DNA of 64,000 nucleotides from Collinsella sp. An268 (GTDB lineage: Bacteria > Actinomycetota > Coriobacteriia > Coriobacteriales > Coriobacteriaceae). The stretch covers positions 1-64,000 of the forward strand of contig NZ_NFJH01000008.1 of assembly GCF_002159765.1 (NCBI RefSeq). Direction: 5' to 3'. The number at the start of each line of letters is the position of its first letter. The first letter of the stretch is position 1. This document shows positions 1 to 64,000 of the stretch, piece after piece. Under the pieces are notes generated by a model, which saw only the letters and a list, made by a program, of their open reading frames with translations, was not told the origin of the DNA and ran no database searches. The position numbers were made by a program, and so were the translations under genes.

Positions 1-566
1 TCGTTCGCATCGTCGACCTGAGCGGAATAGGGTACCTACCCTACTGCTCTCTCTCATCGTCTCTGGAAGATGGTGTCTTCTCTGTCTCCTGTGGGACACC
101 GGGGCGAATCGCCCCGTGTCCTCCCGCGATATCCGGTTCTCAAGGTGCCCGCCGCGGCCTCCCCCGTGGGGTGCGGCCCGCGCGGCAAGGAGATATATTG
201 CCACCCGGAGGGGCCGGGCGCAAGGGGGATTTTTAAGCACACATTTCCTACACATCTATTGCCTTGGGCGAATCATACTCTGCCCCAGAAATGCACGGTA
301 CTTCTATATGCGGGAGTGCTCCACCTATATAGGGCGGCTGACCGCCGCGCTTATATGACTTCATGCCTATATATGTTGGACACCACAGGTGCTTGTGAAG
401 AGATCCAGCGGTTTAACGCCTTCCCCTATGCCCGCCTCATGCCGCTGCCGTCGCATCTGCCTCGGTTATTCCTCGTCCCCTTCTACCTATACCTATGCAA
501 AGGGGCGCCCGGAGGCGCCCCTTAGTACCGTTGCATGCAACGGATATGCCCGACGTGTCGTCAGCC
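1..566. other. Intergenic region without a recognisable gene
   Basis: No open frame here has convincing coding character or similarity that I recognise. The left part holds a hairpin at 94-121 (GGACAC and CGGGGCG pairing with CGCCCCG and TGTCC, one bulged C). Positions 320-375 are rich in TATATA and GGCGG/CCGCC motifs and might contain promoter elements for a gene left of the window. The right end carries the terminator of the ribosomal operon. Confidence 0.5.
500..523 (-). terminator. Terminator hairpin after rplT
   Basis: AAGGGGCGCC and GGCGCCCCTT form a perfect 10-bp stem around a 4-base loop, 44 bases past the rplT stop codon. Read on the minus strand the stem ends in CCCCTTT, so the T-tract is short. 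It is the likely end of the infC-rpmI-rplT transcript. Confidence 0.7.
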
Positions 567-926
567 TTAGGCCTCGAGCGCCTTCTTGGCGATCGTGGCG
601 AGCTCGTTGAAGCTCTCGATGTCCTCGTAGGCCATCTGGGCGAGCATCTTGCGGTCGAGCTCGATGCCGGCGAGCTTGAGGCCGTGCATGAACTGGCTGT
701 AGGAGATGTCGTTCAGACGCGCGGCGGCGTTGATGCGCTGGATCCAGAGGCTGCGGATCTCGCGCTTCTTGTTGCGGCGGTCGCGGTACTGGTACTGGAG
801 CGAGTGCTGGACCTGCTCCTTGGCGTGCTTATAGGTACGCGAAGCGGCACCGTAGTAGCCCTTCGCCATCTTCATAACGGTGCGGTGGTGCTTACGGGCC
901 ATAACGCCGCGCTTGACTCGTGCCAT
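567..926 (-). CDS. rplT: 50S ribosomal protein L20
   Basis: L20 binds 23S rRNA early in large-subunit assembly, and in many bacteria it also represses its own operon. The 119-residue product has the usual L20 length. It starts MARVKRG, continues with the basic segment [18 protein letters not shown], and ends in the globular domain with [18 protein letters not shown]. The ATG start is preceded by an AGGAG-type site. It is the last gene of the infC-rpmI-rplT operon, 54 bases after rpmI. A promoter for rplT alone was not seen. Confidence 0.97.
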
Positions 927-980
927 GTGAAATCACTCCTAGGTAAAACTCAGATCGTTGGAATCGGGTGCGCGCACTCG

Positions 981-1172
981 TTAGGCAAGACGCGACGTGA
1001 TGACCTTGCGGTCGGCAGCGGAGATCGTGGTCTCCTGACGGAAGTTGCGCTTACGCTTGGTGGTCTTCTTGGTGAGGATGTGGCTCTTGAAGGCCTTGGC
1101 GCGCATGAGCTTGCCGGAACCGGTGACGCGGAAGCGCTTCTTGGTGCCGCTGTGGGACTTCATCTTGGGCAT
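981..1172 (-). CDS. rpmI: 50S ribosomal protein L35
   Basis: This small, very basic large-subunit protein has 63 residues, the usual family length. It begins [20 protein letters not shown] and is rich in Lys and Arg throughout ([16 protein letters not shown]). It lies between infC and rplT, the near-universal order for these three genes, with 30 bases to infC. An AGGAGT ribosome-binding site precedes the ATG. It is probably controlled together with its neighbours by the leader upstream of infC. Confidence 0.97.
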
Positions 1173-1202
1173 GGGTTACTCCTTAATCGCTTGACAGGTT
1201 AC

Positions 1203-1766
1203 TTACGCTTGAGATTTGCTCTCGTTTTTGGCGGGCTTCTCGTCGAAGGCGCCCTTGATGGGAGCGAGCAGCATGATCATGTTGCGGCCCTCGAGCTTGG
1301 GCTGCGACTCGACCGTCGCCACATCCTTGAGGTCGGCGGACAGGCGCTCGAGCACGTTCAGGCCCTGCTCGGGATGCGCCATCTCGCGGCCACGGAACAT
1401 GATGGTGACCTTGACGCGCGCGCCCTTCTTGAGGAAACGAAGAACATGGCCCTTCTTGGTCTCGTAGTCGCCCACGTCGATCTTGGGACGGAACTTCATC
1501 TCCTTGACCTCGACGCGCGACTGGTTCTTGCGCGCCTGCTTGGCCTTCATGGCCTGCTGGTACTTGAACTTACCGTAGTCCATCACGCGGCAAACCGGCG
1601 GATCGGCGTTGGGCGCGATCTCGACCAGGTCGAGACCCTGCTCGTCAGCAACGCGCTGCGCATCGCGGATGCCGAAGAGACCGAGCTGCGAGCCGTCGAC
1701 GCCGATCAGGCGGCAACGCGTCGCGGTGATCTCGTCGTTGATGCGCGTGTCATCGTGCTTAGCTAT
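1203..1766 (-). CDS. infC: Translation initiation factor IF-3 (ATA start codon)
   Basis: IF-3 keeps the 30S subunit free and rejects start codons other than ATG, GTG and TTG. The reading frame gives 187 residues with the N-domain (RINDEITATRCRLIGVDG, about residues 8-25), the linker (VCRVMDYGKFK, about 58-68) and the C-domain. No ATG, GTG or TTG lies before the N-domain. The only start that fits is ATA at 1766-1764, eight bases after GGGAGG. Annotation from the first standard codon (1586) would lose 60 residues including the whole N-domain. Rare start codons on infC are known elsewhere and let IF-3 repress its own translation. Confidence 0.93.
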   Translation of the reverse strand: MAKHDDTRINDEITATRCRLIGVDGSQLGLFGIRDAQRVADEQGLDLVEIAPNADPPVCRVMDYGKFKYQQAMKAKQARKNQSRVEVKEMKFRPKIDVGDYETKKGHVLRFLKKGARVKVTIMFRGREMAHPEQGLNVLERLSADLKDVATVESQPKLEGRNMIMLLAPIKGAFDEKPAKNESKSQA

Positions 1767-2171
1767 TTTCGGTACCTCCCTCGTATGAGATATGCAGACG
1801 AAAAAACCCGGAGGCCTAAGGGCGTCCGGGCATCATCCATCATCAAACAGGCCCCAAGGGGCCGACCGTTTGCATATGTGATAACCAGACAGCTACCCTC
1901 GGGCGCCGCAAGGTGGGGGCCATATGCCCCGCTTCGTCAGGCACCGCTTTCGCAGTGCGGGTTGCATCTTACCACAAGGCCGACGTCTTCACGCCATCCT
2001 CACGAGCGTTGCAACCGTTCACCGCTCGAGTATGACCGTCTTCCCTCATAAAGCAACCGCTCCCCGAACTCTTGCTACCGCTCGGCCGCCCATCTCCATA
2101 AGGCCTATACAATATCGACTGTTGTGCACGCAACTGCATACCGTGCCCGATAGCCGGAAAGGAGGGCCGCT
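1767..2171. other. Divergent intergenic region with the infC leader
   Basis: These 405 bases separate infC (minus) from the decarboxylase operon (plus). The infC side holds a 14-bp palindrome GGCCCCAAGGGGCC (1850-1863) and the leader terminator at 1801-1830. A possible minus-strand -10 box TAAGAT lies near 1967-1972. On the plus side TATACAAT near 2105-2112 may be a -10 box for the decarboxylase operon. Neither -35 box is convincing. Confidence 0.45.
1801..1830 (-). promoter_or_regulatory. Leader terminator (attenuator) upstream of infC
   Basis: On the minus strand CCCGGA and TCCGGG (1825-1830 with 1807-1812) enclose an inner GCC/GGC pair, followed at once by six Ts. This is a full intrinsic terminator only 34 bases before the infC start. 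An intrinsic terminator inside the leader of infC-rpmI-rplT is the hallmark of L20-controlled attenuation in Bacillus. Whether L20 acts here is inference. Confidence 0.7.
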
Positions 2172-2561
2172 ATGGGCCTTCGCTCGATGCTACGCAATCT
2201 GTTCGGACGCTCCGCCGGCGGGCGCGCCCGTGCGACGCATGCCGCACGGACCGTCGTCGCCGCACCGCCGGAACCCGAGATCGCACCGGGATACCCCGCC
2301 CGCGACTGGGAGGAGATCCCGCCGTACCTACCCGTCGACCCGGCCGAACACCGCGAAGCCGTCATCATCGCCACCGCCGTCGCCGCGGCCGATAGGCCCG
2401 AGACCTCGTTCTCGGTCAAACGCGTATCCCTGGCAAACCCCGAGTACCGCCGTGTGGCTTGCATCGCCACGGCGCTCGGTGCCGGAGCTCTCCCCGAGAG
2501 CTCCTTTGTCGTCAAGCACGTTTATCGTCAGAAGTCTTTGGAGGAGACCCATGCTGCGTAA
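2172..2561 (+). CDS. Small decarboxylase-associated subunit (MmdE/OadG-tail-like, duplicated motif)
   Basis: First gene of the sodium-decarboxylase operon, 129 residues, with a strong GGAAAGGAGG site before the ATG. The N-terminus is basic and there is no membrane helix. Two similar segments, EAVIIATAVAAADRPETSFSV (about 83-103, shown in part) and RRVACIATALGAGALPESSF (about 93-112 region), share the pattern IATA...A...PE(T/S)SF.VK. This pattern resembles the cytoplasmic tail of methylmalonyl-CoA decarboxylase delta/epsilon subunits, which helps bind the carboxyltransferase to the membrane part. The gene overlaps the biotin carrier gene by 11 bases. The family assignment is tentative. Confidence 0.55.
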   Translation: MGLRSMLRNLFGRSAGGRARATHAARTVVAAPPEPEIAPGYPARDWEEIPPYLPVDPAEHREAVIIATAVAAADRPETSFSVKRVSLANPEYRRVACIATALGAGALPESSFVVKHVYRQKSLEETHAA

Positions 2562-2973
2562 ATTCAAGATCTCGATCGACGGCACCGCCTATCTCGTGGA
2601 GATGGAGGAGGTCGGCGCCACCGCGACGCCCGCCGACGCCGTCGCCTCGCCCGCTGCCCCGGCCGCACCCGCCCCGGCGCCCGCTCCGGCGGCCCCCGCG
2701 CCCGCGCCTGCACCCGCACCGGCCGCCGCCCCCGCCGCCAGCGCCGGCGTCCCGAGCGGTGCCCACGTGCAGACGGCGCCCATGCCGGGCAAGATCGTCG
2801 ACGTGAAGGTCAACGTGGGCGACACCGTTAAAGTCAACCAGCCCGTCCTCATCCTCGAGGCCATGAAGATGGAGTCCGAGATCGTGGCCGAGCAGGATGG
2901 CGTCGTCGCCTCCATCAATGTGGCCAAGGGCGACATGGTCAACCCCGGCGACACGCTCTTCTCGCTCTCGTAG
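2551..2973 (+). CDS. Biotin carrier subunit of sodium-translocating decarboxylase
   Basis: This protein carries the carboxyl group from the carboxyltransferase (alpha) to the membrane decarboxylase (beta). The 140-residue product starts MLRKFKISIDG, then has an Ala/Pro-rich flexible linker (about 30-65), then a biotinyl domain with EAMKMES whose Lys is the biotin site (about residue 109). An in-frame extension upstream is open but the site GGAGGAG before the ATG at 2551 decides the start. It overlaps the previous gene by 11 bases, which suggests coupled translation. The order and linker match gamma subunits of glutaconyl-CoA, methylmalonyl-CoA and oxaloacetate decarboxylases. Confidence 0.92.
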   Translation: MLRKFKISIDGTAYLVEMEEVGATATPADAVASPAAPAAPAPAPAPAAPAPAPAPAPAAAPAASAGVPSGAHVQTAPMPGKIVDVKVNVGDTVKVNQPVLILEAMKMESEIVAEQDGVVASINVAKGDMVNPGDTLFSLS

Positions 2974-3014
2974 CGCGCTCAGGTTGATCTGTCCCTACGA
3001 AGGAAGGTACTCCC

Positions 3015-4130
3015 TTGGAGATATTGATTGAAGGCGTCGTCTCGCTCGTCGCCGAACCCGGCCGCATCGCCATGATGCTCATCGGCGCCCTGCTCATGTA
3101 CCTCGGCATCAAGAAGCAGTACGAGCCGACGCTCCTCGTGCCCATGGGCCTCGGCACGATTCTCGTGAACATCCCCGGCTCCGGCGTCCTCATGACCGGC
3201 GGTGAGCCCGGTCCGTTCCAGATCCTCTTCGACGCCGGCATCGAGACCGAGCTCTTCCCGCTTCTGCTCTTCATCGGCATCGGCGCGATGATCGACTTCG
3301 GCCCGCTCCTCTCAAACCCGTTCCTGCTGCTCTTTGGCGCCGCCGCGCAGTTTGGCATCTTCTTCGTCATCATCGTGGCGTCTCTTCTCGGCTTCGATAT
3401 CAACGACGCCGCCTCCGCCGGCATCATCGCCGCCGCAGACGGCCCGACCTCGATCTTTGTGGCGAACTCGCTCGGATCGAAGTACATGGGCGCCATCATG
3501 GTCGCCGCGTACTCGTACATGGCGCTCGTGCCCATCATCCAGCCCTTCGCGGTGAAGCTCGTCACCACCAAGAAGGAGCGCCAGATCCGCATGAACTACA
3601 ACCCGCGCTCGGTGTCCAAGACGGCCAAGATCCTCTTCCCCGTCATCATCTGCGTCATCGCGGGCCTCATCGCGCCCGACTCGCTTCCGCTCGTGGGCTT
3701 CCTCATGTTCGGCAACCTGCTGCGCGAGTGCGGCGTGCTCGACAACCTGTCCCAGTCCGCACAGAACGAGCTCGTGAACCTCATCTCCATCCTTCTCGGC
3801 CTCTGCGTCTCGGTCAAGATGGAGTACCACGACTTCCTGCAGCTCGATACCCTCATCATCATGGGGCTCGGCCTGTTGGGCTTCGTGATGGACTCCGTGG
3901 GCGGCGTGCTCTTCGCCAAGGTCTTGAACATCTTCCGCAAGGAGAAGATCAACCCCATGGTCGGCGCCGCCGGCATCTCGGCCTTCCCCATGAGCTCGCG
4001 CGTGATCCAGAAGCTCGCCACCGAGGAGGACCCGCAGAACTTCATCCTCATGCAGGCGGCGGGCGCCAACGTTGCCGGCCAGATCGCCTCGGTGGTCGCC
4101 GGCGGTCTCGTCCTCGGCCTTCTGCTCTAA
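3015..4130 (+). CDS. oadB: Sodium ion-translocating decarboxylase, beta subunit
   Basis: This integral membrane subunit decarboxylates carboxybiotin and exports sodium. The 371-residue product is hydrophobic throughout, with many membrane helices (for example IAMMLIGALLMYLGIK near 17-32) and the family segments AADGPTSIFVA (about 139-149) and the C-terminal SAFPMSSRVIQ. The start is TTG at 3015, ten bases after AGGAAGG. The beta subunits of oxaloacetate, methylmalonyl-CoA and glutaconyl-CoA decarboxylases are too alike to tell apart. The symbol follows the alpha subunit in this operon. Confidence 0.93.
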   Translation: MEILIEGVVSLVAEPGRIAMMLIGALLMYLGIKKQYEPTLLVPMGLGTILVNIPGSGVLMTGGEPGPFQILFDAGIETELFPLLLFIGIGAMIDFGPLLSNPFLLLFGAAAQFGIFFVIIVASLLGFDINDAASAGIIAAADGPTSIFVANSLGSKYMGAIMVAAYSYMALVPIIQPFAVKLVTTKKERQIRMNYNPRSVSKTAKILFPVIICVIAGLIAPDSLPLVGFLMFGNLLRECGVLDNLSQSAQNELVNLISILLGLCVSVKMEYHDFLQLDTLIIMGLGLLGFVMDSVGGVLFAKVLNIFRKEKINPMVGAAGISAFPMSSRVIQKLATEEDPQNFILMQAAGANVAGQIASVVAGGLVLGLLL

Positions 4131-4146
4131 TTAGGAAGTGGTTCAG

Positions 4147-4287
4147 ATGACCTTCAACATGGAGAACCTCGAGATCGCCGTCCAGATCCTCGGCCTCGGC
4201 TGGGGCGGCATCTTCCTCGTCATGCTCATCATATACCTCGTCTCGCTGGCGCTCGGACGCATCTTCCCGCCGAGCGACAGCGAGTAG
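4147..4287 (+). CDS. OadG-like small membrane subunit
   Basis: A 46-residue protein with a single membrane helix (about residues 18-38, GWGGIFLVMLIIYLVSLALG) and a short charged tail. The ATG is preceded by AGGAAG. The position between beta and alpha, 16 bases after beta and 27 before alpha, and the shape of one N-terminal helix match the OadG/gamma-delta anchor subunits that hold the alpha subunit on the membrane. It lacks the long cytoplasmic tail of OadG. That tail may be supplied by the separate gene at 2172-2561. Confidence 0.75.
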   Translation: MTFNMENLEIAVQILGLGWGGIFLVMLIIYLVSLALGRIFPPSDSE

Positions 4288-4314
4288 ACGCCGCCGCTTG
4301 AAAGGGGTGACACG

Positions 4315-5709
4315 ATGACCCGCAAGATTCGCTTTATGGAAACCATCCTGCGTGACGGTCAGCAGAGCCAGATCGCCACGCGCATGCCCATCGAGGACAT
4401 GCTGCCGGTGCTCGGGGACCTCGATGCAGCCGGCTTCTACGCGCTCGAGTGCTGGGGCGGCGCCACGTTTGACGCATGCCTGCGCTACCTCAACGAGGAC
4501 CCGTGGGAGCGCCTGCGCACCATCCGCGAGCACGTCAAGAACACGAAGCTTCAGATGCTGCTGCGCGGCCAGAACCTCTTGGGCTACCACAACTACCCCG
4601 ATGACGTCGTGGCCGCCTTCGTCAAGAAGTCGGTGGAGAACGGCATCGACGTGCTGCGCATCTTCGACGCGCTGAACGACACGCGCAACCTCAAGACCTC
4701 GATTCGAGCCGCCAAGGAGGCGGGCGGCGAGGTGCAGGCGGCCATCTCGTACACGACGAGCGACGTGCACACCGTGCGCTACTTCACCCAGCTCGCCATC
4801 GAGATGGAGCGCGCCGGCGCCGACTCCATCTGCATCAAGGACATGGCCGGCGTCCTCACGCCCGATGTCGCCACCGAGCTGGTGACCGAGATCAAGGGCT
4901 CGGTCGACATTCCCCTGCAGATCCATACGCACGGTACCGCCGGCATCGCCCAGATGACGCTGCTCAAGGCGGTCGAGGCCGGGGCGGACATCATCGACAC
5001 GTGCCTCTCCCCCTTTGCCGAGGGAACGAGCCAGCCCGCAACCGAGTCGATGGCCATCGCCCTCGATGCGCTGGGCTACAAGACCGACCTCGATATCGAG
5101 ACGCTCGAGAAGGTCGCGGAGCACTTCGTGCCCGTGCGCGACCGCTTCCTCGCCGACGGCATCCTGAATCCCAAGGTGCTGTCCGTCGAGCCCAAGGCGC
5201 TTCTGTACAAGGTGCCGGGCGGCATGCTCTCGAACCTCATCAACCAGCTGCACGACCTGGGCCTCGACGATAAGTACGACGAGGTGCTGGCCGAGGTGCC
5301 GCGCGTGCGCGCTGAACTCGGCTACCCGCCGCTCGTGACGCCGCTGTCGCAGATGGTGGGCACCCAGGCCCTCATGAACGTCGTCACCGGCGAGCGCTAC
5401 AAGGTGGTCTCGAACGAGATCCGCGAGTACGTGCGCGGCATGTACGGCCGCTCGCCCGTGAAGATCAGCCGCGAGATCCGCGAGATGATCATCGGGGAGG
5501 AACAGCCCATCACCTGCCGCCCCGCCGACCTCATCCTGCCCGAGATGGGCAGGCTGCGCAAGGAGATTGCCTGCTACGCCCGCTCTGAGGAGGACGTGCT
5601 CAGCTACGCGCTCTTTCCCGAGCAGGCGCGCGACTTCTTGGGCCGCCGCGAGGACCCGTTCTACGACGTGCCCGTGCAGGAGGTCTCGGTCTCCATCGAC
5701 GTCGTATAA
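4315..5709 (+). CDS. oadA: Oxaloacetate decarboxylase alpha subunit (carboxyltransferase, no biotin domain)
   Basis: The carboxyltransferase moves the carboxyl group of oxaloacetate to biotin and leaves pyruvate. The 464-residue product opens with METILRDGQQSQIATRM (about 8-24, the metal and substrate motif RDG.QS..ATR). It has the Lys motif SICIKDMAGVLTP (about 174-186), the metal-binding HTHGTAG (about 206-212), and the PYC/OADA segment VPGGMLSNL (about 302-310). It stops before any biotinyl domain, which is encoded separately at 2551-2973. Pyruvate carboxylase subunit B belongs to the same family, but the membrane subunits next door favour the decarboxylase. GAAAGGGG precedes the ATG. Confidence 0.9.
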   Translation: MTRKIRFMETILRDGQQSQIATRMPIEDMLPVLGDLDAAGFYALECWGGATFDACLRYLNEDPWERLRTIREHVKNTKLQMLLRGQNLLGYHNYPDDVVAAFVKKSVENGIDVLRIFDALNDTRNLKTSIRAAKEAGGEVQAAISYTTSDVHTVRYFTQLAIEMERAGADSICIKDMAGVLTPDVATELVTEIKGSVDIPLQIHTHGTAGIAQMTLLKAVEAGADIIDTCLSPFAEGTSQPATESMAIALDALGYKTDLDIETLEKVAEHFVPVRDRFLADGILNPKVLSVEPKALLYKVPGGMLSNLINQLHDLGLDDKYDEVLAEVPRVRAELGYPPLVTPLSQMVGTQALMNVVTGERYKVVSNEIREYVRGMYGRSPVKISREIREMIIGEEQPITCRPADLILPEMGRLRKEIACYARSEEDVLSYALFPEQARDFLGRREDPFYDVPVQEVSVSIDVV

Positions 5710-5774
5710 GGTGCGCGGCGAGCTGCCCGTGTTTAGAGCGGCCCCGCCCATTCCCTTATGTGAGGCTTTGTCTG

Positions 5775-5800
5775 AAGAGCGCCCCTTTGAGGGCGCTCTT
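5775..5800 (+). terminator. Terminator of the decarboxylase operon
   Basis: AAGAGCGCCC and GGGCGCTCTT form a 10-bp stem with a 6-base loop, followed by TTGTTG. It lies 66 bases after the oadA stop codon and marks the end of the five-gene transcript. Confidence 0.85.
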
Positions 5801-5903
5801 TTGTTGAGGAGCCAAACTGGCGTCGAACGTTTATCCCGGCCCCACCTCCCCGCGCGCCGGGATAAACCGGCAGATCGCGTACCCCTGAACAATCGGGAAT
5901 GAT

Positions 5904-6194
5904 GCGACGGATTGTATGCCCGCGCTGAAAAGGGGATGATGCGGTGGACTGAATGTCCGCGCGGAAAAGGGAGAGAAGCGGCGGATTGTATGAAATCTGG
6001 GGTAAAGACGGGGCGGATTGTATCTTTCCATACAATCCGCCCGTTCTTTGCACCCCTCTGAGCTGGGCTTTTGCCGTCGCAGAAACGGAACATACAATCT
6101 GCCTATACAATCTGCCGGCTTTCTCCCCATGGGGTCCCGAGCATACAATCTGCCGGTTTTATCCCCGCGGGGTCCCGAGCAAGCAACCCGTCCG
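5904..6194. repeat. Two opposed arrays of a degenerate ~37-bp repeat
   Basis: Four plus-strand units carry GCGGCGGATTGTATG-like cores starting at 5904, 5941, 5978 and 6009. Five inverse units (CATACAATCTGCC-like) start at 6030, 6091, 6104, 6142 and 6180. Spacing within blocks is mostly 37-38 bases, with similar filler between cores (CGCGC..GAAAAGGG on one side, ATCCCC..GGGGTCCCGAG on the other). The two blocks meet in a perfect hairpin, GGGCGGATTGTAT at 6011-6023 and its complement at 6030-6042. The whole 5710-6292 interval has no credible gene. The spacing is too short and uneven for a CRISPR array. Confidence 0.8.
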
Positions 6195-6292
6195 CATAAT
6201 CCCCCGCATCGCGGGACCAACCGTAGTGGATGCGGACGGAAGAGATGCCGGTGAGCGGTTGGCCACGCCTCGCGGCGCGACCGCCGACCTCG

Positions 6293-9200
6293 CTACACCA
6301 CGGTCACGCGGCCGGCGTTGCCCACGATCGCCTTCGCCTCGGCGATGAGCGGGATGGAGCGCGCGTTCACGCGCGTCGGAATCTCGGCACGCATGTGCTG
6401 GCCGTCGCGCTGCTCGATGAAGAGCTCAACGCGGTCGCCGCCGGGGTTGGTGGCGAAGAGCGCCGCCAGGCGGGCCATGTTGCTCTGGGAGAAGCGCGCG
6501 CTCGGCACCATCACCTCAAACACCTTGGGGCGGTTGGCCTCGTCGTTGAGCTCGAGCGGCAGCACCTCCTGCGCGATGATCTGGTCGCCGCGGTCGCTCC
6601 GCTCGAGCTTGCCGCGCACGCGGATGAACGCGTCCGAGAGCACGGCGCCCGTCTCGGGGTCGGTCTCGCCGTAGAGGAAGCTCTCGCACTCCTTGTAGAC
6701 CTTGGGGAACATGACGATGGTCGCCTCGCCCTCCATGTCCTCCAGGCGCACGATCGCCATGGGATCGCCCTTTTTGGTGACGCGCTTCCCCACCTCGGCG
6801 ACCATGCCGGCGAACCAGTACGGCTTGCCCTCGGGGATGGCCTTGTTGACGGTCCCGCCGCCGGGCGCCGCAACCTCAAAGCCCGTATCGATCTGCGAGA
6901 GCGTGTACTCGCGCGCCTTGCCGAGCGCGTACTCGTAGGGGCGCAGCGGGTGGTCGGAGACGTAGATGCCGAGCACCTCGCGCTCTTGGGAGAGCTTGGT
7001 GTGACGGTCCCACTCCTGCCCGTCCGGCTCGGGAACGGAGACCTCGAAGCCCGAGCCCTCCACGTCACCGAACATATCGAAGAATGATACCTGGCCCGAT
7101 GCCTGCTCCTTCTGACGGCGCGCGGCGGCGTCGACGATGTTCTCGGGGTTCTCCTTGTCGACGAAGCTCATGAGCTGACGGCGCGTGTACCCCGAAGAGT
7201 CGAACGCTCCTGCCTTGATGAGGGCCTCGATGACGCGGCGGTTCGCCTGGCTCGAATCGACACGGTCGACGAAATCGTGCAGGTTCTTGAAGGGACCGCC
7301 CGCCTCGCGCTCGGCGATGATCGCGTCGGCCACGCCCTCGCCCACGCCGCGGATGCCCGCGAGGCCGAAGCGGATACCCTCGGTGACGGCCGTGAACTCG
7401 CGGCCCGATTCGTTGACATCCGGCGGCAGCACCTGGATGCCGTCGTGACGGCAGGCCGAGATGTAGTGCACGATCTTATCGGTCTTGCCCGTATAGGACG
7501 TGAGCACGGCCGCCATGTACTCGTTGGGGTAATGGGCCTTCAGCCATGCCGTCTGCATAACGAGGATGGCGTAGCCGGCGGAGTGCGACTTGTTGAACGC
7601 GTAGGATGCGAACTCGAGCACGTCGTCCCAGATGCGCTGGGCGGTCTCGCGCTTGTAGTCGTTGCGCTCCGCACCGTTCATCCAATGGTCGTAGATGGTC
7701 TCCTCGTGCCCGTCCTCCCAGGTGAAGACCTGCTCGGTGAGCATCTTGATCTTCTTTTTGGCCACGGGCTTGCGGATACGGCTGTCCGACTCGCCCTTGG
7801 AGAAGCCGCACATCTCGACGGAGATGTTCATAACCTGCTCCTGGTAGACCATGGTGCCATAGGTCTCGCCCAAGATATCGTCCAAGCGCGGGTCGTAGGA
7901 GACGGCGGGCTCCTTGCCGTTCATGCGGTTGATGTAGCTCGTTACCATGCCGGCACCCAAAGGTCCCGGACGGTAGAGGGCGATCAGAGCGACCACGTGC
8001 TTGTACTCGGTCGGCTTCATGTTCTTGATCGTGGCCGTCATGCCGGCGGACTCGATCTGGAAGACGCCGGCGGTGTGACCGGTCTGCATCAGCTTGAAGA
8101 TCTCGGGATCGTCGAACGGGATCTCATCCGGGTTGATGTCGATGCCGAAGTTCGCCTTGATGTTCGCCTTCGCCTTGGAGATGACGGTGAGCGTACGGAG
8201 TCCCAGGAAGTCCATCTTGAGGAGGCCCATATCCGCCACGGTATGGCCTTCGTACTGCGTGATCTCCACGCCGCCCTTGGTGTCGAGCTTGGTGGGCACG
8301 TGCTCGTTCACCGGGTCGCGGCAGATAAGGACGGCGCAGGCGTGCACGCCCTCGCCGCGCGTCAGTCCCTCGATAGCGAGCGCCGCGTCGATGATGCGGC
8401 GGGCATCGTCATCGGTGCGGTAGGCGTCGGCGAAGTCGGGGTTGTAGTTCTCCTCGTGCCCCTCTTGGCGCTCGAGCACCTGACGGAGCTTGACCTTGGG
8501 GTCTGACGAGATCATCTTCGACAGGCGCTGGCCCATGTAGACGGGGAAGTCGAGCACGCGGGCCGCATCGTTGATGGCCTGCTTGGCCTTGATGGTCGAG
8601 TAGGTGATGACGTGGGTGACCTTCTCGGAGCCGTAGAGCTGGCGGACGTGCTCCACCACCTCCAGGCGACGCTCATCGTCGAAGTCCATATCGATATCGG
8701 GCATCTCGGTACGTTCCGGCGAGAGGAATCGCTCGAACATGAGGCCGTTGGACAGCGGGTCGAAGGTCGTGATGTCCATCGCATAGGCAACGAGCGCGCC
8801 CGCCGCCGAGCCACGGCCCGGGCCGACGCCGATGCCGTTCTGCTTGGCCCAGCGCACGTACTCCGCCACGATGAGGAAGTACGCCGCGAAACCCTTGTCG
8901 CAGATGACCTTGTACTCGAACTCGAAGCGCTCCTTGACGGAGACGCCGCCGATGACCTGGTCGGCCCAATCGTCGCCGTAGCGCTTGGCAAGACCGGCCT
9001 CGCACTCGCGGCGAAACTGGCTCTCATGCGTCTCGCCGGGGTCGAGCAGCGGGTAGCGCGGCAGGATGATCTGGCCCCACTCGAGCTGCACGTCGCATTT
9101 CTCGGCGATCTCGAGGGTGTTGTCGCAGGCCTCCGGGCAATAGGGGAACAGGGCGCGCATCTCCTCCTCGGTCTTCATGTAGAACTCCGAGCCCGTCATG

Positions 9201-10081
9201 CGGATGCGATTGGGGTCGTCGACCTTGGAGTTGGTGCCGATGCACATCATGATGTCCTGCACCGGCGCGTCGTCGCGCACGAGGTAGTGGAAGTCGTTGG
9301 CGGCGATGACCTTGACGCCCACCTGGTGGGCGAGGTCGATGAGCTGGCGGTTGATCTCCTCCTCGGTGTTGCCGCGTTCGGTGGTGATGCCGTGCTCTTG
9401 GATCTCGATATAGAAGTTGCCGGGCTCAAACAGGTCGCGGAACGTCTCCGCCCACTTGAGCGCCTCGGCGGGGTTGCCGAAATCGATGTTGCGCATGACG
9501 ATGCCCGACAGGCACGCCGAGGTGGCGATGATGCCCTCGGCATGGCGGCGAAGGTTGTCGAGCGTTACGCGCGGCTTGTAGTAGAAGCCCTGGACGGCCG
9601 CCTCCGACACGATCTGCATGAGGTTGACGTAGCCGGTGTGGTTCCGGGCGAGCAGGATCATATGGTAGAGCTCGGGTTTGCGGTCGCGCGCGAGGGTGTC
9701 GTCCGGGGTGAAGTAGACCTCGCAGCCAAAGATGGGCTTGATGACGGGTGCGGGCTTGGCCGCATCGAGCGAGCCCGTCTCGGTCCAGACGGCGCAGTCG
9801 CGCTCCCACTGGGCGCGCGCCTTCTCGTCGGCGGGAGCCTCGCCGAAGCCCTCCTCGGCAAACGTCGCCTTGTCGTGCTTCCACTGACGGAAGTCGGGCG
9901 CGGCGTTGTTGACGGCATCGCAGGCGAGACCGAGCTCTGGGATGCCGTACATGTAGCCGTGGTCGGTGAGCGCCACGGCGGGCATACCGAGCTCCACGGC
10001 GCGCTTGACCATATCGCCCACGCGCGTGGCGCCGTCGAGCATAGAGTATTCGGAATGGTTGTGCAGGTGAACGAAGGCCAC
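6293..10081 (-). CDS. dnaE: DNA polymerase III alpha subunit
   Basis: The catalytic subunit of the replicative polymerase, 1262 residues. The N-terminal PHP domain starts with HLHNHSEYSMLDGATR (5-20) and TDHGYMYG (39-46), and holds an insertion at about 62-112 between conserved blocks. The polymerase palm has PGRGSAAG (421-428) and the catalytic Asp motif PDIDMDFDD (461-469). A helix-hairpin-helix segment and an OB-fold follow in the last third. It is the DnaE1 type, not the Gram-positive PolC type. The start is GTG at 10081, preceded by GAGGAG. It stands alone, with 155 bases to the next gene upstream. Confidence 0.97.
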   Translation of the reverse strand: MAFVHLHNHSEYSMLDGATRVGDMVKRAVELGMPAVALTDHGYMYGIPELGLACDAVNNAAPDFRQWKHDKATFAEEGFGEAPADEKARAQWERDCAVWTETGSLDAAKPAPVIKPIFGCEVYFTPDDTLARDRKPELYHMILLARNHTGYVNLMQIVSEAAVQGFYYKPRVTLDNLRRHAEGIIATSACLSGIVMRNIDFGNPAEALKWAETFRDLFEPGNFYIEIQEHGITTERGNTEEEINRQLIDLAHQVGVKVIAANDFHYLVRDDAPVQDIMMCIGTNSKVDDPNRIRMTGSEFYMKTEEEMRALFPYCPEACDNTLEIAEKCDVQLEWGQIILPRYPLLDPGETHESQFRRECEAGLAKRYGDDWADQVIGGVSVKERFEFEYKVICDKGFAAYFLIVAEYVRWAKQNGIGVGPGRGSAAGALVAYAMDITTFDPLSNGLMFERFLSPERTEMPDIDMDFDDERRLEVVEHVRQLYGSEKVTHVITYSTIKAKQAINDAARVLDFPVYMGQRLSKMISSDPKVKLRQVLERQEGHEENYNPDFADAYRTDDDARRIIDAALAIEGLTRGEGVHACAVLICRDPVNEHVPTKLDTKGGVEITQYEGHTVADMGLLKMDFLGLRTLTVISKAKANIKANFGIDINPDEIPFDDPEIFKLMQTGHTAGVFQIESAGMTATIKNMKPTEYKHVVALIALYRPGPLGAGMVTSYINRMNGKEPAVSYDPRLDDILGETYGTMVYQEQVMNISVEMCGFSKGESDSRIRKPVAKKKIKMLTEQVFTWEDGHEETIYDHWMNGAERNDYKRETAQRIWDDVLEFASYAFNKSHSAGYAILVMQTAWLKAHYPNEYMAAVLTSYTGKTDKIVHYISACRHDGIQVLPPDVNESGREFTAVTEGIRFGLAGIRGVGEGVADAIIAEREAGGPFKNLHDFVDRVDSSQANRRVIEALIKAGAFDSSGYTRRQLMSFVDKENPENIVDAAARRQKEQASGQVSFFDMFGDVEGSGFEVSVPEPDGQEWDRHTKLSQEREVLGIYVSDHPLRPYEYALGKAREYTLSQIDTGFEVAAPGGGTVNKAIPEGKPYWFAGMVAEVGKRVTKKGDPMAIVRLEDMEGEATIVMFPKVYKECESFLYGETDPETGAVLSDAFIRVRGKLERSDRGDQIIAQEVLPLELNDEANRPKVFEVMVPSARFSQSNMARLAALFATNPGGDRVELFIEQRDGQHMRAEIPTRVNARSIPLIAEAKAIVGNAGRVTVV

Positions 10082-10235
10082 GGATGCTGCTCCTCATCTG
10101 ATGTGCTGGCGTACGTCGCTCAAGCATCGAGCGTTGCGGTGCTACCCGATTCTACCGCAGCGGCCGGACAGGAATCTCACCTCGCGAAGCCCTCACACCG
10201 TGTTCGATGGCGGAAGCGACGCCGACCGTCGCGGC

Positions 10236-10727
10236 TCAGTTATCGGTATCCTGCGTGTCGAGCTCCGCCAGAAGCGGGTTCTTGCGACGGGCCTCGCGGT
10301 CTTTCTTCGCATAGCTCACGATGCTCTTGAGCGTCTGGTCCGCGCGCTTCTCGGCGCGCTTCTCATAGCGCGCGAGACGCCAGCGCTCAAACCAGCCCCC
10401 TGTGGCGCGCGGGTTCACGAACTTTTCCGAATAGGTGAGGATCATGCCCTCGCCCGCGGGCTCGGCACGGTAGCAGATGGTGTTCACGCCCGAGCTGTAG
10501 GTGAACTTCACCTCGTAGACCTCGGGGTAGCGGTACTTGCGGATCTTGACGTCGAGCGTCGTCCCGTTCTTGCCGCCCTGCTTGGAGCGCTTCGTGTAGC
10601 GCATGCCGGCGAGCTTCTTGCGCGTCACGGGCTTGCCCGTCGCCTTCTCCGCATCCTCCAGAATGGTCTTCTCGATCTGGTCGAAGAATTCCTCCGGCGT
10701 GATATCCAACTCCCGTGTGAACTCCAT
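10236..10727 (-). CDS. DUF3284 family protein
   Basis: A soluble protein of 163 residues starting MEFTRELDITPEEFFDQIEK. The pattern of an N-terminal strand, FFDQ helix, then Lys-rich KIRKYRYPEVYEVKF and TYSEKF strands matches the DUF3284 family of START-like folds, often found near carbohydrate PTS genes in Firmicutes and Coriobacteriia. No function is established. The frame is open further upstream, but ACAGGAGG five bases before the ATG at 10727 sets the start. The C-terminal third is rich in Arg and Lys and ends in an acidic tail. Confidence 0.7.
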   Translation of the reverse strand: MEFTRELDITPEEFFDQIEKTILEDAEKATGKPVTRKKLAGMRYTKRSKQGGKNGTTLDVKIRKYRYPEVYEVKFTYSSGVNTICYRAEPAGEGMILTYSEKFVNPRATGGWFERWRLARYEKRAEKRADQTLKSIVSYAKKDREARRKNPLLAELDTQDTDN

Positions 10728-10852
10728 GGCGTCCTCCTGTATGGCACGGGCGGTGCCGCGCGGCGCCGCCCTCTCTCGGTACGTCTCCCCTATAGGACGA
10801 CGGAGGCCCCGTAGGACCTCCGCCATCAGTGTATCAGGTGTGCGGACGGGTG

Positions 10853-12460
10853 CTAATCGTCCTTGCGCGGACGCGCGAGGTCCTCGAGCGAGACGCCCGG
10901 ATAGCGCTTCTCGAAGTTCTCCTGGAACATGCCGGCGAGCTTCTTGGCTGCCTTGTCATACTCCTCCGGGTCCGCCCAGGTCTCACGCGGGTTGAGCAGG
11001 GTCGAGGGGACGCCCAGGCACTCGCGCGGCACGTCGACGTTGAAGATCTCGTCGCGGCGGTAGCCGGCGTCGTCGATGGAGCCGTCCATGGCGGCGCGCA
11101 CGAGCGCGCGGGTGTGCGACAGCGCGATGCGGTGGCCGATGCCGTAGGGGCCGCCCGTCCAACCGGTGTTGACGAGGTAGACGCGCGTGTTGTGGCGCAC
11201 GATCTTCTCGCCGAGCAGGTAGGCGTAGACCATGTGGTCGAGCGGCATGAAGGGCTCGCCGAAGAGCGCGGAGAACGTGGGCGTGGGCTCCACGATGCCC
11301 ACCTCGGTGCCGGCGACCTTGGCGGTGTAGCCGGTCAGGAAGTGGAACATGGCCTCCTCGCGGGAGAGCTTGGAGATGGGCGGCAGCACGCCGTAGGCAT
11401 CCGCCGTGAGGAAGAGCACGACGCTCGGGCTCTCGCCGACGCCGGACTCGACGACGCGCTCGATATGCTCGATCGGGTAGGCGGCGCGGCCGTTCTCGGT
11501 GATGGAGCTGTCGGAGTAGATGGGCTCGCGGGTCTTGCGGTCGAGCTTGACGTTCTCGGACACCGAGCCGAAGGTGATGGCGTCATAGATATCGGGCTCG
11601 CGCTCGCGCGTGAGGTCGATGGTCTTGGCGTAGCAGCCGCCCTCGATGTTGAAGATGCCGCGCGGTGACCAGCCGTGCTCGTCGTCGCCGATGAGCAGGC
11701 GCTCGGGATCGGCCGAGAGGGTGGTCTTACCCGTACCGGAGAGGCCGAAGAGGATGGCCGTCTTGCCCGTCTTGGGGTCGACGTTTGCCGAGCAGTGCAT
11801 CGGCAGCACGCCGTCCTCGATGGGCAGCAGGTAGTTCATCATCGTGAAGATGGCCTTCTTGATCTCGCCGCAATACCCGGTGCCGGCGACCACGATCTTC
11901 TTGTGGTTCATGTCGAGGATGACGGCGGCGGGGGCGAGGCCGTCGCGGTCGGTCGCGCACACATAGGTGGGCGCCGCGTACACGGTGATATCCGGGCGGC
12001 CGAAGTTCTCAAGCTCCTCCGCCGTCGGGCGCACGAGCATCTGGCGGATGAAGAGCGCCTGATGCGCGCGCTCGCACACGATCATGACCTTGCGAGCGTA
12101 CTTGCGGTCGGCGCCGGCATAGCCGCGCACGACGAAGAGGTGGCGGCGCTGCGACATGTAGCGCGCGACGTTCTTGCGGACGCGCTTGTAGGTCGCCTCG
12201 TCGATGGGCTTGTTCTGCTTGCTGTTCCAGTTGATGTTCTTGTCCGCCTCGCCGGCGTCGACGAGGTAGCGGTACTCGGGGCTGCGGCCGGTGAAGGCGC
12301 CCGTCGAGACGGAGAGCGAACCGGTCGAGGTGAGGTAGGCCTCGTGGTGGGAGACGGCGTGCTCGATGAGCTTCGCCGGGCTCCAGTCGACGTGCACACG
12401 GTCCTGGTCCACCTCGATGCCGAGGTTGATCAGGATAGATTCAATCATGGGCTCGGTCAT
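10853..12460 (-). CDS. pckA: Phosphoenolpyruvate carboxykinase (ATP)
   Basis: Interconverts oxaloacetate plus ATP with phosphoenolpyruvate, CO2 and ADP. The 535-residue product is the normal length of the ATP-dependent class. It shows the phosphate loop GLSGTGKTTLSA (239-250), the second metal motif LLIGDDEHGW (255-264), and the substrate-binding TGRSPEYRYLVD (about 57-68). The start at 12460 has AAGGAG seven bases upstream, and the extra open frame before it is rejected. In anaerobes the enzyme often runs toward oxaloacetate with gain of ATP. Here it could feed the oxaloacetate decarboxylase at 2.1-5.7 kb, which is inference. Confidence 0.97.
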   Translation of the reverse strand: MTEPMIESILINLGIEVDQDRVHVDWSPAKLIEHAVSHHEAYLTSTGSLSVSTGAFTGRSPEYRYLVDAGEADKNINWNSKQNKPIDEATYKRVRKNVARYMSQRRHLFVVRGYAGADRKYARKVMIVCERAHQALFIRQMLVRPTAEELENFGRPDITVYAAPTYVCATDRDGLAPAAVILDMNHKKIVVAGTGYCGEIKKAIFTMMNYLLPIEDGVLPMHCSANVDPKTGKTAILFGLSGTGKTTLSADPERLLIGDDEHGWSPRGIFNIEGGCYAKTIDLTREREPDIYDAITFGSVSENVKLDRKTREPIYSDSSITENGRAAYPIEHIERVVESGVGESPSVVLFLTADAYGVLPPISKLSREEAMFHFLTGYTAKVAGTEVGIVEPTPTFSALFGEPFMPLDHMVYAYLLGEKIVRHNTRVYLVNTGWTGGPYGIGHRIALSHTRALVRAAMDGSIDDAGYRRDEIFNVDVPRECLGVPSTLLNPRETWADPEEYDKAAKKLAGMFQENFEKRYPGVSLEDLARPRKDD

Positions 12461-12574
12461 ATACACTCCTTGGGATAGAGGGCCTGTACGCACCATCTTT
12501 TTCAGTATGGCCGAGTAGACGCTAGGCAAATCACCGCAAACGGCATCCGTTCGGTGAGCGGTAGCGATGGGCCC

Positions 12575-12687
12575 GTGGGGAGACGCCCCTTCGCTTCGCG
12601 CTTCGAGCAGTCCTGGCTCGCTCGGAGGCGCCGCTGGCGCCTCCGGCTCGTGCGGAACTTGCGCGAAGCGAAGGGGCGTCTCCCCAC
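12575..12687. repeat. Nested 113-bp palindrome between addA and pckA
   Basis: Two perfect 27-base arms (12575-12601 and 12661-12687, starting GTGGGGAGACGCCCC) enclose a second hairpin, GGAGGCGCC at 12624-12632 and GGCGCCTCC at 12636-12644. No T-tract follows on the minus strand, so it is not a normal intrinsic terminator. It starts 12 bases past the addA stop codon and lies upstream of pckA. It could be a mobile palindromic element, a processing site or an mRNA 3' stabiliser. Confidence 0.85.
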
Positions 12688-12698
12688 GACCAAGGCGG

Positions 12699-15600
12699 TT
12701 ACCGCTCGTAGGTGACCACTTGGGGCTCGCCGGGGTGCTCGGGGTCGTCGATCTCCACGCGAACGAACTTGAGCGTCACGCGGCCATAACCTGCCTTGTG
12801 GAGCACGTCGGCGTACACATCGGCCTGCAGGCGATGCTTCTCCTCAAGCCCCTCGGGGGTCTCGGAGGCGCTGCCGCCCGTTTTGTAGTCGATCACGAGT
12901 GCTTCCCCGGGGCGCGACGGGTCGGTCGCCAGAAGGTCGATGGCGCCCTCCGCGTACGCGCCGAACCGCTCGCGGAGCCATTCGGCGCCCTGCGAGAAGA
13001 ACGGCACCTCAGCGCGCAGCTGCGCCCAAGAACGCGCCTCGGCGCGCACGCGCGAGCGTTCCCAGCGCTCCAGCGCCGCCTCCAGGCGGGCGCGCTGACG
13101 CGCGGTCACGCCCCAGTAACGGCACTGCGCCTCGATGCGCGCGGCGGGCACTGCCTCCTCCCCCGTCTCGACGAGCCACTGCGCGAGCGCATGGAACGCC
13201 GATCCGAGCGCGGTGGGATCCCCCTCGAGGTCCGAGCGCGGCGCAGGGGCCGGCACCTCGGCAGCGGATGGCGCGGGGGCGCCCGCGACAGCGGACACGT
13301 CGGCCCAGGGGGCATCGTCGCCCTCCGCCGGTTCCGTGCGCGAGCCGCGGTCCTCCGCCTCGGCGTGCAGGGCGGCGGCGACCGAGGTGTAGCTGTAGCT
13401 CGCCCTCGGGGGACGCGCCGCCGGCGCGACCGTGACAGCGGGCGCCTGCGGCCACGTGAGCGCGAACGAGCGCGCTGCCTCCTCCGCGGGGACGTCCGGC
13501 TCCACGGGGTCTTCCCCTTCCGGCGCGGGCGCGGCCACCGGATAGTCCGCAGCGGCGAAATGCACCTGCGGGCCCTTTTTGCCCTTGGACGGATAGTACG
13601 GGAAATCAAGGTCGTCGAGCAGGATGAGCTGCCAGTCGCCGGCATGCGCCCCCGGGAAGGAGAGCCGGTCGACGCCGAGATCGGTCGCCCCGATCTCGGG
13701 ATCTGCCGGAAGGATGCGGCTCAGCACCTCGCCCACGAGCGACGTGGCGTGCCCTTCGCCAAGCTCGCTCGCGCCCGCCGCCCCGAGCGCCAAGATGGCG
13801 ACCTCGCGGGCGCGCGTCAGGGCGACGTAGAGCTTGCGCGCCTGCTCCTCGTAATCCAGCAGGCCGTTCTTCCGGCGCAGGTAGGAGAACGCCTCGGTAG
13901 CGGTGGCGGGCAGCTCGTCCGCCTCGAGCACCTCCTCGTCGAGCGCCGGCGCGGTCCCCAGCAGGTCCTTATCGGAGGCCGGCTCGAAGCGGTTGGGGCG
14001 CGCCGTCCACCACGTGGCGCCGGCGCGCTCGAAGAGCTGCACGCGTCCGCGGTCCGAGCGGATGCCGTCGCACTCCGCCACGGCGACGACGGGAAACTCC
14101 AGGCCCTTCGACGCGTGGATGGTCATGATGCGCACGGCGTCGCCGTCCGCCCCCGAGAGCATGGCGGGTGACTCCTTCGCATGGGCGATGTGGTCGGCAA
14201 ACGCTTCGGCGACAAGACGCGGGGCATATGCGCGCCCCTCCTCCACCTCCTCGACGATGGCGAGGGCCCGCAGCACGTTGGCGGCCTGGGCGTGCTCCTG
14301 CGCGCCGCCCTTCTCAAGGCGCCAGAGCCACCCCGCCTCGCTCACGACGTCGCGCGCGATAACCGAGACGCGGTCGCGCCCCACGCGGCCGAGGGCGTGG
14401 GCGAGCACCTCGCGGGCGCGCGCGACGAGCGGCAGCGCGCCGAACTCCGCCATGACATCGCCCGAGACGAGCGTATCGCCCGTGATGCTCCGGCTGTCGA
14501 CGATGCCCGCCTCCGCATCCACATGGGTGGCGAGTGCGAGCAGCTCCGTCGCCCCGAAACCGAAGAGCGGCGAGGTGACAAGCGGGGTGATGCCCCGCTC
14601 GCCATCATCGGGATTGGCAAGAAAGTCGAGGAGCGCACCCACGACCCCCACCTCGGGCGCGCGGCGGAATACCGACGTGCCGCCCGAGACCACGCAGGGC
14701 ATGCCGGCGGCGCGCACAGCATCGGCATAGATATCCGCCTTTGAGAGCGTCGCCATGATGATGACCATCTCGCCGGGAGCGAAGCCCTCCTCGTCGCGGA
14801 GGCGCACGAAGCGCGCCGCGATGGCCGCCGCCTTGGCGCGGGCGCGCTCCTCGGAGGTTCCGCCCGCGACGAGGAATGCCTGACGGCGCGACGTCTCGGG
14901 GCTCTTGAGCGCGCGGGCGCCGGCGCGGCGGTCCTCCCCGCAGGAGTCGAGGTGCAAGAAGTCGCGCCCGAGCGGGTTTGCCGCTCCGCCCTCGAACAGC
15001 GCGTCGGCATACGAGAGGATGTCCGCATGGCTGCGGAAGTTGACGTCGAGGTCGCACACCGTGCCGCCCTGCGCCGCGACCTCCTCCTTCTTGCCGCGGA
15101 AGACCGACACGTCCGCCCCGCGGAAACGGTAGATGGACTGCTGGGCGTCGCCCACGGTGCAGAGCTCGCGCCCGTCCGGGCTGCAGAGCAGGCGCACGAG
15201 CTCCACCTGCTGCTGAGCGGTGTCTTGGAACTCGTCCACCATGACCATCTTGAAGCGGCCGGCAAACTCCGCGCGCACCGCCGCATCGTTTTTGAGTGCG
15301 TCGTAGGCGAGCGCGAGCAGGTCGTCGTTGTCGAGCATCCCGCGCTCGCGCTTGAGCGCGGTGTACTCGCGCTCGACCTCGGCGGCGAGCGGGACGAGCT
15401 CGTCGAGCGCCTCGCGACGCGCCGCGAGATAGGCGTCGGCGAAGAAGAGCGCGCGCTCGGCGCGCACGTCGGCCACGGCATCCTTCTCGTCCTTACCCAT
15501 GCCGCGCGCCCGGAGGTTCAACGTGCCGCACGCCGCAAAGCACGTGCGCAGGTGAGGAAGGTCGTGAGGCGACGCCTGCCACGCTTCGAGAGCCGCGACC

Positions 15601-16313
15601 GCCTCCTTGGCGGCGGCGTTGTTGGCGTAGCTCGGCGCCTCGGCGATCTCGCGATACGCCTCGTACAGCTCCCGGAAAGGCGGGCGCGGGGGCACCTGAC
15701 GAAAGGCATCGAGCCCGGTGAGCGAGGCGGACACGCGCGCCAGAAGGGCTATGAGGATGGCGAGCAGGTTGTCGAGGTCGTGCGAGCCCGCCTGGGCCCC
15801 CTCGAGCTGAAACGCATGCAGGACGGCGTCGAAAGCGCCCGCGCCATCTGCATCCTCGTCGGTGACACGGCGGATGACGTGCTCTGCGGCCAGGCGCTTG
15901 AGGTCGTCGGCGTAGTCCGCGACGGTAAACGCCGGGTCCACGCCGAGGTCGAGGGCGTGCGCGCGGATGATGCGGGCGCACATGCCGTGGATGGTGGAGA
16001 TCCAGGCGCCGTCGACCCGCTCCGCCTCGCGCGCGAGCCCCGTCTGGATGAGGGCGGCGCGGATGCGCTCCTTGAGCTCTGCCGCCGCCTTATCGGTGAA
16101 CGTGATGGCGAGCACCTGATCGATGCTGTCGAGAAAGGCCTCGGGCACCTCCGGGTCCGCCCACAGCTCCCGCGACCTGGACCCCGGCGTGAGCGCGTAG
16201 AGCACGCGCTGGGTGAGCGTGAACGTCTTGCCCGAGCCGGCGCCTGCCGATACGAACAGCGGGCCCTCGAGCGTGCGTACGATACGCTCCTGCTTGCGGT
16301 CGAGACGGGGCAT
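12699..16313 (-). CDS. addA: AddA-type ATP-dependent helicase/nuclease
   Basis: UvrD-like helicase with a RecB-type nuclease, which processes double-strand DNA ends for recombination. The 1204-residue product has Walker A SAGAGSGKT (22-30), AITFTDKAAAELKERI (motif Ia, about 69-84), the DEFQDTAQQQ Walker B (about 357-366), GDAQQSIYRFRGA, MTIHASKGLEFPVV, and VALTRAR (helicase motifs in order). The C-terminus carries the nuclease Asp and VIDYKTG (1140-1146). An Ala/Pro-rich acidic stretch (about 950-1050) links the two domains. It follows addB with a three-base gap, so the two are one operon. The size and order match the Firmicutes/Coriobacteria AddAB rather than RecBCD. Confidence 0.9.
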   Translation of the reverse strand: MPRLDRKQERIVRTLEGPLFVSAGAGSGKTFTLTQRVLYALTPGSRSRELWADPEVPEAFLDSIDQVLAITFTDKAAAELKERIRAALIQTGLAREAERVDGAWISTIHGMCARIIRAHALDLGVDPAFTVADYADDLKRLAAEHVIRRVTDEDADGAGAFDAVLHAFQLEGAQAGSHDLDNLLAILIALLARVSASLTGLDAFRQVPPRPPFRELYEAYREIAEAPSYANNAAAKEAVAALEAWQASPHDLPHLRTCFAACGTLNLRARGMGKDEKDAVADVRAERALFFADAYLAARREALDELVPLAAEVEREYTALKRERGMLDNDDLLALAYDALKNDAAVRAEFAGRFKMVMVDEFQDTAQQQVELVRLLCSPDGRELCTVGDAQQSIYRFRGADVSVFRGKKEEVAAQGGTVCDLDVNFRSHADILSYADALFEGGAANPLGRDFLHLDSCGEDRRAGARALKSPETSRRQAFLVAGGTSEERARAKAAAIAARFVRLRDEEGFAPGEMVIIMATLSKADIYADAVRAAGMPCVVSGGTSVFRRAPEVGVVGALLDFLANPDDGERGITPLVTSPLFGFGATELLALATHVDAEAGIVDSRSITGDTLVSGDVMAEFGALPLVARAREVLAHALGRVGRDRVSVIARDVVSEAGWLWRLEKGGAQEHAQAANVLRALAIVEEVEEGRAYAPRLVAEAFADHIAHAKESPAMLSGADGDAVRIMTIHASKGLEFPVVAVAECDGIRSDRGRVQLFERAGATWWTARPNRFEPASDKDLLGTAPALDEEVLEADELPATATEAFSYLRRKNGLLDYEEQARKLYVALTRAREVAILALGAAGASELGEGHATSLVGEVLSRILPADPEIGATDLGVDRLSFPGAHAGDWQLILLDDLDFPYYPSKGKKGPQVHFAAADYPVAAPAPEGEDPVEPDVPAEEAARSFALTWPQAPAVTVAPAARPPRASYSYTSVAAALHAEAEDRGSRTEPAEGDDAPWADVSAVAGAPAPSAAEVPAPAPRSDLEGDPTALGSAFHALAQWLVETGEEAVPAARIEAQCRYWGVTARQRARLEAALERWERSRVRAEARSWAQLRAEVPFFSQGAEWLRERFGAYAEGAIDLLATDPSRPGEALVIDYKTGGSASETPEGLEEKHRLQADVYADVLHKAGYGRVTLKFVRVEIDDPEHPGEPQVVTYER

Positions 16314-16316
16314 GGG

Positions 16317-19300
16317 TCAGCGCCTCCTCGGGCACATCGTAAGGGGACAGTACGTGCAGGCATCCGCAGCGGGCGCCGGTGCGATGCGCCCGGCGGCGAG
16401 CGCGGAGAGCTCCAGGGAGATGGCGTGCTCCACCTGCACGAGCAGCGCCTCGAACGAGAGCGTGCCGTCGTGTTTCGCCGTGCGGCTCCTCGGCTGCTTG
16501 ACGCCGGGGTAGCCCGACACCTTGTCATGCGGGAAGGCGGCGGGCTCGCTCTCGGTGAGCGCCGCCGCAACAGCACCTCGCACCACCGGTCCGCGCGTGC
16601 CGAAATAGACCGCACCCTGCGGCGAGCCCCCGGTTAGGCGCGCATAGGCCGTCGCATAGATGAGTGTCTGCACCTTGGGCGAGCGGTCCTCGTCGCGCCC
16701 CGGCAACCACATCTCGTCGAGCGCCTCTCCCTCGTCGCGCACCATGGTGGGATCGGGGCAGGCGAACTCGCCCAGCGCGCCGCGGTTCTTGTAGTCGATG
16801 ACCACGAAGCGCGCGCCGGAACCGGCGTCGGGCGCCACGTCGATACGGTCGATGCGGCCGCCGAGCGGATAGCCGGCGTAGCTGACGCCCTCCTTATCGA
16901 AGGCGTACTCGAACAGCTCGGGCACGAAGATGCCGAGCATATCGCTCTCATAGCGCACGACCTCGTGCAGCTTGGGCCGGATGGCCTCGATCTGGCCGCG
17001 CTCGATCTCGTCGGTCGCCACCAGCGGCGCCTTGATCGTCTGCGGGCGACCGCCCGCCGCCTTAGCGTACTTGCCGTGCGTGTACTTGCCGCGGGCATGG
17101 TCGGCGCGCATCTCGTCGAAAGCGGCATCCATCTCGGCGCGGCAGGCCTCGAGGTTCTGCGGGGTAACGCGCACAAGGCCGCCCTCACGCAGGCGCTCGT
17201 GGAAGCGCTGCATGACATCGTGCACGAAGTTGCCCATCTCGATGGGCCCGAACCCGAGGTCGAGACGACGCGTCGCGGCGCGGTTGGAGACGAGCCACCG
17301 GTAGGGGCACGCTAGGTAGTTCTCTATCTGCGAGGCGGAAAGCGTGCGGGGGCGCGCCTCCCCTCCCACGGCGCGCGTGGGCAGGAGCACATAGGGGACG
17401 AGCTCGGGCGCGAGCGCGAAGACGCCAGCGCGCGGGGCATCGTCCACGCGCGCGTCCCGCCAGCCCGCGGGGTCCGCATTGGCGGCGAGGGCGCCCTCGT
17501 GGGGCAGCGCGACCGCCGGCCACCCGGAGCCCTGCTCCCCCGCCGCCCTTGCGCGCAGCTCGCCCACCGCGAGCGCGGCGAAGCGCTCCTCGCCGTGGGC
17601 ATCGTGCGCCACGTAGGCGAGCGCGCGGGCGCGGCCCGTCGCGAGGGCGCGGGAGATCTGCCGGCGCTGACGCGCCGCCGGGGCGATCGCGAGCGGGGCC
17701 GCCCCCAGCTTCTCGCCGAGAAGCTCGTCTACGGTGGTCCGGTGCGCGAGCGGGTAGGAGGCGGCATCGACGTCGGTGAGAAGGACGGCATCCACCTGGC
17801 CGCTCCGCTCATCCGCCAGCGCGTCCACATCAAAGATGCGCACCCCAGCGCCCGCACGCGCCGCCTCATCGTCCGCCGCGCCCTCGCGCGCGGGAGCAGA
17901 GGAGAGGGCCGTGCGCAGCCGCAGGCCCTCGAGCACCGTGTGGGCGCGCTCGCCCGCGAGCCCCAGCGCCCGCGCGCGCTCGAAGAGCTCGAGCGCTGCA
18001 TCGAGCGCAGCGAGCTCGGTGAGCTGCGCCGCCGTGCCCTCGGCCCCAAACGCCGCGGGGGAGGCCGCTGCCGCCGCATCGCGCATGAGCTTGAGTGCGC
18101 GGGCGTACTGCGCGCCCGCGAGCGCGTCGAGCACCGGCTTCATCACAACGGGGCGCGGGTCTGCGCCGGTGCGCTCCGCATACTCGTGCATCCGCTGCTG
18201 CTCCCGGCTCTGGAGCCGGTCGAGCTCGGCCATGAGCGAGACGGCGTCGAACTTGCGCGTCTTTCGCAGGCGCGTATCGAGCGCGCGCGCCGTGCGCGAC
18301 GCCCCCGGACCGAGGCCGGAGAAGGGCGAGCGGATCCAATCGGGCAGCTCGGGCGCCGGCCACCATGCGCTCGGCTCCTCCGTCTCCACCCGTCCGAGGA
18401 AATCCATCAGCACGGCAAGCGTCTCGCCGGCGCGCGTCCGGGCGAAGGGAAGCGTCCCCTCCGCACGCACCGCCAGCCCGCGCGCCGCCAAGCGCGGGGC
18501 GAGGCGGCGAAACGTGTCCACGGGACGCGGGGCAGCGACCGCGACCGCGCCGGCTGCCGCGGCAGCGATGAGCTCGGTGTAGGCGGCGTCGCGCGCCGTG
18601 GGGCCCGCGACCTCGAAGATCGCCGGGCCGCCGGGAGCGCCGGGCGCCGCGATAGCAGGAGTCGGGGCCGGCCCGGCGTCTTCCACCTCCACCGTCACCC
18701 CGCGGGTGCGCGCCGCATCCGCCACCGCGGCGCCGAGGGCGGCGGCCCCGGTATCGACTGAGAACGTGGCCGAACCCGTGCGCGCGACGGCAGCCAGAAG
18801 ATCGAGCAGATAGCACGGCACCTCATCCAGCTCGCGCACGAAAAGGGCCCGCGCCTGCGGCGGAAGCCCGTCGCGCGCAAACGCCGTCGCGAGCGCATCC
18901 GCCGCCTGAGCGGGCTCCATGAGGCCGCGCTCGTCCAGCAGGGCCGCGTAGCGCGCGAGCGCCTTCAGAACCAGACGCTCCGCAACGGTGACCGCCGCGT
19001 CCTCCGCCGCGCCGTCGATCGCCCGGGGCAGATACGCCCGCGCCGCCCGGGCGAGCATGTCGACCGTGCCCGCCGTCTCGCGCAGCAGCCGGGCACCGCC
19101 CGCAGCCGCCCCCTCGGCCGCGCCCGCGGCCTCGCCTTCGGCAAGGACCTCGGCTATAAGCAGCCGACGGGCAGGGGCATCCACCAGCTGGCGCCCATCG
19201 CCCCAAAGCTCCCAGAGACCGGCGATCCAGGCATCTGCCGTCGTCACCTCGACGGCAACGCCCAGGCCCGCATCCGCCAGATCGCGCCGGCAGCGATCGC

Positions 19301-19424
19301 GCACCGCGAACCGCGGCACGACAAGCGTCGCCCTGCCCGTCTCGGCGACCGCCTCGGCGAGCGCGGCGACCTCATCGGGCGCGAGGCGGTTCTCGCGCGG
19401 GGCTATCGAGATGGTGAGCGGCAT
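16317..19424 (-). CDS. addB: AddB-like nuclease subunit with iron-sulfur cysteines
   Basis: Partner of AddA. The 1035-residue product ends in a PD-(D/E)XK nuclease domain: LSASQIENYLACPYRWL, GNFVHDVMQRFHERL, GGRIDRID and VVIDYKNRG in order. Three Cys at 1023, 1026 and 1031 (CTYCPLTMC) plus the one in LACPYRW would hold the 4Fe-4S cluster of AddB-type nucleases. The N-terminus (MPLTISIAPRENRL) lacks a recognisable Walker A loop, so the helicase half is probably not an active ATPase. The region 100-650 is extremely Ala-rich. It is the first gene of the pair. Confidence 0.85.
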   Translation of the reverse strand: MPLTISIAPRENRLAPDEVAALAEAVAETGRATLVVPRFAVRDRCRRDLADAGLGVAVEVTTADAWIAGLWELWGDGRQLVDAPARRLLIAEVLAEGEAAGAAEGAAAGGARLLRETAGTVDMLARAARAYLPRAIDGAAEDAAVTVAERLVLKALARYAALLDERGLMEPAQAADALATAFARDGLPPQARALFVRELDEVPCYLLDLLAAVARTGSATFSVDTGAAALGAAVADAARTRGVTVEVEDAGPAPTPAIAAPGAPGGPAIFEVAGPTARDAAYTELIAAAAAGAVAVAAPRPVDTFRRLAPRLAARGLAVRAEGTLPFARTRAGETLAVLMDFLGRVETEEPSAWWPAPELPDWIRSPFSGLGPGASRTARALDTRLRKTRKFDAVSLMAELDRLQSREQQRMHEYAERTGADPRPVVMKPVLDALAGAQYARALKLMRDAAAAASPAAFGAEGTAAQLTELAALDAALELFERARALGLAGERAHTVLEGLRLRTALSSAPAREGAADDEAARAGAGVRIFDVDALADERSGQVDAVLLTDVDAASYPLAHRTTVDELLGEKLGAAPLAIAPAARQRRQISRALATGRARALAYVAHDAHGEERFAALAVGELRARAAGEQGSGWPAVALPHEGALAANADPAGWRDARVDDAPRAGVFALAPELVPYVLLPTRAVGGEARPRTLSASQIENYLACPYRWLVSNRAATRRLDLGFGPIEMGNFVHDVMQRFHERLREGGLVRVTPQNLEACRAEMDAAFDEMRADHARGKYTHGKYAKAAGGRPQTIKAPLVATDEIERGQIEAIRPKLHEVVRYESDMLGIFVPELFEYAFDKEGVSYAGYPLGGRIDRIDVAPDAGSGARFVVIDYKNRGALGEFACPDPTMVRDEGEALDEMWLPGRDEDRSPKVQTLIYATAYARLTGGSPQGAVYFGTRGPVVRGAVAAALTESEPAAFPHDKVSGYPGVKQPRSRTAKHDGTLSFEALLVQVEHAISLELSALAAGRIAPAPAADACTYCPLTMCPRRR

Positions 19425-19560
19425 ACGACCTCCGTCCTCACGGAATCCGTCTTCTGGATAGTATCCTAACGGCCCGTGCGGACAAGAAAAAGGACATATG
19501 CGACAGATGGCCGCTCCTCATAGCGGGCGGCCCCGTGAAAACGCTCCGGATGCGCGGCGC

Positions 19561-20079
19561 CTACGCGGAGACGGGCCGCTCCATCACGTAATCGTCCATC
19601 ACAAACCCGTTGCCGATGTCGTTTACCACCGCGTCGATCACCTGGAAGCCGTTGCCGCGGTACGCGCGCAGCCCGAGCTCATTGCCCTTGTTGACGTTGA
19701 GGCGCATCGCATGCCACCCGCGTTTGCGGCAGAGCTCATCAAAGAAGGCGAAGGTGCGGGTCGCCAGATGGCGTCCCCGCGCCTCGGGCTTGAGGTAGAC
19801 CTTGGAGATGTAGTACCGGCCGCTCTCGGGCTCATCGTGGCCCGCCGTGTAACCTAAGACGTCGCCCGTCTCGCTTTGGATGAACCAGTACTCGTACCCG
19901 TGCTCGGCACGGTCGCGCTCCATCGCCTCGACGGAATGGAACATCTCCACCATGTAGCGGGTCTGCTCCTCGCCGATGAGCGCGGGCCAGTAATCCATCC
20001 ATATCTCTGCGGCGAGCCGGGCGAGCGCCTCGAGCTCCTCGCGCGTCTCGACAGGTTTGAACACAATCTCGTCCACCAT
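19561..20079 (-). CDS. GNAT family N-acetyltransferase
   Basis: A 172-residue acyltransferase of the GNAT fold. The acetyl-CoA signature is VYLKPEARGRHLATRTFAFF (about 94-113, the R..G.A/G core), preceded by the beta strands DVLGYTAGHDE and followed by LRLNVNK-like MRLNVNKGNELGLRAYRGNGF (shown split: MRLNVNKGNE, LGLRAYRGNGF). That last block is the usual GNAT motif B, which suggests a small-molecule or peptide substrate. The target is unknown. The start lies 14 bases after the stop of the upstream yerC-like gene, so the two are probably one transcript. Confidence 0.85.
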   Translation of the reverse strand: MVDEIVFKPVETREELEALARLAAEIWMDYWPALIGEEQTRYMVEMFHSVEAMERDRAEHGYEYWFIQSETGDVLGYTAGHDEPESGRYYISKVYLKPEARGRHLATRTFAFFDELCRKRGWHAMRLNVNKGNELGLRAYRGNGFQVIDAVVNDIGNGFVMDDYVMERPVSA

Positions 20080-20093
20080 GTCTTCCGCCTCCC

Positions 20094-20393
20094 CTACACG
20101 CCGTCCTCGAGCTTGATGAGCATCTTGCGATAGCCGCCGTACGCGCCGTTGAGCGCCTTGGAGACGCGGCTCACCGTAGTGGACGAGGCACCGGTCTGCG
20201 TCTGGACCTCCACGTAGGGGTCGCCCTCGTCGAGCAGGCGCGCGACCTGCAGGCGCTGGGCAAAGTCGCAGATCTCGCGCGGGGTGCAGAGGTCGGCGAG
20301 AAACGCCTCGACATCGGCCTCGTCCTCGAGAAGCGTCAGCGCGTGCACGAGCTGGCGCACATCCTGCCTCTGATACATCTTCTCGATATCCAT
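20094..20393 (-). CDS. YerC/YecD-type TrpR-like DNA-binding protein
   Basis: A 99-residue protein of the TrpR-repressor fold. It starts MDIEKMYQRQDVRQLVHAL, has the helix CTPREICDFAQRLQVARLL (about 48-66) and the recognition helix region TQTGASSTTVSRVSKALN (about 76-93), which matches YerC-like regulators of unknown ligand. The frame is open further upstream, but the family length of about 100 and GGTGG near the ATG at 20393 favour this start. A perfect inverted repeat at 20476-20499 lies about 83 bases upstream and may be its own operator. Confidence 0.85.
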   Translation of the reverse strand: MDIEKMYQRQDVRQLVHALTLLEDEADVEAFLADLCTPREICDFAQRLQVARLLDEGDPYVEVQTQTGASSTTVSRVSKALNGAYGGYRKMLIKLEDGV

Positions 20394-20475
20394 CGGACCA
20401 CCAATTCCGCTCGCGTGCCTGTGCCGTATGCGTGCCGCGGCCCGCCGGGGCATTCCCCGTCGGTCGGCGGCACGT

Positions 20476-20499
20476 GCGTAGTGTAGCACACCACTACGC
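20476..20499 (-). promoter_or_regulatory. Inverted repeat upstream of the TrpR-like gene
   Basis: GCGTAGTG and CACTACGC are perfect 8-base arms around the 8-base spacer TAGCACAC. On the minus strand the dyad covers TACACT, a fair -10 box. This is the expected place for an autoregulatory operator of the gene starting at 20393. No protein-binding data can be read from sequence. Confidence 0.55.
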
Positions 20500-20557
20500 T
20501 AAAGTGCGCGCTGCAGGAAAGACTATGACATGACCGTAATATCCCACGTGGTCGCAC

Positions 20558-21679
20558 CTACAGATGCGGCAGCGTGGGAATGAGCGAGAGCCTTTCGGCA
20601 AGCCCCGAGGTCCACGTTACGCGGTCGGCGTCGTCGATGATGAGCGCCTCCACCCCCGGCAGCCCCTCGATGACGTCGCGCGCATGGGCGGCGCCCATCA
20701 TGAGAGCGGTGGTGGACCAGCCGTCCCCGTCGAGCGAGCGCTCGGACACGATGGTCGCGCTCGCCACGTCGCTTTGCGCCGGCATGCCCGTCTGGGGGTC
20801 GAGGATGTGGTGGTAGGTGACGCCGCCGCGGGTAAACGAGCGCTCAAAGAGGCCGCTCGTCACCACCGAGCCGTCGGCCACCTCGATCAGCGCCCGATGA
20901 TGCGCCGGGTCGAAGGGGTTCACGATGCCGATGCGCCACGGGTCGCCCGCCCGATGCGGCGGCCGCGCCTCGGGAGCGGCGGGGCGGCCCCCGCCGACCA
21001 GCACGTTGCCGCCCAAGTTGAGCACGAAGCGGTCGACGCCGCGCGCACGCAAAAGGCGAGCGAGGTCGTCGGCTATGTAGCCCTTGGCGATGCCGCCGAG
21101 GTCGAGGATCGTCTCCGGGTCGGTGAGGGCGAGCGTGGGGACGAGCGCCCCGTCTGCCAGGCGGCGCTCGCCCAGCTGGACGCGCGCGTGAGCGCCTACG
21201 TGCTCAAGCGCGCGGGCAAGCGCGACGCGCGCCGGCACGGTACCGGTATGGAAGTCCCAGAGCGACGTGACCGTTCCCATCGTGATGTCGAAGTGCCCCT
21301 CGCTCGCGGTCCCGTAGGCGAGGGCGCAGCGCACCAGCTCGGCGGTCTCGGGCGTAACCGGCACCGGCTGCGGCGCAGCGGCGTGCGCCCGCGCGATGTC
21401 GGAGTCGGGACGGGTGCGCGAGAGCGTGCGCTCGAAGTACCAGCAGCGCGCCGCCGCGTCCTCAAGCGCCGCGTCGAGAACGCCGCGCACCGAGGAATCG
21501 CGCAGCGAGGCGCCGTCGGGCGGATAGGCGTAGAGCCGCACGTCGGTGTTGAAAACGAAGAGTTCGGCCACGCGCGCGCCCGTAGCGTCGTTGCCCAGGT
21601 GAGGAGACGGGAAGGCGCCCGCATGCCCCGCGGGGGCGACCTCGCCATCTATAGGTGACTCACAAGATGTCATATCCAT
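20558..21679 (-). CDS. apbE: FAD:protein FMN transferase (ApbE family)
   Basis: Attaches FMN from FAD to Ser or Thr of partner flavoproteins. The 373-residue product has the ApbE blocks FNTDVRLYAY (about 36-45), RTLSRTRPDSDIARAH (FMN-site region, about 78-93), GHFDITMGTVTSLWDF (about 126-141), LDLGGIAKGYIADDL (about 190-204), FVLNLGGNVLVGG (about 215-227) and the metal-site segment DGWSTTALMMG (about 325-335). No signal peptide or lipobox is visible, unlike many ApbE proteins, so it may act in the cytoplasm. Two ATGs (21679 and 21673) share the GGGGAAGG site. The second has the better spacing. Confidence 0.88.
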   Translation of the reverse strand: MDMTSCESPIDGEVAPAGHAGAFPSPHLGNDATGARVAELFVFNTDVRLYAYPPDGASLRDSSVRGVLDAALEDAAARCWYFERTLSRTRPDSDIARAHAAAPQPVPVTPETAELVRCALAYGTASEGHFDITMGTVTSLWDFHTGTVPARVALARALEHVGAHARVQLGERRLADGALVPTLALTDPETILDLGGIAKGYIADDLARLLRARGVDRFVLNLGGNVLVGGGRPAAPEARPPHRAGDPWRIGIVNPFDPAHHRALIEVADGSVVTSGLFERSFTRGGVTYHHILDPQTGMPAQSDVASATIVSERSLDGDGWSTTALMMGAAHARDVIEGLPGVEALIIDDADRVTWTSGLAERLSLIPTLPHL

Positions 21680-21857
21680 ACCTTCCCCACGAACGGCGCC
21701 CTCTCCTTGCGCGCGCCTCCAAATTGGGGTATACGCACAAAGCGGGTCCGGCGCGCACGACCCCGACCGCTTCCTCGCAAAGCAGGGACGGACGGGCGCA
21801 TCGGCTCCCATCTTAGCTCAGGCCGGGCGCGTCCCGCGCCCCGTCAGAAAGGTCCGT

Positions 21858-22223
21858 ATGCGTTTTCTTCTCACCTGGCTCGTCACCTCGATCGCCATCG
21901 CGGTCGCCTCCGCCCTCGTCCCGGGCATCTTTCCCTTCGGCGCGGTGGAGCCATGGCTGGCCTACGCGTTCACAGGGCTCTTCCTCGCCATCGTGAACGC
22001 CTCCATCAAACCGCTGCTCTCCGTGCTGTCGCTGCCCCTCACCATCGTGACGCTCGGCATCTTCCAGCTCGTCGTCAACGCGCTCATGCTCTCGCTCGCC
22101 GGCTGGCTCGCCTTGAACCTCCTCGGCGCGGGCGTGGCGATCACCGGCTTTGGCGCCTCCTTTGCGGGCGCCATCGTGGTGAGCATCATGTGCTGGCTAC
22201 TCGGCTTCATCACGCGCGACTGA
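21858..22223 (+). CDS. Phage holin family IV-like small membrane protein
   Basis: A 121-residue protein made of four membrane helices (about 4-22, 31-48, 56-80, 93-115), starting MRFLLTWLVTSIAIAV and containing FLAIVNASIKPLLSVLSLPL (about 43-62) and GIFQLVVNALML. This is the PF04020-type family (YvlD-like), annotated as holin-like although most members are chromosomal and unrelated to phage. No lysis genes are near. AGAAAGGTCC precedes the ATG. It lies divergent from apbE. Confidence 0.85.
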   Translation: MRFLLTWLVTSIAIAVASALVPGIFPFGAVEPWLAYAFTGLFLAIVNASIKPLLSVLSLPLTIVTLGIFQLVVNALMLSLAGWLALNLLGAGVAITGFGASFAGAIVVSIMCWLLGFITRD

Positions 22224-22295
22224 CGTGACCGGATCGGCGGGCGCACGGCAACCGCGCGGCGGGCACGTTTCATCCCTCTTCTAGGAGGTATCCCC

Positions 22296-23231
22296 ATGAC
22301 CGTGTACTCATCCATCGACCAGCTTATCGGCAACACCCCGCTCATCGAGCTCACCGGCCTCGAGCGCGAGCTCGCCCTCAGGGCCCGCGTGCTCGCAAAG
22401 CTCGAGTCGCAGAACCCCGGCGGGTCCGCCAAGGACCGCATCGCCCGGAACATGATCGACGAGGCAGAGCGCGCCGGGCGCCTGCGACCGCACGCGGGCT
22501 ACACCATCATCGAGCCCACCTCGGGCAACACCGGCGTCGGCCTCGCCATGATCGCCGCCGCGCGCGGCTACCGCGCCCTCATCGTCATGCCCGAGACCAT
22601 GAGCGAGGAGCGCCGCCGCCTCATGCGCGCCTACGGGGCAGAGCTCGTGCTCACCCCGGGCGCCGAGGGCATGGCGGGCGCCATCCGCCGTGCCGAGGAG
22701 CTCGCGGCAGAGACGCCCCGGAGCATCATCGCCGGCCAGTTTGAGAACCCCGCGAACCCCGCGGCCCACTACGCCACCACCGGCCCCGAGATCTGGGAGG
22801 ACACCGAGGGGGAGGTCGACGTGCTCGTTGCCGGCGTAGGCACGGGCGGCACCATCTCGGGCGCGGGGCGCTACCTTAAGGAGCGCAACCCCCATCTGCG
22901 CGTCGTTGCCGTGGAGCCCGCCGACTCCCCCGTACTCGAGGGCGGGGCTGCCGGCCCGCACAAGATCCAGGGCATCGGCGCGGGCTTTGTGCCCGAGGCG
23001 CTCGACACCTCCGTCTACGACGAGGTCATCCCCGTCACCGCCGAGAACGCCTTCGCGACGGGCCGCGCGCTCGGACGCAGGGAGGGCATCCTCGCGGGCA
23101 TCTCGTCCGGTGCGGCGGCATGGGCGGCGCTCGAGGTCGCTCGGCGGCCCGAGAACGCAGGTAAAACCATCGTGGTGGTGCTCGTGGACACCGGCGAGCG
23201 CTATCTCTCGACGGAGCTGTTCACGCAATAG
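22296..23231 (+). CDS. cysK: Cysteine synthase A
   Basis: PLP enzyme that makes cysteine from O-acetylserine and sulfide. The 311-residue product is the normal length. The PLP lysine lies in [11 protein letters not shown] (Lys46), the phosphate-binding loop SGNTG is at 76-80 after the IIEPT strand, and [16 protein letters not shown] (about 178-193) is the second glycine loop. [12 protein letters not shown] near residue 268 completes the fold. AGGAGG precedes the ATG. mnmA follows after 105 bases. Cystathionine beta-synthase-like relatives exist, but length and motifs favour CysK. Confidence 0.95.
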
Positions 23232-23336
23232 GCATATGCGATGAGCTCCGGCCGGCCTGCCGAGCCGAGAGGCCCATCGGAGCATCGGGGCGCCCTGCCG
23301 AAGGCGCCGTTAGCGATTCGACACGAAGGAGCGTAC

Positions 23337-24458
23337 ATGGAGCAGAAGCCGCGGGTGCTGGTCGCGATGAGCGGCGGCGTGGACTCGAGCGTCGCCGTGT
23401 GGCGCCTTATCGAGGCGGGCTTCGACTGCGTGGGCGCGACGATGATCCTGCACGACGGTGCGGCTGATTCCAACCTCGCTCCCACAGGTGAGTCCGCCGA
23501 CGTCGCCGCGGCACGCGCTGTTGCCCAGCACCTCGGCATCCCCTTCCACGTGCTCGACTGCCGCGCGGCGTTCGAACGCACCGTGGTAGAGGAGTTCGTC
23601 TGCGCCTACGAGCGCGGCGTCACGCCCAACCCGTGCTGCATCTGCAACCGGCACATCAAGTTCGGCCTGCTATGGGAGAAGGCGCGCGAGCTCGGCTGCG
23701 ACCTCATGGCAACGGGACACTATGCGCGTATCGTGCGGCGCACGACGCCGGACGGGCGCGAGGTCCCCGCACTCGCCAAAGCGCGCGACCTCACCAAGGA
23801 CCAAAGCTACTTTCTCTACGGAATCGGGCACGAGGCGCTCGGGCATACGCTCTTTCCCTTGGGCGACCTCACCAAGGAGGGCGACGTGCGCCGCATCGCG
23901 CGTGAGCAGGGTTTCGCCAATGCCGAGAAGCGCGACAGCCAGGGCATCTGCTTCGTGCCGAAGAACGACTTCGCCGCCTTCATCGAGAGGCGCCGCGGGC
24001 GGGCGCTCCCCGAGGGCGAGGTGCTCGACACGGCCGGCAACGTACTCGGCCGCCACCACGGCGCCATCCGCTACACCGTGGGCCAGCGCAAGGGGCTCGG
24101 CATCGCCGCCGCGCAGCCGCTGTACGTGACGGCCATTGACGCCGCAGCCAACACGGTGACGCTCGGGAGCGAGCAGGAGCTCATGGCAGGTTCGCTCGTT
24201 GCAGGCGACTGGGTGTGGACGGCCCCGGCCGATGAGATGGAGGCGGCGCTCGACGGGGCGGGCCCCGAGGGGCTCGCCGTGGGCGCCAAGATCCGCTACC
24301 GCCAGGACGACCAGGCCGCCCGCCTCGCGCGCAGCGGTGAGGGCCGCGTGCGCATCGACTTCGAGCGCCCCCAGCGCGGCATCGCCCCCGGCCAAGCCGT
24401 CGTGGTCTACCAAGGTGACTTCGTTCTCGGCGGGGGCACCGTGCTGAGCTCAGACTGA
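23337..24458 (+). CDS. mnmA: tRNA-specific 2-thiouridylase MnmA
   Basis: Adds sulfur to U34 of tRNA for Lys, Glu and Gln. The 373-residue product has the PP-loop VLVAMSGGVDSSVA (7-20), the catalytic Cys103 in NPCCICNRHIKFG (98-110), the second Cys205 in RDSQGICFVPKND, and MATGHYAR (124-131). The frame is open upstream, but AAGGAG before the ATG at 23337 and family length set the start. It follows cysK, a source of the cysteine that supplies the sulfur, though the link may be chance. A strong hairpin begins at its stop codon. Confidence 0.96.
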   Translation: MEQKPRVLVAMSGGVDSSVAVWRLIEAGFDCVGATMILHDGAADSNLAPTGESADVAAARAVAQHLGIPFHVLDCRAAFERTVVEEFVCAYERGVTPNPCCICNRHIKFGLLWEKARELGCDLMATGHYARIVRRTTPDGREVPALAKARDLTKDQSYFLYGIGHEALGHTLFPLGDLTKEGDVRRIAREQGFANAEKRDSQGICFVPKNDFAAFIERRRGRALPEGEVLDTAGNVLGRHHGAIRYTVGQRKGLGIAAAQPLYVTAIDAAANTVTLGSEQELMAGSLVAGDWVWTAPADEMEAALDGAGPEGLAVGAKIRYRQDDQAARLARSGEGRVRIDFERPQRGIAPGQAVVVYQGDFVLGGGTVLSSD

Positions 24459-24493
24459 CGGCGGGGGTGCCAAAGAGGGCATCCCCCGCCGTC
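24457..24493. terminator. Hairpin between convergent mnmA and fucO
   Basis: GACGGCGGGGGTGCC pairs with GGCATCCCCCGCCGTC around AAAGAG, with one bulge. The stem begins inside the mnmA stop codon. There is no T-tract, but the strength and the position between convergent genes suggest a two-way transcription end. Confidence 0.7.
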
Positions 24494-24557
24494 ATGCGAG
24501 CCGGCTCCTATATGAACTCGTCGAAAGATCGGGAGCCGGCAAAGAAAGTATGTGCCC

Positions 24558-25718
24558 CTACGCCATGATCTTCCTGAAGAGCTCCACGACGGTGTCGTGA
24601 TCGGCCTCACGCGGGTTGCCCGGATAGCAGGCGTCGGCGAGCGCGTCGTCAGCGATCTGGTCGAGCTCGTCGGCCTTGATGGCCTCGCAGACCTTGGGGA
24701 TGTTCACGTCCTCGGAGAGCTGGCGCACCGCGGCGATGGCGGCGTCGGCGGCCTCGTCCGTGCTCATGCCCGTGGTGTCCACACCCATGGCGACGGCGAC
24801 ATCGGCCAGGCGCTCCGACACGACCGGCTTGTTGAACTCCATGGCGATGGGCAGGAGCATCGCGCAGGCGACGCCGTGCGGCGTGTCGTAGTGCGCCGAG
24901 AGCGTGTGCGCCATGGCGTGGTCGATGCCGAGGCCCACGTTGGAGAAGCCCATGCCGGCGATGTACTGGGCGAGCGCCATGCCCTCGCGGCCGCTGCCCG
25001 GCACGCCGCTCTTGGCCTCGGCCACGGCGTCGCGCAGGTTCTTGGCGATGAGCTCGATGGCCTTCAGGTGGAACATGTCGGTGAGCTCCCAGGCGCCCTT
25101 GGTGGTGTAGCCCTCGATGGCGTGGGTGAGCGCGTCCATACCGGTGGAGGCGGTGAGGCCGGCCGGCATGGTGGCCATCATCTCGGGGTCGACGACGGCG
25201 ACCTCGGGGGCGTCGTTGGTGTCGACGCACACGAACTTGCGGACCTTCTCCACGTCGGTGATGACGTAGTTGATGGTGACCTCGGCGGCGGTGCCGGCGG
25301 TGGTGGGCACGGCGATGGTGAACACGGCGTGCTTCTTGGTGGGGGCGACGCCCTCGAGCGAGCGCACGTCGGCGAACTCGGGGTTCTCGACGATGATGCC
25401 GATGGCCTTGGCGGTGTCCATAGCGGAGCCGCCGCCCACGGTGACGATGCAGTCGGCACCGGACGCGGCGAAGGCCTTCACGCCGTCCTGCACGTTCTGG
25501 ATGGTGGGGTTGGGCTTGATCTCGTCGTAGAGGGACCAGGCGATGCCGGCCTCGTCGAGAAGGTCGGTCACCTTGGCGGTGACACCGAACTTCACGAGGT
25601 CGGGGTCGGAGCACACGAACACCTTGGTGTACCCGCGGCGCTGAATCTCACCGGGAATCTCCTTGATGGCACCCTGTCCATGATAGGAGATGGTGTTGAG
25701 AACGATACGGTTTGCCAT
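24558..25718 (-). CDS. fucO: Lactaldehyde reductase / 1,2-propanediol oxidoreductase (iron-type)
   Basis: Iron-dependent dehydrogenase that reduces lactaldehyde to 1,2-propanediol with NADH. The 386-residue product reads like FucO throughout: MANRIVLN start, VTVGGGSAMDTAKAIG (NAD loop, about 92-107), NPEFADVRSLEG (112-123), IPTTAGTAAEVTINYVITD-like block (about 138-156), GMDALTHAIEGY and the His-rich iron site around AMAHTLSAHYDTPHG. Fucose or rhamnose genes are not in the window. A short-chain alcohol dehydrogenase role is possible. AAGGAGG precedes the ATG. Confidence 0.9.
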   Translation of the reverse strand: MANRIVLNTISYHGQGAIKEIPGEIQRRGYTKVFVCSDPDLVKFGVTAKVTDLLDEAGIAWSLYDEIKPNPTIQNVQDGVKAFAASGADCIVTVGGGSAMDTAKAIGIIVENPEFADVRSLEGVAPTKKHAVFTIAVPTTAGTAAEVTINYVITDVEKVRKFVCVDTNDAPEVAVVDPEMMATMPAGLTASTGMDALTHAIEGYTTKGAWELTDMFHLKAIELIAKNLRDAVAEAKSGVPGSGREGMALAQYIAGMGFSNVGLGIDHAMAHTLSAHYDTPHGVACAMLLPIAMEFNKPVVSERLADVAVAMGVDTTGMSTDEAADAAIAAVRQLSEDVNIPKVCEAIKADELDQIADDALADACYPGNPREADHDTVVELFRKIMA

Positions 25719-25871
25719 GCTGCCTCCTTGGTTGAATGCTGTCGGCGCCCAGATCCGGCGCCTGCATTACTGTATACCCGTAAGATCGCACCCACGGGGG
25801 GTGATTTTCTCCGAGCGGGCAGACGCTATCGGGAGAGCGGCGGCCGCCCCGCCGACAGCGCAGGGGCGGAC

Positions 25872-26552
25872 CTAGCCGCGTGCGAGGGGACCGCGGGCAT
25901 GCTCCCGGTCGATGAACATGAGGAGGAACGCGGCGAGATCGAGCAGGGAGCAGACGGCTATGGCATGCAGGCCGATCGCCTCGACGAACCAGTTGCCCAT
26001 GACCGCGCCCGCCACGAAGCATACGATGACCCCGAAATACAGCACGCCGTTCTCCAGGAAGCCCCGCTTACGGGTGACTATGTAGTCGTCGACGCTCTGG
26101 AGCGCCGAGCGCAGGTTGCCGATGCACATGGTGGTGGCGATACCGTGACCGTGGATCTTCCTGAACGACTCGACCTGCATGCCGCAGGCGAATGACGTGA
26201 GGCAGTTCGCCGGGAGGTTGAGCGCCGACGGCAGGAAGCTGACGCCGAGAAGTATCACCGCCTCGACGAGCACCGTCACCTGACGCCAATGGATGCGGCT
26301 CGAGAATCTCTCGTGGAACAGGTCGGCGAGCATGATGCCCGCGGCGAAGCTCAGCACGGGGAAGAGGTAGCGGAGCGCCAGAAGCGGGTCGCCCTCCGAG
26401 ATGTGGACACCCACCAGCAGGATGTTACCCGTCTGCGCGTTGGCGAAGACGCCGTCGCGCGCCACATAGGAGTAGACGTCCATGAACCCGCCGGCGAGCG
26501 CGAGGATCACGCCCAGCTCGATCGATTCGGAAACCTGCTTCGCTCGCTCCAT
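25872..26552 (-). CDS. DUF1275 (YoaK-type) membrane protein
   Basis: A 226-residue protein with about six membrane helices, starting MERAKQVSESIELGVILAL. The family markers are GGFMDVYSYVARDGVFANAQ (about 22-41), QTGNILLVG, and the C-terminal CGMQVESFRKIHG...ATTMCIGNLRSA. The function of the family is unknown; a transport role is sometimes assumed. GTG at 26561 is an alternative start, but GGTGG is well spaced from the ATG at 26552. It is the last gene on the minus strand before the disrupted region upstream. Confidence 0.85.
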   Translation of the reverse strand: MERAKQVSESIELGVILALAGGFMDVYSYVARDGVFANAQTGNILLVGVHISEGDPLLALRYLFPVLSFAAGIMLADLFHERFSSRIHWRQVTVLVEAVILLGVSFLPSALNLPANCLTSFACGMQVESFRKIHGHGIATTMCIGNLRSALQSVDDYIVTRKRGFLENGVLYFGVIVCFVAGAVMGNWFVEAIGLHAIAVCSLLDLAAFLLMFIDREHARGPLARG

Positions 26553-26662
26553 GGGAGCCACCGTGCCCTTTCATGTGGACCATGACGCCGTTTGGCACCG
26601 GCTCACTATCCTAGCGCAAGCGGGCCCCGGGCGCGCAAGCGTATTCCGGGAACACGGCACCG

Positions 26663-27610
26663 TCATGTCGGTGGCAGCCGAGAGGCGCTAGCAGACACGC
26701 AAGCCCCCGTCGCAGCCCTCATCGCCCTCGACCTGAGAAGATCCGAAGGCGCCGGCGGGCGATATGTCGAAAGGAAAGGTTCCACAGCGGTTGAACGCCG
26801 CCATGAACATGCGTATGGCGTTGGAGGGGTGGTCCCCACGCGCTGGGTCGCCGCCGCGAAGGCCACCGTGACGCCCATGCCGATGCAGGCGAAGTGCGTG
26901 AGGTTGCGGTCGGCCATAAGGCGGCGCGTCACCATGCCGAGACCCGCGCCCACAAAGGCGCAGAACATCTCGATGGGGCCGCCGCCCAGAAGAAACACGA
27001 AGGCACCGCACGCCGCCGCGGATGCGAGCCCCACCTGCCAGGGCGCATAGTTGCCCGGACGGTGCTCGATCTGGTCCATGAGCGCGTGCCACTCGCCAAC
27101 GGTGAGCTCGGCGCCGCGACGCGTGAGGTCGCGCACGAGACGCTCGGTTTGCCAGATGCGCTCGGTATTGACGCCCGTCGTCGTGAGCGATGCGACCTCC
27201 GAGAACGAGCCCTCGTCATCGAAGCACGTGCACTCGATGGACGTAAGGCTCACGTCGGTGGAGATCGTGACGCCGAGGACCTCCGCCGCCGCGTTCATGG
27301 CCTCGCGCACGCGCCATGCGCCCGATCCGCCGGAGAGCTTGAGGAGGCCGAGGCGGCATATGAGCGACGACTTGTCGGCGATACCCGCCTCGGGGGCGCG
27401 CACGTCGTGGTCGTCGAGGACCTCGTGCCAAGGGACGGGCATATGGTTCTGATGCGACACGCGCGTGTGGCGCGCCCGGTGCCCGCCGAGCTCGCGCAGC
27501 GCCCCGGGCAGCGCGCGGGCGCCCCGGGCGAGCTCGCGCGCGGCGGCTACGGGCGAGGACGCCCCGTCCGATGCGGAAGGTTCCTGTAAGGTCATCTGTC
27601 GACCGGACAT
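26663..27610 (-). pseudogene. ThrE-like (DUF1212) gene truncated and fused to an antitoxin relic
   Basis: The open frame codes 315 residues. Residues about 82-250 match the N-terminal half of threonine/serine exporter-like proteins: LICRLGLLKLSGGSGAWRV, VTISTDVSLTSIECTCF, LTTTGVN, then membrane helices at 193-210 and 213-225. Family members continue with more membrane helices, but here the frame jumps at FAAATQRVGTTP (251-262), which is antitoxin sequence identical to the DinJ-like gene at 28695-28949. After that it runs out of frame through the relic. AGGAGGG precedes the ATG. The protein is unlikely to be a working exporter. Confidence 0.75.
26688..26866 (-). pseudogene. 3' relic of a DinJ/RelB-type antitoxin gene
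   Basis: In the frame ending at 26688 the sequence reads TPSNAIRMFMAAFNRCGTFP then FDISPAGAF, almost the same as the C-terminal half of the intact gene at 28695-28949. Nucleotide identity is high from about 26757 to 26866. One base is missing near 26830 relative to the intact copy, which shifts the frame. The start and N-terminal half are gone, replaced by the ThrE-like gene. Confidence 0.8.
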
Positions 27611-27717
27611 GCGCGCCCTCCTATCGCCGACGCCCTCTGATGCGCCGGCACCCCACCTTGCCGTCTATGGTAGCCCAACCGGGCCCCACGGGTCGCGCCG
27701 CCCGCAAAGAGCGCCCC

Positions 27718-28695
27718 TCAGCGCGCCTCCGTCTCGCCCGCAGCGGGGAGCGCGCCCGCAAAGGCGACGGTACCCGTACGATACAGGTCCGCTGCGAACA
27801 CGCCTACCACCACCAGCACGACGATCATACCGATGAGCCCAAGGCCGGCGAGCGCGCCCCAGATGGCGTTCACCGCGTACGAGGCGATGTTCACCACCCC
27901 GTGGAGCATCATGTTGTAACGCAAACGGCCCGTGCGCCAGAAGAGCGCGCCCAGGGCGAGGCCGATGAGAAACGCGTAGCATGTCTGGACGATATTGCCG
28001 TGCAGCAGCCCGAAGAGCGCCGCCTGGATACCGTTTGCCAGCCAGAGCTGCGCTGCCGGCACGCGGCGGGACCGGGCGCGCCAGCGCTCATCGCGCGGGG
28101 CACCCCGCCGCCATGCGGCGCGCCACTCGGGGCAGACGGCACGCAGGGCGAACTCCAGAAGGACGCCGCGGCACATCGTCTCCTCCAGAAGCGGAGCGCC
28201 GAGCCCGACCACCAGCACCGTGATGAGGCTGAAATCCGTCGTGCCCGCCGCCTCCATCGTGTCGCGGTAGTTCTTCATCACCTGAGGCAGAAGGCTCACC
28301 ATGAGTGTGAGCACCACGGAGACGAGCATCTGGATCACGACGCCGAGCAAGGCGAGGGCGACAAGGCGGCGCGCGATCGAGGCCGCGTCGCGCCGCAGCA
28401 GGCCGCGGCGCGCATAGGACACCTGCCTGGGGGTGAGGATGCGCCACCACAACCAGAACAGAAGCGCCGACGCCAGCTGTGAGGCGAGTTGAAACCAGAG
28501 GTCGAACGTGGCGAGCGTTGCAGGATCAGCGATATCGACCTCCGCGCGGTGCGCGACCGTGAGCACGAGCTCGGCCACGGCGAGGTAGGTGCTCCCGCTC
28601 ATGAGGAGATAGGCGCCCACAGCTCCGCAGCAGGCAAGAAGCCAGGGGAAGCCCCGGTACAGACGGGCCGGAACAGAGAGCTCAGAGCGCGCCAT
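27718..28695 (-). CDS. CPBP family intramembrane metalloprotease
   Basis: A multi-helix membrane protein of 325 residues with all three CAAX-protease-like motifs: EETMCRG (Glu171, Glu172, Arg176), FGLLHGN (Phe228, His232) and MMLHGVVN (His265, Asn269). About eight membrane helices are seen. Bacterial members cut membrane-bound substrates or act in bacteriocin immunity and peptide processing. The ATG overlaps the TGA of the DinJ-like gene in an ATGA arrangement, so translation of the two is probably coupled. An Arg-rich insertion (about 190-212) separates motifs 1 and 2. Confidence 0.88.
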   Translation of the reverse strand: MARSELSVPARLYRGFPWLLACCGAVGAYLLMSGSTYLAVAELVLTVAHRAEVDIADPATLATFDLWFQLASQLASALLFWLWWRILTPRQVSYARRGLLRRDAASIARRLVALALLGVVIQMLVSVVLTLMVSLLPQVMKNYRDTMEAAGTTDFSLITVLVVGLGAPLLEETMCRGVLLEFALRAVCPEWRAAWRRGAPRDERWRARSRRVPAAQLWLANGIQAALFGLLHGNIVQTCYAFLIGLALGALFWRTGRLRYNMMLHGVVNIASYAVNAIWGALAGLGLIGMIVVLVVVGVFAADLYRTGTVAFAGALPAAGETEAR

Positions 28696-28949
28696 CAGGA
28701 CGCCTCCTTGAGCTCGGAGCCGTCCGCGAAGGCGCGCGCCGCACCCGGATCGGCGCCGTCTGCCGCCCCCTGGCCAAACGCGCCCGTGGGCGAGATGTCA
28801 AACGGAAAGGTGCCGCACCGGTTGAAGGCGGCGATGAACATGCGGATGGCATTGGAGGGCGTCGTGCCCACGCGCTGGGTCGCCGCCGCGAAGGCTGCCT
28901 TCTCCTGAGGCAGCACCTTCGCGACGACCGGGGTCATGTGTTCTGCCAT
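28695..28949 (-). CDS. DinJ/RelB-type antitoxin without a toxin gene
   Basis: An 84-residue protein with a ribbon-helix-helix type N-terminal half: VVAKVLPQEKAAFAAATQRV, then GTTPSNAIRMFIAAFNRCGT and FPFDIS, the pattern of DinJ antitoxins. The acidic C-terminal tail would normally wrap a YafQ/RelE toxin. No toxin gene follows. Instead the stop codon overlaps the start of a CPBP protease gene. AGGGA precedes the ATG. It may regulate the protease operon rather than neutralise a toxin, which is inference. A relic copy lies at 26688-26866. Confidence 0.8.
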   Translation of the reverse strand: MAEHMTPVVAKVLPQEKAAFAAATQRVGTTPSNAIRMFIAAFNRCGTFPFDISPTGAFGQGAADGADPGAARAFADGSELKEAS

Positions 28950-29062
28950 GGCGGTCCCTCATGCTGTGGCGTTGCTGCGTTTATGGGACGGCGTGCCTGT
29001 TGCACTACGGATTGATGGGTTGCGCGCCGCTCCGTGCTGCGTTTTGGTGCGTTGGTATTACA

Positions 29063-29073
29063 TAGTTTTACTA
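29063..29073 (-). promoter_or_regulatory. Possible operator upstream of the DinJ-CPBP genes
   Basis: TAGTTTTACTA is a palindrome (TAGT/ACTA arms) within the only AT-rich stretch upstream of the antitoxin gene. On the minus strand TATAAC (29075-29080) beside it could be a -10 box. Ribbon-helix-helix antitoxins usually bind such dyads. No clear -35 box is seen. Confidence 0.35.
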
Positions 29074-29158
29074 AGTTATACCCCGCGTGATAGATTACCA
29101 GATTGCGGCAACGGGCACAACCCGCCACCGCGCCTTCTTGCTGCAAAACGTAAGCCTC

Positions 29159-29224
29159 TGTTAGACCACCGGGGATACGGCAAGGAGGCCCCCGGTACCC
29201 GGCAGCATCCACCGTGGTCTAACA
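29159..29224. repeat. 66-bp nested inverted repeat
   Basis: TGTTAGACCAC (29159-29169) and GTGGTCTAACA (29214-29224) are perfect 11-base arms. Inside them CCGGGG and CCCCCGG can form a second stem. Just outside, the similar strings GCAAAACGTAA and GCAAACGTAAA lie on both sides. No T-tract follows on either strand. It may be a small non-autonomous element or a structured part of the DinJ-CPBP leader. Confidence 0.7.
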
Positions 29225-29235
29225 GCGGCAAACGT

Positions 29236-29270
29236 AAAAGAGCGCCCGAGCCGTCTGGCATCGAGCGCTC
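29236..29270 (-). terminator. Terminator of the DEAD-box helicase gene
   Basis: On the minus strand GAGCGC-TCGA-GCC pairs with GGC-TCGG-GCGCTC around AGAC, followed by TTTT. It starts about 32 bases after the helicase stop codon. Confidence 0.85.
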
Positions 29271-29301
29271 GCTTTGCGCACTATGTGATTGGTGGGGAAG
29301 C

Positions 29302-31194
29302 CTAGCGGCGTCCGCCGCGATCCCCCGGGCGGCGTCCGGTGGCGCCGCCGCGCGGCACCCCGACGCTTTTGACGGGACGATCGTGTCCGCCGCGGTTGTC
29401 GCGTCCGCCCGAACGGCCGGAGCGGCTCCGCGTCCGGCGCTCGGAAACCTGGTCGGCGTTGCGCCAATCATGGCTCGGCGCGGGCGCGCTCTCCTGCACG
29501 CGTCGACGCCGAGAGGGGCGCCCGGCAGAAGCGCCAGACGGCTCGCCCGCGCGATGGCGGTCGTGACGCGACCAGTTGGCATGGTCTTGACCCGCCACCA
29601 CGGGCGCCCCCTCCCGCGCGGAGGAGCGGGATGGCGAGGAGGCGCGCTCTTCTTCCACCGCGCGCACGCGCGTGCGCCCGGAGCGCTTAGGGCGCGCCGG
29701 CCGCGGCTTCTCCTCCCTCGGGGAGCGCTCGTCATCCGCAGGCGTCTCCGTACGGCGCGCCGAGTCCTTACCGCGCCGCCGCGCAGTCGGCGCATCCGTC
29801 CCTTGCGACGATGATGCGGCCGGGGACTCCTGCTTCTGCACCGGCGACGCGGACGGGGCCTTCGGCTTTCCCTTACCGCGCTTAGACGTGGACTTCCCGC
29901 GCTTCGTCTTCTTCTTGGCGGGATGGGCCGCCGGCACGCGCGCCGGGTCGACCGCGGGCGGGTTCTCCCCCACCACAAGGCCGTGCGGATCGAAGAGCTC
30001 CGCCGTCTTGCCCATCAGGGCCTCGATGGCGAAGAACTCGTCGACGTCGCGCTCCGTCACCAGCGTGAGCGCCCAACCGAGCTCGCCGGCGCGGCCCGTG
30101 CGACCGATGCGGTGGATGTAATCGGTCGGCTCCTCCGGCACATCGAAGTTCACCACGTAGCGCACGTCGGTGATGTCGATGCCGCGGGCGAGCACATCGG
30201 TTGCCACCAGCACGTCGCAGGCGCCGCTGCGAAACGCCTCGAGCGCGCGCTCGCGCTGCGCCTGGCTGCGGTTGCCGTGGATGGGCTGCGCCTTGATGCC
30301 CGCGCGGTTGAGGCGGCGGCAGCATGCGTCGGCACGGTGCTTCGTGCGGGTGAAGACGATGACGCGGCTCGCGCCCTCGCGCTTGAGCACCTCGGCGAGC
30401 AGCGCGTTTTTGGCCTCGAGCGAAACGGGCAGCACGTACTGGTCGACGGTATCGGCCGTCGCCGTGGCAGGGGCGATCTCGACGCGCGCGGGATCGCGCA
30501 CCAAATCGGTGATGGACCCCACCGCCGCCTCATCGAGCGTGGCGGAGAACAGGAGCGTCTGGCGCTCGGCGGGCGTGCACCCCACGATCTTGCGGACGGC
30601 CGGCAGAAAGCCCATGTCGAGCATGCGGTCTGCCTCGTCGAGCACGAGCACGGCGACCTCGGAGAGATTCGCCGCGCCCTGGTCAATGAGATCGACCAGG
30701 CGCCCCGGCGTGGCGACGAGCACGTCGCATCCGCGCTTGAGCGCGCTGATCTGCGGGTTGTAGGAGAGGCCGCCCACCACCGTCACCGCCGTGTGCTGCG
30801 TGCGGCGGGCGATCTTGGCAGCGACCTCGTCGATTTGCTGGGCGAGCTCGCGCGTGGGCGTGATGATGAGCATGAGGGGACCGCGACCGGCGGCCTCCTT
30901 GCGCGCGCGGTTGCGGGAGCGGCGCGGCGCGTCACCCTCCGCAGGGGCCGGGGCCACATGGCCCAAACGATCAAGGGCGGGCAGCAGGAACGCGGCTGTC
31001 TTGCCGGTACCGGTCTGCGCCGCCGCGAGCAGGTCGCGCCCCGCGAGCACCTGGGGGATGGCCGCGGCCTGCACGGGCGTGGGCGCCTCGTAGCCCAGAT
31101 CGCGCACGGCGGCGAGCGTCGCTCGGGACAGCCCGAGCCCACCGAATCCCTCGGCCTCTGCCGCAGCGCGCGGCGTGTGTTCAGTTGTAGTCAT
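29302..31194 (-). CDS. DEAD-box RNA helicase (RhlE/CsdA-like) with long basic tail
   Basis: ATP-dependent RNA helicase of 630 residues. The core (about 15-390) has the Q motif [20 protein letters not shown], Walker [28 protein letters not shown], the DEAD box [16 protein letters not shown] (FSATLDEA), [11 protein letters not shown] and [10 protein letters not shown]. The remaining ~220 residues are rich in Arg, Lys, Ser and Gly, with [12 protein letters not shown]-type repeats that would bind RNA. A similar tail is common in actinobacterial members. The start at 31194 (MTTTEHTP) is preferred over the longer frame because the conserved part begins right after it. Its ribosome site is weak. Confidence 0.92.
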
Positions 31195-31629
31195 AGAGTT
31201 GCATTTCCATTCTGGGCGCCATCGACCCGCGAGGGGACGCAGGGCGCCGCAAAGCACCAGGGTTATCTTGTCGTGGGCGGTACGCGCAAAACGGGCACAT
31301 GCCCGACTGGAGCAGACGCGCGGGAGCAGAACCGCCGTCGGTAAGTATAGGGTTTTGCGGGGAGCGGCACCGATGGCCGGCCCCGTACGCACGCAAACCC
31401 CATCATGCGCCACCGCGTGCCCAACCCGCTATTCACCTGCGTCGCAGCATAGCCACGGCCGTCTGGCGGGACCTATTGACGAGGGCGGAATACCGATTTC
31501 TCCCGTATAATGGGATACACCCCACCCCCCGGGGGTATATGATGGAGCAGGCAACCATGTCCGGGGATGCAGCGCGGCGCGCGAACGCCGTGCCCCGCAC
31601 CCGCACCATATCCACCGAGGAGGAACCGT
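31195..31629. other. Divergent promoter region of helicase and copper operon
   Basis: No gene is seen here. On the minus strand TTGCGC and GATAAC with a 16-base spacer (about 31269-31296) could drive the helicase. GGGTTTTGCG (about 31351) and CGCAAACCCC (about 31385) form a loose inverted repeat. The right end carries the copper operon promoter and CsoR-type operator. Confidence 0.45.
31506..31540 (+). promoter_or_regulatory. copA promoter with CsoR-type operator
   Basis: TATAAT at 31506-31511 is a perfect -10 box. Right after it, 31515-31540 reads ATACACCCC, ACCCCC, C, GGGGGTATAT. The GC-rich dyad flanked by ATAC/GTAT is the form of CsoR operators. It covers the expected transcription start, so bound CsoR would block initiation. 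The nearest -35 match TTGACG (31476-31481) is 24 bases from the -10, longer than normal. Confidence 0.75.
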
Positions 31630-33984
31630 ATGGCACACGAATGCTTCGATGTGGGCGGCATGACCTGCGCGGCATGCCAGGCCCACGTTGAGAAAGCGGT
31701 CGAAAGGCTTGACGGCGTCGACAGCGTCGCCGTCAACCTGCTCTCCGGCTCGATGACCGTTGATTTCGACGACAGCGTCCTCACGGAGGACGACATCTGC
31801 ACCGCCGTCGACCGCGCGGGGTACTCCGCCTCCCCCCAGGGGGGTCCTGCCGTCGCCGCCGCCCCGGGCGCGCCCGTGCGCGCCGCCAAGCTCGAGTCCC
31901 CCACCAAGAAGCTCGAGGCGACGGCGCGCGCCATGAAGCACCGCCTCATCATCTCGCTCGTCTTCTGGGTTCCGCTCTTCTACATCGGTATGGGCCACAT
32001 GCTCGGATGGCCCGTGCCCGCCGTCTTCGCGGACCCCGCGCACGCCATGACGCTCGCCCTGACCGAGCTCGTGCTCGTGCTGCCCATCATGTACGTGAAC
32101 CGCGCCTATTTTGAGAACGGCTTCAAGTCGCTCTGGCACCGCGCCCCCACCATGGACGCGCTTATCGCCATCGGCTCCGCGGCGAGCGCCGCGTGGTCGG
32201 TCTACGCGATGTTCCTCATGGCAGACGCGCTCTCCGCCGGCACCGCGTCCGGCGTGCACGCCGCGCACGTCCTCGCCATGGACAACCTCTATATCGAGAG
32301 CGCCGGCACCATCCTGTCGCTCGTCACGGTGGGCAAGTACCTCGAGACGCGCAGCAAATCCAAAACGGGAGGGGCGCTCGAGAAGCTCATCGACCTCGCA
32401 CCCAAGCGCGCGACCGTCGTCGAGGAGGACGGCACCGAGACCGAGGTCGCCGTCGAGACCATCCAGCTCGGCCAGACCGTGCTCGTGCGCCCCGGGGAGT
32501 CGATTCCCGTCGACGGCATCGTGCTCGAGGGAAGCTCCGCCGTGGACGAGAGCGCGCTCACCGGCGAGTCCATCCCGCAGGAGAAGCATCCCGGCGACAC
32601 TGTCAACGCCGCCACCATCAACCGAACGGGGTCGTTCACCTTCCGCGCCACGCGTGTGGGCACCGACACCGCCCTCGCCAAGATCATCCGGCTCGTGGAG
32701 GACGCCAACGCCACCAAGGCGCCCATCGCGCGCATCGCCGACCAGGTCGCGGGCGTCTTTGTGCCGGTGGTGCTCGGCATCTCGGCCGTTACGTTTGTCG
32801 CGTGGATGATCGTGACGGGCAACGTCAACGAGGCCCTCACCGCCGCCGTGGCGGTGGTGGTGATTAGCTGCCCGTGCGCGCTCGGGCTCGCCACGCCCGT
32901 GGCCATCATGGTGGGCACCGGCAAGGGCGCTGAGATGGGCGTACTCTTTAAGAGCGCCGAGGCCCTTGAGACCCTGCACAAGGTGAGCGTGGTGGTGCTC
33001 GACAAGACGGGCACCGTGACGGAGGGGCGCCCACAGGTAACCGACGTCATCCCTGCGCGGCGCGCCGACGGCACGCCGGTGATGAGTGAGAAGGCGCTCA
33101 TGAAGCTCGCCGCCGCGCTCGAGCGCAGAAGCGAGCACCCGCTCGCCGAGGCCATCATGGCGCGCGCCGACGAGATGGGCATCGTCGCGCGCGTGGTGAA
33201 CGACTTCGCCGCCGTGCCGGGACGCGGCGTGACGGCCCGTGAGGGCGAGAGCACCATCGCCGCCGGCAACGCGCAGCTCATGGCCGAGCTCGGCATCGAG
33301 GTGCCCGAAGACGAGCGCGCCGCCTTCGCCCGCGCCGGCAAGACGCCGCTCTTCTTTGCCCGCAACGGCGAGCTCGCCGGCACCATCGCCGTGGCAGACC
33401 AGGTGAAGCCCACAAGCGCCGCCGCCATCCGGGCCCTGGGCGCGCTCGGGGTCAAGACCGTCATGCTCACGGGCGACAACGCGCTCACCGCAGAGGCCAT
33501 CGCCCGGCGCGTCGGCATCGGGCAGGTCATCGCCGACGTCATGCCGGCCGACAAGGAGCGCCACGTGCGCGAGCTCGAGGAGACGGGCGCGACCGTGGCC
33601 ATGGTGGGCGACGGCATCAACGACTCGCCCGCGCTCGCCCGCGCCGATGTGGGGCTCGCCATCGGAGCGGGCGCCGACATCGCCAAGGAGGGCGCCGACG
33701 TGGTCCTCATGAGAAGCGACCTGCTCGACGTGGCGCGCGCCATCGAGCTCTCGCGCGCCGTCATCCGCAACATCAAGCAGGACCTCTTCTGGGCCCTCTT
33801 CTACAACGCCTGCGGCATCCCGCTCGCGGCCGGCGTGTTCTTCCCCATCCTGGGCTGGCAGCTCTCGCCCATGTTCGGGGCGGCGGCCATGAGCCTGTCG
33901 TCGGTGTGCGTGTGCACCAACGCGCTGCGCCTGAGGGGCTTCCGCCCCCGCGTGACCGACCGCATCGCCGGCGAGCGGGCGTAG
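31630..33984 (+). CDS. copA: Copper-exporting P-type ATPase
   Basis: P1B-type ATPase that pumps Cu(I) out of the cell. The 784-residue product has one N-terminal metal-binding domain with [16 protein letters not shown] (9-24), membrane helices, the actuator TGES ([10 protein letters not shown]), the transmembrane metal site [11 protein letters not shown], the phosphorylation site DKTGTVTEG, the HP motif SEHPLAEAI, and [16 protein letters not shown]. The frame is open upstream, but GAGGAGGAA before the ATG at 31630 decides the start. It heads the operon copA-copZ-csoR behind a CsoR-type operator. Confidence 0.95.
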
Positions 33985-34081
33985 GCGGCCGACGCGCGGC
34001 CGCCGCGGCGCGCACCGCGGCGGACGCGTATCATCGGGTATACCGGACGGCGAGCCCGTCCCCTACAGAAAGGATCTGACC

Positions 34082-34303
34082 ATGAACTACACCATCAAGA
34101 CCGAGGGCCTCCACTGCGGCCACTGCGACGCCTCCGTCGAGACCGAGCTCATGAAGGTCGCGGGCGTGACGGACGCCGACGCCGACCACGAGACCAACAC
34201 GGTCACCGTGGAATGCGACGGCGAGGTCGCCCCCGAGGCGCTCGAGGCGGCCGTCTGCGCCGCGGGCGACGCCTTCAAGGTCGTCTCCATCACCGCTGCG
34301 TAG
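34082..34303 (+). CDS. copZ: Copper chaperone CopZ-like protein
   Basis: A 73-residue heavy-metal-associated domain protein. The metal site is GLHCGHCDASVE (9-20), with Cys12 and Cys15. The usual Met-Thr before the first Cys is replaced by Leu-His, a variant also seen in other CopZ-like proteins. The rest gives the beta-alpha-beta-beta-alpha-beta pattern. AGAAAGGA precedes the ATG. It lies 97 bases after copA and one base before csoR. It would hand Cu(I) to CopA. Confidence 0.9.
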   Translation: MNYTIKTEGLHCGHCDASVETELMKVAGVTDADADHETNTVTVECDGEVAPEALEAAVCAAGDAFKVVSITAA

Positions 34304-34304
34304 C

Positions 34305-34577
34305 ATGCAGGCGGACACCGACAAGACGCTCCGGCTCCTGCGCACCGCGCGCGGGCAGATCGACGGCATCATCCGCATGGTCGAGGCCGACCGCTACTGC
34401 ATCGACATATCGACCCAGCTCATGGCCACCCAGTCGATCCTCGCCCGCATCAACGCCGACGTGCTGAAGGCCCACCTCGAGCACTGCGTCGCCGGCGCGC
34501 TGGAATCGGGCACGCCCGCGGAGAAGGCCGAGAAGCTCGACGAGATCGAGCGCGTCATCGACAAACTGGCGAAGTAG
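34305..34577 (+). CDS. csoR: Copper-sensing repressor CsoR
   Basis: A 90-residue, all-helical repressor that leaves DNA when it binds Cu(I). The ligand set of the family is present: Cys32 (DRYCIDIS), His57 or His60 and Cys61 in LKAHLEHCV. The N-terminal helix TLRLLRTARGQIDGIIRMVE (8-27) is typical. The start ATG comes one base after the copZ stop with no separate ribosome site, so it is probably translated by coupling. Its likely target is the dyad at 31515-31540, which gives a closed feedback loop. Confidence 0.92.
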   Translation: MQADTDKTLRLLRTARGQIDGIIRMVEADRYCIDISTQLMATQSILARINADVLKAHLEHCVAGALESGTPAEKAEKLDEIERVIDKLAK

Positions 34578-34613
34578 CGCCTCCGGGAGTGTGCGCGCTT
34601 GCGCTTTCGCACC

Positions 34614-34770
34614 CTCAAGTCGGTTATGAGCGTAAAGGGCGCCGTACGGCGAAGAGCAGGTAGAAGCTCATTTGAACAAAGCTTCTACCTGCTCTTTCTT
34701 TATTGCGACTTGCCTTATCAACCGCGGCTCACGACGGGCACCGATCTTTTACGCTCATAAACGACTTGAG
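34614..34770. mobile_element. MITE-like element with 23-bp terminal inverted repeats
   Basis: CTCAAGTCGGTTATGAGCGT-AAA at 34614-34636 and its complement at 34748-34770 match in 22 of 23 positions. Between them lies a perfect hairpin with 16-base arms (34652-34667 and 34681-34696) followed by TCTTTATT. The 157 bases code for nothing. The form fits a miniature inverted-repeat element. A clear target duplication was not found. Confidence 0.65.
34652..34696. terminator. Strong hairpin, probable two-way terminator
   Basis: AAGAGCAGGTAGAAGC and GCTTCTACCTGCTCTT are perfect 16-base arms with a 13-base loop. TCTTTATT follows on the plus strand and a TTCGCC tract on the minus. It lies between the convergent csoR and nitroreductase genes and so may end both transcripts. 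Confidence 0.8.
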
Positions 34771-34827
34771 CACGCTTCGGCGTCCGTGCGCGAGCGCGCA
34801 TGAACGGCGCCGCGAGACGGAACTACC

Positions 34828-35346
34828 CTATTCCGCCCAGAATACGCGGCCCTCGCGGCGCGGCTTGGTCTCGGAGCTCTGCGCCGGCCATCCGAGGATG
34901 CAGTTGCCGATGCCCTCGTAATCGCCCTCGACGCCGAGGTCGGCGAGCAGCTGCTTGAACTCCGGCTGGTCAAAGACCTCCTTCGCGCGGTGGATCCAGC
35001 AGCTCCCAAGACCGAGCGTGTGCGCCGCGTTCATGAGGTTACCCATCACGAGCGAACCGTCGTAGATGTAGGTGGGCACGTCGCGCGGGGCGAGCACCAC
35101 GAGCACAACGGGTGCACCGTAGAACGGGTCGCCGTCGCCGCCCATGACGGCGGCGTTGGCAGCCGAGAGGCGGTCGCGGAGCGCTCGGTCGGTCACCGCG
35201 ACGATGATGGGAGACTGGCGGCCCATGCCGCTCGGCGCCCAGAGGCCCGCCTCGATAACCTGTTCGATGAGCTCGCGCGGGACGGGTCTGTCCTCGTACG
35301 CGCGCACGCTCCTGCGCTCCTCAAGCGCCTTGATGATGTCGTTCAT
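34828..35346 (-). CDS. Nitroreductase family protein
   Basis: FMN-dependent oxidoreductase of 172 residues. The N-terminal RRSVRAYEDRPVPRELIEQV (11-30) is the FMN-phosphate motif, followed by AGLWAPSGMGRQSP (33-46). The C-terminal part holds LGLGSCWIHRAKEVF (about 113-127) and GWPAQSSETKPRRE, the usual end of the fold. The substrate cannot be told from sequence. AAGGGAG precedes the ATG at 35346. It is a single gene, convergent with the copper operon. Confidence 0.9.
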   Translation of the reverse strand: MNDIIKALEERRSVRAYEDRPVPRELIEQVIEAGLWAPSGMGRQSPIIVAVTDRALRDRLSAANAAVMGGDGDPFYGAPVVLVVLAPRDVPTYIYDGSLVMGNLMNAAHTLGLGSCWIHRAKEVFDQPEFKQLLADLGVEGDYEGIGNCILGWPAQSSETKPRREGRVFWAE

Positions 35347-35429
35347 GCGAAACTCCCTTCAAATCCGCTACGCATTTGCTCGTTTCTTACCCCATGGGCG
35401 CGTTTTGAGCCGCCCGGGCGAACCGCGCA

Positions 35430-36218
35430 TCAGAACAGACACGCCTCGATGACGTCACGCCCGCGCAGCGCAGCGAGCCACCGCGCAGGAATCGCGTTGG
35501 CACCGTAGACGATGCCTGCGAGCGCGCCCGCCACGGCCGCGGTGGTGTCGGTGTCGTCGCCCAGATTCACCGCGGCGCGTACGCAGTCCGCGTAGGTTGA
35601 GGTTGTGAGCAGACACCAGAGCGCCGTCTCGAAGGTGTCGCGCACAAATCCGCTCGAGCGGACCTCCGCCCGCGGGCGCGCCGCCAGCACGCCGGCGTCT
35701 GGAATCGCATCGCACGGGGCGACCCCGCGCGCAAGCGTGCGCGCGATATGAACGAGCGATACGCAGAGCCCGGTCGACGTGGGATGGGCGTGCGTGATGG
35801 CCGAGACCGCACGAACCTCGTCGTCGGTCGCGTCCGTGAAGGCGAGGGGCACCGTGCGCATGAGCGACCCGTTGCCGTTATCCCACTCCCCCGCGCAGCC
35901 ATACCCCTGGTCAAGGGCGCGGGCGCATGCCCCGCCGATGTCAAAGAGCCCATCGACGGTGTAGGCGCCCTCCCGGTACCACCTCACAAAGCGTTGCCGA
36001 ATGTCCTCGGTGTCGATGTGACCGAGCTCCCGGAAGCTATCGCAGATACAAAGCGCCATGGAGGTGTCGTCGCTCCACGTTCCCGCAGGCTGATGGTGCG
36101 AACCGAAGCCAACCATGTCCGTACAGGAAAACGTGTCCCGCGCGCGGAACTCGTATGGCACGCCGAGTGCGTCCGCCACCGCCTGTCCCAAGATGCAATC
36201 CCTAAGCGTCGCCGTCAT
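35430..36218 (-). CDS. ADP-ribosylglycohydrolase family protein
   Basis: Removes ADP-ribose from proteins or small molecules with two Mg ions. The product from this start has 262 residues. Metal motifs are GTWSDDTSMALCICDSF (about 47-63), HPTSTG, and LGDDTDTTAAVAGALAGI near the C-terminus, where the paired Asp residues bind the metals. The open frame extends 62 codons upstream in a non-conserved stretch, while a G-rich site precedes this ATG. A macro-domain protein at 61650-62711 suggests that ADP-ribose turnover matters in this organism. Confidence 0.88.
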   Translation of the reverse strand: MTATLRDCILGQAVADALGVPYEFRARDTFSCTDMVGFGSHHQPAGTWSDDTSMALCICDSFRELGHIDTEDIRQRFVRWYREGAYTVDGLFDIGGACARALDQGYGCAGEWDNGNGSLMRTVPLAFTDATDDEVRAVSAITHAHPTSTGLCVSLVHIARTLARGVAPCDAIPDAGVLAARPRAEVRSSGFVRDTFETALWCLLTTSTYADCVRAAVNLGDDTDTTAAVAGALAGIVYGANAIPARWLAALRGRDVIEACLF

Positions 36219-36430
36219 ATCGCCCCCCGACATCGCGATGGAACTTCCGAGCGCGTACGTTGCCCCACTGCTCGTGATGGCATCATTATAAGAATGAGCC
36301 CGATCCGTGCGCGCAAAGCCCGCTCGGCACCGCAGGCGCGCTGCGGCGCCAGGGCCTTCCGCACCCATGTGCGGCGAGACCTTGCGGCCGCAGGCACGCG
36401 CCACCAGGCAAGCAACCGTAAGGAGCAGCC

Positions 36431-36853
36431 GTGATCCGTCCCATCATGACCTCGCGCGTCATCCTCGCGCGCCCATCGGTAGACGCCGCACCCGGCGACG
36501 AACCGCATGCGCAGGACCTTCTGGACACCTTTGCCGCACACCGGACGGAGTGCGTTGGCATGGCCGCGAACATGATCGGTGTCCTCAAGCGCATCATCGT
36601 GTTTTCCGAGGGCGGCGCCGCGGACTCCCCCGCCCGTCTCATGTACAACCCCGAGCTCATCGCGCAGGCGGAGCCGTTTGAGACCGAGGAGGGTTGCCTC
36701 TCGCTCGCGGGCACCCGCCCCACCACGCGCTACCGCCGCATCACCGTGCGCTATCAGGACGAGAGCTGGCGCGAGCGCACCGAGCGCTTCAGCGGCTACA
36801 CCGCAGAAATTATCCAGCACGAGATAGACCACTGCTCAGGCATCGCTATCTAA
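36431..36853 (+). CDS. def: Peptide deformylase, clostridial type
   Basis: Removes the formyl group from the N-terminus of new proteins. The 140-residue product has EEGCLSLAG (motif 2, metal Cys), and IIQHEIDHCSGI (motif 3, HExxH). Motif 1 is VGMAANMIG in place of the standard G.G.AA.Q, so the usual Gln is Met. This variant is common in short clostridial deformylases and is considered a distinct subgroup. The start is GTG at 36431 after AAGGAG; ATG at 36446 is possible. The convergent CBS gene ends 9 bases away. Confidence 0.85.
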   Translation: MIRPIMTSRVILARPSVDAAPGDEPHAQDLLDTFAAHRTECVGMAANMIGVLKRIIVFSEGGAADSPARLMYNPELIAQAEPFETEEGCLSLAGTRPTTRYRRITVRYQDESWRERTERFSGYTAEIIQHEIDHCSGIAI

Positions 36854-36862
36854 CGCCTCCGC

Positions 36863-37570
36863 TTAGAAGAATTTGGCGAGGTCCCAGGCGGTAATGATGC
36901 CGAGGAGCCGTTCGTCGGGTTTGCCGTGCTCGGTCACAAACACCATGACGAGGCGGTTTGCCTGCCTGAGCGACGCCTGGAAGAGTTCCGCCACCTCGTC
37001 GGCGGGCTCGCGGCGCGCCACAAAGGCAAAGCGCCCCGGCTCGTGCGCGTCGAGAGCGAGCAACCGCTCGAGCTGTTTGAGCGTCGCCGTCTCGGGGATC
37101 TCGAGCGCCATATCGTCCACTAGATACGAAAGCACGGTGCTCTCGCTCAGCACACCCACCACGCGCCCGTCGGCCAAGATGGGCACGTGTGCGTAGCCGC
37201 GCTCGGCCATGTCGCGCAGCACCGGGCGCAGGGGCTCGTCCATAGTGGCGACGCGGATCTTCTCGCGCCGGGTGCAGACGTCCTCCGCCGCGCCCATGCC
37301 CTCAAAGCGCCCGAGCGTAGAGCGGAGCGCGTCGAGCATGGCGTCGCTGGGGATGACGGCGTATGACCCGTCGATACGCTCGTTATGCTGGAGGAAGTTG
37401 CGCACCTCGCGGCAGTAGTCGAGCTCGTCGCGAAGCGCCCGGGGTGCCTTGTCGCGGCTGAGCAGCCACGCGATGGCGCCGCCATCGCGCGAGAGGTTGT
37501 ACCGCTCGCGGATGAGCCGCTCGAGCCGGTTGTACAGGTCCAAAAACTCAACGGTGTTGTCAGCGGTCAT
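36863..37570 (-). CDS. CBS-domain protein
   Basis: A 235-residue protein. The N-terminal helical part (about 1-85) contains LYNRLERLIRERYNLSRDGG and REVRNFLQHNERIDGSY; the RNFLQH string resembles a HEPN-like helix. Two CBS modules follow: MDEPLRPVLRDMAERGYAHV with GRVVGVLSE (about 110-150) and a second ending in LLGIITAWDLAKFF. CBS pairs sense adenosine nucleotides. The start at 37570 follows GGAAGGGG; the longer frame is rejected. The target is unknown. Confidence 0.75.
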   Translation of the reverse strand: MTADNTVEFLDLYNRLERLIRERYNLSRDGGAIAWLLSRDKAPRALRDELDYCREVRNFLQHNERIDGSYAVIPSDAMLDALRSTLGRFEGMGAAEDVCTRREKIRVATMDEPLRPVLRDMAERGYAHVPILADGRVVGVLSESTVLSYLVDDMALEIPETATLKQLERLLALDAHEPGRFAFVARREPADEVAELFQASLRQANRLVMVFVTEHGKPDERLLGIITAWDLAKFF

Positions 37571-37655
37571 GGGCGCCCCTTCCGATTTGTCTACGTCCAT
37601 GGTACCCGACCCGCCGGGGACAGAATCGCCGGCCGGTCCCACATCGTCTGACAAA

Positions 37656-37692
37656 GATTATTCCGAACAGAATTATTCTGATTTGAATAATC
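37656..37692. promoter_or_regulatory. Nested 37-bp palindrome in a divergent promoter region
   Basis: GATTATTC (37656-37663) and GAATAATC (37685-37692) are perfect outer arms. Between them, after 4-base spacers, lies the central palindrome CAGAAT-T-ATTCTG (37668-37680). It sits 86 bases before the CBS gene start and 43 bases before the hypothetical gene at 37736. The AT-rich dyad looks like a repressor operator with two or three overlapping sites. Confidence 0.7.
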
Positions 37693-37735
37693 TCTGCCAC
37701 AAGATTGCATCAAAAGGGAGCAGGGAAGGCTGGCT

Positions 37736-38344
37736 ATGGAAGAGAACGCCAATCGAGATGGACTGGACGAGTTTGGCCTTCCGCTACCAAAGCATTACGA
37801 CGGTCCTCGCTTCGATGCAAGGGACTATTTCTCGGTTAGATTTGCCGCGGCAAAGACACTAGGCGAGGCTATTGAGATGCGCGGCTTGGATGCGTTCGCC
37901 GAAGAGGTGGAACCGAGCGACTTCACAGACGACACCCCAGCATACGAGACTAAGATCGGCATCGCCGAGCTTTGGGCCGAATCGACTTGACGCGACGGGG
38001 AGAGTGCGCGAAACATCGAGCTCGAGCGCACTGTCGCAGCACTCCAAGAGGGCGATGTTATCGAGATTCGCCGGTGCCCGCAAGAGCAAAACGAATATGG
38101 ATATACCTTCACGACGCAGGACGGCTCCCCATTACCCTTCACGCCCTATCACGATTACGATGACCAGTTTTTTACACGAGCGCTTGAGGAATGTCGCATT
38201 TGGGACAAACCGTTCTGCCGCGTACGCAGCGTCACGCGCTTTGGCGGAGACAACAACGTACCCGTTGACCCAACGTTTTGCTGGCACGTTTATTCATGCA
38301 AAGTGACCGTGATTAAGCGCGGCTGGAATCCCATGCTCAACTAA
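37736..38344 (+). pseudogene. Unknown gene with an in-frame TGA
   Basis: The first part codes 84 residues (MEENANRDGLDEFGLPLPKH start) and ends at TGA 37988-37990. The same frame then stays open for another 117 codons to TAA at 38342-38344, with good amino-acid character (for example RNIELERTVAALQEGDVIEI and WHVYSCKVTVIKRGW). No start codon lies shortly after the TGA. The simplest reading is one 202-codon gene broken by a point mutation. Readthrough cannot be excluded. AGCAGGGAAGG precedes the ATG. No family is recognised. GC is lower than in the flanking genes. Confidence 0.65.
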
Positions 38345-38389
38345 CGGCTCCGAGTCCTAGACGCGGCCGTCCGGATATCTTTGGAATAG

Positions 38390-38515
38390 CCGATCGCCCG
38401 TCTAGCACCATCCAACAAAGAGCCCAAGCGCGAGGACGGCGGCCCGGAGTGGGGCGACCAGGTCGTCTGGGAGGAGCTCTACCACAGGGACCCGTGCCCC
38501 TTCTGGCTGGACTAG
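38390..38515 (+). pseudogene. 3' gene fragment
   Basis: Forty-one codons without a start, ending NKEPKREDGGPEWGDQV then VWEELYHRDPCPFWLD and a TAG. The strongly protein-like composition suggests the tail of a lost gene. No family is recognised. It lies in the 311-base gap between the broken gene at 37736-38344 and the Abi gene. Confidence 0.35.
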
Positions 38516-38550
38516 GACAGGTGTTCTACCGTGACACACTTTTTGTCCTA
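38513..38550. repeat. Short inverted repeat at the end of the fragment
   Basis: TAGGACA (38513-38519) and TGTCCTA (38544-38550) flank GGTGT and ACACAC, which can extend the pairing. It starts on the stop codon of the fragment. GTGACACACTTTTTGTCC looks like an insertion-sequence end, but no transposase is near. Confidence 0.35.
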
Positions 38551-38590
38551 TAAGCCGCTCCTGAACGCCCTCGATTAATTGGTGATAACG

Positions 38591-38626
38591 AAAACGGGGC
38601 AGAACCGCTCGCGCAGTCCCGCCCCG
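38591..38626 (-). terminator. Terminator of the Abi gene
   Basis: On the minus strand CGGGGC pairs with GCCCCG, with partly paired GGACTGC/GCGGTTC inside, followed by GTTTTCG. It lies 30 bases after the Abi stop codon. Confidence 0.75.
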
Positions 38627-38655
38627 ATAAGCCCGAAGGCTTTGCAACGTGCGAT

Positions 38656-39639
38656 TTAGTCTAGCAGACCGAGCGATGAGGTCAAGCGCTTTAGGAAAAG
38701 AAGCGCCGCCATGCTCGGGTTCTCGGGCGGTAACCCACATGCGTCGACTTCTGCAAACAGCTCCATGAGCGTGGCCTTGCGATCTGAACGGACCTCTCCC
38801 TTGGGAACGATCTGCGAGAAGAGATACAGCAGGCTGCATATCTGGACCATCCGGCGACTGCGGAACCACTTCGATCGCAGACGCTTAGGGATTCCAAGCG
38901 CGTTCATGGCGTTCACAAGAACAGCGGGCGAGCGCTTTGAGGGCGAGGGACTTGCGACATCGTTGAGAATGCATGCTCCATGTGCCCCAGCGTTGCGAAT
39001 TTGCCTCGAGTTCTTGAGCTGATAGTGGACGTCCCTCAGGTCTTTGTCGCCCCACCTGGCCGCGCAGAACCTCACGAGATCGGCGAAGATGCCGAACGGC
39101 ACCACCTCGCAGAACGCCCAAATTGGCATGTCGCCCAAGTACTTTCTCACAACGCCACCGGCGTAATGGTCGTTTCTCCTCTTCTTGAGCTCCCCCTCAA
39201 TGCGGGAGCGGTCGTTTTTGGGAAGGCTCGCGTGGTACGCGCGCATGATGGCGTAACCGTCCTCGCCGTGGTCCTCGGCAGCCGAGAGTAGGCGGACCTT
39301 TGCGAAGTGCTCGATGTCAAGAGTCATGGCGAGCAGGATGTCACGCAGCTGACGATCGAGATTCGACAGCGTCTTGAGATGACCGAAGTCGAGTTTCACG
39401 TACCTCCCGTCATGCGGGCCGCCGACGTATTTGGGAAAGAGCTTGCGGTAGGAGTAGACACGGAAGAACTGGCACTTGGTACGCAGATGAGCAACGGCAT
39501 CTTCCTCAGAGACGAGATCGAAGGTGATGCCCTTTGACTTCATGTGGGCTATTTGCTGCTCAACGGTAAGCATGGGCTTAGAATGACCCCCGGATGAGGA
39601 GGCGCCTTCTTCATCGCCAACGTTGCATACATCAGTCAT
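38656..39639 (-). CDS. Abi family (AbiD/AbiF-type) HEPN protein
   Basis: Predicted abortive-infection protein of 327 residues. It begins near MLTVEQQIAHMKSKGITF and has the Abi_2 blocks FFRVYSYRKLFPKY (about 58-71) and DRQLRDILLAMTLDIEHFAK (about 95-114). The HEPN ribonuclease motif R-N-x-x-x-H is present as SRQIRNAGAHG with Arg215, Asn216 and His220. AbiD/AbiF homologues stop phage growth, and HEPN proteins usually cut RNA. The start at 39639 follows GGTGG. It is 10 bases downstream of an XRE gene, so the regulator and effector may be one operon. Confidence 0.85.
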   Translation of the reverse strand: MTDVCNVGDEEGASSSGGHSKPMLTVEQQIAHMKSKGITFDLVSEEDAVAHLRTKCQFFRVYSYRKLFPKYVGGPHDGRYVKLDFGHLKTLSNLDRQLRDILLAMTLDIEHFAKVRLLSAAEDHGEDGYAIMRAYHASLPKNDRSRIEGELKKRRNDHYAGGVVRKYLGDMPIWAFCEVVPFGIFADLVRFCAARWGDKDLRDVHYQLKNSRQIRNAGAHGACILNDVASPSPSKRSPAVLVNAMNALGIPKRLRSKWFRSRRMVQICSLLYLFSQIVPKGEVRSDRKATLMELFAEVDACGLPPENPSMAALLFLKRLTSSLGLLD

Positions 39640-39649
39640 TTGTGACCAC

Positions 39650-40042
39650 CTACCGTTGGACGCACTTCTGCGAACGTATCGCATGCTCGCTCAGCTCCAC
39701 GTAGGAGAGGTAGCTGTCCACGAGGGCGCGGCCCTCGGGGCTGAGGGCGTCGTAGCGTGGCTGGATTCCCTCGGGCTCGGGCGCGTCGATGTCCTCGCGG
39801 CCGATGACGAGGTCGATGGAGCAGCCCAGCTTGTCCGCGATCTGCCAGGCGGCGGGCAGCGGGATGCCGCAGTCGGCGCCGTCGCCGGCGCGCTCGTAGC
39901 GCGCGTAGGTTGAGCCGGGGATGCCGAGCGCCTCGGCGAACTCCTTCGCGGAGCGGTAGCCCGCCTCGCGGCGGAGCCTCTGGAGTGTTCTTTTGCCGCT
40001 GATGGCCTTGTAGGGGGTTTGGGAGGTTGCAGTCAGTGACAT
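39650..40042 (-). CDS. XRE-type HTH regulator
   Basis: A 130-residue DNA-binding protein. The helix-turn-helix is RTLQRLRREAGYRSAKEFAE (about 18-37) followed by ALGIPGSTYARYE (about 38-50). The C-terminal part (RYDALSPEGRALVDSYLSYV) is shared with the larger paralogue at 40135-40821. It lies just upstream of the Abi gene and likely controls it, which is inference. GTGACAAG-type spacing gives a weak ribosome site. Confidence 0.85.
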   Translation of the reverse strand: MSLTATSQTPYKAISGKRTLQRLRREAGYRSAKEFAEALGIPGSTYARYERAGDGADCGIPLPAAWQIADKLGCSIDLVIGREDIDAPEPEGIQPRYDALSPEGRALVDSYLSYVELSEHAIRSQKCVQR

Positions 40043-40134
40043 ATACTTGTCACCGTCCCTTCTGGATTTGCCTCTGGACCGGACGCCGGCCCCGCGGGAG
40101 TGCCAGCTCCCGCGGGCCCACCTGTTTTGAGTCT

Positions 40135-40821
40135 CTACGCCCTCGCGTCACCTCCCCTCCCGCTCGCCGCGGAGTCGTACTCTACCGCGACGCCGTGGTC
40201 GACGGAGCCCCACAGTACCTGCATGCCCTCGAGCTCGAACTCGCCGTGGGTGCGGTCGTAGGCCGCCATGATCTTCTCGATGGTCCTGTTGTCGATGAGT
40301 TCCTGCGCCTTGAGCGGGTGCTTGCCGCGCTTCTTCGCCGCCTGCTCCTGGAGGAAGGACTCGAAGGTAGTGCGCGCCGCCTCGGCGCTGTCGAACGCGA
40401 CGAGCTCGCCGAAGGCGGCGCCGTCGCGCATCTGGGAGAGCATCTGCTGCTCGTACTGGTAGCAGAGCGCCTCGTAGGGGCGCTCCTCCTCGCGGCGGCG
40501 GTGCGCGCGGATCTTCTCGTCCTTCATGAGCACGAACTCGCGGAGCTCGTCGGCGAGCTGCCGCGCCTCGGGCGTGAGCCCGTCGTACTCGAGCTGCACC
40601 TCGCCGCGCGCGGTGCCCGGCGCCGGCGCCTTGCGGCCGACGATGGCGTCGATGGTGGTGCCGAGGATGTCCGCGAGCTGCCAGGCGCGGTCCATGGGGA
40701 TCTTGTCCGGGTTGGACTCGTAGCGCGCGTAGGTGGAGGCGGGTATCCCGTGCGCCTCGGCGAAGTCGTTGGCGTTCTTGTAGCCCGCCGCGCGGCGCAG
40801 CTCTAAGAGGTTGCTTGCCAT
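40135..40821 (-). CDS. XRE-type HTH regulator with C-terminal extension
   Basis: A 228-residue protein. Its helix-turn-helix (LLELRRAAGYKNANDFAEAH, then GIPASTYARYE, about 5-35) matches the shorter paralogue 92 bases downstream, as does YDGLTPEARQLADELREFVL (about 78-97). The remaining part is charged and helical (KDEKIRAHRRREEERPYEAL) and has no known domain. The ATG at 40821 is chosen because AAAGGTGG is well spaced. The two XRE genes probably arose by duplication. Confidence 0.82.
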   Translation of the reverse strand: MASNLLELRRAAGYKNANDFAEAHGIPASTYARYESNPDKIPMDRAWQLADILGTTIDAIVGRKAPAPGTARGEVQLEYDGLTPEARQLADELREFVLMKDEKIRAHRRREEERPYEALCYQYEQQMLSQMRDGAAFGELVAFDSAEAARTTFESFLQEQAAKKRGKHPLKAQELIDNRTIEKIMAAYDRTHGEFELEGMQVLWGSVDHGVAVEYDSAASGRGGDARA

Positions 40822-41181
40822 GGCGTCCACCTTTCTCGAGATGCCTGCGCCCCACGGAGAGAGGCACTTGGTGTCTCTCGTCTCCTTATTTCACTTCACA
40901 ACAGATACTATTATAGTTTGATAATTTAGTCTACGATAATTGATTATTTAATCTCAGATATTGAAGCTATTCTCTCTATTTAATATATTCTATGGTGTTT
41001 CGCCACGAACGGCGACGGAGCGCGCTACTTTCTAGAAGACAAGAACGGTGGGTGCGGAAGATATTGCTGATTCTTCCTAATCCATAGGACACATGTAGAG
41101 CTATGCGAAACAATTGAATCCCCGTCCCCGATATAATCTGAGTTTATTAAGGTTCTCCTGGAGATCCAAAGGGGGTTTGCT
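40822..41181. promoter_or_regulatory. AT-rich divergent promoter region
   Basis: These 360 bases are far richer in A and T than the rest of the window, mainly 40900-41000. ATAAT-TG-ATTAT (40936-40947) is a dyad, and GATAATT/GATTATT motifs recur nearby. On the minus strand a TATAAT near 40910-40916 may serve the XRE gene. On the plus strand TATAAT at 41132-41137 lies 45 bases before the membrane-protein start. No gene is seen. Confidence 0.5.
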
Positions 41182-42414
41182 GTGACAATTGAATTGATTG
41201 CCACCGTGATTGTCCCAATCCTTGCTGCAGTGCTCTCTCTAATTGGATCTCTTTTTTCAGAGGTCAGCCAGCGTGGGCGCATCAAAACCGACATTGCGAT
41301 ATATCGAAATCTCACCTCAAAATTGGATTACAATCAGGAAATATCCAACTCGCTCAATATACTCTCCGAGCACATTGAGCGGGAGCTGAGCATGCTTGCC
41401 GGCGGCAGGGCGCGCTGGACATGCCTGCCGAGAGCAGTAGCACTTCTTGCTCTAGGAGGAATGCTGTTCTTTGTTGTCGTTCGCCTCGCTTCGCTTCTGG
41501 ATGTGACTGACTTCTTTTCTCCTCTCAGTTTGTATGCGTATTTCCTTCTGCTTATACTTGGTGCTTGGTGCCTAATGTCGGGGCTGAGAAACTTGTATCG
41601 ATACGTTGCCCTTAAGTCACAGCTACTCCTCATCCTCGATGAGGCAAGGACATCTCTAAGAGCGCTCACGAAACTGAGCCAGAACCTCCATCAATCCGTC
41701 GATACCCAGAGCAAGCTTTCCAATCTTTTCAAAAAGGTTGCCATCAGTTTGGAAACCCCTCAGACAAATCTTGTTAACGAGGCCTCGAATGCATCATTCG
41801 ATATCTTTGACAGTATTAGAGGCTTGAAAAAACTTCAGAAGGCGCTCAAAGAGCACGAAGAGCAGGTAAACCGGGATATTTCAAGAAAGAACGAACTTAT
41901 CGCGTCCGCAAACAGCACTTTGCGAAATGCTAGCTTCGTGGAAGATCGCACACTGTTTTCCCTATCCCTTAGGCGGATGCGCCTAAGGCTTGCTGAAAGG
42001 CGTTCAGAACTTGAAGCCATGGAGAATCTGCTGATTGAGGCGAAGGACAACATTGCCTGGTGCCGAGGTGCGGTTGACGAATCAATACGACTTTACGAAA
42101 GCTTGTCTGGAAATGAGGCAGGCAATAAGCGTGTCGTACTTAAAGATTCAAGTGGATTGCTCGCCTTCGATACCTCTGAGGAGCTCTATAAGAGAGAGCA
42201 CCTTGAAAACTTCTTCTCGGACTTATCAGACGGTCGTTTTGAGATCATCAGAGCGAACGGCCCTCACAACATCCTCGTCGTTGCGCAACAAAACGCTAAT
42301 GAGATATACAAAGGGCATCGTACACTTACGATACTTGGCTTTCTCACCGCCAAAGATGGACATTTTCCCAGCTATCTCAGGATTAGTCATGCTCCTGTGC
42401 GACATGTGCCATAG
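41182..42414 (+). CDS. Unknown membrane protein with coiled coil
   Basis: A 410-residue protein with three membrane helices (about 4-24, 84-102, 112-134) and a long charged helical region (about 140-310) that looks like a coiled coil, for example KLQKALKEHEEQVNRDISRK and RLRLAERRSELEAMENLLIE. The last 80 residues may fold separately. The start is GTG at 41182 after AAAGGGGG. GC is clearly lower than in core genes and codons such as ATA, TTA and AGA are frequent, so it was probably acquired by transfer. No family is recognised. It lies between the XRE genes and the type III R-M genes. Confidence 0.7.
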   Translation: MTIELIATVIVPILAAVLSLIGSLFSEVSQRGRIKTDIAIYRNLTSKLDYNQEISNSLNILSEHIERELSMLAGGRARWTCLPRAVALLALGGMLFFVVVRLASLLDVTDFFSPLSLYAYFLLLILGAWCLMSGLRNLYRYVALKSQLLLILDEARTSLRALTKLSQNLHQSVDTQSKLSNLFKKVAISLETPQTNLVNEASNASFDIFDSIRGLKKLQKALKEHEEQVNRDISRKNELIASANSTLRNASFVEDRTLFSLSLRRMRLRLAERRSELEAMENLLIEAKDNIAWCRGAVDESIRLYESLSGNEAGNKRVVLKDSSGLLAFDTSEELYKREHLENFFSDLSDGRFEIIRANGPHNILVVAQQNANEIYKGHRTLTILGFLTAKDGHFPSYLRISHAPVRHVP

Positions 42415-42808
42415 CCATTGAGGGAAAGCGAGCACGGCCCCCTTACGACAAAACATGAGAATCCCTGTGAGAGGGTTTGTCAACTTTCGTAAGTGTGATG
42501 AGTGTGTCGGGGCGTCCGAAGCCGACAGGGGAGATGGTAAACAAGGCCGCCGTGCTCAAAGCGTACGGTTACTCCAACGACGGCATCGTTTGAGCACAAG
42601 TATCCACGAATTGACATCTTACAGCTGGACCGTCAGCTTCAATAACAAGCAACGGCACGCTAAGCAAGGACCTAAAGCCAGCGAGCGCATGAAGGGATGT
42701 TCTCCCCGCCCTGCGTGAACCGACTTTTCAACATGTCTGGTCCCTGTGGGATAATGGTTGCATTGTGTTGTTAACCGTCACGGCTTGTGCCGGATTGGAT
42801 GTGCGTCA
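42415..42808. other. Intergenic region with possible gene debris
   Basis: A 31-codon frame at 42498-42593 (MSVSGRPKPTGEMVNKAAVL, then KAYGYSNDGIV) and a following stretch reading KYPRIDILQLDRQLQ in another frame look like decayed coding sequence. Neither is long enough to name. AT content is intermediate. No promoter for the mod gene was identified with confidence. Confidence 0.35.
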
Positions 42809-44557
42809 ATGCCGACTCTCAACTGGATGGGCAAGGAGAAGGTGGTCAACCACCACCGTGACGTCCCGTATCGCGTGCTCGAGCGCGTACCCGAGAAGGG
42901 CGTGCTCGACAGCCACGGCTCGGACTGCGGGAACATGGTCATCCACGGCGACAACCTCGAGGCGCTCAAGGCGCTGCTGCCGGAGTACGAGGGCAAGGTT
43001 GACTGCATCTACATCGATCCGCCGTACAACACCGGCAACGAGGGGTGGCGCTACAACGACAACGTCAACGACCCTCGCATCAGGAAATGGCTTGGTGAAG
43101 CCGTGGGCAAGGAGGGCGAGGACTTCAGCCGCCACGACAAGTGGCTGTGCATGATGTACCCGAGGCTTCAGCTGCTGAGGAAGCTGCTCTCCCCGACGGG
43201 CGCCATTTTCATCAGCATTGACGATACGGAGCTCGCGAACCTGAGGCTCGTGTGCGACGAGATCTTCTCTCCCTCGTGTTTCGTCTCCGATGTGTCCTGG
43301 CAGCGAAACTACTCGACCAGAAACGACTCCAAGGGCATCCCAGCCGAGGTCGAGCATATGCTCGTCTACAGCAAGGCGCCCGGCTGGCAGCCCCGCAAGC
43401 TGCCGCGCACGTCGGAGATGGACTCGAAGTACAAGAACCCAGACAACGACGTCATGCCTTGGAGAAGTAGCGACGCATTCGCGCCAGGCGCCGCGACCCA
43501 CCAGGGAATGGTTTATGCGATTCAGCATCCCTTTACCGGCAAGTTGCTATACCCGTACAGCGGGTCCTGCTGGCGGTACCAGCAGGACAAGATGCTCGAC
43601 TACATGAACGGCTGGTGCCCGTATGTCCTCAAGGATCTGGACGACGCAGATCGGAGGGCCGAGGTCTGCGGTCTCGACGCCTCCGAGGTCCGTGAGGGAG
43701 TCAAGGGCATCGTGCTCGCCCAGTCCGTCGAGGAGTCGAAGGCCATGGCCTCCGCAATCCAGAAGACGGGCCCGTGGCCGAGGTTCTTTTTTTCCAGAAA
43801 CGGGAAGGGTGGAATCGCTCGTAAGACCTATATCGACAGTGTAGGAGGGCGACTGCCGACGAACTATTGGCCCTACTCCGAGGTCGGCCACACCGACGAG
43901 GCCAAGAAGGAAATCAAGACAATCTTCGGCGGAAAGGCCCCGTTCGACACGCCGAAGCCTACGCGCCTGATTGAGCGTGTGCTCCAGATTGCTGTGGGCG
44001 ACGACGCCCTCGTGCTCGACTCCTTCGCGGGCTCCGGCACGACGGCGCACGCGGTCTTGAGGCTCAACGCAGTGGACGGCGGCTCCCGCCGTTTCATCCT
44101 CGCCGAGCTTGACGGCTACGCCGACACCGTCACTGCCGAGCGCGTCCGCCGCGTCATCGCGGGCTACGGCGAGGGAGGCAACGCCGTAGAGGGCATCGAC
44201 TCCGGCTTCTCCTACTACGAGCTCGGCCCCGCGCTCTTCCGGGGCGACGGGACGCTGAGTCCGGACGTCACGCGCGCGGACCTCGCCCGCTACGTGTGGG
44301 CGACGGAGACGCGCGCGCCCTACGAGGACCTCGCCGACGAGCACCCTTACCTCCTCGGAGAGCACGCGCAGGCGGTCTACTACCTCGCCTGGGAGCCCGG
44401 CGAGGAGACCGCGCTCACCTACGACCTGCTACGAGGCCTCCCGCGCAAGGGGTCGCCGACCGTGATCTACGCGGACCGCTGCGCCATCGCGCCCGAGCGC
44501 CTTGACGAGATGGGCGTCGTCTTCAAGCGCGTGCCCGACCAGATAGCGAGGATCTAG
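42809..44557 (+). CDS. Type III restriction-modification DNA methyltransferase (Mod)
   Basis: Adenine methyltransferase of 582 residues that sets sequence specificity for both subunits of a type III system. Motif IV is YIDPPYNTGNEGW (about 68-80), and the SAM-binding motif I is VLDSFAGSGTTAHAVL, which comes after it, the beta-class order of Mod proteins. The middle part between them (about 160-370) would be the target recognition domain. A short C-terminal domain follows. The start at 42809 (MPTLNWMGKEK) is preferred; 17 upstream codons are open. res follows after two bases. Confidence 0.92.
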   Translation: MPTLNWMGKEKVVNHHRDVPYRVLERVPEKGVLDSHGSDCGNMVIHGDNLEALKALLPEYEGKVDCIYIDPPYNTGNEGWRYNDNVNDPRIRKWLGEAVGKEGEDFSRHDKWLCMMYPRLQLLRKLLSPTGAIFISIDDTELANLRLVCDEIFSPSCFVSDVSWQRNYSTRNDSKGIPAEVEHMLVYSKAPGWQPRKLPRTSEMDSKYKNPDNDVMPWRSSDAFAPGAATHQGMVYAIQHPFTGKLLYPYSGSCWRYQQDKMLDYMNGWCPYVLKDLDDADRRAEVCGLDASEVREGVKGIVLAQSVEESKAMASAIQKTGPWPRFFFSRNGKGGIARKTYIDSVGGRLPTNYWPYSEVGHTDEAKKEIKTIFGGKAPFDTPKPTRLIERVLQIAVGDDALVLDSFAGSGTTAHAVLRLNAVDGGSRRFILAELDGYADTVTAERVRRVIAGYGEGGNAVEGIDSGFSYYELGPALFRGDGTLSPDVTRADLARYVWATETRAPYEDLADEHPYLLGEHAQAVYYLAWEPGEETALTYDLLRGLPRKGSPTVIYADRCAIAPERLDEMGVVFKRVPDQIARI

Positions 44558-44559
44558 CC

Positions 44560-47199
44560 ATGGAGCTGAAACAGTACCAGAGGGACGTCCTCAGGGAGGT
44601 CGGCCGCTTCGCGAGGACGTACGCGATGACCAGGGACGCGAAAGCCGCTTACGACCGGTTCATGGGCGACATTGGCCTCACGCCCGGGCAGGGCGGCGTC
44701 TCGCGCTACCACGACGACCTGGGCGGCGTGCCCAAGGTCTGCGTCAAGGTGCCGACGGGCGGTGGGAAGACCTTCATCGGCGCCTGCGCCGCCAAGGTGC
44801 TGGCCGAGACGCTGCCCTCGCGCGACGACGTCATCGTGTGGCTCGTGCCGCGCAGGGAGATCCTCGCGCAGACGCTGCGCAACATGCGCAACCCCGAGCA
44901 CTTCCTGCGCATCCAGCTCGACCGCGACTTCGCCGGCCGCGTGGAGGTTCTCGACAAGGAGGACGGGCTGCGCGGGCGCTCGTTCAGCGCCGCGACCGTG
45001 GGCGACCAGCTCACGCTCTTCGTTCTGTCCTACGATTCGTTCAAGAACAAGGACGGCCGGCGCGCCTACGCCGAGAACTCTGCGGTTGCCAACGTGACCG
45101 AGTACCAGCGCGCCGCCGGTACGGCGGTGTCGGTGGAGGGTGCCGACGACACGGCGCTCATCTCGGCGCTCGCCGGCTTCAACCCCATCGTCATCGTGGA
45201 CGAGAGCCATCACGTCGGAAGCAAGCTCTCGCTCGACATGCTCAGAAACCTCAACCCGCGCTTCGTGCTGGAGCTCACGGCGACGCCCGACCCCAAGCAC
45301 GCCAACGTGATCGCGCAGGCGACCGCCCGCCAGCTCAAGACAGAGGAGATGGTCAAGCTCCCCGTGGTGGTCTACCGCCGCCCCGACAAGCGCACCACCG
45401 TCGCCGACGCCGTCATGCTGCAGCGCAGGCTGGAGGCCATCGCGGAGCAGGACGAGCGCCGTACCGGCCGCTATATCCGCCCCATCGTGCTCTTCCAGGC
45501 GGAGCGGCGCGGAACCGACGACGCCGAGACCTACCAGAAGCTCAAGGACAAGCTCGTGGAGGGCGGCATCCCCGAGGAGCAGATCGCCATCCGCACCGGC
45601 GACATGGACGAGCTGCGCGGCGCCGACCTCATGGACCGCGCGTGCCCGATACGCTTCATCATCACCGTGGAGGCGCTCGCCGAGGGCTGGGACTGCCCGT
45701 TCGCCTACGTGCTGGCCACGGTGGCGAACAAGAACTCGCAGGTGAGCGTCGAGCAGATCGTGGGACGCGTGCTGAGGCAGCCTTACGCGGCCCGCGCCGG
45801 CGCCCGCAGCCTGAACATAGCCTATGTGCTCACGGCGTCCTCCGACTTCGACCGGACGCTGCAGCAGGTCGTGGACGGCTTGAACGGCGTGGGCTTCTCG
45901 CGCGAGGACGTCGCCGAGGCGGGCCCCGCGCCCACCTCCGGGCAGCAGGGGCAGCTGGACTTTACGCCCTCGCCCTCCGCCGACGAGGAGGGCGAGGAGC
46001 TCGACCTCGACGGGCTCGACCTGCACTTCCCTGCGGCCGATCCTATGGGGAGCGAGGCTTCCGGCGATGGAGGCGGCCACGGCCCCGCGAGCCCGTTTGT
46101 TGACGACATCATCGAGGAGTCTGAGGCCGTCGAGGAGCAGTTTGAGAACGAGACCGGCCACGGCGGGCTTGACACCCTCGCCGGAGGACTGGGAGGAGGA
46201 GCGAACGTGTACCCCATGCGCGACGAGGCGGCGGATTCCGCCCGGGCGCTCGCCGTCCCCCAGTTCGTCATCCGCGTTGACGGCGGGCTTTTCACCGACG
46301 ACGAGACGTGGAAGCCGCTCGACCGCGAGGACCCGCTTCGCGATTTCAAGCTCTCGAAGTACGGCATCGACCGCGTGACCATCAATCCGGCGACGTTCTC
46401 CGATGCGCGCGAGATCGACCTGACCGAGGACTCTGACGAGTACAAGATCCGATGGATCGAGGAGGACATCCGCAAGAACATGCGGATGCTGTTCAACAAC
46501 ATGTCAGACGAGGGCAAGCGCGAGAGCCTCAAGGCGGCGATCTACAAAGCCATGTCCGGCCAGTTCAAGAACACCTATGGCGAGCAGCAGATCACCCGCT
46601 TCATCAAGCGTGTGGTCGAGGACATGGAGTCACCGGACGTCGAGGCGTGCTACGACAGCATCGGCAACGTGACCCGCGCCATCACTGATGCCGTGCGGAG
46701 CCTGGCCGACGACTTCTGCGAGGACCGCTTCGAGAAGCTGCTCTCGCGGGGCGACGTGAAGATCAGCCCCGAGTACCGCTTTCCTGACAGCTTCACGCAG
46801 ACGAGCCCCCTCACGAGCTATGCGAAGTCGCTCTACGCGGCGGAGGACGGACGCATCGACGGCGCCGAGCGGCAGATGATCGACCTTCTGGCCAACAACC
46901 CGCGCGTTGTCTGGTGGCACCGCGTCGTGGAGCGCCGCGAGGGCGAGTTCAGCATCAACGGGTTCATCACGCACTATCCTGACTTCCTCGCGCTGCGCGA
47001 CGACGGCACCCTCATGGCCATAGAGACGAAGGGCGAGCACTTGAAGGGCGACGACTCCAGGCTCAAGCTGAGCCTGGGTACGCGCTGGGCCGATATGGCC
47101 GGCGGAAAGTTCCGCTACTTCATGGTGTTCGCCAGCGAGGCGCTCGACATGCCGAACTCGTACACACTTGCAGAATTCGGTTCAGAGATATTGGGGTAG
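44560..47199 (+). CDS. Type III restriction endonuclease (Res)
   Basis: Superfamily 2 ATPase and nuclease, 879 residues. Walker A is VPTGGGKTF (64-72), the DEAD-type box is VIVDESHHVG (about 209-218), SAT is replaced by ELTATPDPKH, and the motif VI region is VEQIVGRVLRQPY. An acidic linker (about 460-540) leads to the C-terminal PD-(D/E)XK nuclease, HYPDFLAL (805-812) and AIETKG (820-825). The start follows the mod stop by two bases. Length and order are as expected for an intact type III system. Confidence 0.92.
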   Translation: MELKQYQRDVLREVGRFARTYAMTRDAKAAYDRFMGDIGLTPGQGGVSRYHDDLGGVPKVCVKVPTGGGKTFIGACAAKVLAETLPSRDDVIVWLVPRREILAQTLRNMRNPEHFLRIQLDRDFAGRVEVLDKEDGLRGRSFSAATVGDQLTLFVLSYDSFKNKDGRRAYAENSAVANVTEYQRAAGTAVSVEGADDTALISALAGFNPIVIVDESHHVGSKLSLDMLRNLNPRFVLELTATPDPKHANVIAQATARQLKTEEMVKLPVVVYRRPDKRTTVADAVMLQRRLEAIAEQDERRTGRYIRPIVLFQAERRGTDDAETYQKLKDKLVEGGIPEEQIAIRTGDMDELRGADLMDRACPIRFIITVEALAEGWDCPFAYVLATVANKNSQVSVEQIVGRVLRQPYAARAGARSLNIAYVLTASSDFDRTLQQVVDGLNGVGFSREDVAEAGPAPTSGQQGQLDFTPSPSADEEGEELDLDGLDLHFPAADPMGSEASGDGGGHGPASPFVDDIIEESEAVEEQFENETGHGGLDTLAGGLGGGANVYPMRDEAADSARALAVPQFVIRVDGGLFTDDETWKPLDREDPLRDFKLSKYGIDRVTINPATFSDAREIDLTEDSDEYKIRWIEEDIRKNMRMLFNNMSDEGKRESLKAAIYKAMSGQFKNTYGEQQITRFIKRVVEDMESPDVEACYDSIGNVTRAITDAVRSLADDFCEDRFEKLLSRGDVKISPEYRFPDSFTQTSPLTSYAKSLYAAEDGRIDGAERQMIDLLANNPRVVWWHRVVERREGEFSINGFITHYPDFLALRDDGTLMAIETKGEHLKGDDSRLKLSLGTRWADMAGGKFRYFMVFASEALDMPNSYTLAEFGSEILG

Positions 47200-47203
47200 T
47201 ACG

Positions 47204-48745
47204 TTGTCAGTAACTAATGACAGTATCGACTTTAGAGCACTCAGCCAAGACCAGTGGGAGGACTTGTGCTTCGACACTCTGGTCTTCGAATATCCCGGTC
47301 TGCGCAGAATCGATGGAAGTGGTGGCGATGGCGGTGTCGATGCTTATGTCGGCGAGTTTTCCAGTCCGGACATCATCTTTCAGTTCAAGCATTTCAAGAA
47401 GGGTTTCGGCGCGCCTCAGAAAAAGGAAATCGAGCGCTCGTTCAATACCGCCTCTGGTTCATACGACTTGCCCCACTGGATACTGGTGTGCTCAGAAGAT
47501 CCTACTCCCGCCATGCAAAACTGGCTTGATGAGTTCAAGACGAAGCGAAACGGCACGAAGATCGAGTACATCCTTGGCTCTGAAATGCGAGCGAAGGTCA
47601 TCAATCATCCAAAGGTGAGAAAACAGTATTTCCCGAACATTCAGGATGCTTTGGAAAGTCTAAGCAGCGAGCCGCCACACAATCCTTTGGCTGCAGCGGC
47701 GCGTGACGTCAGAGTCTACAACGATGTCTTGCTCGACGACAGGTTCACAGCGACGGTCACGACTGACGGCGAGACGGAAACCGTCGTCTACTCTCTCAAG
47801 CCATGGGTGAAAGAGCCTGTGCCCGCAGTGAAACTGCGTATCAAAACCCCTCAGGGCGCCCAAGCAGTTGAGGGACTCATTAAAGAGGGCCACTCGTTTG
47901 AGCTGGGAACAGACGACATTGGCCTCACGTCGCTGATCGATCCCTCATTGCATGATGCAGACATTGTTTCGATAAAGGCGTTTTCCCTGCCGCAGACACA
48001 CCCTGCGGCCTTGAGTATTTTCGCAGGAGATGACCCTGCGAAAAGCTACCCGTTGCACATCGAACTTAAGACGGTTCGAGAAGGTTCCGAGGTGCTCGTC
48101 AGGTCAAACGCTGGCCAAAACACGGCACCGATTGCTATTACTATGACATTCCGAAAAGCCGCTCCATTGAAGAACTGCACGGTAAGCATTACCCCCAGAT
48201 TCATGGGAAAGACTGTCCGGCAAGCCGCTCGGGGCGCACGCTTTCTAAGACGGCTCGATGAAACAAAAACGCTTGGAATCGCGGAGGAGAACTCTGACCT
48301 AGAAGATGCCTCTTTCATGGCGCTTGGGGACTTCTCAGACGATTTGCCTTGGCGATATTTCGGGGATCTCTTCGACGCGATTGATGCAACCTGCCGTTTG
48401 TTTTGTATCAACCCCACTGTTACTGAGGAGATTGATAACCCTGATTTTGTTGCATCCATGCTCGAGTTCGGTCGAAAGGTGATGCGTGTCGGCACAGAGA
48501 TCGAAGGCTCTGTTTCCTTTGAGCTGAGCGAAGAGAATGCCGACTTAGAGGAAAAAGCGGCCGCCCACGAGCAGATTTGCGTTGTCGTTGATCAGGTGTG
48601 GAACGGGATGGTTTTCGGAGAAGCTTGTTCTGCTGATGTGAGGATTGCGGCAAAGGGACTTTTGGAGCAGGTTGATTCTGACCAAGGCAATCTCTTCAAA
48701 ATCGTCGGCTCGTATTACTACTACATCCAGGCGGCGTCGAATTAA
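47204..48745 (+). CDS. Mrr-like nuclease-domain protein downstream of type III R-M
   Basis: A 513-residue protein. The N-terminal 130 residues look like an Mrr/PD-(D/E)XK nuclease: WEDLCFDTLVFEYPGL with Glu19, SGGDGGVDAYVG with Asp46, and IIFQFKHFKKG with Gln60-x-Lys62. The remaining ~380 residues are a mixed beta region with no known domain. TTG at 47204, four bases after the res stop, is the likely start; TTG at 47168 inside res is possible. GC is lower than in mod and res. No start ATG is available. It may be a third component of the cassette or an independent defence gene. Confidence 0.75.
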   Translation: MSVTNDSIDFRALSQDQWEDLCFDTLVFEYPGLRRIDGSGGDGGVDAYVGEFSSPDIIFQFKHFKKGFGAPQKKEIERSFNTASGSYDLPHWILVCSEDPTPAMQNWLDEFKTKRNGTKIEYILGSEMRAKVINHPKVRKQYFPNIQDALESLSSEPPHNPLAAAARDVRVYNDVLLDDRFTATVTTDGETETVVYSLKPWVKEPVPAVKLRIKTPQGAQAVEGLIKEGHSFELGTDDIGLTSLIDPSLHDADIVSIKAFSLPQTHPAALSIFAGDDPAKSYPLHIELKTVREGSEVLVRSNAGQNTAPIAITMTFRKAAPLKNCTVSITPRFMGKTVRQAARGARFLRRLDETKTLGIAEENSDLEDASFMALGDFSDDLPWRYFGDLFDAIDATCRLFCINPTVTEEIDNPDFVASMLEFGRKVMRVGTEIEGSVSFELSEENADLEEKAAAHEQICVVVDQVWNGMVFGEACSADVRIAAKGLLEQVDSDQGNLFKIVGSYYYYIQAASN

Positions 48746-48787
48746 GACAAACGGCTAGCGCATTCGTCATCTTGTGACGCGTCTTTA

Positions 48788-48818
48788 GCCTGTACCCATC
48801 TGATGGGTGCGGGCTTTT
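48788..48818 (+). terminator. Terminator of the R-M cassette
   Basis: GCC...ACCCAT and ATGGGT...GGGC form a stem followed by TTTTTG. A second hairpin, GCGGGC and GCCCGC around the T-tract (48809-48828), can form instead. It lies 43 bases after the stop of the Mrr-like gene. Confidence 0.75.
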
Positions 48819-49076
48819 TGTTGCCCGCAGGAGTCGAAAGGACGGGTGGCATGGATGGCTTGCAGAGCGGGGCGAAAGGTCTTGCCAATATAACGATGAA
48901 TAAAGCGTACAAACCCCCATGGGCAGTTCCACACTCGCGGCGCCACCGTACCGACTTTATCCTTTGACATCCCACTGTGACGGTGTTTGCGGTATAACAG
49001 TCGGGGCGACACGGATGCGCGGGGCAGACGCAACGCAGACACCGAGCCGTCCATCCCAATTCACATATCACCCACT

Positions 49077-49128
49077 CGAGGCGTCGAGAGGGCTCGGAGG
49101 GCACCCTCCCCCGCCGGCCGACACCTCG
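49077..49128 (+). promoter_or_regulatory. Stable leader hairpin before the MATE gene
   Basis: CGAGGCGTCG (49077-49086) pairs with CGACACCTCG (49119-49128) with one G-T pair, and GGAGGG/CCCTCC forms an inner stem. It ends 25 bases before the ATG. The spacer has only TAGGA as a ribosome site. It may control translation. It matches no riboswitch I can name. Confidence 0.4.
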
Positions 49129-49153
49129 AACACCGCTAGATAGGACCCCTCCC

Positions 49154-50593
49154 ATGAAGACCGCCAAGCAGAAATCGGCACGCATGCAGGACATGACCGT
49201 CGGCGACCCCTTAAAGCTCCTCATCGCCTTTGCCATGCCCATGCTCATCGGCAACCTCTTCCAGCAGGTGTACACCATGATCGACACCATGGAGATGGGC
49301 TACTTCGTCGGCGACAACGCCATCTCTGCCGTGGGTGCGGTGTCTGCCCTCTACAACCTACTCATGAGCCTTGTCATCAGCATGAACAACGGCTTTGCCA
49401 TCCCCGTCACCCAGGCGTTTGGCTCGCATAACGAGAAGCGCCTGCGCCGCTCCATCGCCGGTATGCTCATCCTAAACGGCGCGCTTGTGGTGATTGCCAC
49501 AACGCTCTCGGTCGTTTTCCTCACGCCGATGCTCCACTTCATGAACATCCCCGCGGGCATCTTTGAGCAGTCCTTTGCCTACATGCTCATCTTGAGCCTG
49601 GGGCTCTTCACCACGGTGAGTTACAACATGTTCTCGAGCATTCTGCGCGCCGTGGGCAACAGCCGCACGCCGCTCTACGTGCTGGTGGTGTCGAGCCTCG
49701 TGAACATCGCCCTCGACCTCTTCTTTATCATCGTGCTCGGCCTTGGCGTGGTGGGGACGGCGCTCGGCACCGTCCTTGCCCAGGCGCTCTCGGCAGTGCT
49801 TTGTGGCGGCACGCTGCTGCGCAAATACCAGGCGATCCTGCCCGAGCGCGGCGATTGGGGCGCCTCGCAAAAGCTCTGGCCGGAGCTACTAAGCTCGGGC
49901 TTTGCCATGGCGCTCATGCTCTGCGTGGTCAACGTGGGCACGCTCATCTTCCAGCGGGCCAACAACGCGCTCGGCGAGACGCTCATTGCCGCCTACGCCG
50001 CCGCCCGCAAGATCATCGAGGCGTTCATGACGCCCTCGGGCACGCTCGCGGCCGCCGCTTCAACCTTTGTCTCGCAAAACTGGGGTGCGCGTCGCTACGA
50101 CCGCATCCGCCAGGGACTGCGCATCGCCTTGGTACTCGAGGTCGTCTGGGGCCTCATTGCATGCGCGCTCGGCTTTGCCGTGGGCGAGTTCATGGTCCGC
50201 CTCATCACCGGCACGCAGAGTACGGGCATCATCGAGGGCGGCACGCTCGCCATCCACTTCAGCCTGCCGTTCTTTGCCGTGCTGGGCGTTCTTTTGTGCC
50301 TGCGCACCGCCATGCAGTCCATGGGCTACAAGGCGGCGCCCGTGATTTCGAGCTGCGTGGAGCTCGCCATGAAGTTCCTTGCCGCGAGCTTCCTCATCCC
50401 CGTCTGGGGCTACATCGGCACCTGCGCCACCGAGCCGGTGACGTGGGTCCTCATGACGGCTTATCTGGGTGGCGCCTACTTCATCAGGCGAAAGAAGATG
50501 TATCCGGAAGAGGACGAGCTCACGGAGCCGGGGGTCATAAACGAGACGGCACAGCTCGAGAAAACCGCAGCTACGACGGAGTCGCAGGCGTAG
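49154..50593 (+). CDS. MATE family efflux transporter
   Basis: A 479-residue cation-coupled multidrug exporter with twelve membrane helices. It begins with a basic tail (MKTAKQKSARMQDMTVGDPL), then LLIAFAMPMLIGNLFQQVY (helix 1) and TMIDTMEMGYFVGDNAISAVG. The MATE duplication is visible in the second half (FMTPSGTLAAAASTFVSQNW, VALG-like region). The final 30 residues are charged. High GC and codon use are like core genes, unlike the genes on both sides. The substrate is unknown. Confidence 0.93.
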   Translation: MKTAKQKSARMQDMTVGDPLKLLIAFAMPMLIGNLFQQVYTMIDTMEMGYFVGDNAISAVGAVSALYNLLMSLVISMNNGFAIPVTQAFGSHNEKRLRRSIAGMLILNGALVVIATTLSVVFLTPMLHFMNIPAGIFEQSFAYMLILSLGLFTTVSYNMFSSILRAVGNSRTPLYVLVVSSLVNIALDLFFIIVLGLGVVGTALGTVLAQALSAVLCGGTLLRKYQAILPERGDWGASQKLWPELLSSGFAMALMLCVVNVGTLIFQRANNALGETLIAAYAAARKIIEAFMTPSGTLAAAASTFVSQNWGARRYDRIRQGLRIALVLEVVWGLIACALGFAVGEFMVRLITGTQSTGIIEGGTLAIHFSLPFFAVLGVLLCLRTAMQSMGYKAAPVISSCVELAMKFLAASFLIPVWGYIGTCATEPVTWVLMTAYLGGAYFIRRKKMYPEEDELTEPGVINETAQLEKTAATTESQA

Positions 50594-50669
50594 CCTAACG
50601 GTAGGCCAATCACACGCGCTGCTGACGCCCCTCGCCGAAGTAGGAATGGGCTGCGTAACCCTACAACGC

Positions 50670-51224
50670 CTAGGCATCCGGTCGAATCAGGTCATCCAAG
50701 CAGTATTCCCCTCGCGGGATATGGGAAAGGCGTCGATACTCCCTTGCCGCCGCAATGATAGAGGGGGCGTCCCAATATTCCTCAAGATAGTTCGTCCGCT
50801 TAATCTCTTTCATGCCTAACTGTTGGGAGCAGTAGTCACTCGGCTTTGTCTTTGACTTTCTTTTGTGCCAGCGTTCCCACTCTCCCTGTCGAATGATCGC
50901 AAGGACCTCGATTTCGGGATGCGTAAACGCCGTCACCACGGGGAACCTGTCGGCATACAGCCTTCCAAGCTTAAACGCCTCATGTCGCGAGTCGGCAATG
51001 CGCACAAGACATACCGGCCAGTCGAAGTCGAAGTTCAGGAGGTCATTCTGAACGTTCGCCGCCGAAACTCTGCGCACGACATCGACCACCTCGTCCTTAG
51101 GAAAACGCAAGGCGTCCGCATCCAACAGCTTTTGGACTATTACTCTTTCCGCGGAGCCCTCGCAAAGGATGATGGGATGATAATGCCTTTCCACAAGTTG
51201 TGTAAGCATATCGTCGCTACCCAT
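50670..51224 (-). CDS. TOPRIM-like partner of an ABC-type ATPase
   Basis: A 184-residue protein. PIILCEGSAERVIVQKLLDA (about 17-36) resembles the first TOPRIM strand and its Glu, VRIADSRHEAF (about 74-84) could hold the metal Asp residues, and FTHPEIEVLAII (about 100-111) resembles the acidic NP.xE block of RloB/AbiL-type small partners. The ATG overlaps the end of the ATPase gene by 8 bases. ATPase-plus-TOPRIM pairs include AbiL, RloAB, PARIS and Gabija. The residues fit none of these clearly. GC is low for the window. Confidence 0.6.
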   Translation of the reverse strand: MGSDDMLTQLVERHYHPIILCEGSAERVIVQKLLDADALRFPKDEVVDVVRRVSAANVQNDLLNFDFDWPVCLVRIADSRHEAFKLGRLYADRFPVVTAFTHPEIEVLAIIRQGEWERWHKRKSKTKPSDYCSQQLGMKEIKRTNYLEEYWDAPSIIAAAREYRRLSHIPRGEYCLDDLIRPDA

Positions 51225-52398
51225 GGGAGACCACCTGCTCCACATGGCCCCTCAATGCCTTTACATCTACGTAACGAGGCGCTGTGCCCTTGATGTAGTT
51301 TGCTGCGAACACCTCAGATTTTTTGTTCTCGATGCGTTTCACCTTGGTGGAATACTTCACCACAGTCGACAAGCAATTTGTCCCACGCGCAAGGAAGTAC
51401 ACGTTGTCTTTCCGATGCACATGGTCAAGTACTTGCGGGTAATGCGTGGTGAACACTATCGTGGCACCGTTTGGATTGGTGCTTTTGTTCACAAACAAAT
51501 CAAGTACCACTTGCACGAGTTGACGATTCAGGTGGTTTTCAATCTCGTCCACAAGCAAATAGCCACCCGTTGTAAGAGCGCTTAGCGCTCGATACACCAG
51601 GCTAAGCCCTCGCATCGTTCCCGAAGATAGGACCTCCGCCAAACCTTCGGCAGACAAAAGCAATGGCTCTTCGTTTTCAAATTGCAGGATAAATGCGCGT
51701 CCCGAATCTTGCGGCTCGAGATGAGAAATCCTTGCATCAAAAACCTTCAGAATGCGATCGGTTCCCTCTGTTGCCTGTCGCAACGTAAATCCCTCTTCGG
51801 AGAAAACCGGAAGAGAGGGCCTACCACCGCACTCGTAGCTAATCACCGGAGAGGCGATGGACAGGTTGAAGCTCGAAACAATAGTCAGATCGAGAAGCGG
51901 CTTGCTGCGTTGGTATACGAGCTGTGCCACATCCAGTAGCTCATCCCAAGAAGCGAGATGGGATTTCTTAAGCAACGAAGATGGAATGGAGAAGATGAGC
52001 TCCTCGCCAAACGTAAGCTCCCGGTCGTATCCGCCCGGTGTGAACTCTGGCGTAAGAAGCGTGGACTTGACAAGAAAGTACTTCCCCCCTTCCCATACAA
52101 GGCAGCGAAGTGTCGAGGGTCCGTTGAACAGGGTGCACAGCGCTGACAATGACTCTGTCCCGCTAATGGACCGACCGTTCAACACTCTCGCAGCCAAATC
52201 AATGAGGCGCAGCGCGGTCGATTTGCCCGATGCGTTGATGCCTGCAAACGCCAAGATATTGTTGGTATAGATCGGTCGCTCAAGCTCTGTTGCCGACGAA
52301 TCTGACGCGGGAACTCTGTCGGAAGTAAAGAAGTCGAGATCAAAAACTCCGTCTTCGAACATTTTCAAATGGTCGAAATACATTTTGAGAAGTCTCAT
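51217..52398 (-). CDS. ABC-type (AAA_15/21-like) ATPase of a probable defence pair
   Basis: A 393-residue ATPase of the OLD/RloA/PARIS style. Walker A is AGINASGKSTALRLID (about 52-67), the signature is SSGTMRGLSLVYRAL (about 258-272), Walker B is GGYLLVDEIENHLN (about 278-291) and the switch His is FTTHYPQVLDH (about 316-326). Between Walker A and signature is a ~190-residue insertion without coiled coil. TTG at 52407 is an alternative start. It is the first gene of the pair and overlaps its partner, so they are almost certainly co-translated. GC is low compared with the flanking core. Confidence 0.82.
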   Translation of the reverse strand: MRLLKMYFDHLKMFEDGVFDLDFFTSDRVPASDSSATELERPIYTNNILAFAGINASGKSTALRLIDLAARVLNGRSISGTESLSALCTLFNGPSTLRCLVWEGGKYFLVKSTLLTPEFTPGGYDRELTFGEELIFSIPSSLLKKSHLASWDELLDVAQLVYQRSKPLLDLTIVSSFNLSIASPVISYECGGRPSLPVFSEEGFTLRQATEGTDRILKVFDARISHLEPQDSGRAFILQFENEEPLLLSAEGLAEVLSSGTMRGLSLVYRALSALTTGGYLLVDEIENHLNRQLVQVVLDLFVNKSTNPNGATIVFTTHYPQVLDHVHRKDNVYFLARGTNCLSTVVKYSTKVKRIENKKSEVFAANYIKGTAPRYVDVKALRGHVEQVVSHG

Positions 52399-52718
52399 CG
52401 CAACCAACTTTCATTTTCGACCGATATTTTTGTTTAAAGTATAACACCAGATGCGACGTAATGACAATGAGTGACAGGCGAGACGCATCGCCTGAGTAGC
52501 AAGAAGGCGCCTGCTGGAACAGGCGCCTTAACCACACCGCGCCGCCCGTAGCTCCCTCTAGATCACGGGCCCGCTGGCAACATCACTATACCGCGCAGTC
52601 CGCACCGCTAGTCAACCGATGCCTAAAGATTTCGGCAGCGGTGCTCGCCCCACGCTCCACGCCCAGCGGACGTCACGTACAATGACGACAGTGACGCGTC
52701 TTGGGGATGGGAGTCGAG
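52399..52718. other. Divergent region with one strong hairpin
   Basis: No gene is seen in these 320 bases. The side next to the ATPase gene is AT-rich (TTTAAAGTATAACACC), which on the minus strand gives a possible promoter. A hairpin lies at 52504-52529. Confidence 0.45.
52504..52529. terminator. Hairpin between the ATPase and the 52.7-kb gene
   Basis: AAGGCGCCTG and CAGGCGCCTT are perfect 10-base arms around CTGGAA. No T-tract follows on either strand. It lies between divergent genes, so it would be a leader structure or a relic terminator. Confidence 0.5.
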
Positions 52719-54635
52719 ATGATCTTTGCCCAGCAGCCTGCGATTCTTCTGCTCGACACCGTAGACGGGCTCGCCGCATACACCAATGCGGCCCTCGACT
52801 TGCGGCGAGACCACTTCAACCTGCAAGACCCTGTCTACGACCCCAACGAGCTTGCGGACGTCCTCGACGAGCTATGGCAAAACCTCGCCCTTGTGGATGA
52901 CTTCGTTGCAGATAATCCCATGGGCTTCAGCTCCTACGAGCTCAGCCAGGTGCGCCAGTGGAAGAAGGTGTATGTGGGCTACGCTCTCGCCTTCTGCGAC
53001 GATTGCGGGCGATTGCTCTTAAGCGTCAGCGACCGCTTGGTGGAGCCGTGCGGCATCTCGCGCGAGATGGTCGACATGCTCTCCCACCGCCCCACCTTCG
53101 AAGACCCTCTTGGGCTCAGCATCGCCCTCATTCCGTTTGCGGGTCGCATAACCTACCCTGCCGTCTTCTCAGAGCTGCCGATGGGCTGGGGTGACGGCAT
53201 GCGCAAGGCGCTTGCGGAGGAGTTGCGCCATATGGTGGAGACCCAACCGGTCATCTCGGACGCCGCGACCTTTATTGAGGAGGTGCCCCGCATGCACGCC
53301 GAAGAGGCCGAGCACGCCGCGCGCGAGGCGCTAGAGGACCTCGAGTACGAGCTCAACCCGCCCGAGCAGCCCGTCGGCACACACCGCGGCGTCCTCGCGG
53401 GGCTCGACATCAAAGAACGCGAGCGAGCCATCGACATCTATATCGACACGAAACCCTTTGATCTACTCGACGAGGAGGGAGCCGAGCCACAACTCCACAT
53501 CATCACCCTTATGGAGGAGCAGCGCGTTGCAGGCAAGCCCGACCAGCCGCTCGATCGCCTGCTCAGCCGCCTGCACATGGATCAAGTGCGGCATATCGCG
53601 CTGCAACTGCAGGTCCCACACGCACGCGACCTGAAAAAGGCAGAGCTGGTAGAAGCTGCCGTTAAGGCGCTCGCCGATCCCACGCGCGTTCACGAGGCTC
53701 TCTTTGGTCTCAACGAAATGCGGGGCCGGCAACTCAAACGGATTGTGGAGAACGGTTTCTCAATCACGCTTTCTGTAGACGAGCTCATCGACCGCACAAC
53801 GCGGCTTCTCCCCTGCCCGCCGTGGTCCTTTGCGTTCAAAACGGGCAAGAGTTACACCTTTGCTGTGCCCGTCGAGCTGCGCTCGGCGCTTGGATCTGCG
53901 CCCCTCGACGAGATTATCGCCAACGGTGAGACCGAGATGCGCATCTGCCGACTCGCCAACATGTACGCGGAGCTCCGCGGCATCGTTTCTGAGGACGAGC
54001 TTATTGACGAGGTCGCCGCGCAGGACCTTGGAACAGGCTATGCCGAGCTTTTCGCCCGACACGGCAAGCGGCGCGCCGTGGAAGCGCTGCTTAGCGTCAA
54101 CTTTGAAAGCGACCAGCTCGATTCCGATATTCTGGACGACGGCAAGACGCGCTGGCACATCTTCCACACCCTCTCCGACGACGCCGGCACCGCGCCCGAT
54201 GACCCTTGGGCAGCCCCTGCGGTCGTGGAGGCGCCTCTCCCACCCATGCTTCAAAACCTGCTCAAGGCCCGTGAGAGCAAACCGGTGCGCCACCTAGAGC
54301 CCGAGATGGCTGCCTGCAACACGCTCTACGACTGGGAGCTCACGTTGCCGGAGGTGCAGCAACTCATCGGTTTTCTCGACGCCAACGTGCCCGACGATGC
54401 CAATGACTACTTCTACGCCGACAACGTGTACGAGACCCTGGAGGAGATGTCGCGCGGAGGCTATCCGCCGAACGCCGTTTTGCAATACGTGAGCGACGAA
54501 GAGATCATTCCCGACAAAGCGAGCCTGAAGCCCTTCCTCGACATACTCATGAACTTCCTGAACGCAATGCCCAACTGGGCAAACAACGGATGGGCGTCGA
54601 ACGACATCCTGCCGAGCGACGCCCAGATGAGCTAG
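52719..54635 (+). CDS. Large soluble protein of unknown function
   Basis: A 638-residue acidic protein (MIFAQQPAILLLDTVDGLAA start) without membrane segments. The middle part IALQLQVPHARDLKKAELVE (about 300-319) resembles a SAP/Rho-N type helix pair that binds nucleic acid. The C-terminal third contains LPEVQQLIGFLDANVPDDAN and is Asn/Asp rich. No catalytic motif stands out. Two earlier starts (TTG 52701, ATG 52707) are possible; GGGAG favours 52719. It converges with the DUF3825 gene, 29 bases away. Codon use is core-like. Confidence 0.7.
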   Translation: MIFAQQPAILLLDTVDGLAAYTNAALDLRRDHFNLQDPVYDPNELADVLDELWQNLALVDDFVADNPMGFSSYELSQVRQWKKVYVGYALAFCDDCGRLLLSVSDRLVEPCGISREMVDMLSHRPTFEDPLGLSIALIPFAGRITYPAVFSELPMGWGDGMRKALAEELRHMVETQPVISDAATFIEEVPRMHAEEAEHAAREALEDLEYELNPPEQPVGTHRGVLAGLDIKERERAIDIYIDTKPFDLLDEEGAEPQLHIITLMEEQRVAGKPDQPLDRLLSRLHMDQVRHIALQLQVPHARDLKKAELVEAAVKALADPTRVHEALFGLNEMRGRQLKRIVENGFSITLSVDELIDRTTRLLPCPPWSFAFKTGKSYTFAVPVELRSALGSAPLDEIIANGETEMRICRLANMYAELRGIVSEDELIDEVAAQDLGTGYAELFARHGKRRAVEALLSVNFESDQLDSDILDDGKTRWHIFHTLSDDAGTAPDDPWAAPAVVEAPLPPMLQNLLKARESKPVRHLEPEMAACNTLYDWELTLPEVQQLIGFLDANVPDDANDYFYADNVYETLEEMSRGGYPPNAVLQYVSDEEIIPDKASLKPFLDILMNFLNAMPNWANNGWASNDILPSDAQMS

Positions 54636-54664
54636 CAGAGGCGCAAGACTCACGCAAGCTACGC

Positions 54665-56656
54665 TTACGCCAAGGTCTCGGCATCGGAAAGCTTGAGCGA
54701 GGTGTTGAGCCAGTCGCTGTCCGGCCGACAGATGAGGCGCGCGTTGTTGTAGGCCATACGCATGGTAAGGATCGTCTGACCGATGTAGGCGCCCGATTCC
54801 ATGAGCTCCACCACCAGCGCCACGTCAGGCCTATCGTCCTCTGTCAAATCAAGCGGCAGCAAAAGACTCATCGTGTTCTTGGTGGGATAGAACGCCGGCA
54901 CCGCCGTCTTGAAGTTCCAGTCCACGCGCTTCTGCGCGAGCTCGATGGCATCATCCAGCCGATTGATGAGGCGCCGCTTGATACGCGGATCATCCTCGAT
55001 GATCTCTCTGAGCTCGTCAAACGCAAGAATCCGCTCACCCGGATCCTGCGAGGTATACGCCCGCTCGATAACGGCAGGCGCCTCGGCGGAAGTCCTCATT
55101 TCTTCCAGCAGAAAATCACGTGGCAAACGGTTGATATTGTCGAGCAATATGTGGTCCACGTCACGCCTGAGCTCGCGGTCGGTATCGAACAGCAGGTCCT
55201 CTTTACGCTTGAAATACTGCGGACGGCGCGGCAGCGGATTGAAGGTGGCCACGAGCTTTTTGCCCCATTGGCGAGACCCCGCCTTGCAAAATGCCTCAAA
55301 CCGCCACTGCTCACCGAGCGACGAGGGCGAGAAGCACGCGTAAAGCGGCTCATATGTCCGATCGACGAGGCCTGTATTGAAGGCAGCAATACCCTGTTCC
55401 CTATTCTCGAGCACCTTGCCCTCAGCTTGCAGGCGATAGAACGTATAGGTGAGGTAGCTGCGCAAAATGGGGCGCGCATGCTCGTTTTGCTCATCGTCGA
55501 AACTCCAGCGCTCAGGTAAGGCGATGGTAGCAAGCGTGTCGAGCAACTCTGTCATGTTGCCAAGATATGCCCAATCGGTAAGCGCGTGGCCAGCCACGAC
55601 CCTTTGTTTGGCGAAGTCGTCCACATAGCAGACAAACCAAGGCTTGGAGCCTGACTTTTCTGGCGCGCGGTCGCGCTTCAAGGCTACTTCCACAAGTGTG
55701 GTCCCATCCGAGCGCAAGATGCTCACGGGAAAGAGCAGCTTGCCTTCATAGCTGCGGACGGTATGGGTGCTCAACGCTTCTGCCCAGTCGCGGTTGAGAA
55801 GCGCGTAAACGTCGATGGGCGCTTTGGCAGCAGAGCGGAGCTTCTCTGTCCAACGCTGCGAAACCCATACAAGGTCGGTAAAGATGCCACCCGCGCTCGC
55901 AACCTCACTCCATAAAGCCTCGGGCACGGGACCAAGCTGATAGTCCTCCGACGCGCGCATGGCCTCGAGCGCCTCGGGTCGCACAGGCGGCAATGAATCC
56001 GCGAACGTGCCCTCGGATGTAGCGCGAGTAACGGGCTCAGCCGTGGATGCGACTTCAGCAATCTGACCGCTGGCAACCGTATCGGAAGCCGCAGCCTCTG
56101 TTGGTACGTCTCCCGTAAGCGCATCCGTTGGCACGGCATGCGCCGCGCCCAGCACTGGTGACGAAACCGCCGTTGTCAAGGGGGCAGAAGGGACCGTAGC
56201 AGCATCTTGCCGTGCAACATCGCGACGCAGGCGCAGACGCTCCACCTGTGGCACATAGGAAAGGTACCACGGCAAACCGTCTGGCCGCTTGCTCTTAGCG
56301 ATGGAGACCTCAACTGCATGGCCATTGGCAAGTGGCACGTGGGTCGCAAAGCTCACGGAGCGCTCGTCGTGCAAGTAGAGAGCGTCCGCAGCAAACGCGC
56401 ACGCCCAGTCAGCCGCGATGAGCGCGAATGTATTCGATGACGTACCAAAAAGCTGCACCAAACGCTGTCGCGCCTGAGAGGGGATAAAGACAAAACTCAG
56501 AAAATCGGGTGAGAACTGCGCGCGAAACGCCTCGGATACCGGAGCGGCGCGAAACCAGTCTGCCTCGGCAGCCGCCTCGATGACGGCACGGTCCGCAGCC
56601 GTCAACAGCTCGTGCGCATCTGCTGGGGCATCCGCCGCATTATTGTCGTGTCCCAT
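54665..56656 (-). CDS. DUF3825 protein with duplicated N-terminal domain
   Basis: A 663-residue protein. The C-terminal part (about 360-655) matches DUF3825: LPERWSFDDEQNEHARPILR, SYLTYTFYRLQAEGKVLENR, AAFNTGLVDRTYEPLYACF. DUF3825 often occurs with OST-HTH/RNA-linked domains, but its role is unknown. The N-terminal part has two copies of one ~105-residue unit, at about 33-140 and 238-348. Both show (F/Y)ALI..DWA.A......(F)...V.........VEV(S/A)..K..........PW(Y/F)..YV. A Ala/Thr-rich linker separates them. GGGGAG precedes the ATG. Confidence 0.75.
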   Translation of the reverse strand: MGHDNNAADAPADAHELLTAADRAVIEAAAEADWFRAAPVSEAFRAQFSPDFLSFVFIPSQARQRLVQLFGTSSNTFALIAADWACAFAADALYLHDERSVSFATHVPLANGHAVEVSIAKSKRPDGLPWYLSYVPQVERLRLRRDVARQDAATVPSAPLTTAVSSPVLGAAHAVPTDALTGDVPTEAAASDTVASGQIAEVASTAEPVTRATSEGTFADSLPPVRPEALEAMRASEDYQLGPVPEALWSEVASAGGIFTDLVWVSQRWTEKLRSAAKAPIDVYALLNRDWAEALSTHTVRSYEGKLLFPVSILRSDGTTLVEVALKRDRAPEKSGSKPWFVCYVDDFAKQRVVAGHALTDWAYLGNMTELLDTLATIALPERWSFDDEQNEHARPILRSYLTYTFYRLQAEGKVLENREQGIAAFNTGLVDRTYEPLYACFSPSSLGEQWRFEAFCKAGSRQWGKKLVATFNPLPRRPQYFKRKEDLLFDTDRELRRDVDHILLDNINRLPRDFLLEEMRTSAEAPAVIERAYTSQDPGERILAFDELREIIEDDPRIKRRLINRLDDAIELAQKRVDWNFKTAVPAFYPTKNTMSLLLPLDLTEDDRPDVALVVELMESGAYIGQTILTMRMAYNNARLICRPDSDWLNTSLKLSDAETLA

Positions 56657-56872
56657 GTGAAGCTCCCCTCGCTCGCCCTTCCGGTATCCCCATTATGCGG
56701 GCATCGAGCGCTACGACCCACGAGGAATCGGCGAGCGCGCGACGCGTGCAACCACTGAGCGCGCTGTCCAAGAGGCTGTTCGAGCGAGAAGCGATACGAA
56801 CATGTCATACGCCGCGGAACCGCCAACAACGAGACGACGGTCATCCCGTATTGTGAGGGATCACGGTTCTCA

Positions 56873-57478
56873 CTAGCAGACGCCCTGCCCCTCGGCCGGG
56901 TCAATGAGCTCGACGGGTGTGAGATATGAGCCATCCCAATCGCACACGAGAATCGCCGCATTAGGGATGGGCTGCGGGTTGTCGAGGCGCGCGAGGTGCT
57001 CCTTGCCAGCCGCGAGCAGCGTGAACCAGAGCACGCCGCCGTGGACCGCGGCAAGCACGCGCTCGTGGCCCTCGCGACCCATAAGTTCGGCCATACACGC
57101 TGCCATGCGAGCAGCAGCCTCCTCCTCGGACTCGCCGCCAAACCGCGCGTAGAAGCCCCGCGTGCCGCGCGGCGGATTGGTGTCCTCGGTAAGCCCCTCA
57201 AAGATGCCGTAGTTCTGCTCCTTCAAACCCTTTACGCGCTCGTACGGCGTGCCCGCCAAGCCGAGCTCATCGAGCACAATCTCGAGCGTGTCGCAGGCGC
57301 GCTCGGCGGGAGATGAGTAGAAGTGGTCGAAGGTGATGCTGCGCTCGCGCAGCACTTTGCCAGCAAGGTGGGCCTGCTTGATACCCACCTCGGTGAGGGG
57401 CGAGTCGCACCAACCCTGCTTGCGGCGGAGTGCGTTGAAAAGGGTCTGACCGTGGCGGACGAGGTAGAGCTGGGACAT
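56873..57478 (-). CDS. Histidine phosphatase family protein
   Basis: A 201-residue member of the phosphoglycerate-mutase-like fold. The catalytic motif is LYLVRHGQTLFN (4-15) with His8. The later conserved parts are YSSPAERACDTLEIV (about 53-67), GFYARFGGESEEEAAARM (Glu acid site) and AAVHGGVLWFTLL (second His). The substrate is unknown; sugar or nucleotide phosphates are usual. The frame is open upstream, but AAGGAG before the ATG at 57478 sets the start. Confidence 0.92.
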   Translation of the reverse strand: MSQLYLVRHGQTLFNALRRKQGWCDSPLTEVGIKQAHLAGKVLRERSITFDHFYSSPAERACDTLEIVLDELGLAGTPYERVKGLKEQNYGIFEGLTEDTNPPRGTRGFYARFGGESEEEAAARMAACMAELMGREGHERVLAAVHGGVLWFTLLAAGKEHLARLDNPQPIPNAAILVCDWDGSYLTPVELIDPAEGQGVC

Positions 57479-57655
57479 GAGAGCTCCTTGTAGAAGAATC
57501 GAGCGGAACGACGATAGGGACGCTGTTGCAAACGGCGGGAACGTCGGCCTGCGCCGCTGACGGCAGCAAGCAGACGCCACGGGCGGCAATGGGCGGGCGG
57601 TATGCCACCACCCGCAGCTCGGCTGTCGTCCGCTTCGAGCTGCATGATACCCGTA

Positions 57656-58276
57656 TCAGGGTGTGAAGCGCCAGCGGGACCAGTGCTGCGGGCAGCCGAA
57701 GACCTCGACCGCCGCTCCTTCTGCCGTGCAATAGCTCTGGATACTCCCCTCGAGTATGAGCGAGAAGCCAGCACGGCCGAGGTAGGAATAGGTCTCGCCG
57801 TTGTCGGACATATGGACGAGCGTGACGGGGCGCCGGGCCTCGCGCGCAAGCTTGTCGAGAAAGCGGGTGAGCACCGCTGTGTCGAAGGGATTGAAGAGGT
57901 AGATGTGGGTGTAGGGCGCGAGGTCCAAATCGAGCACGCTTGCCTGCCGGACCGCGAGGTTGGGACGTGGTTCCGTCCACGCCTGCGCGATGCGGGCGAG
58001 CTCAGGATCGAGCTCGACGCCGGTCGCGAGCGCCGACGGGAAGCGCTCCTGCATATAGGCGAGCACGCGGCCGCACCCGCAGCCCACGTCGAGCAGGTGG
58101 TCACCCGAGCCCAGATGGAGAGGGGCTAGCAACTCGTCCAGCACAAAGTACGGCGTGGGCGTGGGGTCGTGAGCGCCCTCCTCGGCAAAGCGCGTCGCAT
58201 GCGGGGCGGCAAGGGACCTGCCTGCGAACGCGATGTCGCGGGCCATGTCTGCCTGAAAGAGCTCATCCCGCGTCAT
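57656..58276 (-). CDS. SAM-dependent methyltransferase
   Basis: A 206-residue class I methyltransferase. The SAM loop is [20 protein letters not shown] (about 61-80), with the acidic end of strand 2 in GVELDPELA (about 86-94), followed by [21 protein letters not shown] long frame upstream on the same strand is antisense-like and not used. The ATG overlaps the TGA of the metallophosphoesterase gene (ATGA), so the two are coupled. The substrate is unknown. Confidence 0.88.
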
Positions 58277-59022
58277 GCGCGCCCGCTCTCCGCCAACAAC
58301 TCGTTCACCGAGACGATATCCCGGTAGAGCGCGCGGTGGCGCGTGTCCGGCATAACGTCGGTGTGGTAGTGGCCAAAGAACCACATGCGGAAGGAGAGGC
58401 GGTCCTCGATGTCGTCGAACCACGTTGTAAGGGCGTCGGTCGTAATGCCTTCGGCGAGGGAGTCGGCGGGCAGCACCGCGGGCAGCCACCGCGTAGCGCA
58501 ACAATGCGAGATGACGAGGTCCACCTGCCAATCGGCAGCCGCGAGGTTGCGCTCGGCTTCTGCGTACTCGTCCCACGAGGGGAGCTCCTCGGGAAACCAG
58601 CTCCAGCCGGGCGTGCGCCACTCCTTGTCGTGACTATTGGCACCGCCCATAGTGAAGACGCGCCGGGTGGAACGCGCGGCTTCTGCGGGCAAATCGAAGA
58701 CCTGCCCGCGCATGAGGCGGATGATGTTGGGATACTCGGGGTAGACCTGAACCTTGCCGCCCCAACGCTCGGTCACGGGAAGATCCTCAAGATAGGAATA
58801 GCACTCGTGGTTGCCATCGACGTAGAGCGTGGTCCAGGGACGGTTGTTCAGCCAGTCCAGCCAGTAGAGCTCGTCGTTGGAACCGCTCCACGGCATCCCA
58901 AAGTCGCCCGCGATGATAACAGAGTCTTCGCGCGTGAGGAGGCGCCCCTGCGGCCAGCGGCGGTACGAGAGCTTGGCGATGTCGATACCGCCGTGAATGT
59001 CTCCGGTAACCCAGATGGCCAT
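58273..59022 (-). CDS. Calcineurin-like metallophosphoesterase
   Basis: A 249-residue cytosolic phosphoesterase. The metal-binding blocks occur in order: [10 protein letters not shown] (4-13), [12 protein letters not shown] (about 36-47), [12 protein letters not shown] (about 67-78), [11 protein letters not shown] (about 167-177) and [15 protein letters not shown] (about 217-231). GGGAGGAG precedes the ATG at 59022. It is the first gene of a coupled pair with the methyltransferase. The substrate could be a phosphodiester or a protein; it cannot be told. Confidence 0.92.
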
Positions 59023-59289
59023 ACGCTCCTCCCCTTCTACGGTCCCTGCGCACTGCGCGCTCCGTGTGCCTCTGCATGCGAGACCCGGGACGCACGCCGC
59101 TTGCGGTGCGCACCATTCTACCTGCATACGGTACCTGCACGCGGCAGACGTCGAAAAACCGTTGGGAACGCCGGGGCAACCGTTGCCGGGTTCGCACTTG
59201 ACAGGTCGTTACTCTGCCCGGTGCAATCAAGGTATAGTTTTGCGCTCGGCGCGCATAATCCGCCGGGCGCCACGGCGGAGGGAGGCCGC

Positions 59290-60015
59290 ATGCGCTACGT
59301 TTGCTCCATCTGCGGATACGTCTACGACGAGGAGGTGGAGGGAACGCCCTTCTCGGAGCTTCCCGACACGTGGACCTGCCCCCTTTGCGGCGCCGCCAAG
59401 AGCGCCTTTGAGCCTGAACGCGCGACGGCCGACACGGCGCCCTCGAATGCGCGTGCCGCTGCAGCCGAGACCTCGGCCACCGACACGCCACCTGCCCCTG
59501 CGGCAGCAGCCACTGCGTCTGCGAGCGCGTCCCTCGACCACGACCTCACCGAACTGCCCGCCGGCGTGCTCGCTGCCATCTGCTCCAACCTCGCTCGCGG
59601 CTGCGAGAAGCAGTACCTCGCCGAGGAGTCCGCGCTCTTTGGCGAGTTCGCGACGTACTTTACCGCGCGCGCGGCGGCCGAGCCGGGCACCGATGACGCC
59701 CGAGCCATCAGCGAACTTGCCGACCGCTTCCAGCGCGACCTCGACGCCGGTTATCCGGCGCTCCGCTCCGCTGCCGAGGGTGCGGCCGATCGCGGGACAC
59801 TCCGCATCTGCACGTGGGGCGAGAAGGTGACACGCACCCTGGCCTCGCTTGCCGAGCGGTACCGGCGCGAGGGGCCCGCAATGCTCGACGGCGCCCGCAT
59901 CTGGGTCTGCTCGGTATGCGGCTTCACGTTTGTGGGCGAGCGCCCGCCCGCGCTCTGCCCCGTCTGCAAGGTGCCCGATTGGAAGTTTGACGAGATCCGC
60001 GGGAGGGCCGCATGA
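59290..60015 (+). CDS. Double-rubredoxin protein with a central helical domain
   Basis: A 241-residue electron-transfer protein. The N-terminal rubredoxin has Cys5, Cys8, Cys30 and Cys33 ([16 protein letters not shown], then [11 protein letters not shown]). After an Ala-rich linker (about 45-85) comes a helical domain with [21 protein letters not shown] second zinc/iron-ribbon closes the protein with Cys207, Cys210, Cys223 and Cys226 ([21 protein letters not shown]). The helical part resembles a short rubrerythrin-like bundle, but the Glu ligands are not clear. GGCGGAGGGAGG precedes the ATG. The next gene overlaps. Confidence 0.8.
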
Positions 60016-60722
60016 TGGCAGCCGAGAAGACCCACATTGCCGTAAGAAACCTGCGCCTTTGCACCAAGGACTGCCTCTGCCTCTACGTTTGTCCCACCGG
60101 CGCAAGCGACACCGAGAACAGCATCATCGACCCCGATAAGTGCATCGGCTGCGGCGAGTGCGCGGCCGCCTGCCCGAGCGGCGCGATCTCAATGGTGCCC
60201 CTCTCCTACCCGCCCCAGCAGGTAAAAAGCGAGACGGTGCTTGCACCCGCGCTCGCCATGGCGCACGAAAAGACGCGCACCGAGCAGCTCGCCCGCGCGC
60301 TTGCCGCCTCCGCTGAGGACGAGGGGACGGGCAGGCTCGGCGCCGCCTTCGCCCGGGCCACACGTCTTGTTGCCGAGGACCTTCTGCGCGAGAGCGGCTA
60401 CATGCTGCCGCAGAGCAAAAACACCCACGACCTCTTGCGTGCGCTCGTGACGGCCCCGCCCTCGGAGGACTTCCCCGCGGCTGCCGCCGAGCGCCTGCTC
60501 GAACTCATCCCCGAGAACGACGCAGCCGAGGACGCGGCCGTAGACGCGACCGCGAATGCCGTAGAGGACACGGCAACGGACGCTGCCGCAGGCGCCCCGC
60601 CCGCAACGTGCACTTACCGCTGCCTCATGTGCGGCGCCGTCTTTGACGTGCCCGAGGGCGAGACGCCCGTCTGCCCGGCCTGTGGCGCGGGCGAGGACTA
60701 CCTCGAGCTCATTGTCGGGTAG
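60012..60722 (+). CDS. Ferredoxin-rubredoxin fusion protein
   Basis: A 236-residue protein. The N-terminus carries two 4Fe-4S motifs, [15 protein letters not shown] (Cys17, 21, 23, 27; unusual spacing) and [14 protein letters not shown] (Cys44, 47, 50, 54). A helical Ala/Asp-rich middle follows. The C-terminus is a rubredoxin-like ribbon, [15 protein letters not shown] and [10 protein letters not shown]. It overlaps the double-rubredoxin gene by four bases (ATGA). The pair would pass electrons, perhaps to detoxify oxygen or peroxide. That role is inference. Confidence 0.82.
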
Positions 60723-60733
60723 CGCAGCGCTCT

Positions 60734-61483
60734 CTACGACCGCCCCCGGCGACGCCGGTCCTCGTCAATACCCGCGCGCCACGCGCCCGACGCCATCGAC
60801 GCGCCCGCGCGCACCGTCGCGGTTGCGATGCTCGCTGCCTCGTACAGCGCCCCGGTGCCGATGTCGTCGGCAATGTACTCGACCGCCATATCGGGGTCGA
60901 GCCCCAAGCTCTCCGCCTCACGCTCCACGTCGATGTTCGCACCGATGAACAGGAACTCCCAGCCCATCTTCCGATGCTTGCGGATGAGGCTTCTCACCTG
61001 GCGGCGCCCGAAGCGGCGGCTCGCGTTCTCCATGCCGTCCGTCGTGATGACGAAGAGCACGCGGTCCGCCTCGTAGCCCTTCGGCTGCACACGCTGGACG
61101 AGGTCGATGTGCTCGATGGCGGCGCCCACCGCATCGAGCAGCGCCGTGCAGCCCCGGCAGCGGTACGTGCGCCGCGTGAGGCGCGGGACCTTCTCGATGG
61201 GCACGCGGTCGAGCACGACCTCCGACCGGTCGTTAAACTGGACGAGCGACACGAACGCCTCGCCCGGCTCTGCGCGGTTCTCATCGATGAGCGCGTTGAA
61301 CCCGCCGATGGTGTCACTCTCAAGCCCGGCCATAGAGCCGCTCGCATCGAGGATAAAGACGAGCTCGGCGCGTACGCCCCTGCCGCCCTTACCAGCCGCG
61401 CTGCTACTCCCACTGCGGCTGTCCACGCCATCGCGGTTGTTCTGCTTTTTGCGAGTCGTTCTCTCGATATCTTTCTTGCCCAT
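60734..61483 (-). CDS. von Willebrand factor A domain protein
   Basis: A 249-residue protein. After a basic, disordered N-terminus (about 1-36) the VWA domain begins LVFILDASGSMAGLESDTIG. The MIDAS residues are D46-x-S-x-S50, a Thr in RGCTALLDAVG, and the Asp in TTDGMENAS. It is followed by WEFLFIGANIDVEREAESLG and a basic tail. No secretion signal is present. Such proteins often act with AAA ATPases or in stress responses, but none is adjacent. AAGGAGGG precedes the ATG. Confidence 0.88.
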   Translation of the reverse strand: MGKKDIERTTRKKQNNRDGVDSRSGSSSAAGKGGRGVRAELVFILDASGSMAGLESDTIGGFNALIDENRAEPGEAFVSLVQFNDRSEVVLDRVPIEKVPRLTRRTYRCRGCTALLDAVGAAIEHIDLVQRVQPKGYEADRVLFVITTDGMENASRRFGRRQVRSLIRKHRKMGWEFLFIGANIDVEREAESLGLDPDMAVEYIADDIGTGALYEAASIATATVRAGASMASGAWRAGIDEDRRRRGRS

Positions 61484-61649
61484 GGTGCCCTCCTTGCTGT
61501 TGGGAACTGACACCTATGAGGCTACGCGGCGGCGTGCAGGGGCAGGTAAACTGCCAGGGGACATCTGAGACGCTACGCGCGGGCGCCTGGGACGAAGCTA
61601 GAGAGCGACCTTGCGCCCGAGCGGCGACACCGCCGGCGCTCAGGTCGCC

Positions 61650-62711
61650 CTACAGCGAGCCCACGAGCGGTTGGTCGTAGGCAAAGAGCATTTCGTTCAG
61701 GCGAAATACGTCGTAGATGCCGCGCTCGATAAAGAAGCGGACGATGACATCGAACTTGCTCGCACGCGAGAGCGTGAGCCCCGCGCGGCCCAGCAGGTCC
61801 TGCGTCTCGCGCAGGTTGAGCTCAAGGGCAAAAGCGAGCGCCACCGCGGTGGGCTTGGTGGGCCGATACGCTGCGTTGCCACGGATCTTCGCAAAGAGCT
61901 GGCGGCTCAGGTTCGCGCGGTGGTAGACCTCGGCATCGGTCATACCGCGCGCGTCGATAAGCGCAAGAAGCGTCTCCGAGAACGACGCGTCAAGATGCGC
62001 GAGCGCCTCGTCGAGGGCACCCTTGTCTGAGGACGGCACGGCCAAGGGCTGAGGGGCACAGAGAGATCCCGCGCCATAAGACCGCGCGGATCCAGGTGCA
62101 CCGGATGAGGAGCCGTCCTCCGCCCACGCACTTTCCCGCTCCAACTCGGCCGCTCGCGAACGGGCCCGCAGGTGGTGCTCGGCATAGGCGTCGTCGATGT
62201 ACTCCGCGATTTCAGTCGCGAGCGCGCTCCCTTCGCGCACAACGGCGCGGTCAAACACCACAAGTGTTGCCGCCACCTCGTCGTGCGCGGCCAAAAACGC
62301 CGCCGTCTCCTCGCGCGCGACCGCAAGCGCTTGGGCCACGGGATAGCCGTAGATGCCGGCGGATATGAGCGGGAAGGCGACCGAGCGCGCGCCGAGTTCC
62401 ACCACGCGGGCAAACACCGCACGGTAGCAGCGGCGCAGAGCCTCCTCCTCGCCATGGGTGCCACCGCGCCAGATGGGCCCGACGGCATGGATGCACCAGC
62501 GCGCCGGCAGGCGGAAGGCCGGCGTCACCACGGCGTCGCCTGTGTCGCAATGGCCGATAGCCTCGCAAGCGCGCGCCATGTCCGCATAGCCCGCGGCCTC
62601 AAACAACGCACCGCAAACCCCGCCGCCGGGGGCAAGGCGGGTGTTGGCAGCGTTTACCACCGCGTCAGCTGCTACACGGGCAATGTCGTTACGGACGATG
62701 GAAAGGGGCAT
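61650..62711 (-). CDS. Macro-domain protein with C-terminal helical domain
   Basis: A 353-residue protein. The macro domain (about 1-165) shows IVRNDIARVAADAVVNAANT (5-24), GGGVCGALFEAAG, GDAVVTPAFRLP, and ISAGIYGYPVAQAL (phosphate loop). It binds ADP-ribose and may remove it from proteins. The C-terminal domain (about 225-353) has ARGMTDAEVYHRANLSRQLF and FALELNLRETQDLLGRAGLT, a helical, HTH-like unit that is common with this macro type in gut Firmicutes. TAAGGAGG precedes the ATG at 62711. Confidence 0.88.
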   Translation of the reverse strand: MPLSIVRNDIARVAADAVVNAANTRLAPGGGVCGALFEAAGYADMARACEAIGHCDTGDAVVTPAFRLPARWCIHAVGPIWRGGTHGEEEALRRCYRAVFARVVELGARSVAFPLISAGIYGYPVAQALAVAREETAAFLAAHDEVAATLVVFDRAVVREGSALATEIAEYIDDAYAEHHLRARSRAAELERESAWAEDGSSSGAPGSARSYGAGSLCAPQPLAVPSSDKGALDEALAHLDASFSETLLALIDARGMTDAEVYHRANLSRQLFAKIRGNAAYRPTKPTAVALAFALELNLRETQDLLGRAGLTLSRASKFDVIVRFFIERGIYDVFRLNEMLFAYDQPLVGSL

Positions 62712-62736
62712 GGCAACCTCCTTAAACCTTGTAGGG

Positions 62737-62742
62737 ATTATA
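62737..62742 (-). promoter_or_regulatory. -10 box of the macro-domain gene
   Basis: TATAAT on the minus strand, 26 bases before the ATG at 62711, just before an AAGGAGG site. The -35 box is not clear. Confidence 0.5.
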
Positions 62743-62792
62743 TCTATATGATTCCGCACGCATCACGACGCAATCGTGGTAAATTCCATAGT

Positions 62793-62815
62793 GATGTAAC
62801 CTATTTGGTTACATC
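62793..62815 (+). promoter_or_regulatory. Operator-like inverted repeat before higBA
   Basis: GATGTAACC and GGTTACATC are perfect 9-base arms around TATTT. The repeat lies 69 bases before the toxin start. A weaker dyad, CACGA and TCGTG, lies just upstream. HigA-type antitoxins repress their own operon through such sites. Confidence 0.7.
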
Positions 62816-62883
62816 GAGATAATCATTCTGGCCTTAGGAGGGACTGCTGGAGGGCCTGACGAACTATTGGGGGCGGTGCATCG

Positions 62884-63216
62884 TTGAGAATCACGTACTC
62901 CTCTAAGAAGCTTCAACAACTATGCGAGGACGTGCGCACAATGCACAGGAAGCGCCCCGATATCGAAAAGAAACTCCGGCTACGCATCAAAGCCATTGAG
63001 GCCGCAGAGACTTTAGGCGATCTTTCGAAAAACGATCCGTTGGGACGATGGCACCGCCTGAGCGGCGACCGAGAAGGACAGTGGGCAGGGAAGGTATCAG
63101 GCAACGAGCGCATTATCATCGAACCAAGCTGCGAAGGCGTGAAGGTTCTCGACGTAATAGAGCAGCTTGCCGTTAGCGAGGTAAACGTTAGGGATATAAC
63201 CGACTACCACGACTAA
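62884..63216 (+). CDS. higB: HigB/RelE-family toxin
   Basis: A 110-residue toxin of the RelE/ParE superfamily, which cuts mRNA on the ribosome. It begins MRITYSSKKLQQLCEDVRTM and contains LGRWHRLSGDREGQWAGKVS (about 53-72), NERIIIEPSCEGVK and VNVRDITDYHD, the usual end of HigB-like proteins. The start is TTG at 62884. The toxin precedes the antitoxin, as in higBA. The antitoxin starts 22 bases later. Confidence 0.88.
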   Translation: MRITYSSKKLQQLCEDVRTMHRKRPDIEKKLRLRIKAIEAAETLGDLSKNDPLGRWHRLSGDREGQWAGKVSGNERIIIEPSCEGVKVLDVIEQLAVSEVNVRDITDYHD

Positions 63217-63238
63217 GGAAGAATGAAAGGAGACGGGG

Positions 63239-64000
63239 ATGGCTACCAACTATGCGGTGGCGCCGGGTGAATTCCTTCAGGAGTGGATCGAAGAAGAGGG
63301 AAGGGGCATCACCCAATCGGATCTTGCAGAGCGCCTCGGCGTCTCGCGCAAGCACGTTAATCAGATTCTCGGGGGCAAGGCGTCTATCTCGCCGGAGCTT
63401 GCGTTGCGACTCGAACACGTCACGGGTATTCCCTGCAGGGCCTGGCTTGCCTATGAGGCGCTTTATCAAGAGGACCGAGCGCGCATCCAAGAGGAAAACT
63501 CGCTGTCGAACCATCTGTCCTGCGTGAGCTCTGAACTCGCCTCGTTTCTCAGAAGGCAGGGTGCGAGCAAGGCAACGCTCCGCGACCCCCAACGGGTACT
63601 CATCGATTTTCTTGACTTTACCGGATTTGGCTCATGCGGCGCATTCGTAGAATATTCGAGCAAGGCCATGCAATGCCCGTCCTATGCAGCACTGCGGGAA
63701 TCGGGAGCGTACGTAGACGAAGCACTTGTAGCCGCTTGGATAGCGGCCGGAGAAAAAACCGAGACCTGCCAAAAGTCCAGCGACCTCCACTTCGATCGCC
63801 AAAAACTGCTCGATCTTCTTCCTCATATCAAACGACGCGCCAAGACGTCAGACAGCACCATGATTGATGACATCTCAGCGATGCTGGAGACCGCCGGAGT
63901 AATTTATCAGTTTGTTGAGCCTCCCAAAAAGTTCCCCCTACATGGGATTACGCGCTGGCTGAAAAATGGCGTACCCATTATCCAGCAGACCGGCAGACGC
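63239..64000 (+). CDS. higA: HigA-type antitoxin, long form (partial, runs off the window)
   Basis: The frame is open from the ATG at 63239 to the window end, 254 codons. The N-terminal helix-turn-helix is ITQSDLAERLGVSRKHVNQI, LGGKASISPELALRLEHVTG (about 24-63). Short HigA proteins stop near residue 100; this one continues with SFLRRQGASKATLRDPQRVL, LDFTGFG, and other segments typical of the long HTH plus ImmA-like antitoxin form. The HExxH of ImmA is not reached in the window. AAAGGAG precedes the ATG. Confidence 0.85.
   Translation, partial: MATNYAVAPGEFLQEWIEEEGRGITQSDLAERLGVSRKHVNQILGGKASISPELALRLEHVTGIPCRAWLAYEALYQEDRARIQEENSLSNHLSCVSSELASFLRRQGASKATLRDPQRVLIDFLDFTGFGSCGAFVEYSSKAMQCPSYAALRESGAYVDEALVAAWIAAGEKTETCQKSSDLHFDRQKLLDLLPHIKRRAKTSDSTMIDDISAMLETAGVIYQFVEPPKKFPLHGITRWLKNGVPIIQQTGRR

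Follow-up and report, generated by a model that had tools for sequence, protein, structure and literature searches.

Two phage-defence systems are the natural points of reference for the locus described here. In PARIS, AriA holds AriB until Ocr releases it, and AriB then cuts tRNA (PMC11455837), while in AbiL the AbiLii protein is a toxic TOPRIM_OLD effector (PMC10440598). OLD-type ABC ATPases linked to a TOPRIM partner are acknowledged as a broad class (PMC12839542), and for Burkholderia OLD a two-metal site has been described that consists of E400, E404, D455, D457, T506 and E508, with K562 (PMC6755086). We analysed a pair of overlapping genes from Collinsella sp. An268, a member of the class Coriobacteriia, within a stretch of 64,000 nucleotides (contig NZ_NFJH01000008.1, positions 1 to 64,000) that we refer to as the window. 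A first-pass annotation of the window had read the pair as an ABC-type ATPase followed by a small TOPRIM-like protein.

Both genes lie on the minus strand. The first encodes an ABC/SMC-type ATPase of 393 aa (51217-52398) and the second a small TOPRIM-like protein of 184 aa (50670-51224), the predicted metal-dependent nuclease effector of the pair. The longest open reading frames are 51217-52407 and 50670-51245, both on the minus strand, and a TTG at 52407 is a possible start for the ATPase; the M1 of MRLLK, encoded by the ATG at 52398, is nearly invariant in homologues. The conserved starts, ATG 52398 and ATG 51224, therefore give proteins of 393 and 184 aa whose genes share 8 bases (51217-51224, minus strand; read directly as ATGGGTAG), exactly the overlap that the first-pass annotation had claimed. 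A Shine-Dalgarno-like run, AGGTGG, stands approximately 6 nt ahead of the small-gene ATG, and the overlap is likely to couple translation of the two genes. The low GC remarked on in the same annotation is also found: 0.53-0.56 for the pair region, compared with about 0.64 or more across most of the window. A consensus scan places a promoter-like TTGTCA-18-TATACT with an extended -10 at 52438-52467 on the minus strand (10 of 12 positions, a consensus match only), about 40-70 bases 5' of the ATPase start. Residue numbers below follow the 184-aa protein; the alignments and the structural model, which begin at residue 2, count each residue one number lower.

The pair is flanked by the gene for a MATE-type transporter (49154-50593) and by a gene for a 644-aa protein (52701-54635), which is also present in three other genomes of the genus (nine searched, the window's own included). 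In one same-genus relative (locus L074, genome G305) the cassette is absent and position 50580 of the window runs straight into 52466, which marks 50581-52465 as the accessory segment that holds the pair and nearly all of the promoter-like site. Two other loci, L072 and L073, have different DNA at the cassette site (385 and about 800 bases). Because the site is empty or replaced in same-genus relatives, we take the pair to be accessory DNA and its site to be variable.

The same part of the window contains an AbiD-family protein (38656-39684, minus strand; PADLOC 7.6e-21) and a type III restriction-modification (R-M) system, with Mod at 42758-44557 (PADLOC 9e-176) and Res at 44560-47199 (PADLOC 7e-75). 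Overlapping Res is a 525-aa protein (47168-48745) with weak LmuA and Mrr-type matches, on the strength of which it may be an added nuclease. Together, the AbiD-family gene, the type III system and the pair give this region the look of a defence island. In L072 other genes occupy the position of the type III system, which makes it a defence hotspot: at 1750-6217 this relative has a PHP-AAA protein (PADLOC Ppl, 3.6e-28), and another protein there is HNH-like in appearance.

Pairing of the two genes is obligate. Two single-protein scans of genome contigs had found nothing because members of the family diverge too much for peptide patterns to detect them, but a whole-genome search succeeded, giving a small-protein match in 25 of 396 Coriobacteriia genomes (two spurious, and one a decayed copy). 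The two spurious matches, in genomes G341 and G208 (E about 1e-4), were dropped because they fall in unrelated ORFs with no ATPase nearby. The true small-gene loci number 25, including two Bifidobacterium megaplasmids, and in 24 of them the ATPase gene lies directly upstream in the same orientation; the exception (L048) is the decayed copy. Searching instead with the ATPase profile, in about 390 Coriobacteriia genomes, yields 22 intact genes, each followed directly by the small gene (22/22). In one further genome the ATPase is split across two contig ends and its partner was not found, and in another both genes are decayed. Measured from the longest ORF start, most homologous pairs overlap by 4 to 29 bases, and a more distant pair on a Ligilactobacillus salivarius plasmid again overlaps by 8 bases. 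The persistence of gene order and overlap, both within the class and outside it, shows that the pair is not a chance arrangement. The two proteins also coevolve: their distances give a mirror-tree r of 0.90, and none of 5000 permutations exceeded 0.32. For the single very close pair that was compared, dN is roughly half of dS in both genes, a weak sign of constraint.

The distribution is patchy. The pair occurs in about 6% of Coriobacteriia genomes, and in a phylum-wide sample the 4 of 396 genomes with a match all belong to the window's own order. It is mobile as well: Bifidobacterium plasmids carry further copies, and more distant ones occur on a Ligilactobacillus plasmid and in IMG/VR phage contigs. 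A pair confined to phages or to plasmids is ruled out, since contigs of sequenced genomes account for the majority of the copies found.

The neighbourhoods of these copies vary, and several homologous pairs stand in ordinary chromosomal surroundings with no other obvious defence gene and no conserved third gene. In L047 (2866-18632) a BREX operon with BrxB, BrxC and BrxL carries one copy between its PglZ and PglX. A BREX study looked in the PglZ-PglX gap for embedded defence systems, and PARIS sits within the Salmonella BREX island (PMC11341690). Through the BREX-embedded copy, the proposal that such pairs protect restriction systems from anti-restriction proteins of phages becomes open to test. 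We also note in L047 a 343-aa protein before BrxL that is AbiH-like by eye and has no PADLOC match. In IMG/VR contigs the pair adjoins an integrase (L058), a tape-measure gene (L059) or the terminase, portal and capsid genes (L061, where at 1750-3444 it stands directly ahead of them), or lies near a DNA polymerase (L063) or an endolysin gene (L057). Its position beside packaging genes in L061 means that phages themselves carry the pair, in which case it perhaps acts against rival phages.

From this context, i.e., the defence island, the BREX-embedded copy, the phage-borne copies and the empty site, we infer a function in phage defence. Specifically, we consider it likely that the pair is a self-contained, two-gene abortive-infection cassette, the ATPase sensing infection and keeping a TOPRIM nuclease under its control. 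The strict pairing, the joint decay of both genes and the carriage on plasmids and phages would also suit a toxin-antitoxin pair that stabilises mobile elements, with the ATPase mainly an antitoxin holding a TOPRIM toxin and the pair persisting by addiction instead of by stopping phages, and toxin-antitoxin network mining has indeed recovered pairs of an AAA ATPase and a TOPRIM_OLD toxin (PMC10440598). However, all ATPase motifs are kept, which simple neutralisation would not need, and one copy sits within a BREX operon, so we consider pure addiction unlikely. The two explanations also overlap, PARIS being both at once.

On sequence grounds, the ATPase is a distant relative of AbiLi/RloA in a clade of its own, apart from the RloB-linked ATPases. 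It matches Pfam AAA_21 (5.7e-15), and the PADLOC search that the first-pass annotation had proposed returns AbiLi (PDLC02335, 5.2e-30, 103 bits) and, more weakly, AriA (PDLC02980, 1.4e-15) for the ATPase, and nothing for the small protein. Both models match in all 24 ATPase homologues. The motifs are a Walker A GINASGKST, a degenerate signature LSSGT, a Walker B YLLVDE and a switch histidine in FTTH; the Walker A, the S/G/T of the signature, the DE of Walker B and the His switch (H-loop) are invariant across the 24 homologues. In a maximum-likelihood tree of 60 ATPases the pair family (28 rows) splits from the RloB-linked sequences (32 rows) with 100/100 support. RloB itself is commoner in Coriobacteriia, where 70 of 392 genomes have a match that exceeds the curated cut-off. 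The genome of the window has a partial RloB match elsewhere (L078, 1501-1869; G000:C12:122882-123250) in a 166-aa frame, spanning family positions 71-195; no AbiLi-like ATPase was found in the flanks examined, and the locus is possibly a decayed AbiL type.

The AlphaFold model of the ATPase (pLDDT 87.8) matches PtuA, Rad50 heads and OLD, with a Foldseek E of 1.7e-10 for PtuA and VIA Z scores of 17 to Rad50 heads and 15-16 to PtuA. The closeness to Rad50 heads by VIA could point to a quite different role, in which an SMC-like ATPase and a TOPRIM partner act on DNA structures in repair or plasmid exclusion, in the manner of Rad50/Mre11 or Wadjet-type systems, and not specifically on phages. TOPRIM partners are found in Wadjet-type systems. 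However, 393 aa is too short for a long coiled coil, and Wadjet-type partner genes were not recognised adjoining the pairs. A housekeeping repair role also fits poorly with presence in so few genomes of the class and with an empty site in a relative. A repair or exclusion function is thus highly improbable, and we retain phage defence as the preferred explanation.

The small protein belongs to no family in the libraries tested. PADLOC, NCBIfam and PHROGs give no match, and the sole Pfam match, to OLD-like_TOPRIM, is sub-threshold at 0.1. When 24 homologues are scanned with E up to 5, PADLOC returns nothing, Pfam gives only scattered matches short of significance, and RloB/AbiLii is matched in neither library, so the poor fit to named families claimed in the first-pass annotation extends to the family as a whole. 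None of the 24 members matches Pfam DUF4435 or PADLOC AriB, and PtuB/HNH, sought in the small protein with Pfam, PADLOC and NCBIfam, gave no match. The family HMM finds no RloB, a PDB sequence search with the family profile returned nothing, and a viral fold library gave no match below E 0.02.

The pattern of conservation is nevertheless of a catalytic type. E22, G23, D78, T101, E104, E106 and K142 are invariant in the 24 homologues, and 23 of them retain E26. Little or no variation occurs in the CEGxxE start and the T-x-P-E-I-E block; of the two conserved motifs that had been proposed, CEG..E and HPEIE, only the histidine of the second does not hold (H in 7/24). The DxD is degenerate: D78 is found in 24/24, but position 80 is D in just 2/24 and in most others R, N, K, P or S. 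Under the residue-by-residue mapping that we infer, the small protein keeps plausible counterparts of all the metal-site residues of Burkholderia OLD except D457. A Ligilactobacillus homologue (WP_095759350.1; L064, 6058-6600) is annotated as 'N-6 DNA methylase' at NCBI. We rejected that name because the protein carries the EG..E and PEIE motifs of the small-protein family, and the label is probably a wrong name carried over by annotation.

The first-pass annotation had also named a predicted structure as a check on the TOPRIM fold. The model of the small protein is confident (pLDDT 93.6) and its elements are E15-20, H23-34, E47-50, H54-62, E70-76 and E95-99. E22 ends strand 1, D78 ends strand 3, T101, E104 and E106 follow strand 4, and K142 lies in a small helical tail, so that in the model both strand order and residue positions fit a TOPRIM core. 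The top Foldseek rows are, weakly, the C-terminal TOPRIM regions of OLD proteins (E 6.6e-3 with prob 0.80, and up to 1.2e-2). VIA gives Z 5.9 over 145 residues, where unrelated folds score 5-6, and its list is topped by 2p62 (PH0156) with Z 7.3, a range in which chance arrangements occur. Profile-profile comparison with hhalign scores 20.6 for OLD against a shuffled top of 14.8, a modest excess, and 19.3 for RloB against a shuffled top of 20.6, which is within the shuffled range. Homology to RloB was also considered from a four-row RloB alignment that gave E 0.0017 with the motifs in register, but the signal was lost with a better RloB alignment. The TOPRIM assignment is therefore probable and stops short of proof, because the Foldseek E is 6.6e-3, the VIA Z is below 8 and the second Asp of the DxD is missing. 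With the ATPase matching AbiLi throughout and the small protein in TOPRIM strand order, the ATPase-plus-TOPRIM plan originally suggested stands, its second half at that strength.

The missing Asp, and a fold match so weak that folds of other functions score alike, would also be expected if the small protein were a catalytically dead TOPRIM or a Rossmann-like adaptor that regulates the ATPase. However, the conservation of E22, D78, E104, E106 and K142 in every homologue, and of E26 in all but one, is what a retained active site would show, which makes an adaptor quite improbable and favours a nuclease.

By analogy with PARIS and AbiL, the ATPase most likely restrains the small nuclease and activates it on infection. 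The ABC/SMC-type ATPase would oligomerise, binding and restraining the small TOPRIM protein; upon sensing a phage product or an anti-restriction protein it would release or activate its partner. The nuclease, its metal ions putatively held by E22, E26, D78 and E104/E106 and with K142 helping catalysis, would then cut nucleic acid, either host tRNA, as in PARIS, or DNA, and this cleavage in the infected cell would stop phage growth. If so, an effector family that the libraries tested do not recognise joins the growing group of ATPase-controlled TOPRIM nucleases. The pair itself travels between actinobacteria, plasmids and phages as a closed unit of two genes. The suggestion that this might be a new branch has gained support, since the small protein has no named family and the ATPase has its own clade. 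For the stronger claim of a distinct unnamed system, with a minimal, 184-aa, single-Asp (DS, not DxD) TOPRIM nuclease, a trigger or substrate specialised relative to AbiL and PARIS, and a range of Coriobacteriia, Bifidobacterium, lactobacilli and phages, we consider the chances about even.

Of the systems to which the pair had been likened at the outset (AbiL, RloAB, PARIS and Gabija), AbiL and PARIS are apt comparisons, while Gabija is less so because both the fusion and the helicase gene are absent. As in OLD and GajA, ATPase and TOPRIM parts occur together, and OLD TOPRIM regions head the Foldseek matches of the small protein, but here the parts are two overlapping ORFs, not a fusion, with a degenerate DxD, and there is no helicase gene beside them as there is in Gabija and class 2 OLD systems. 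The fold of the ATPase is very close to PtuA (Foldseek E 1.7e-10, VIA Z 15-16), as known from Septu (PtuAB) and retron PtuAB, whereas the small protein beside it resembles TOPRIM proteins and matches neither HNH nor PtuB. With PARIS the pair shares an ABC ATPase with a separate, predicted TOPRIM/OLD-type nuclease and occurrence embedded in BREX operons, and its ATPase matches AriA (1.4e-15) more weakly than AbiLi; it differs in an effector of 184 aa that matches neither DUF4435 nor AriB. With AbiL it shares two genes in the order ATPase, then small TOPRIM-type protein, and the match to AbiLi (5e-30), and RloA/RloB pairs of Coriobacteriia also overlap or abut. However, none of the 24 small-protein members matches AbiLii/RloB, whereas an RloB protein matches AbiLii at 3e-26, and the AbiLi score of the ATPase, in its separate 100/100 clade, is 103 bits compared with 317 for a real RloA. 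We therefore set the pair outside both AbiL and PARIS, because the effector that defines each (RloB and DUF4435, respectively) is absent. TOPRIM-linked ATPases already form a broad class, so the pair is not a categorically new system; it is probably a phage-defence system without a name of its own, related to AbiL and PARIS.
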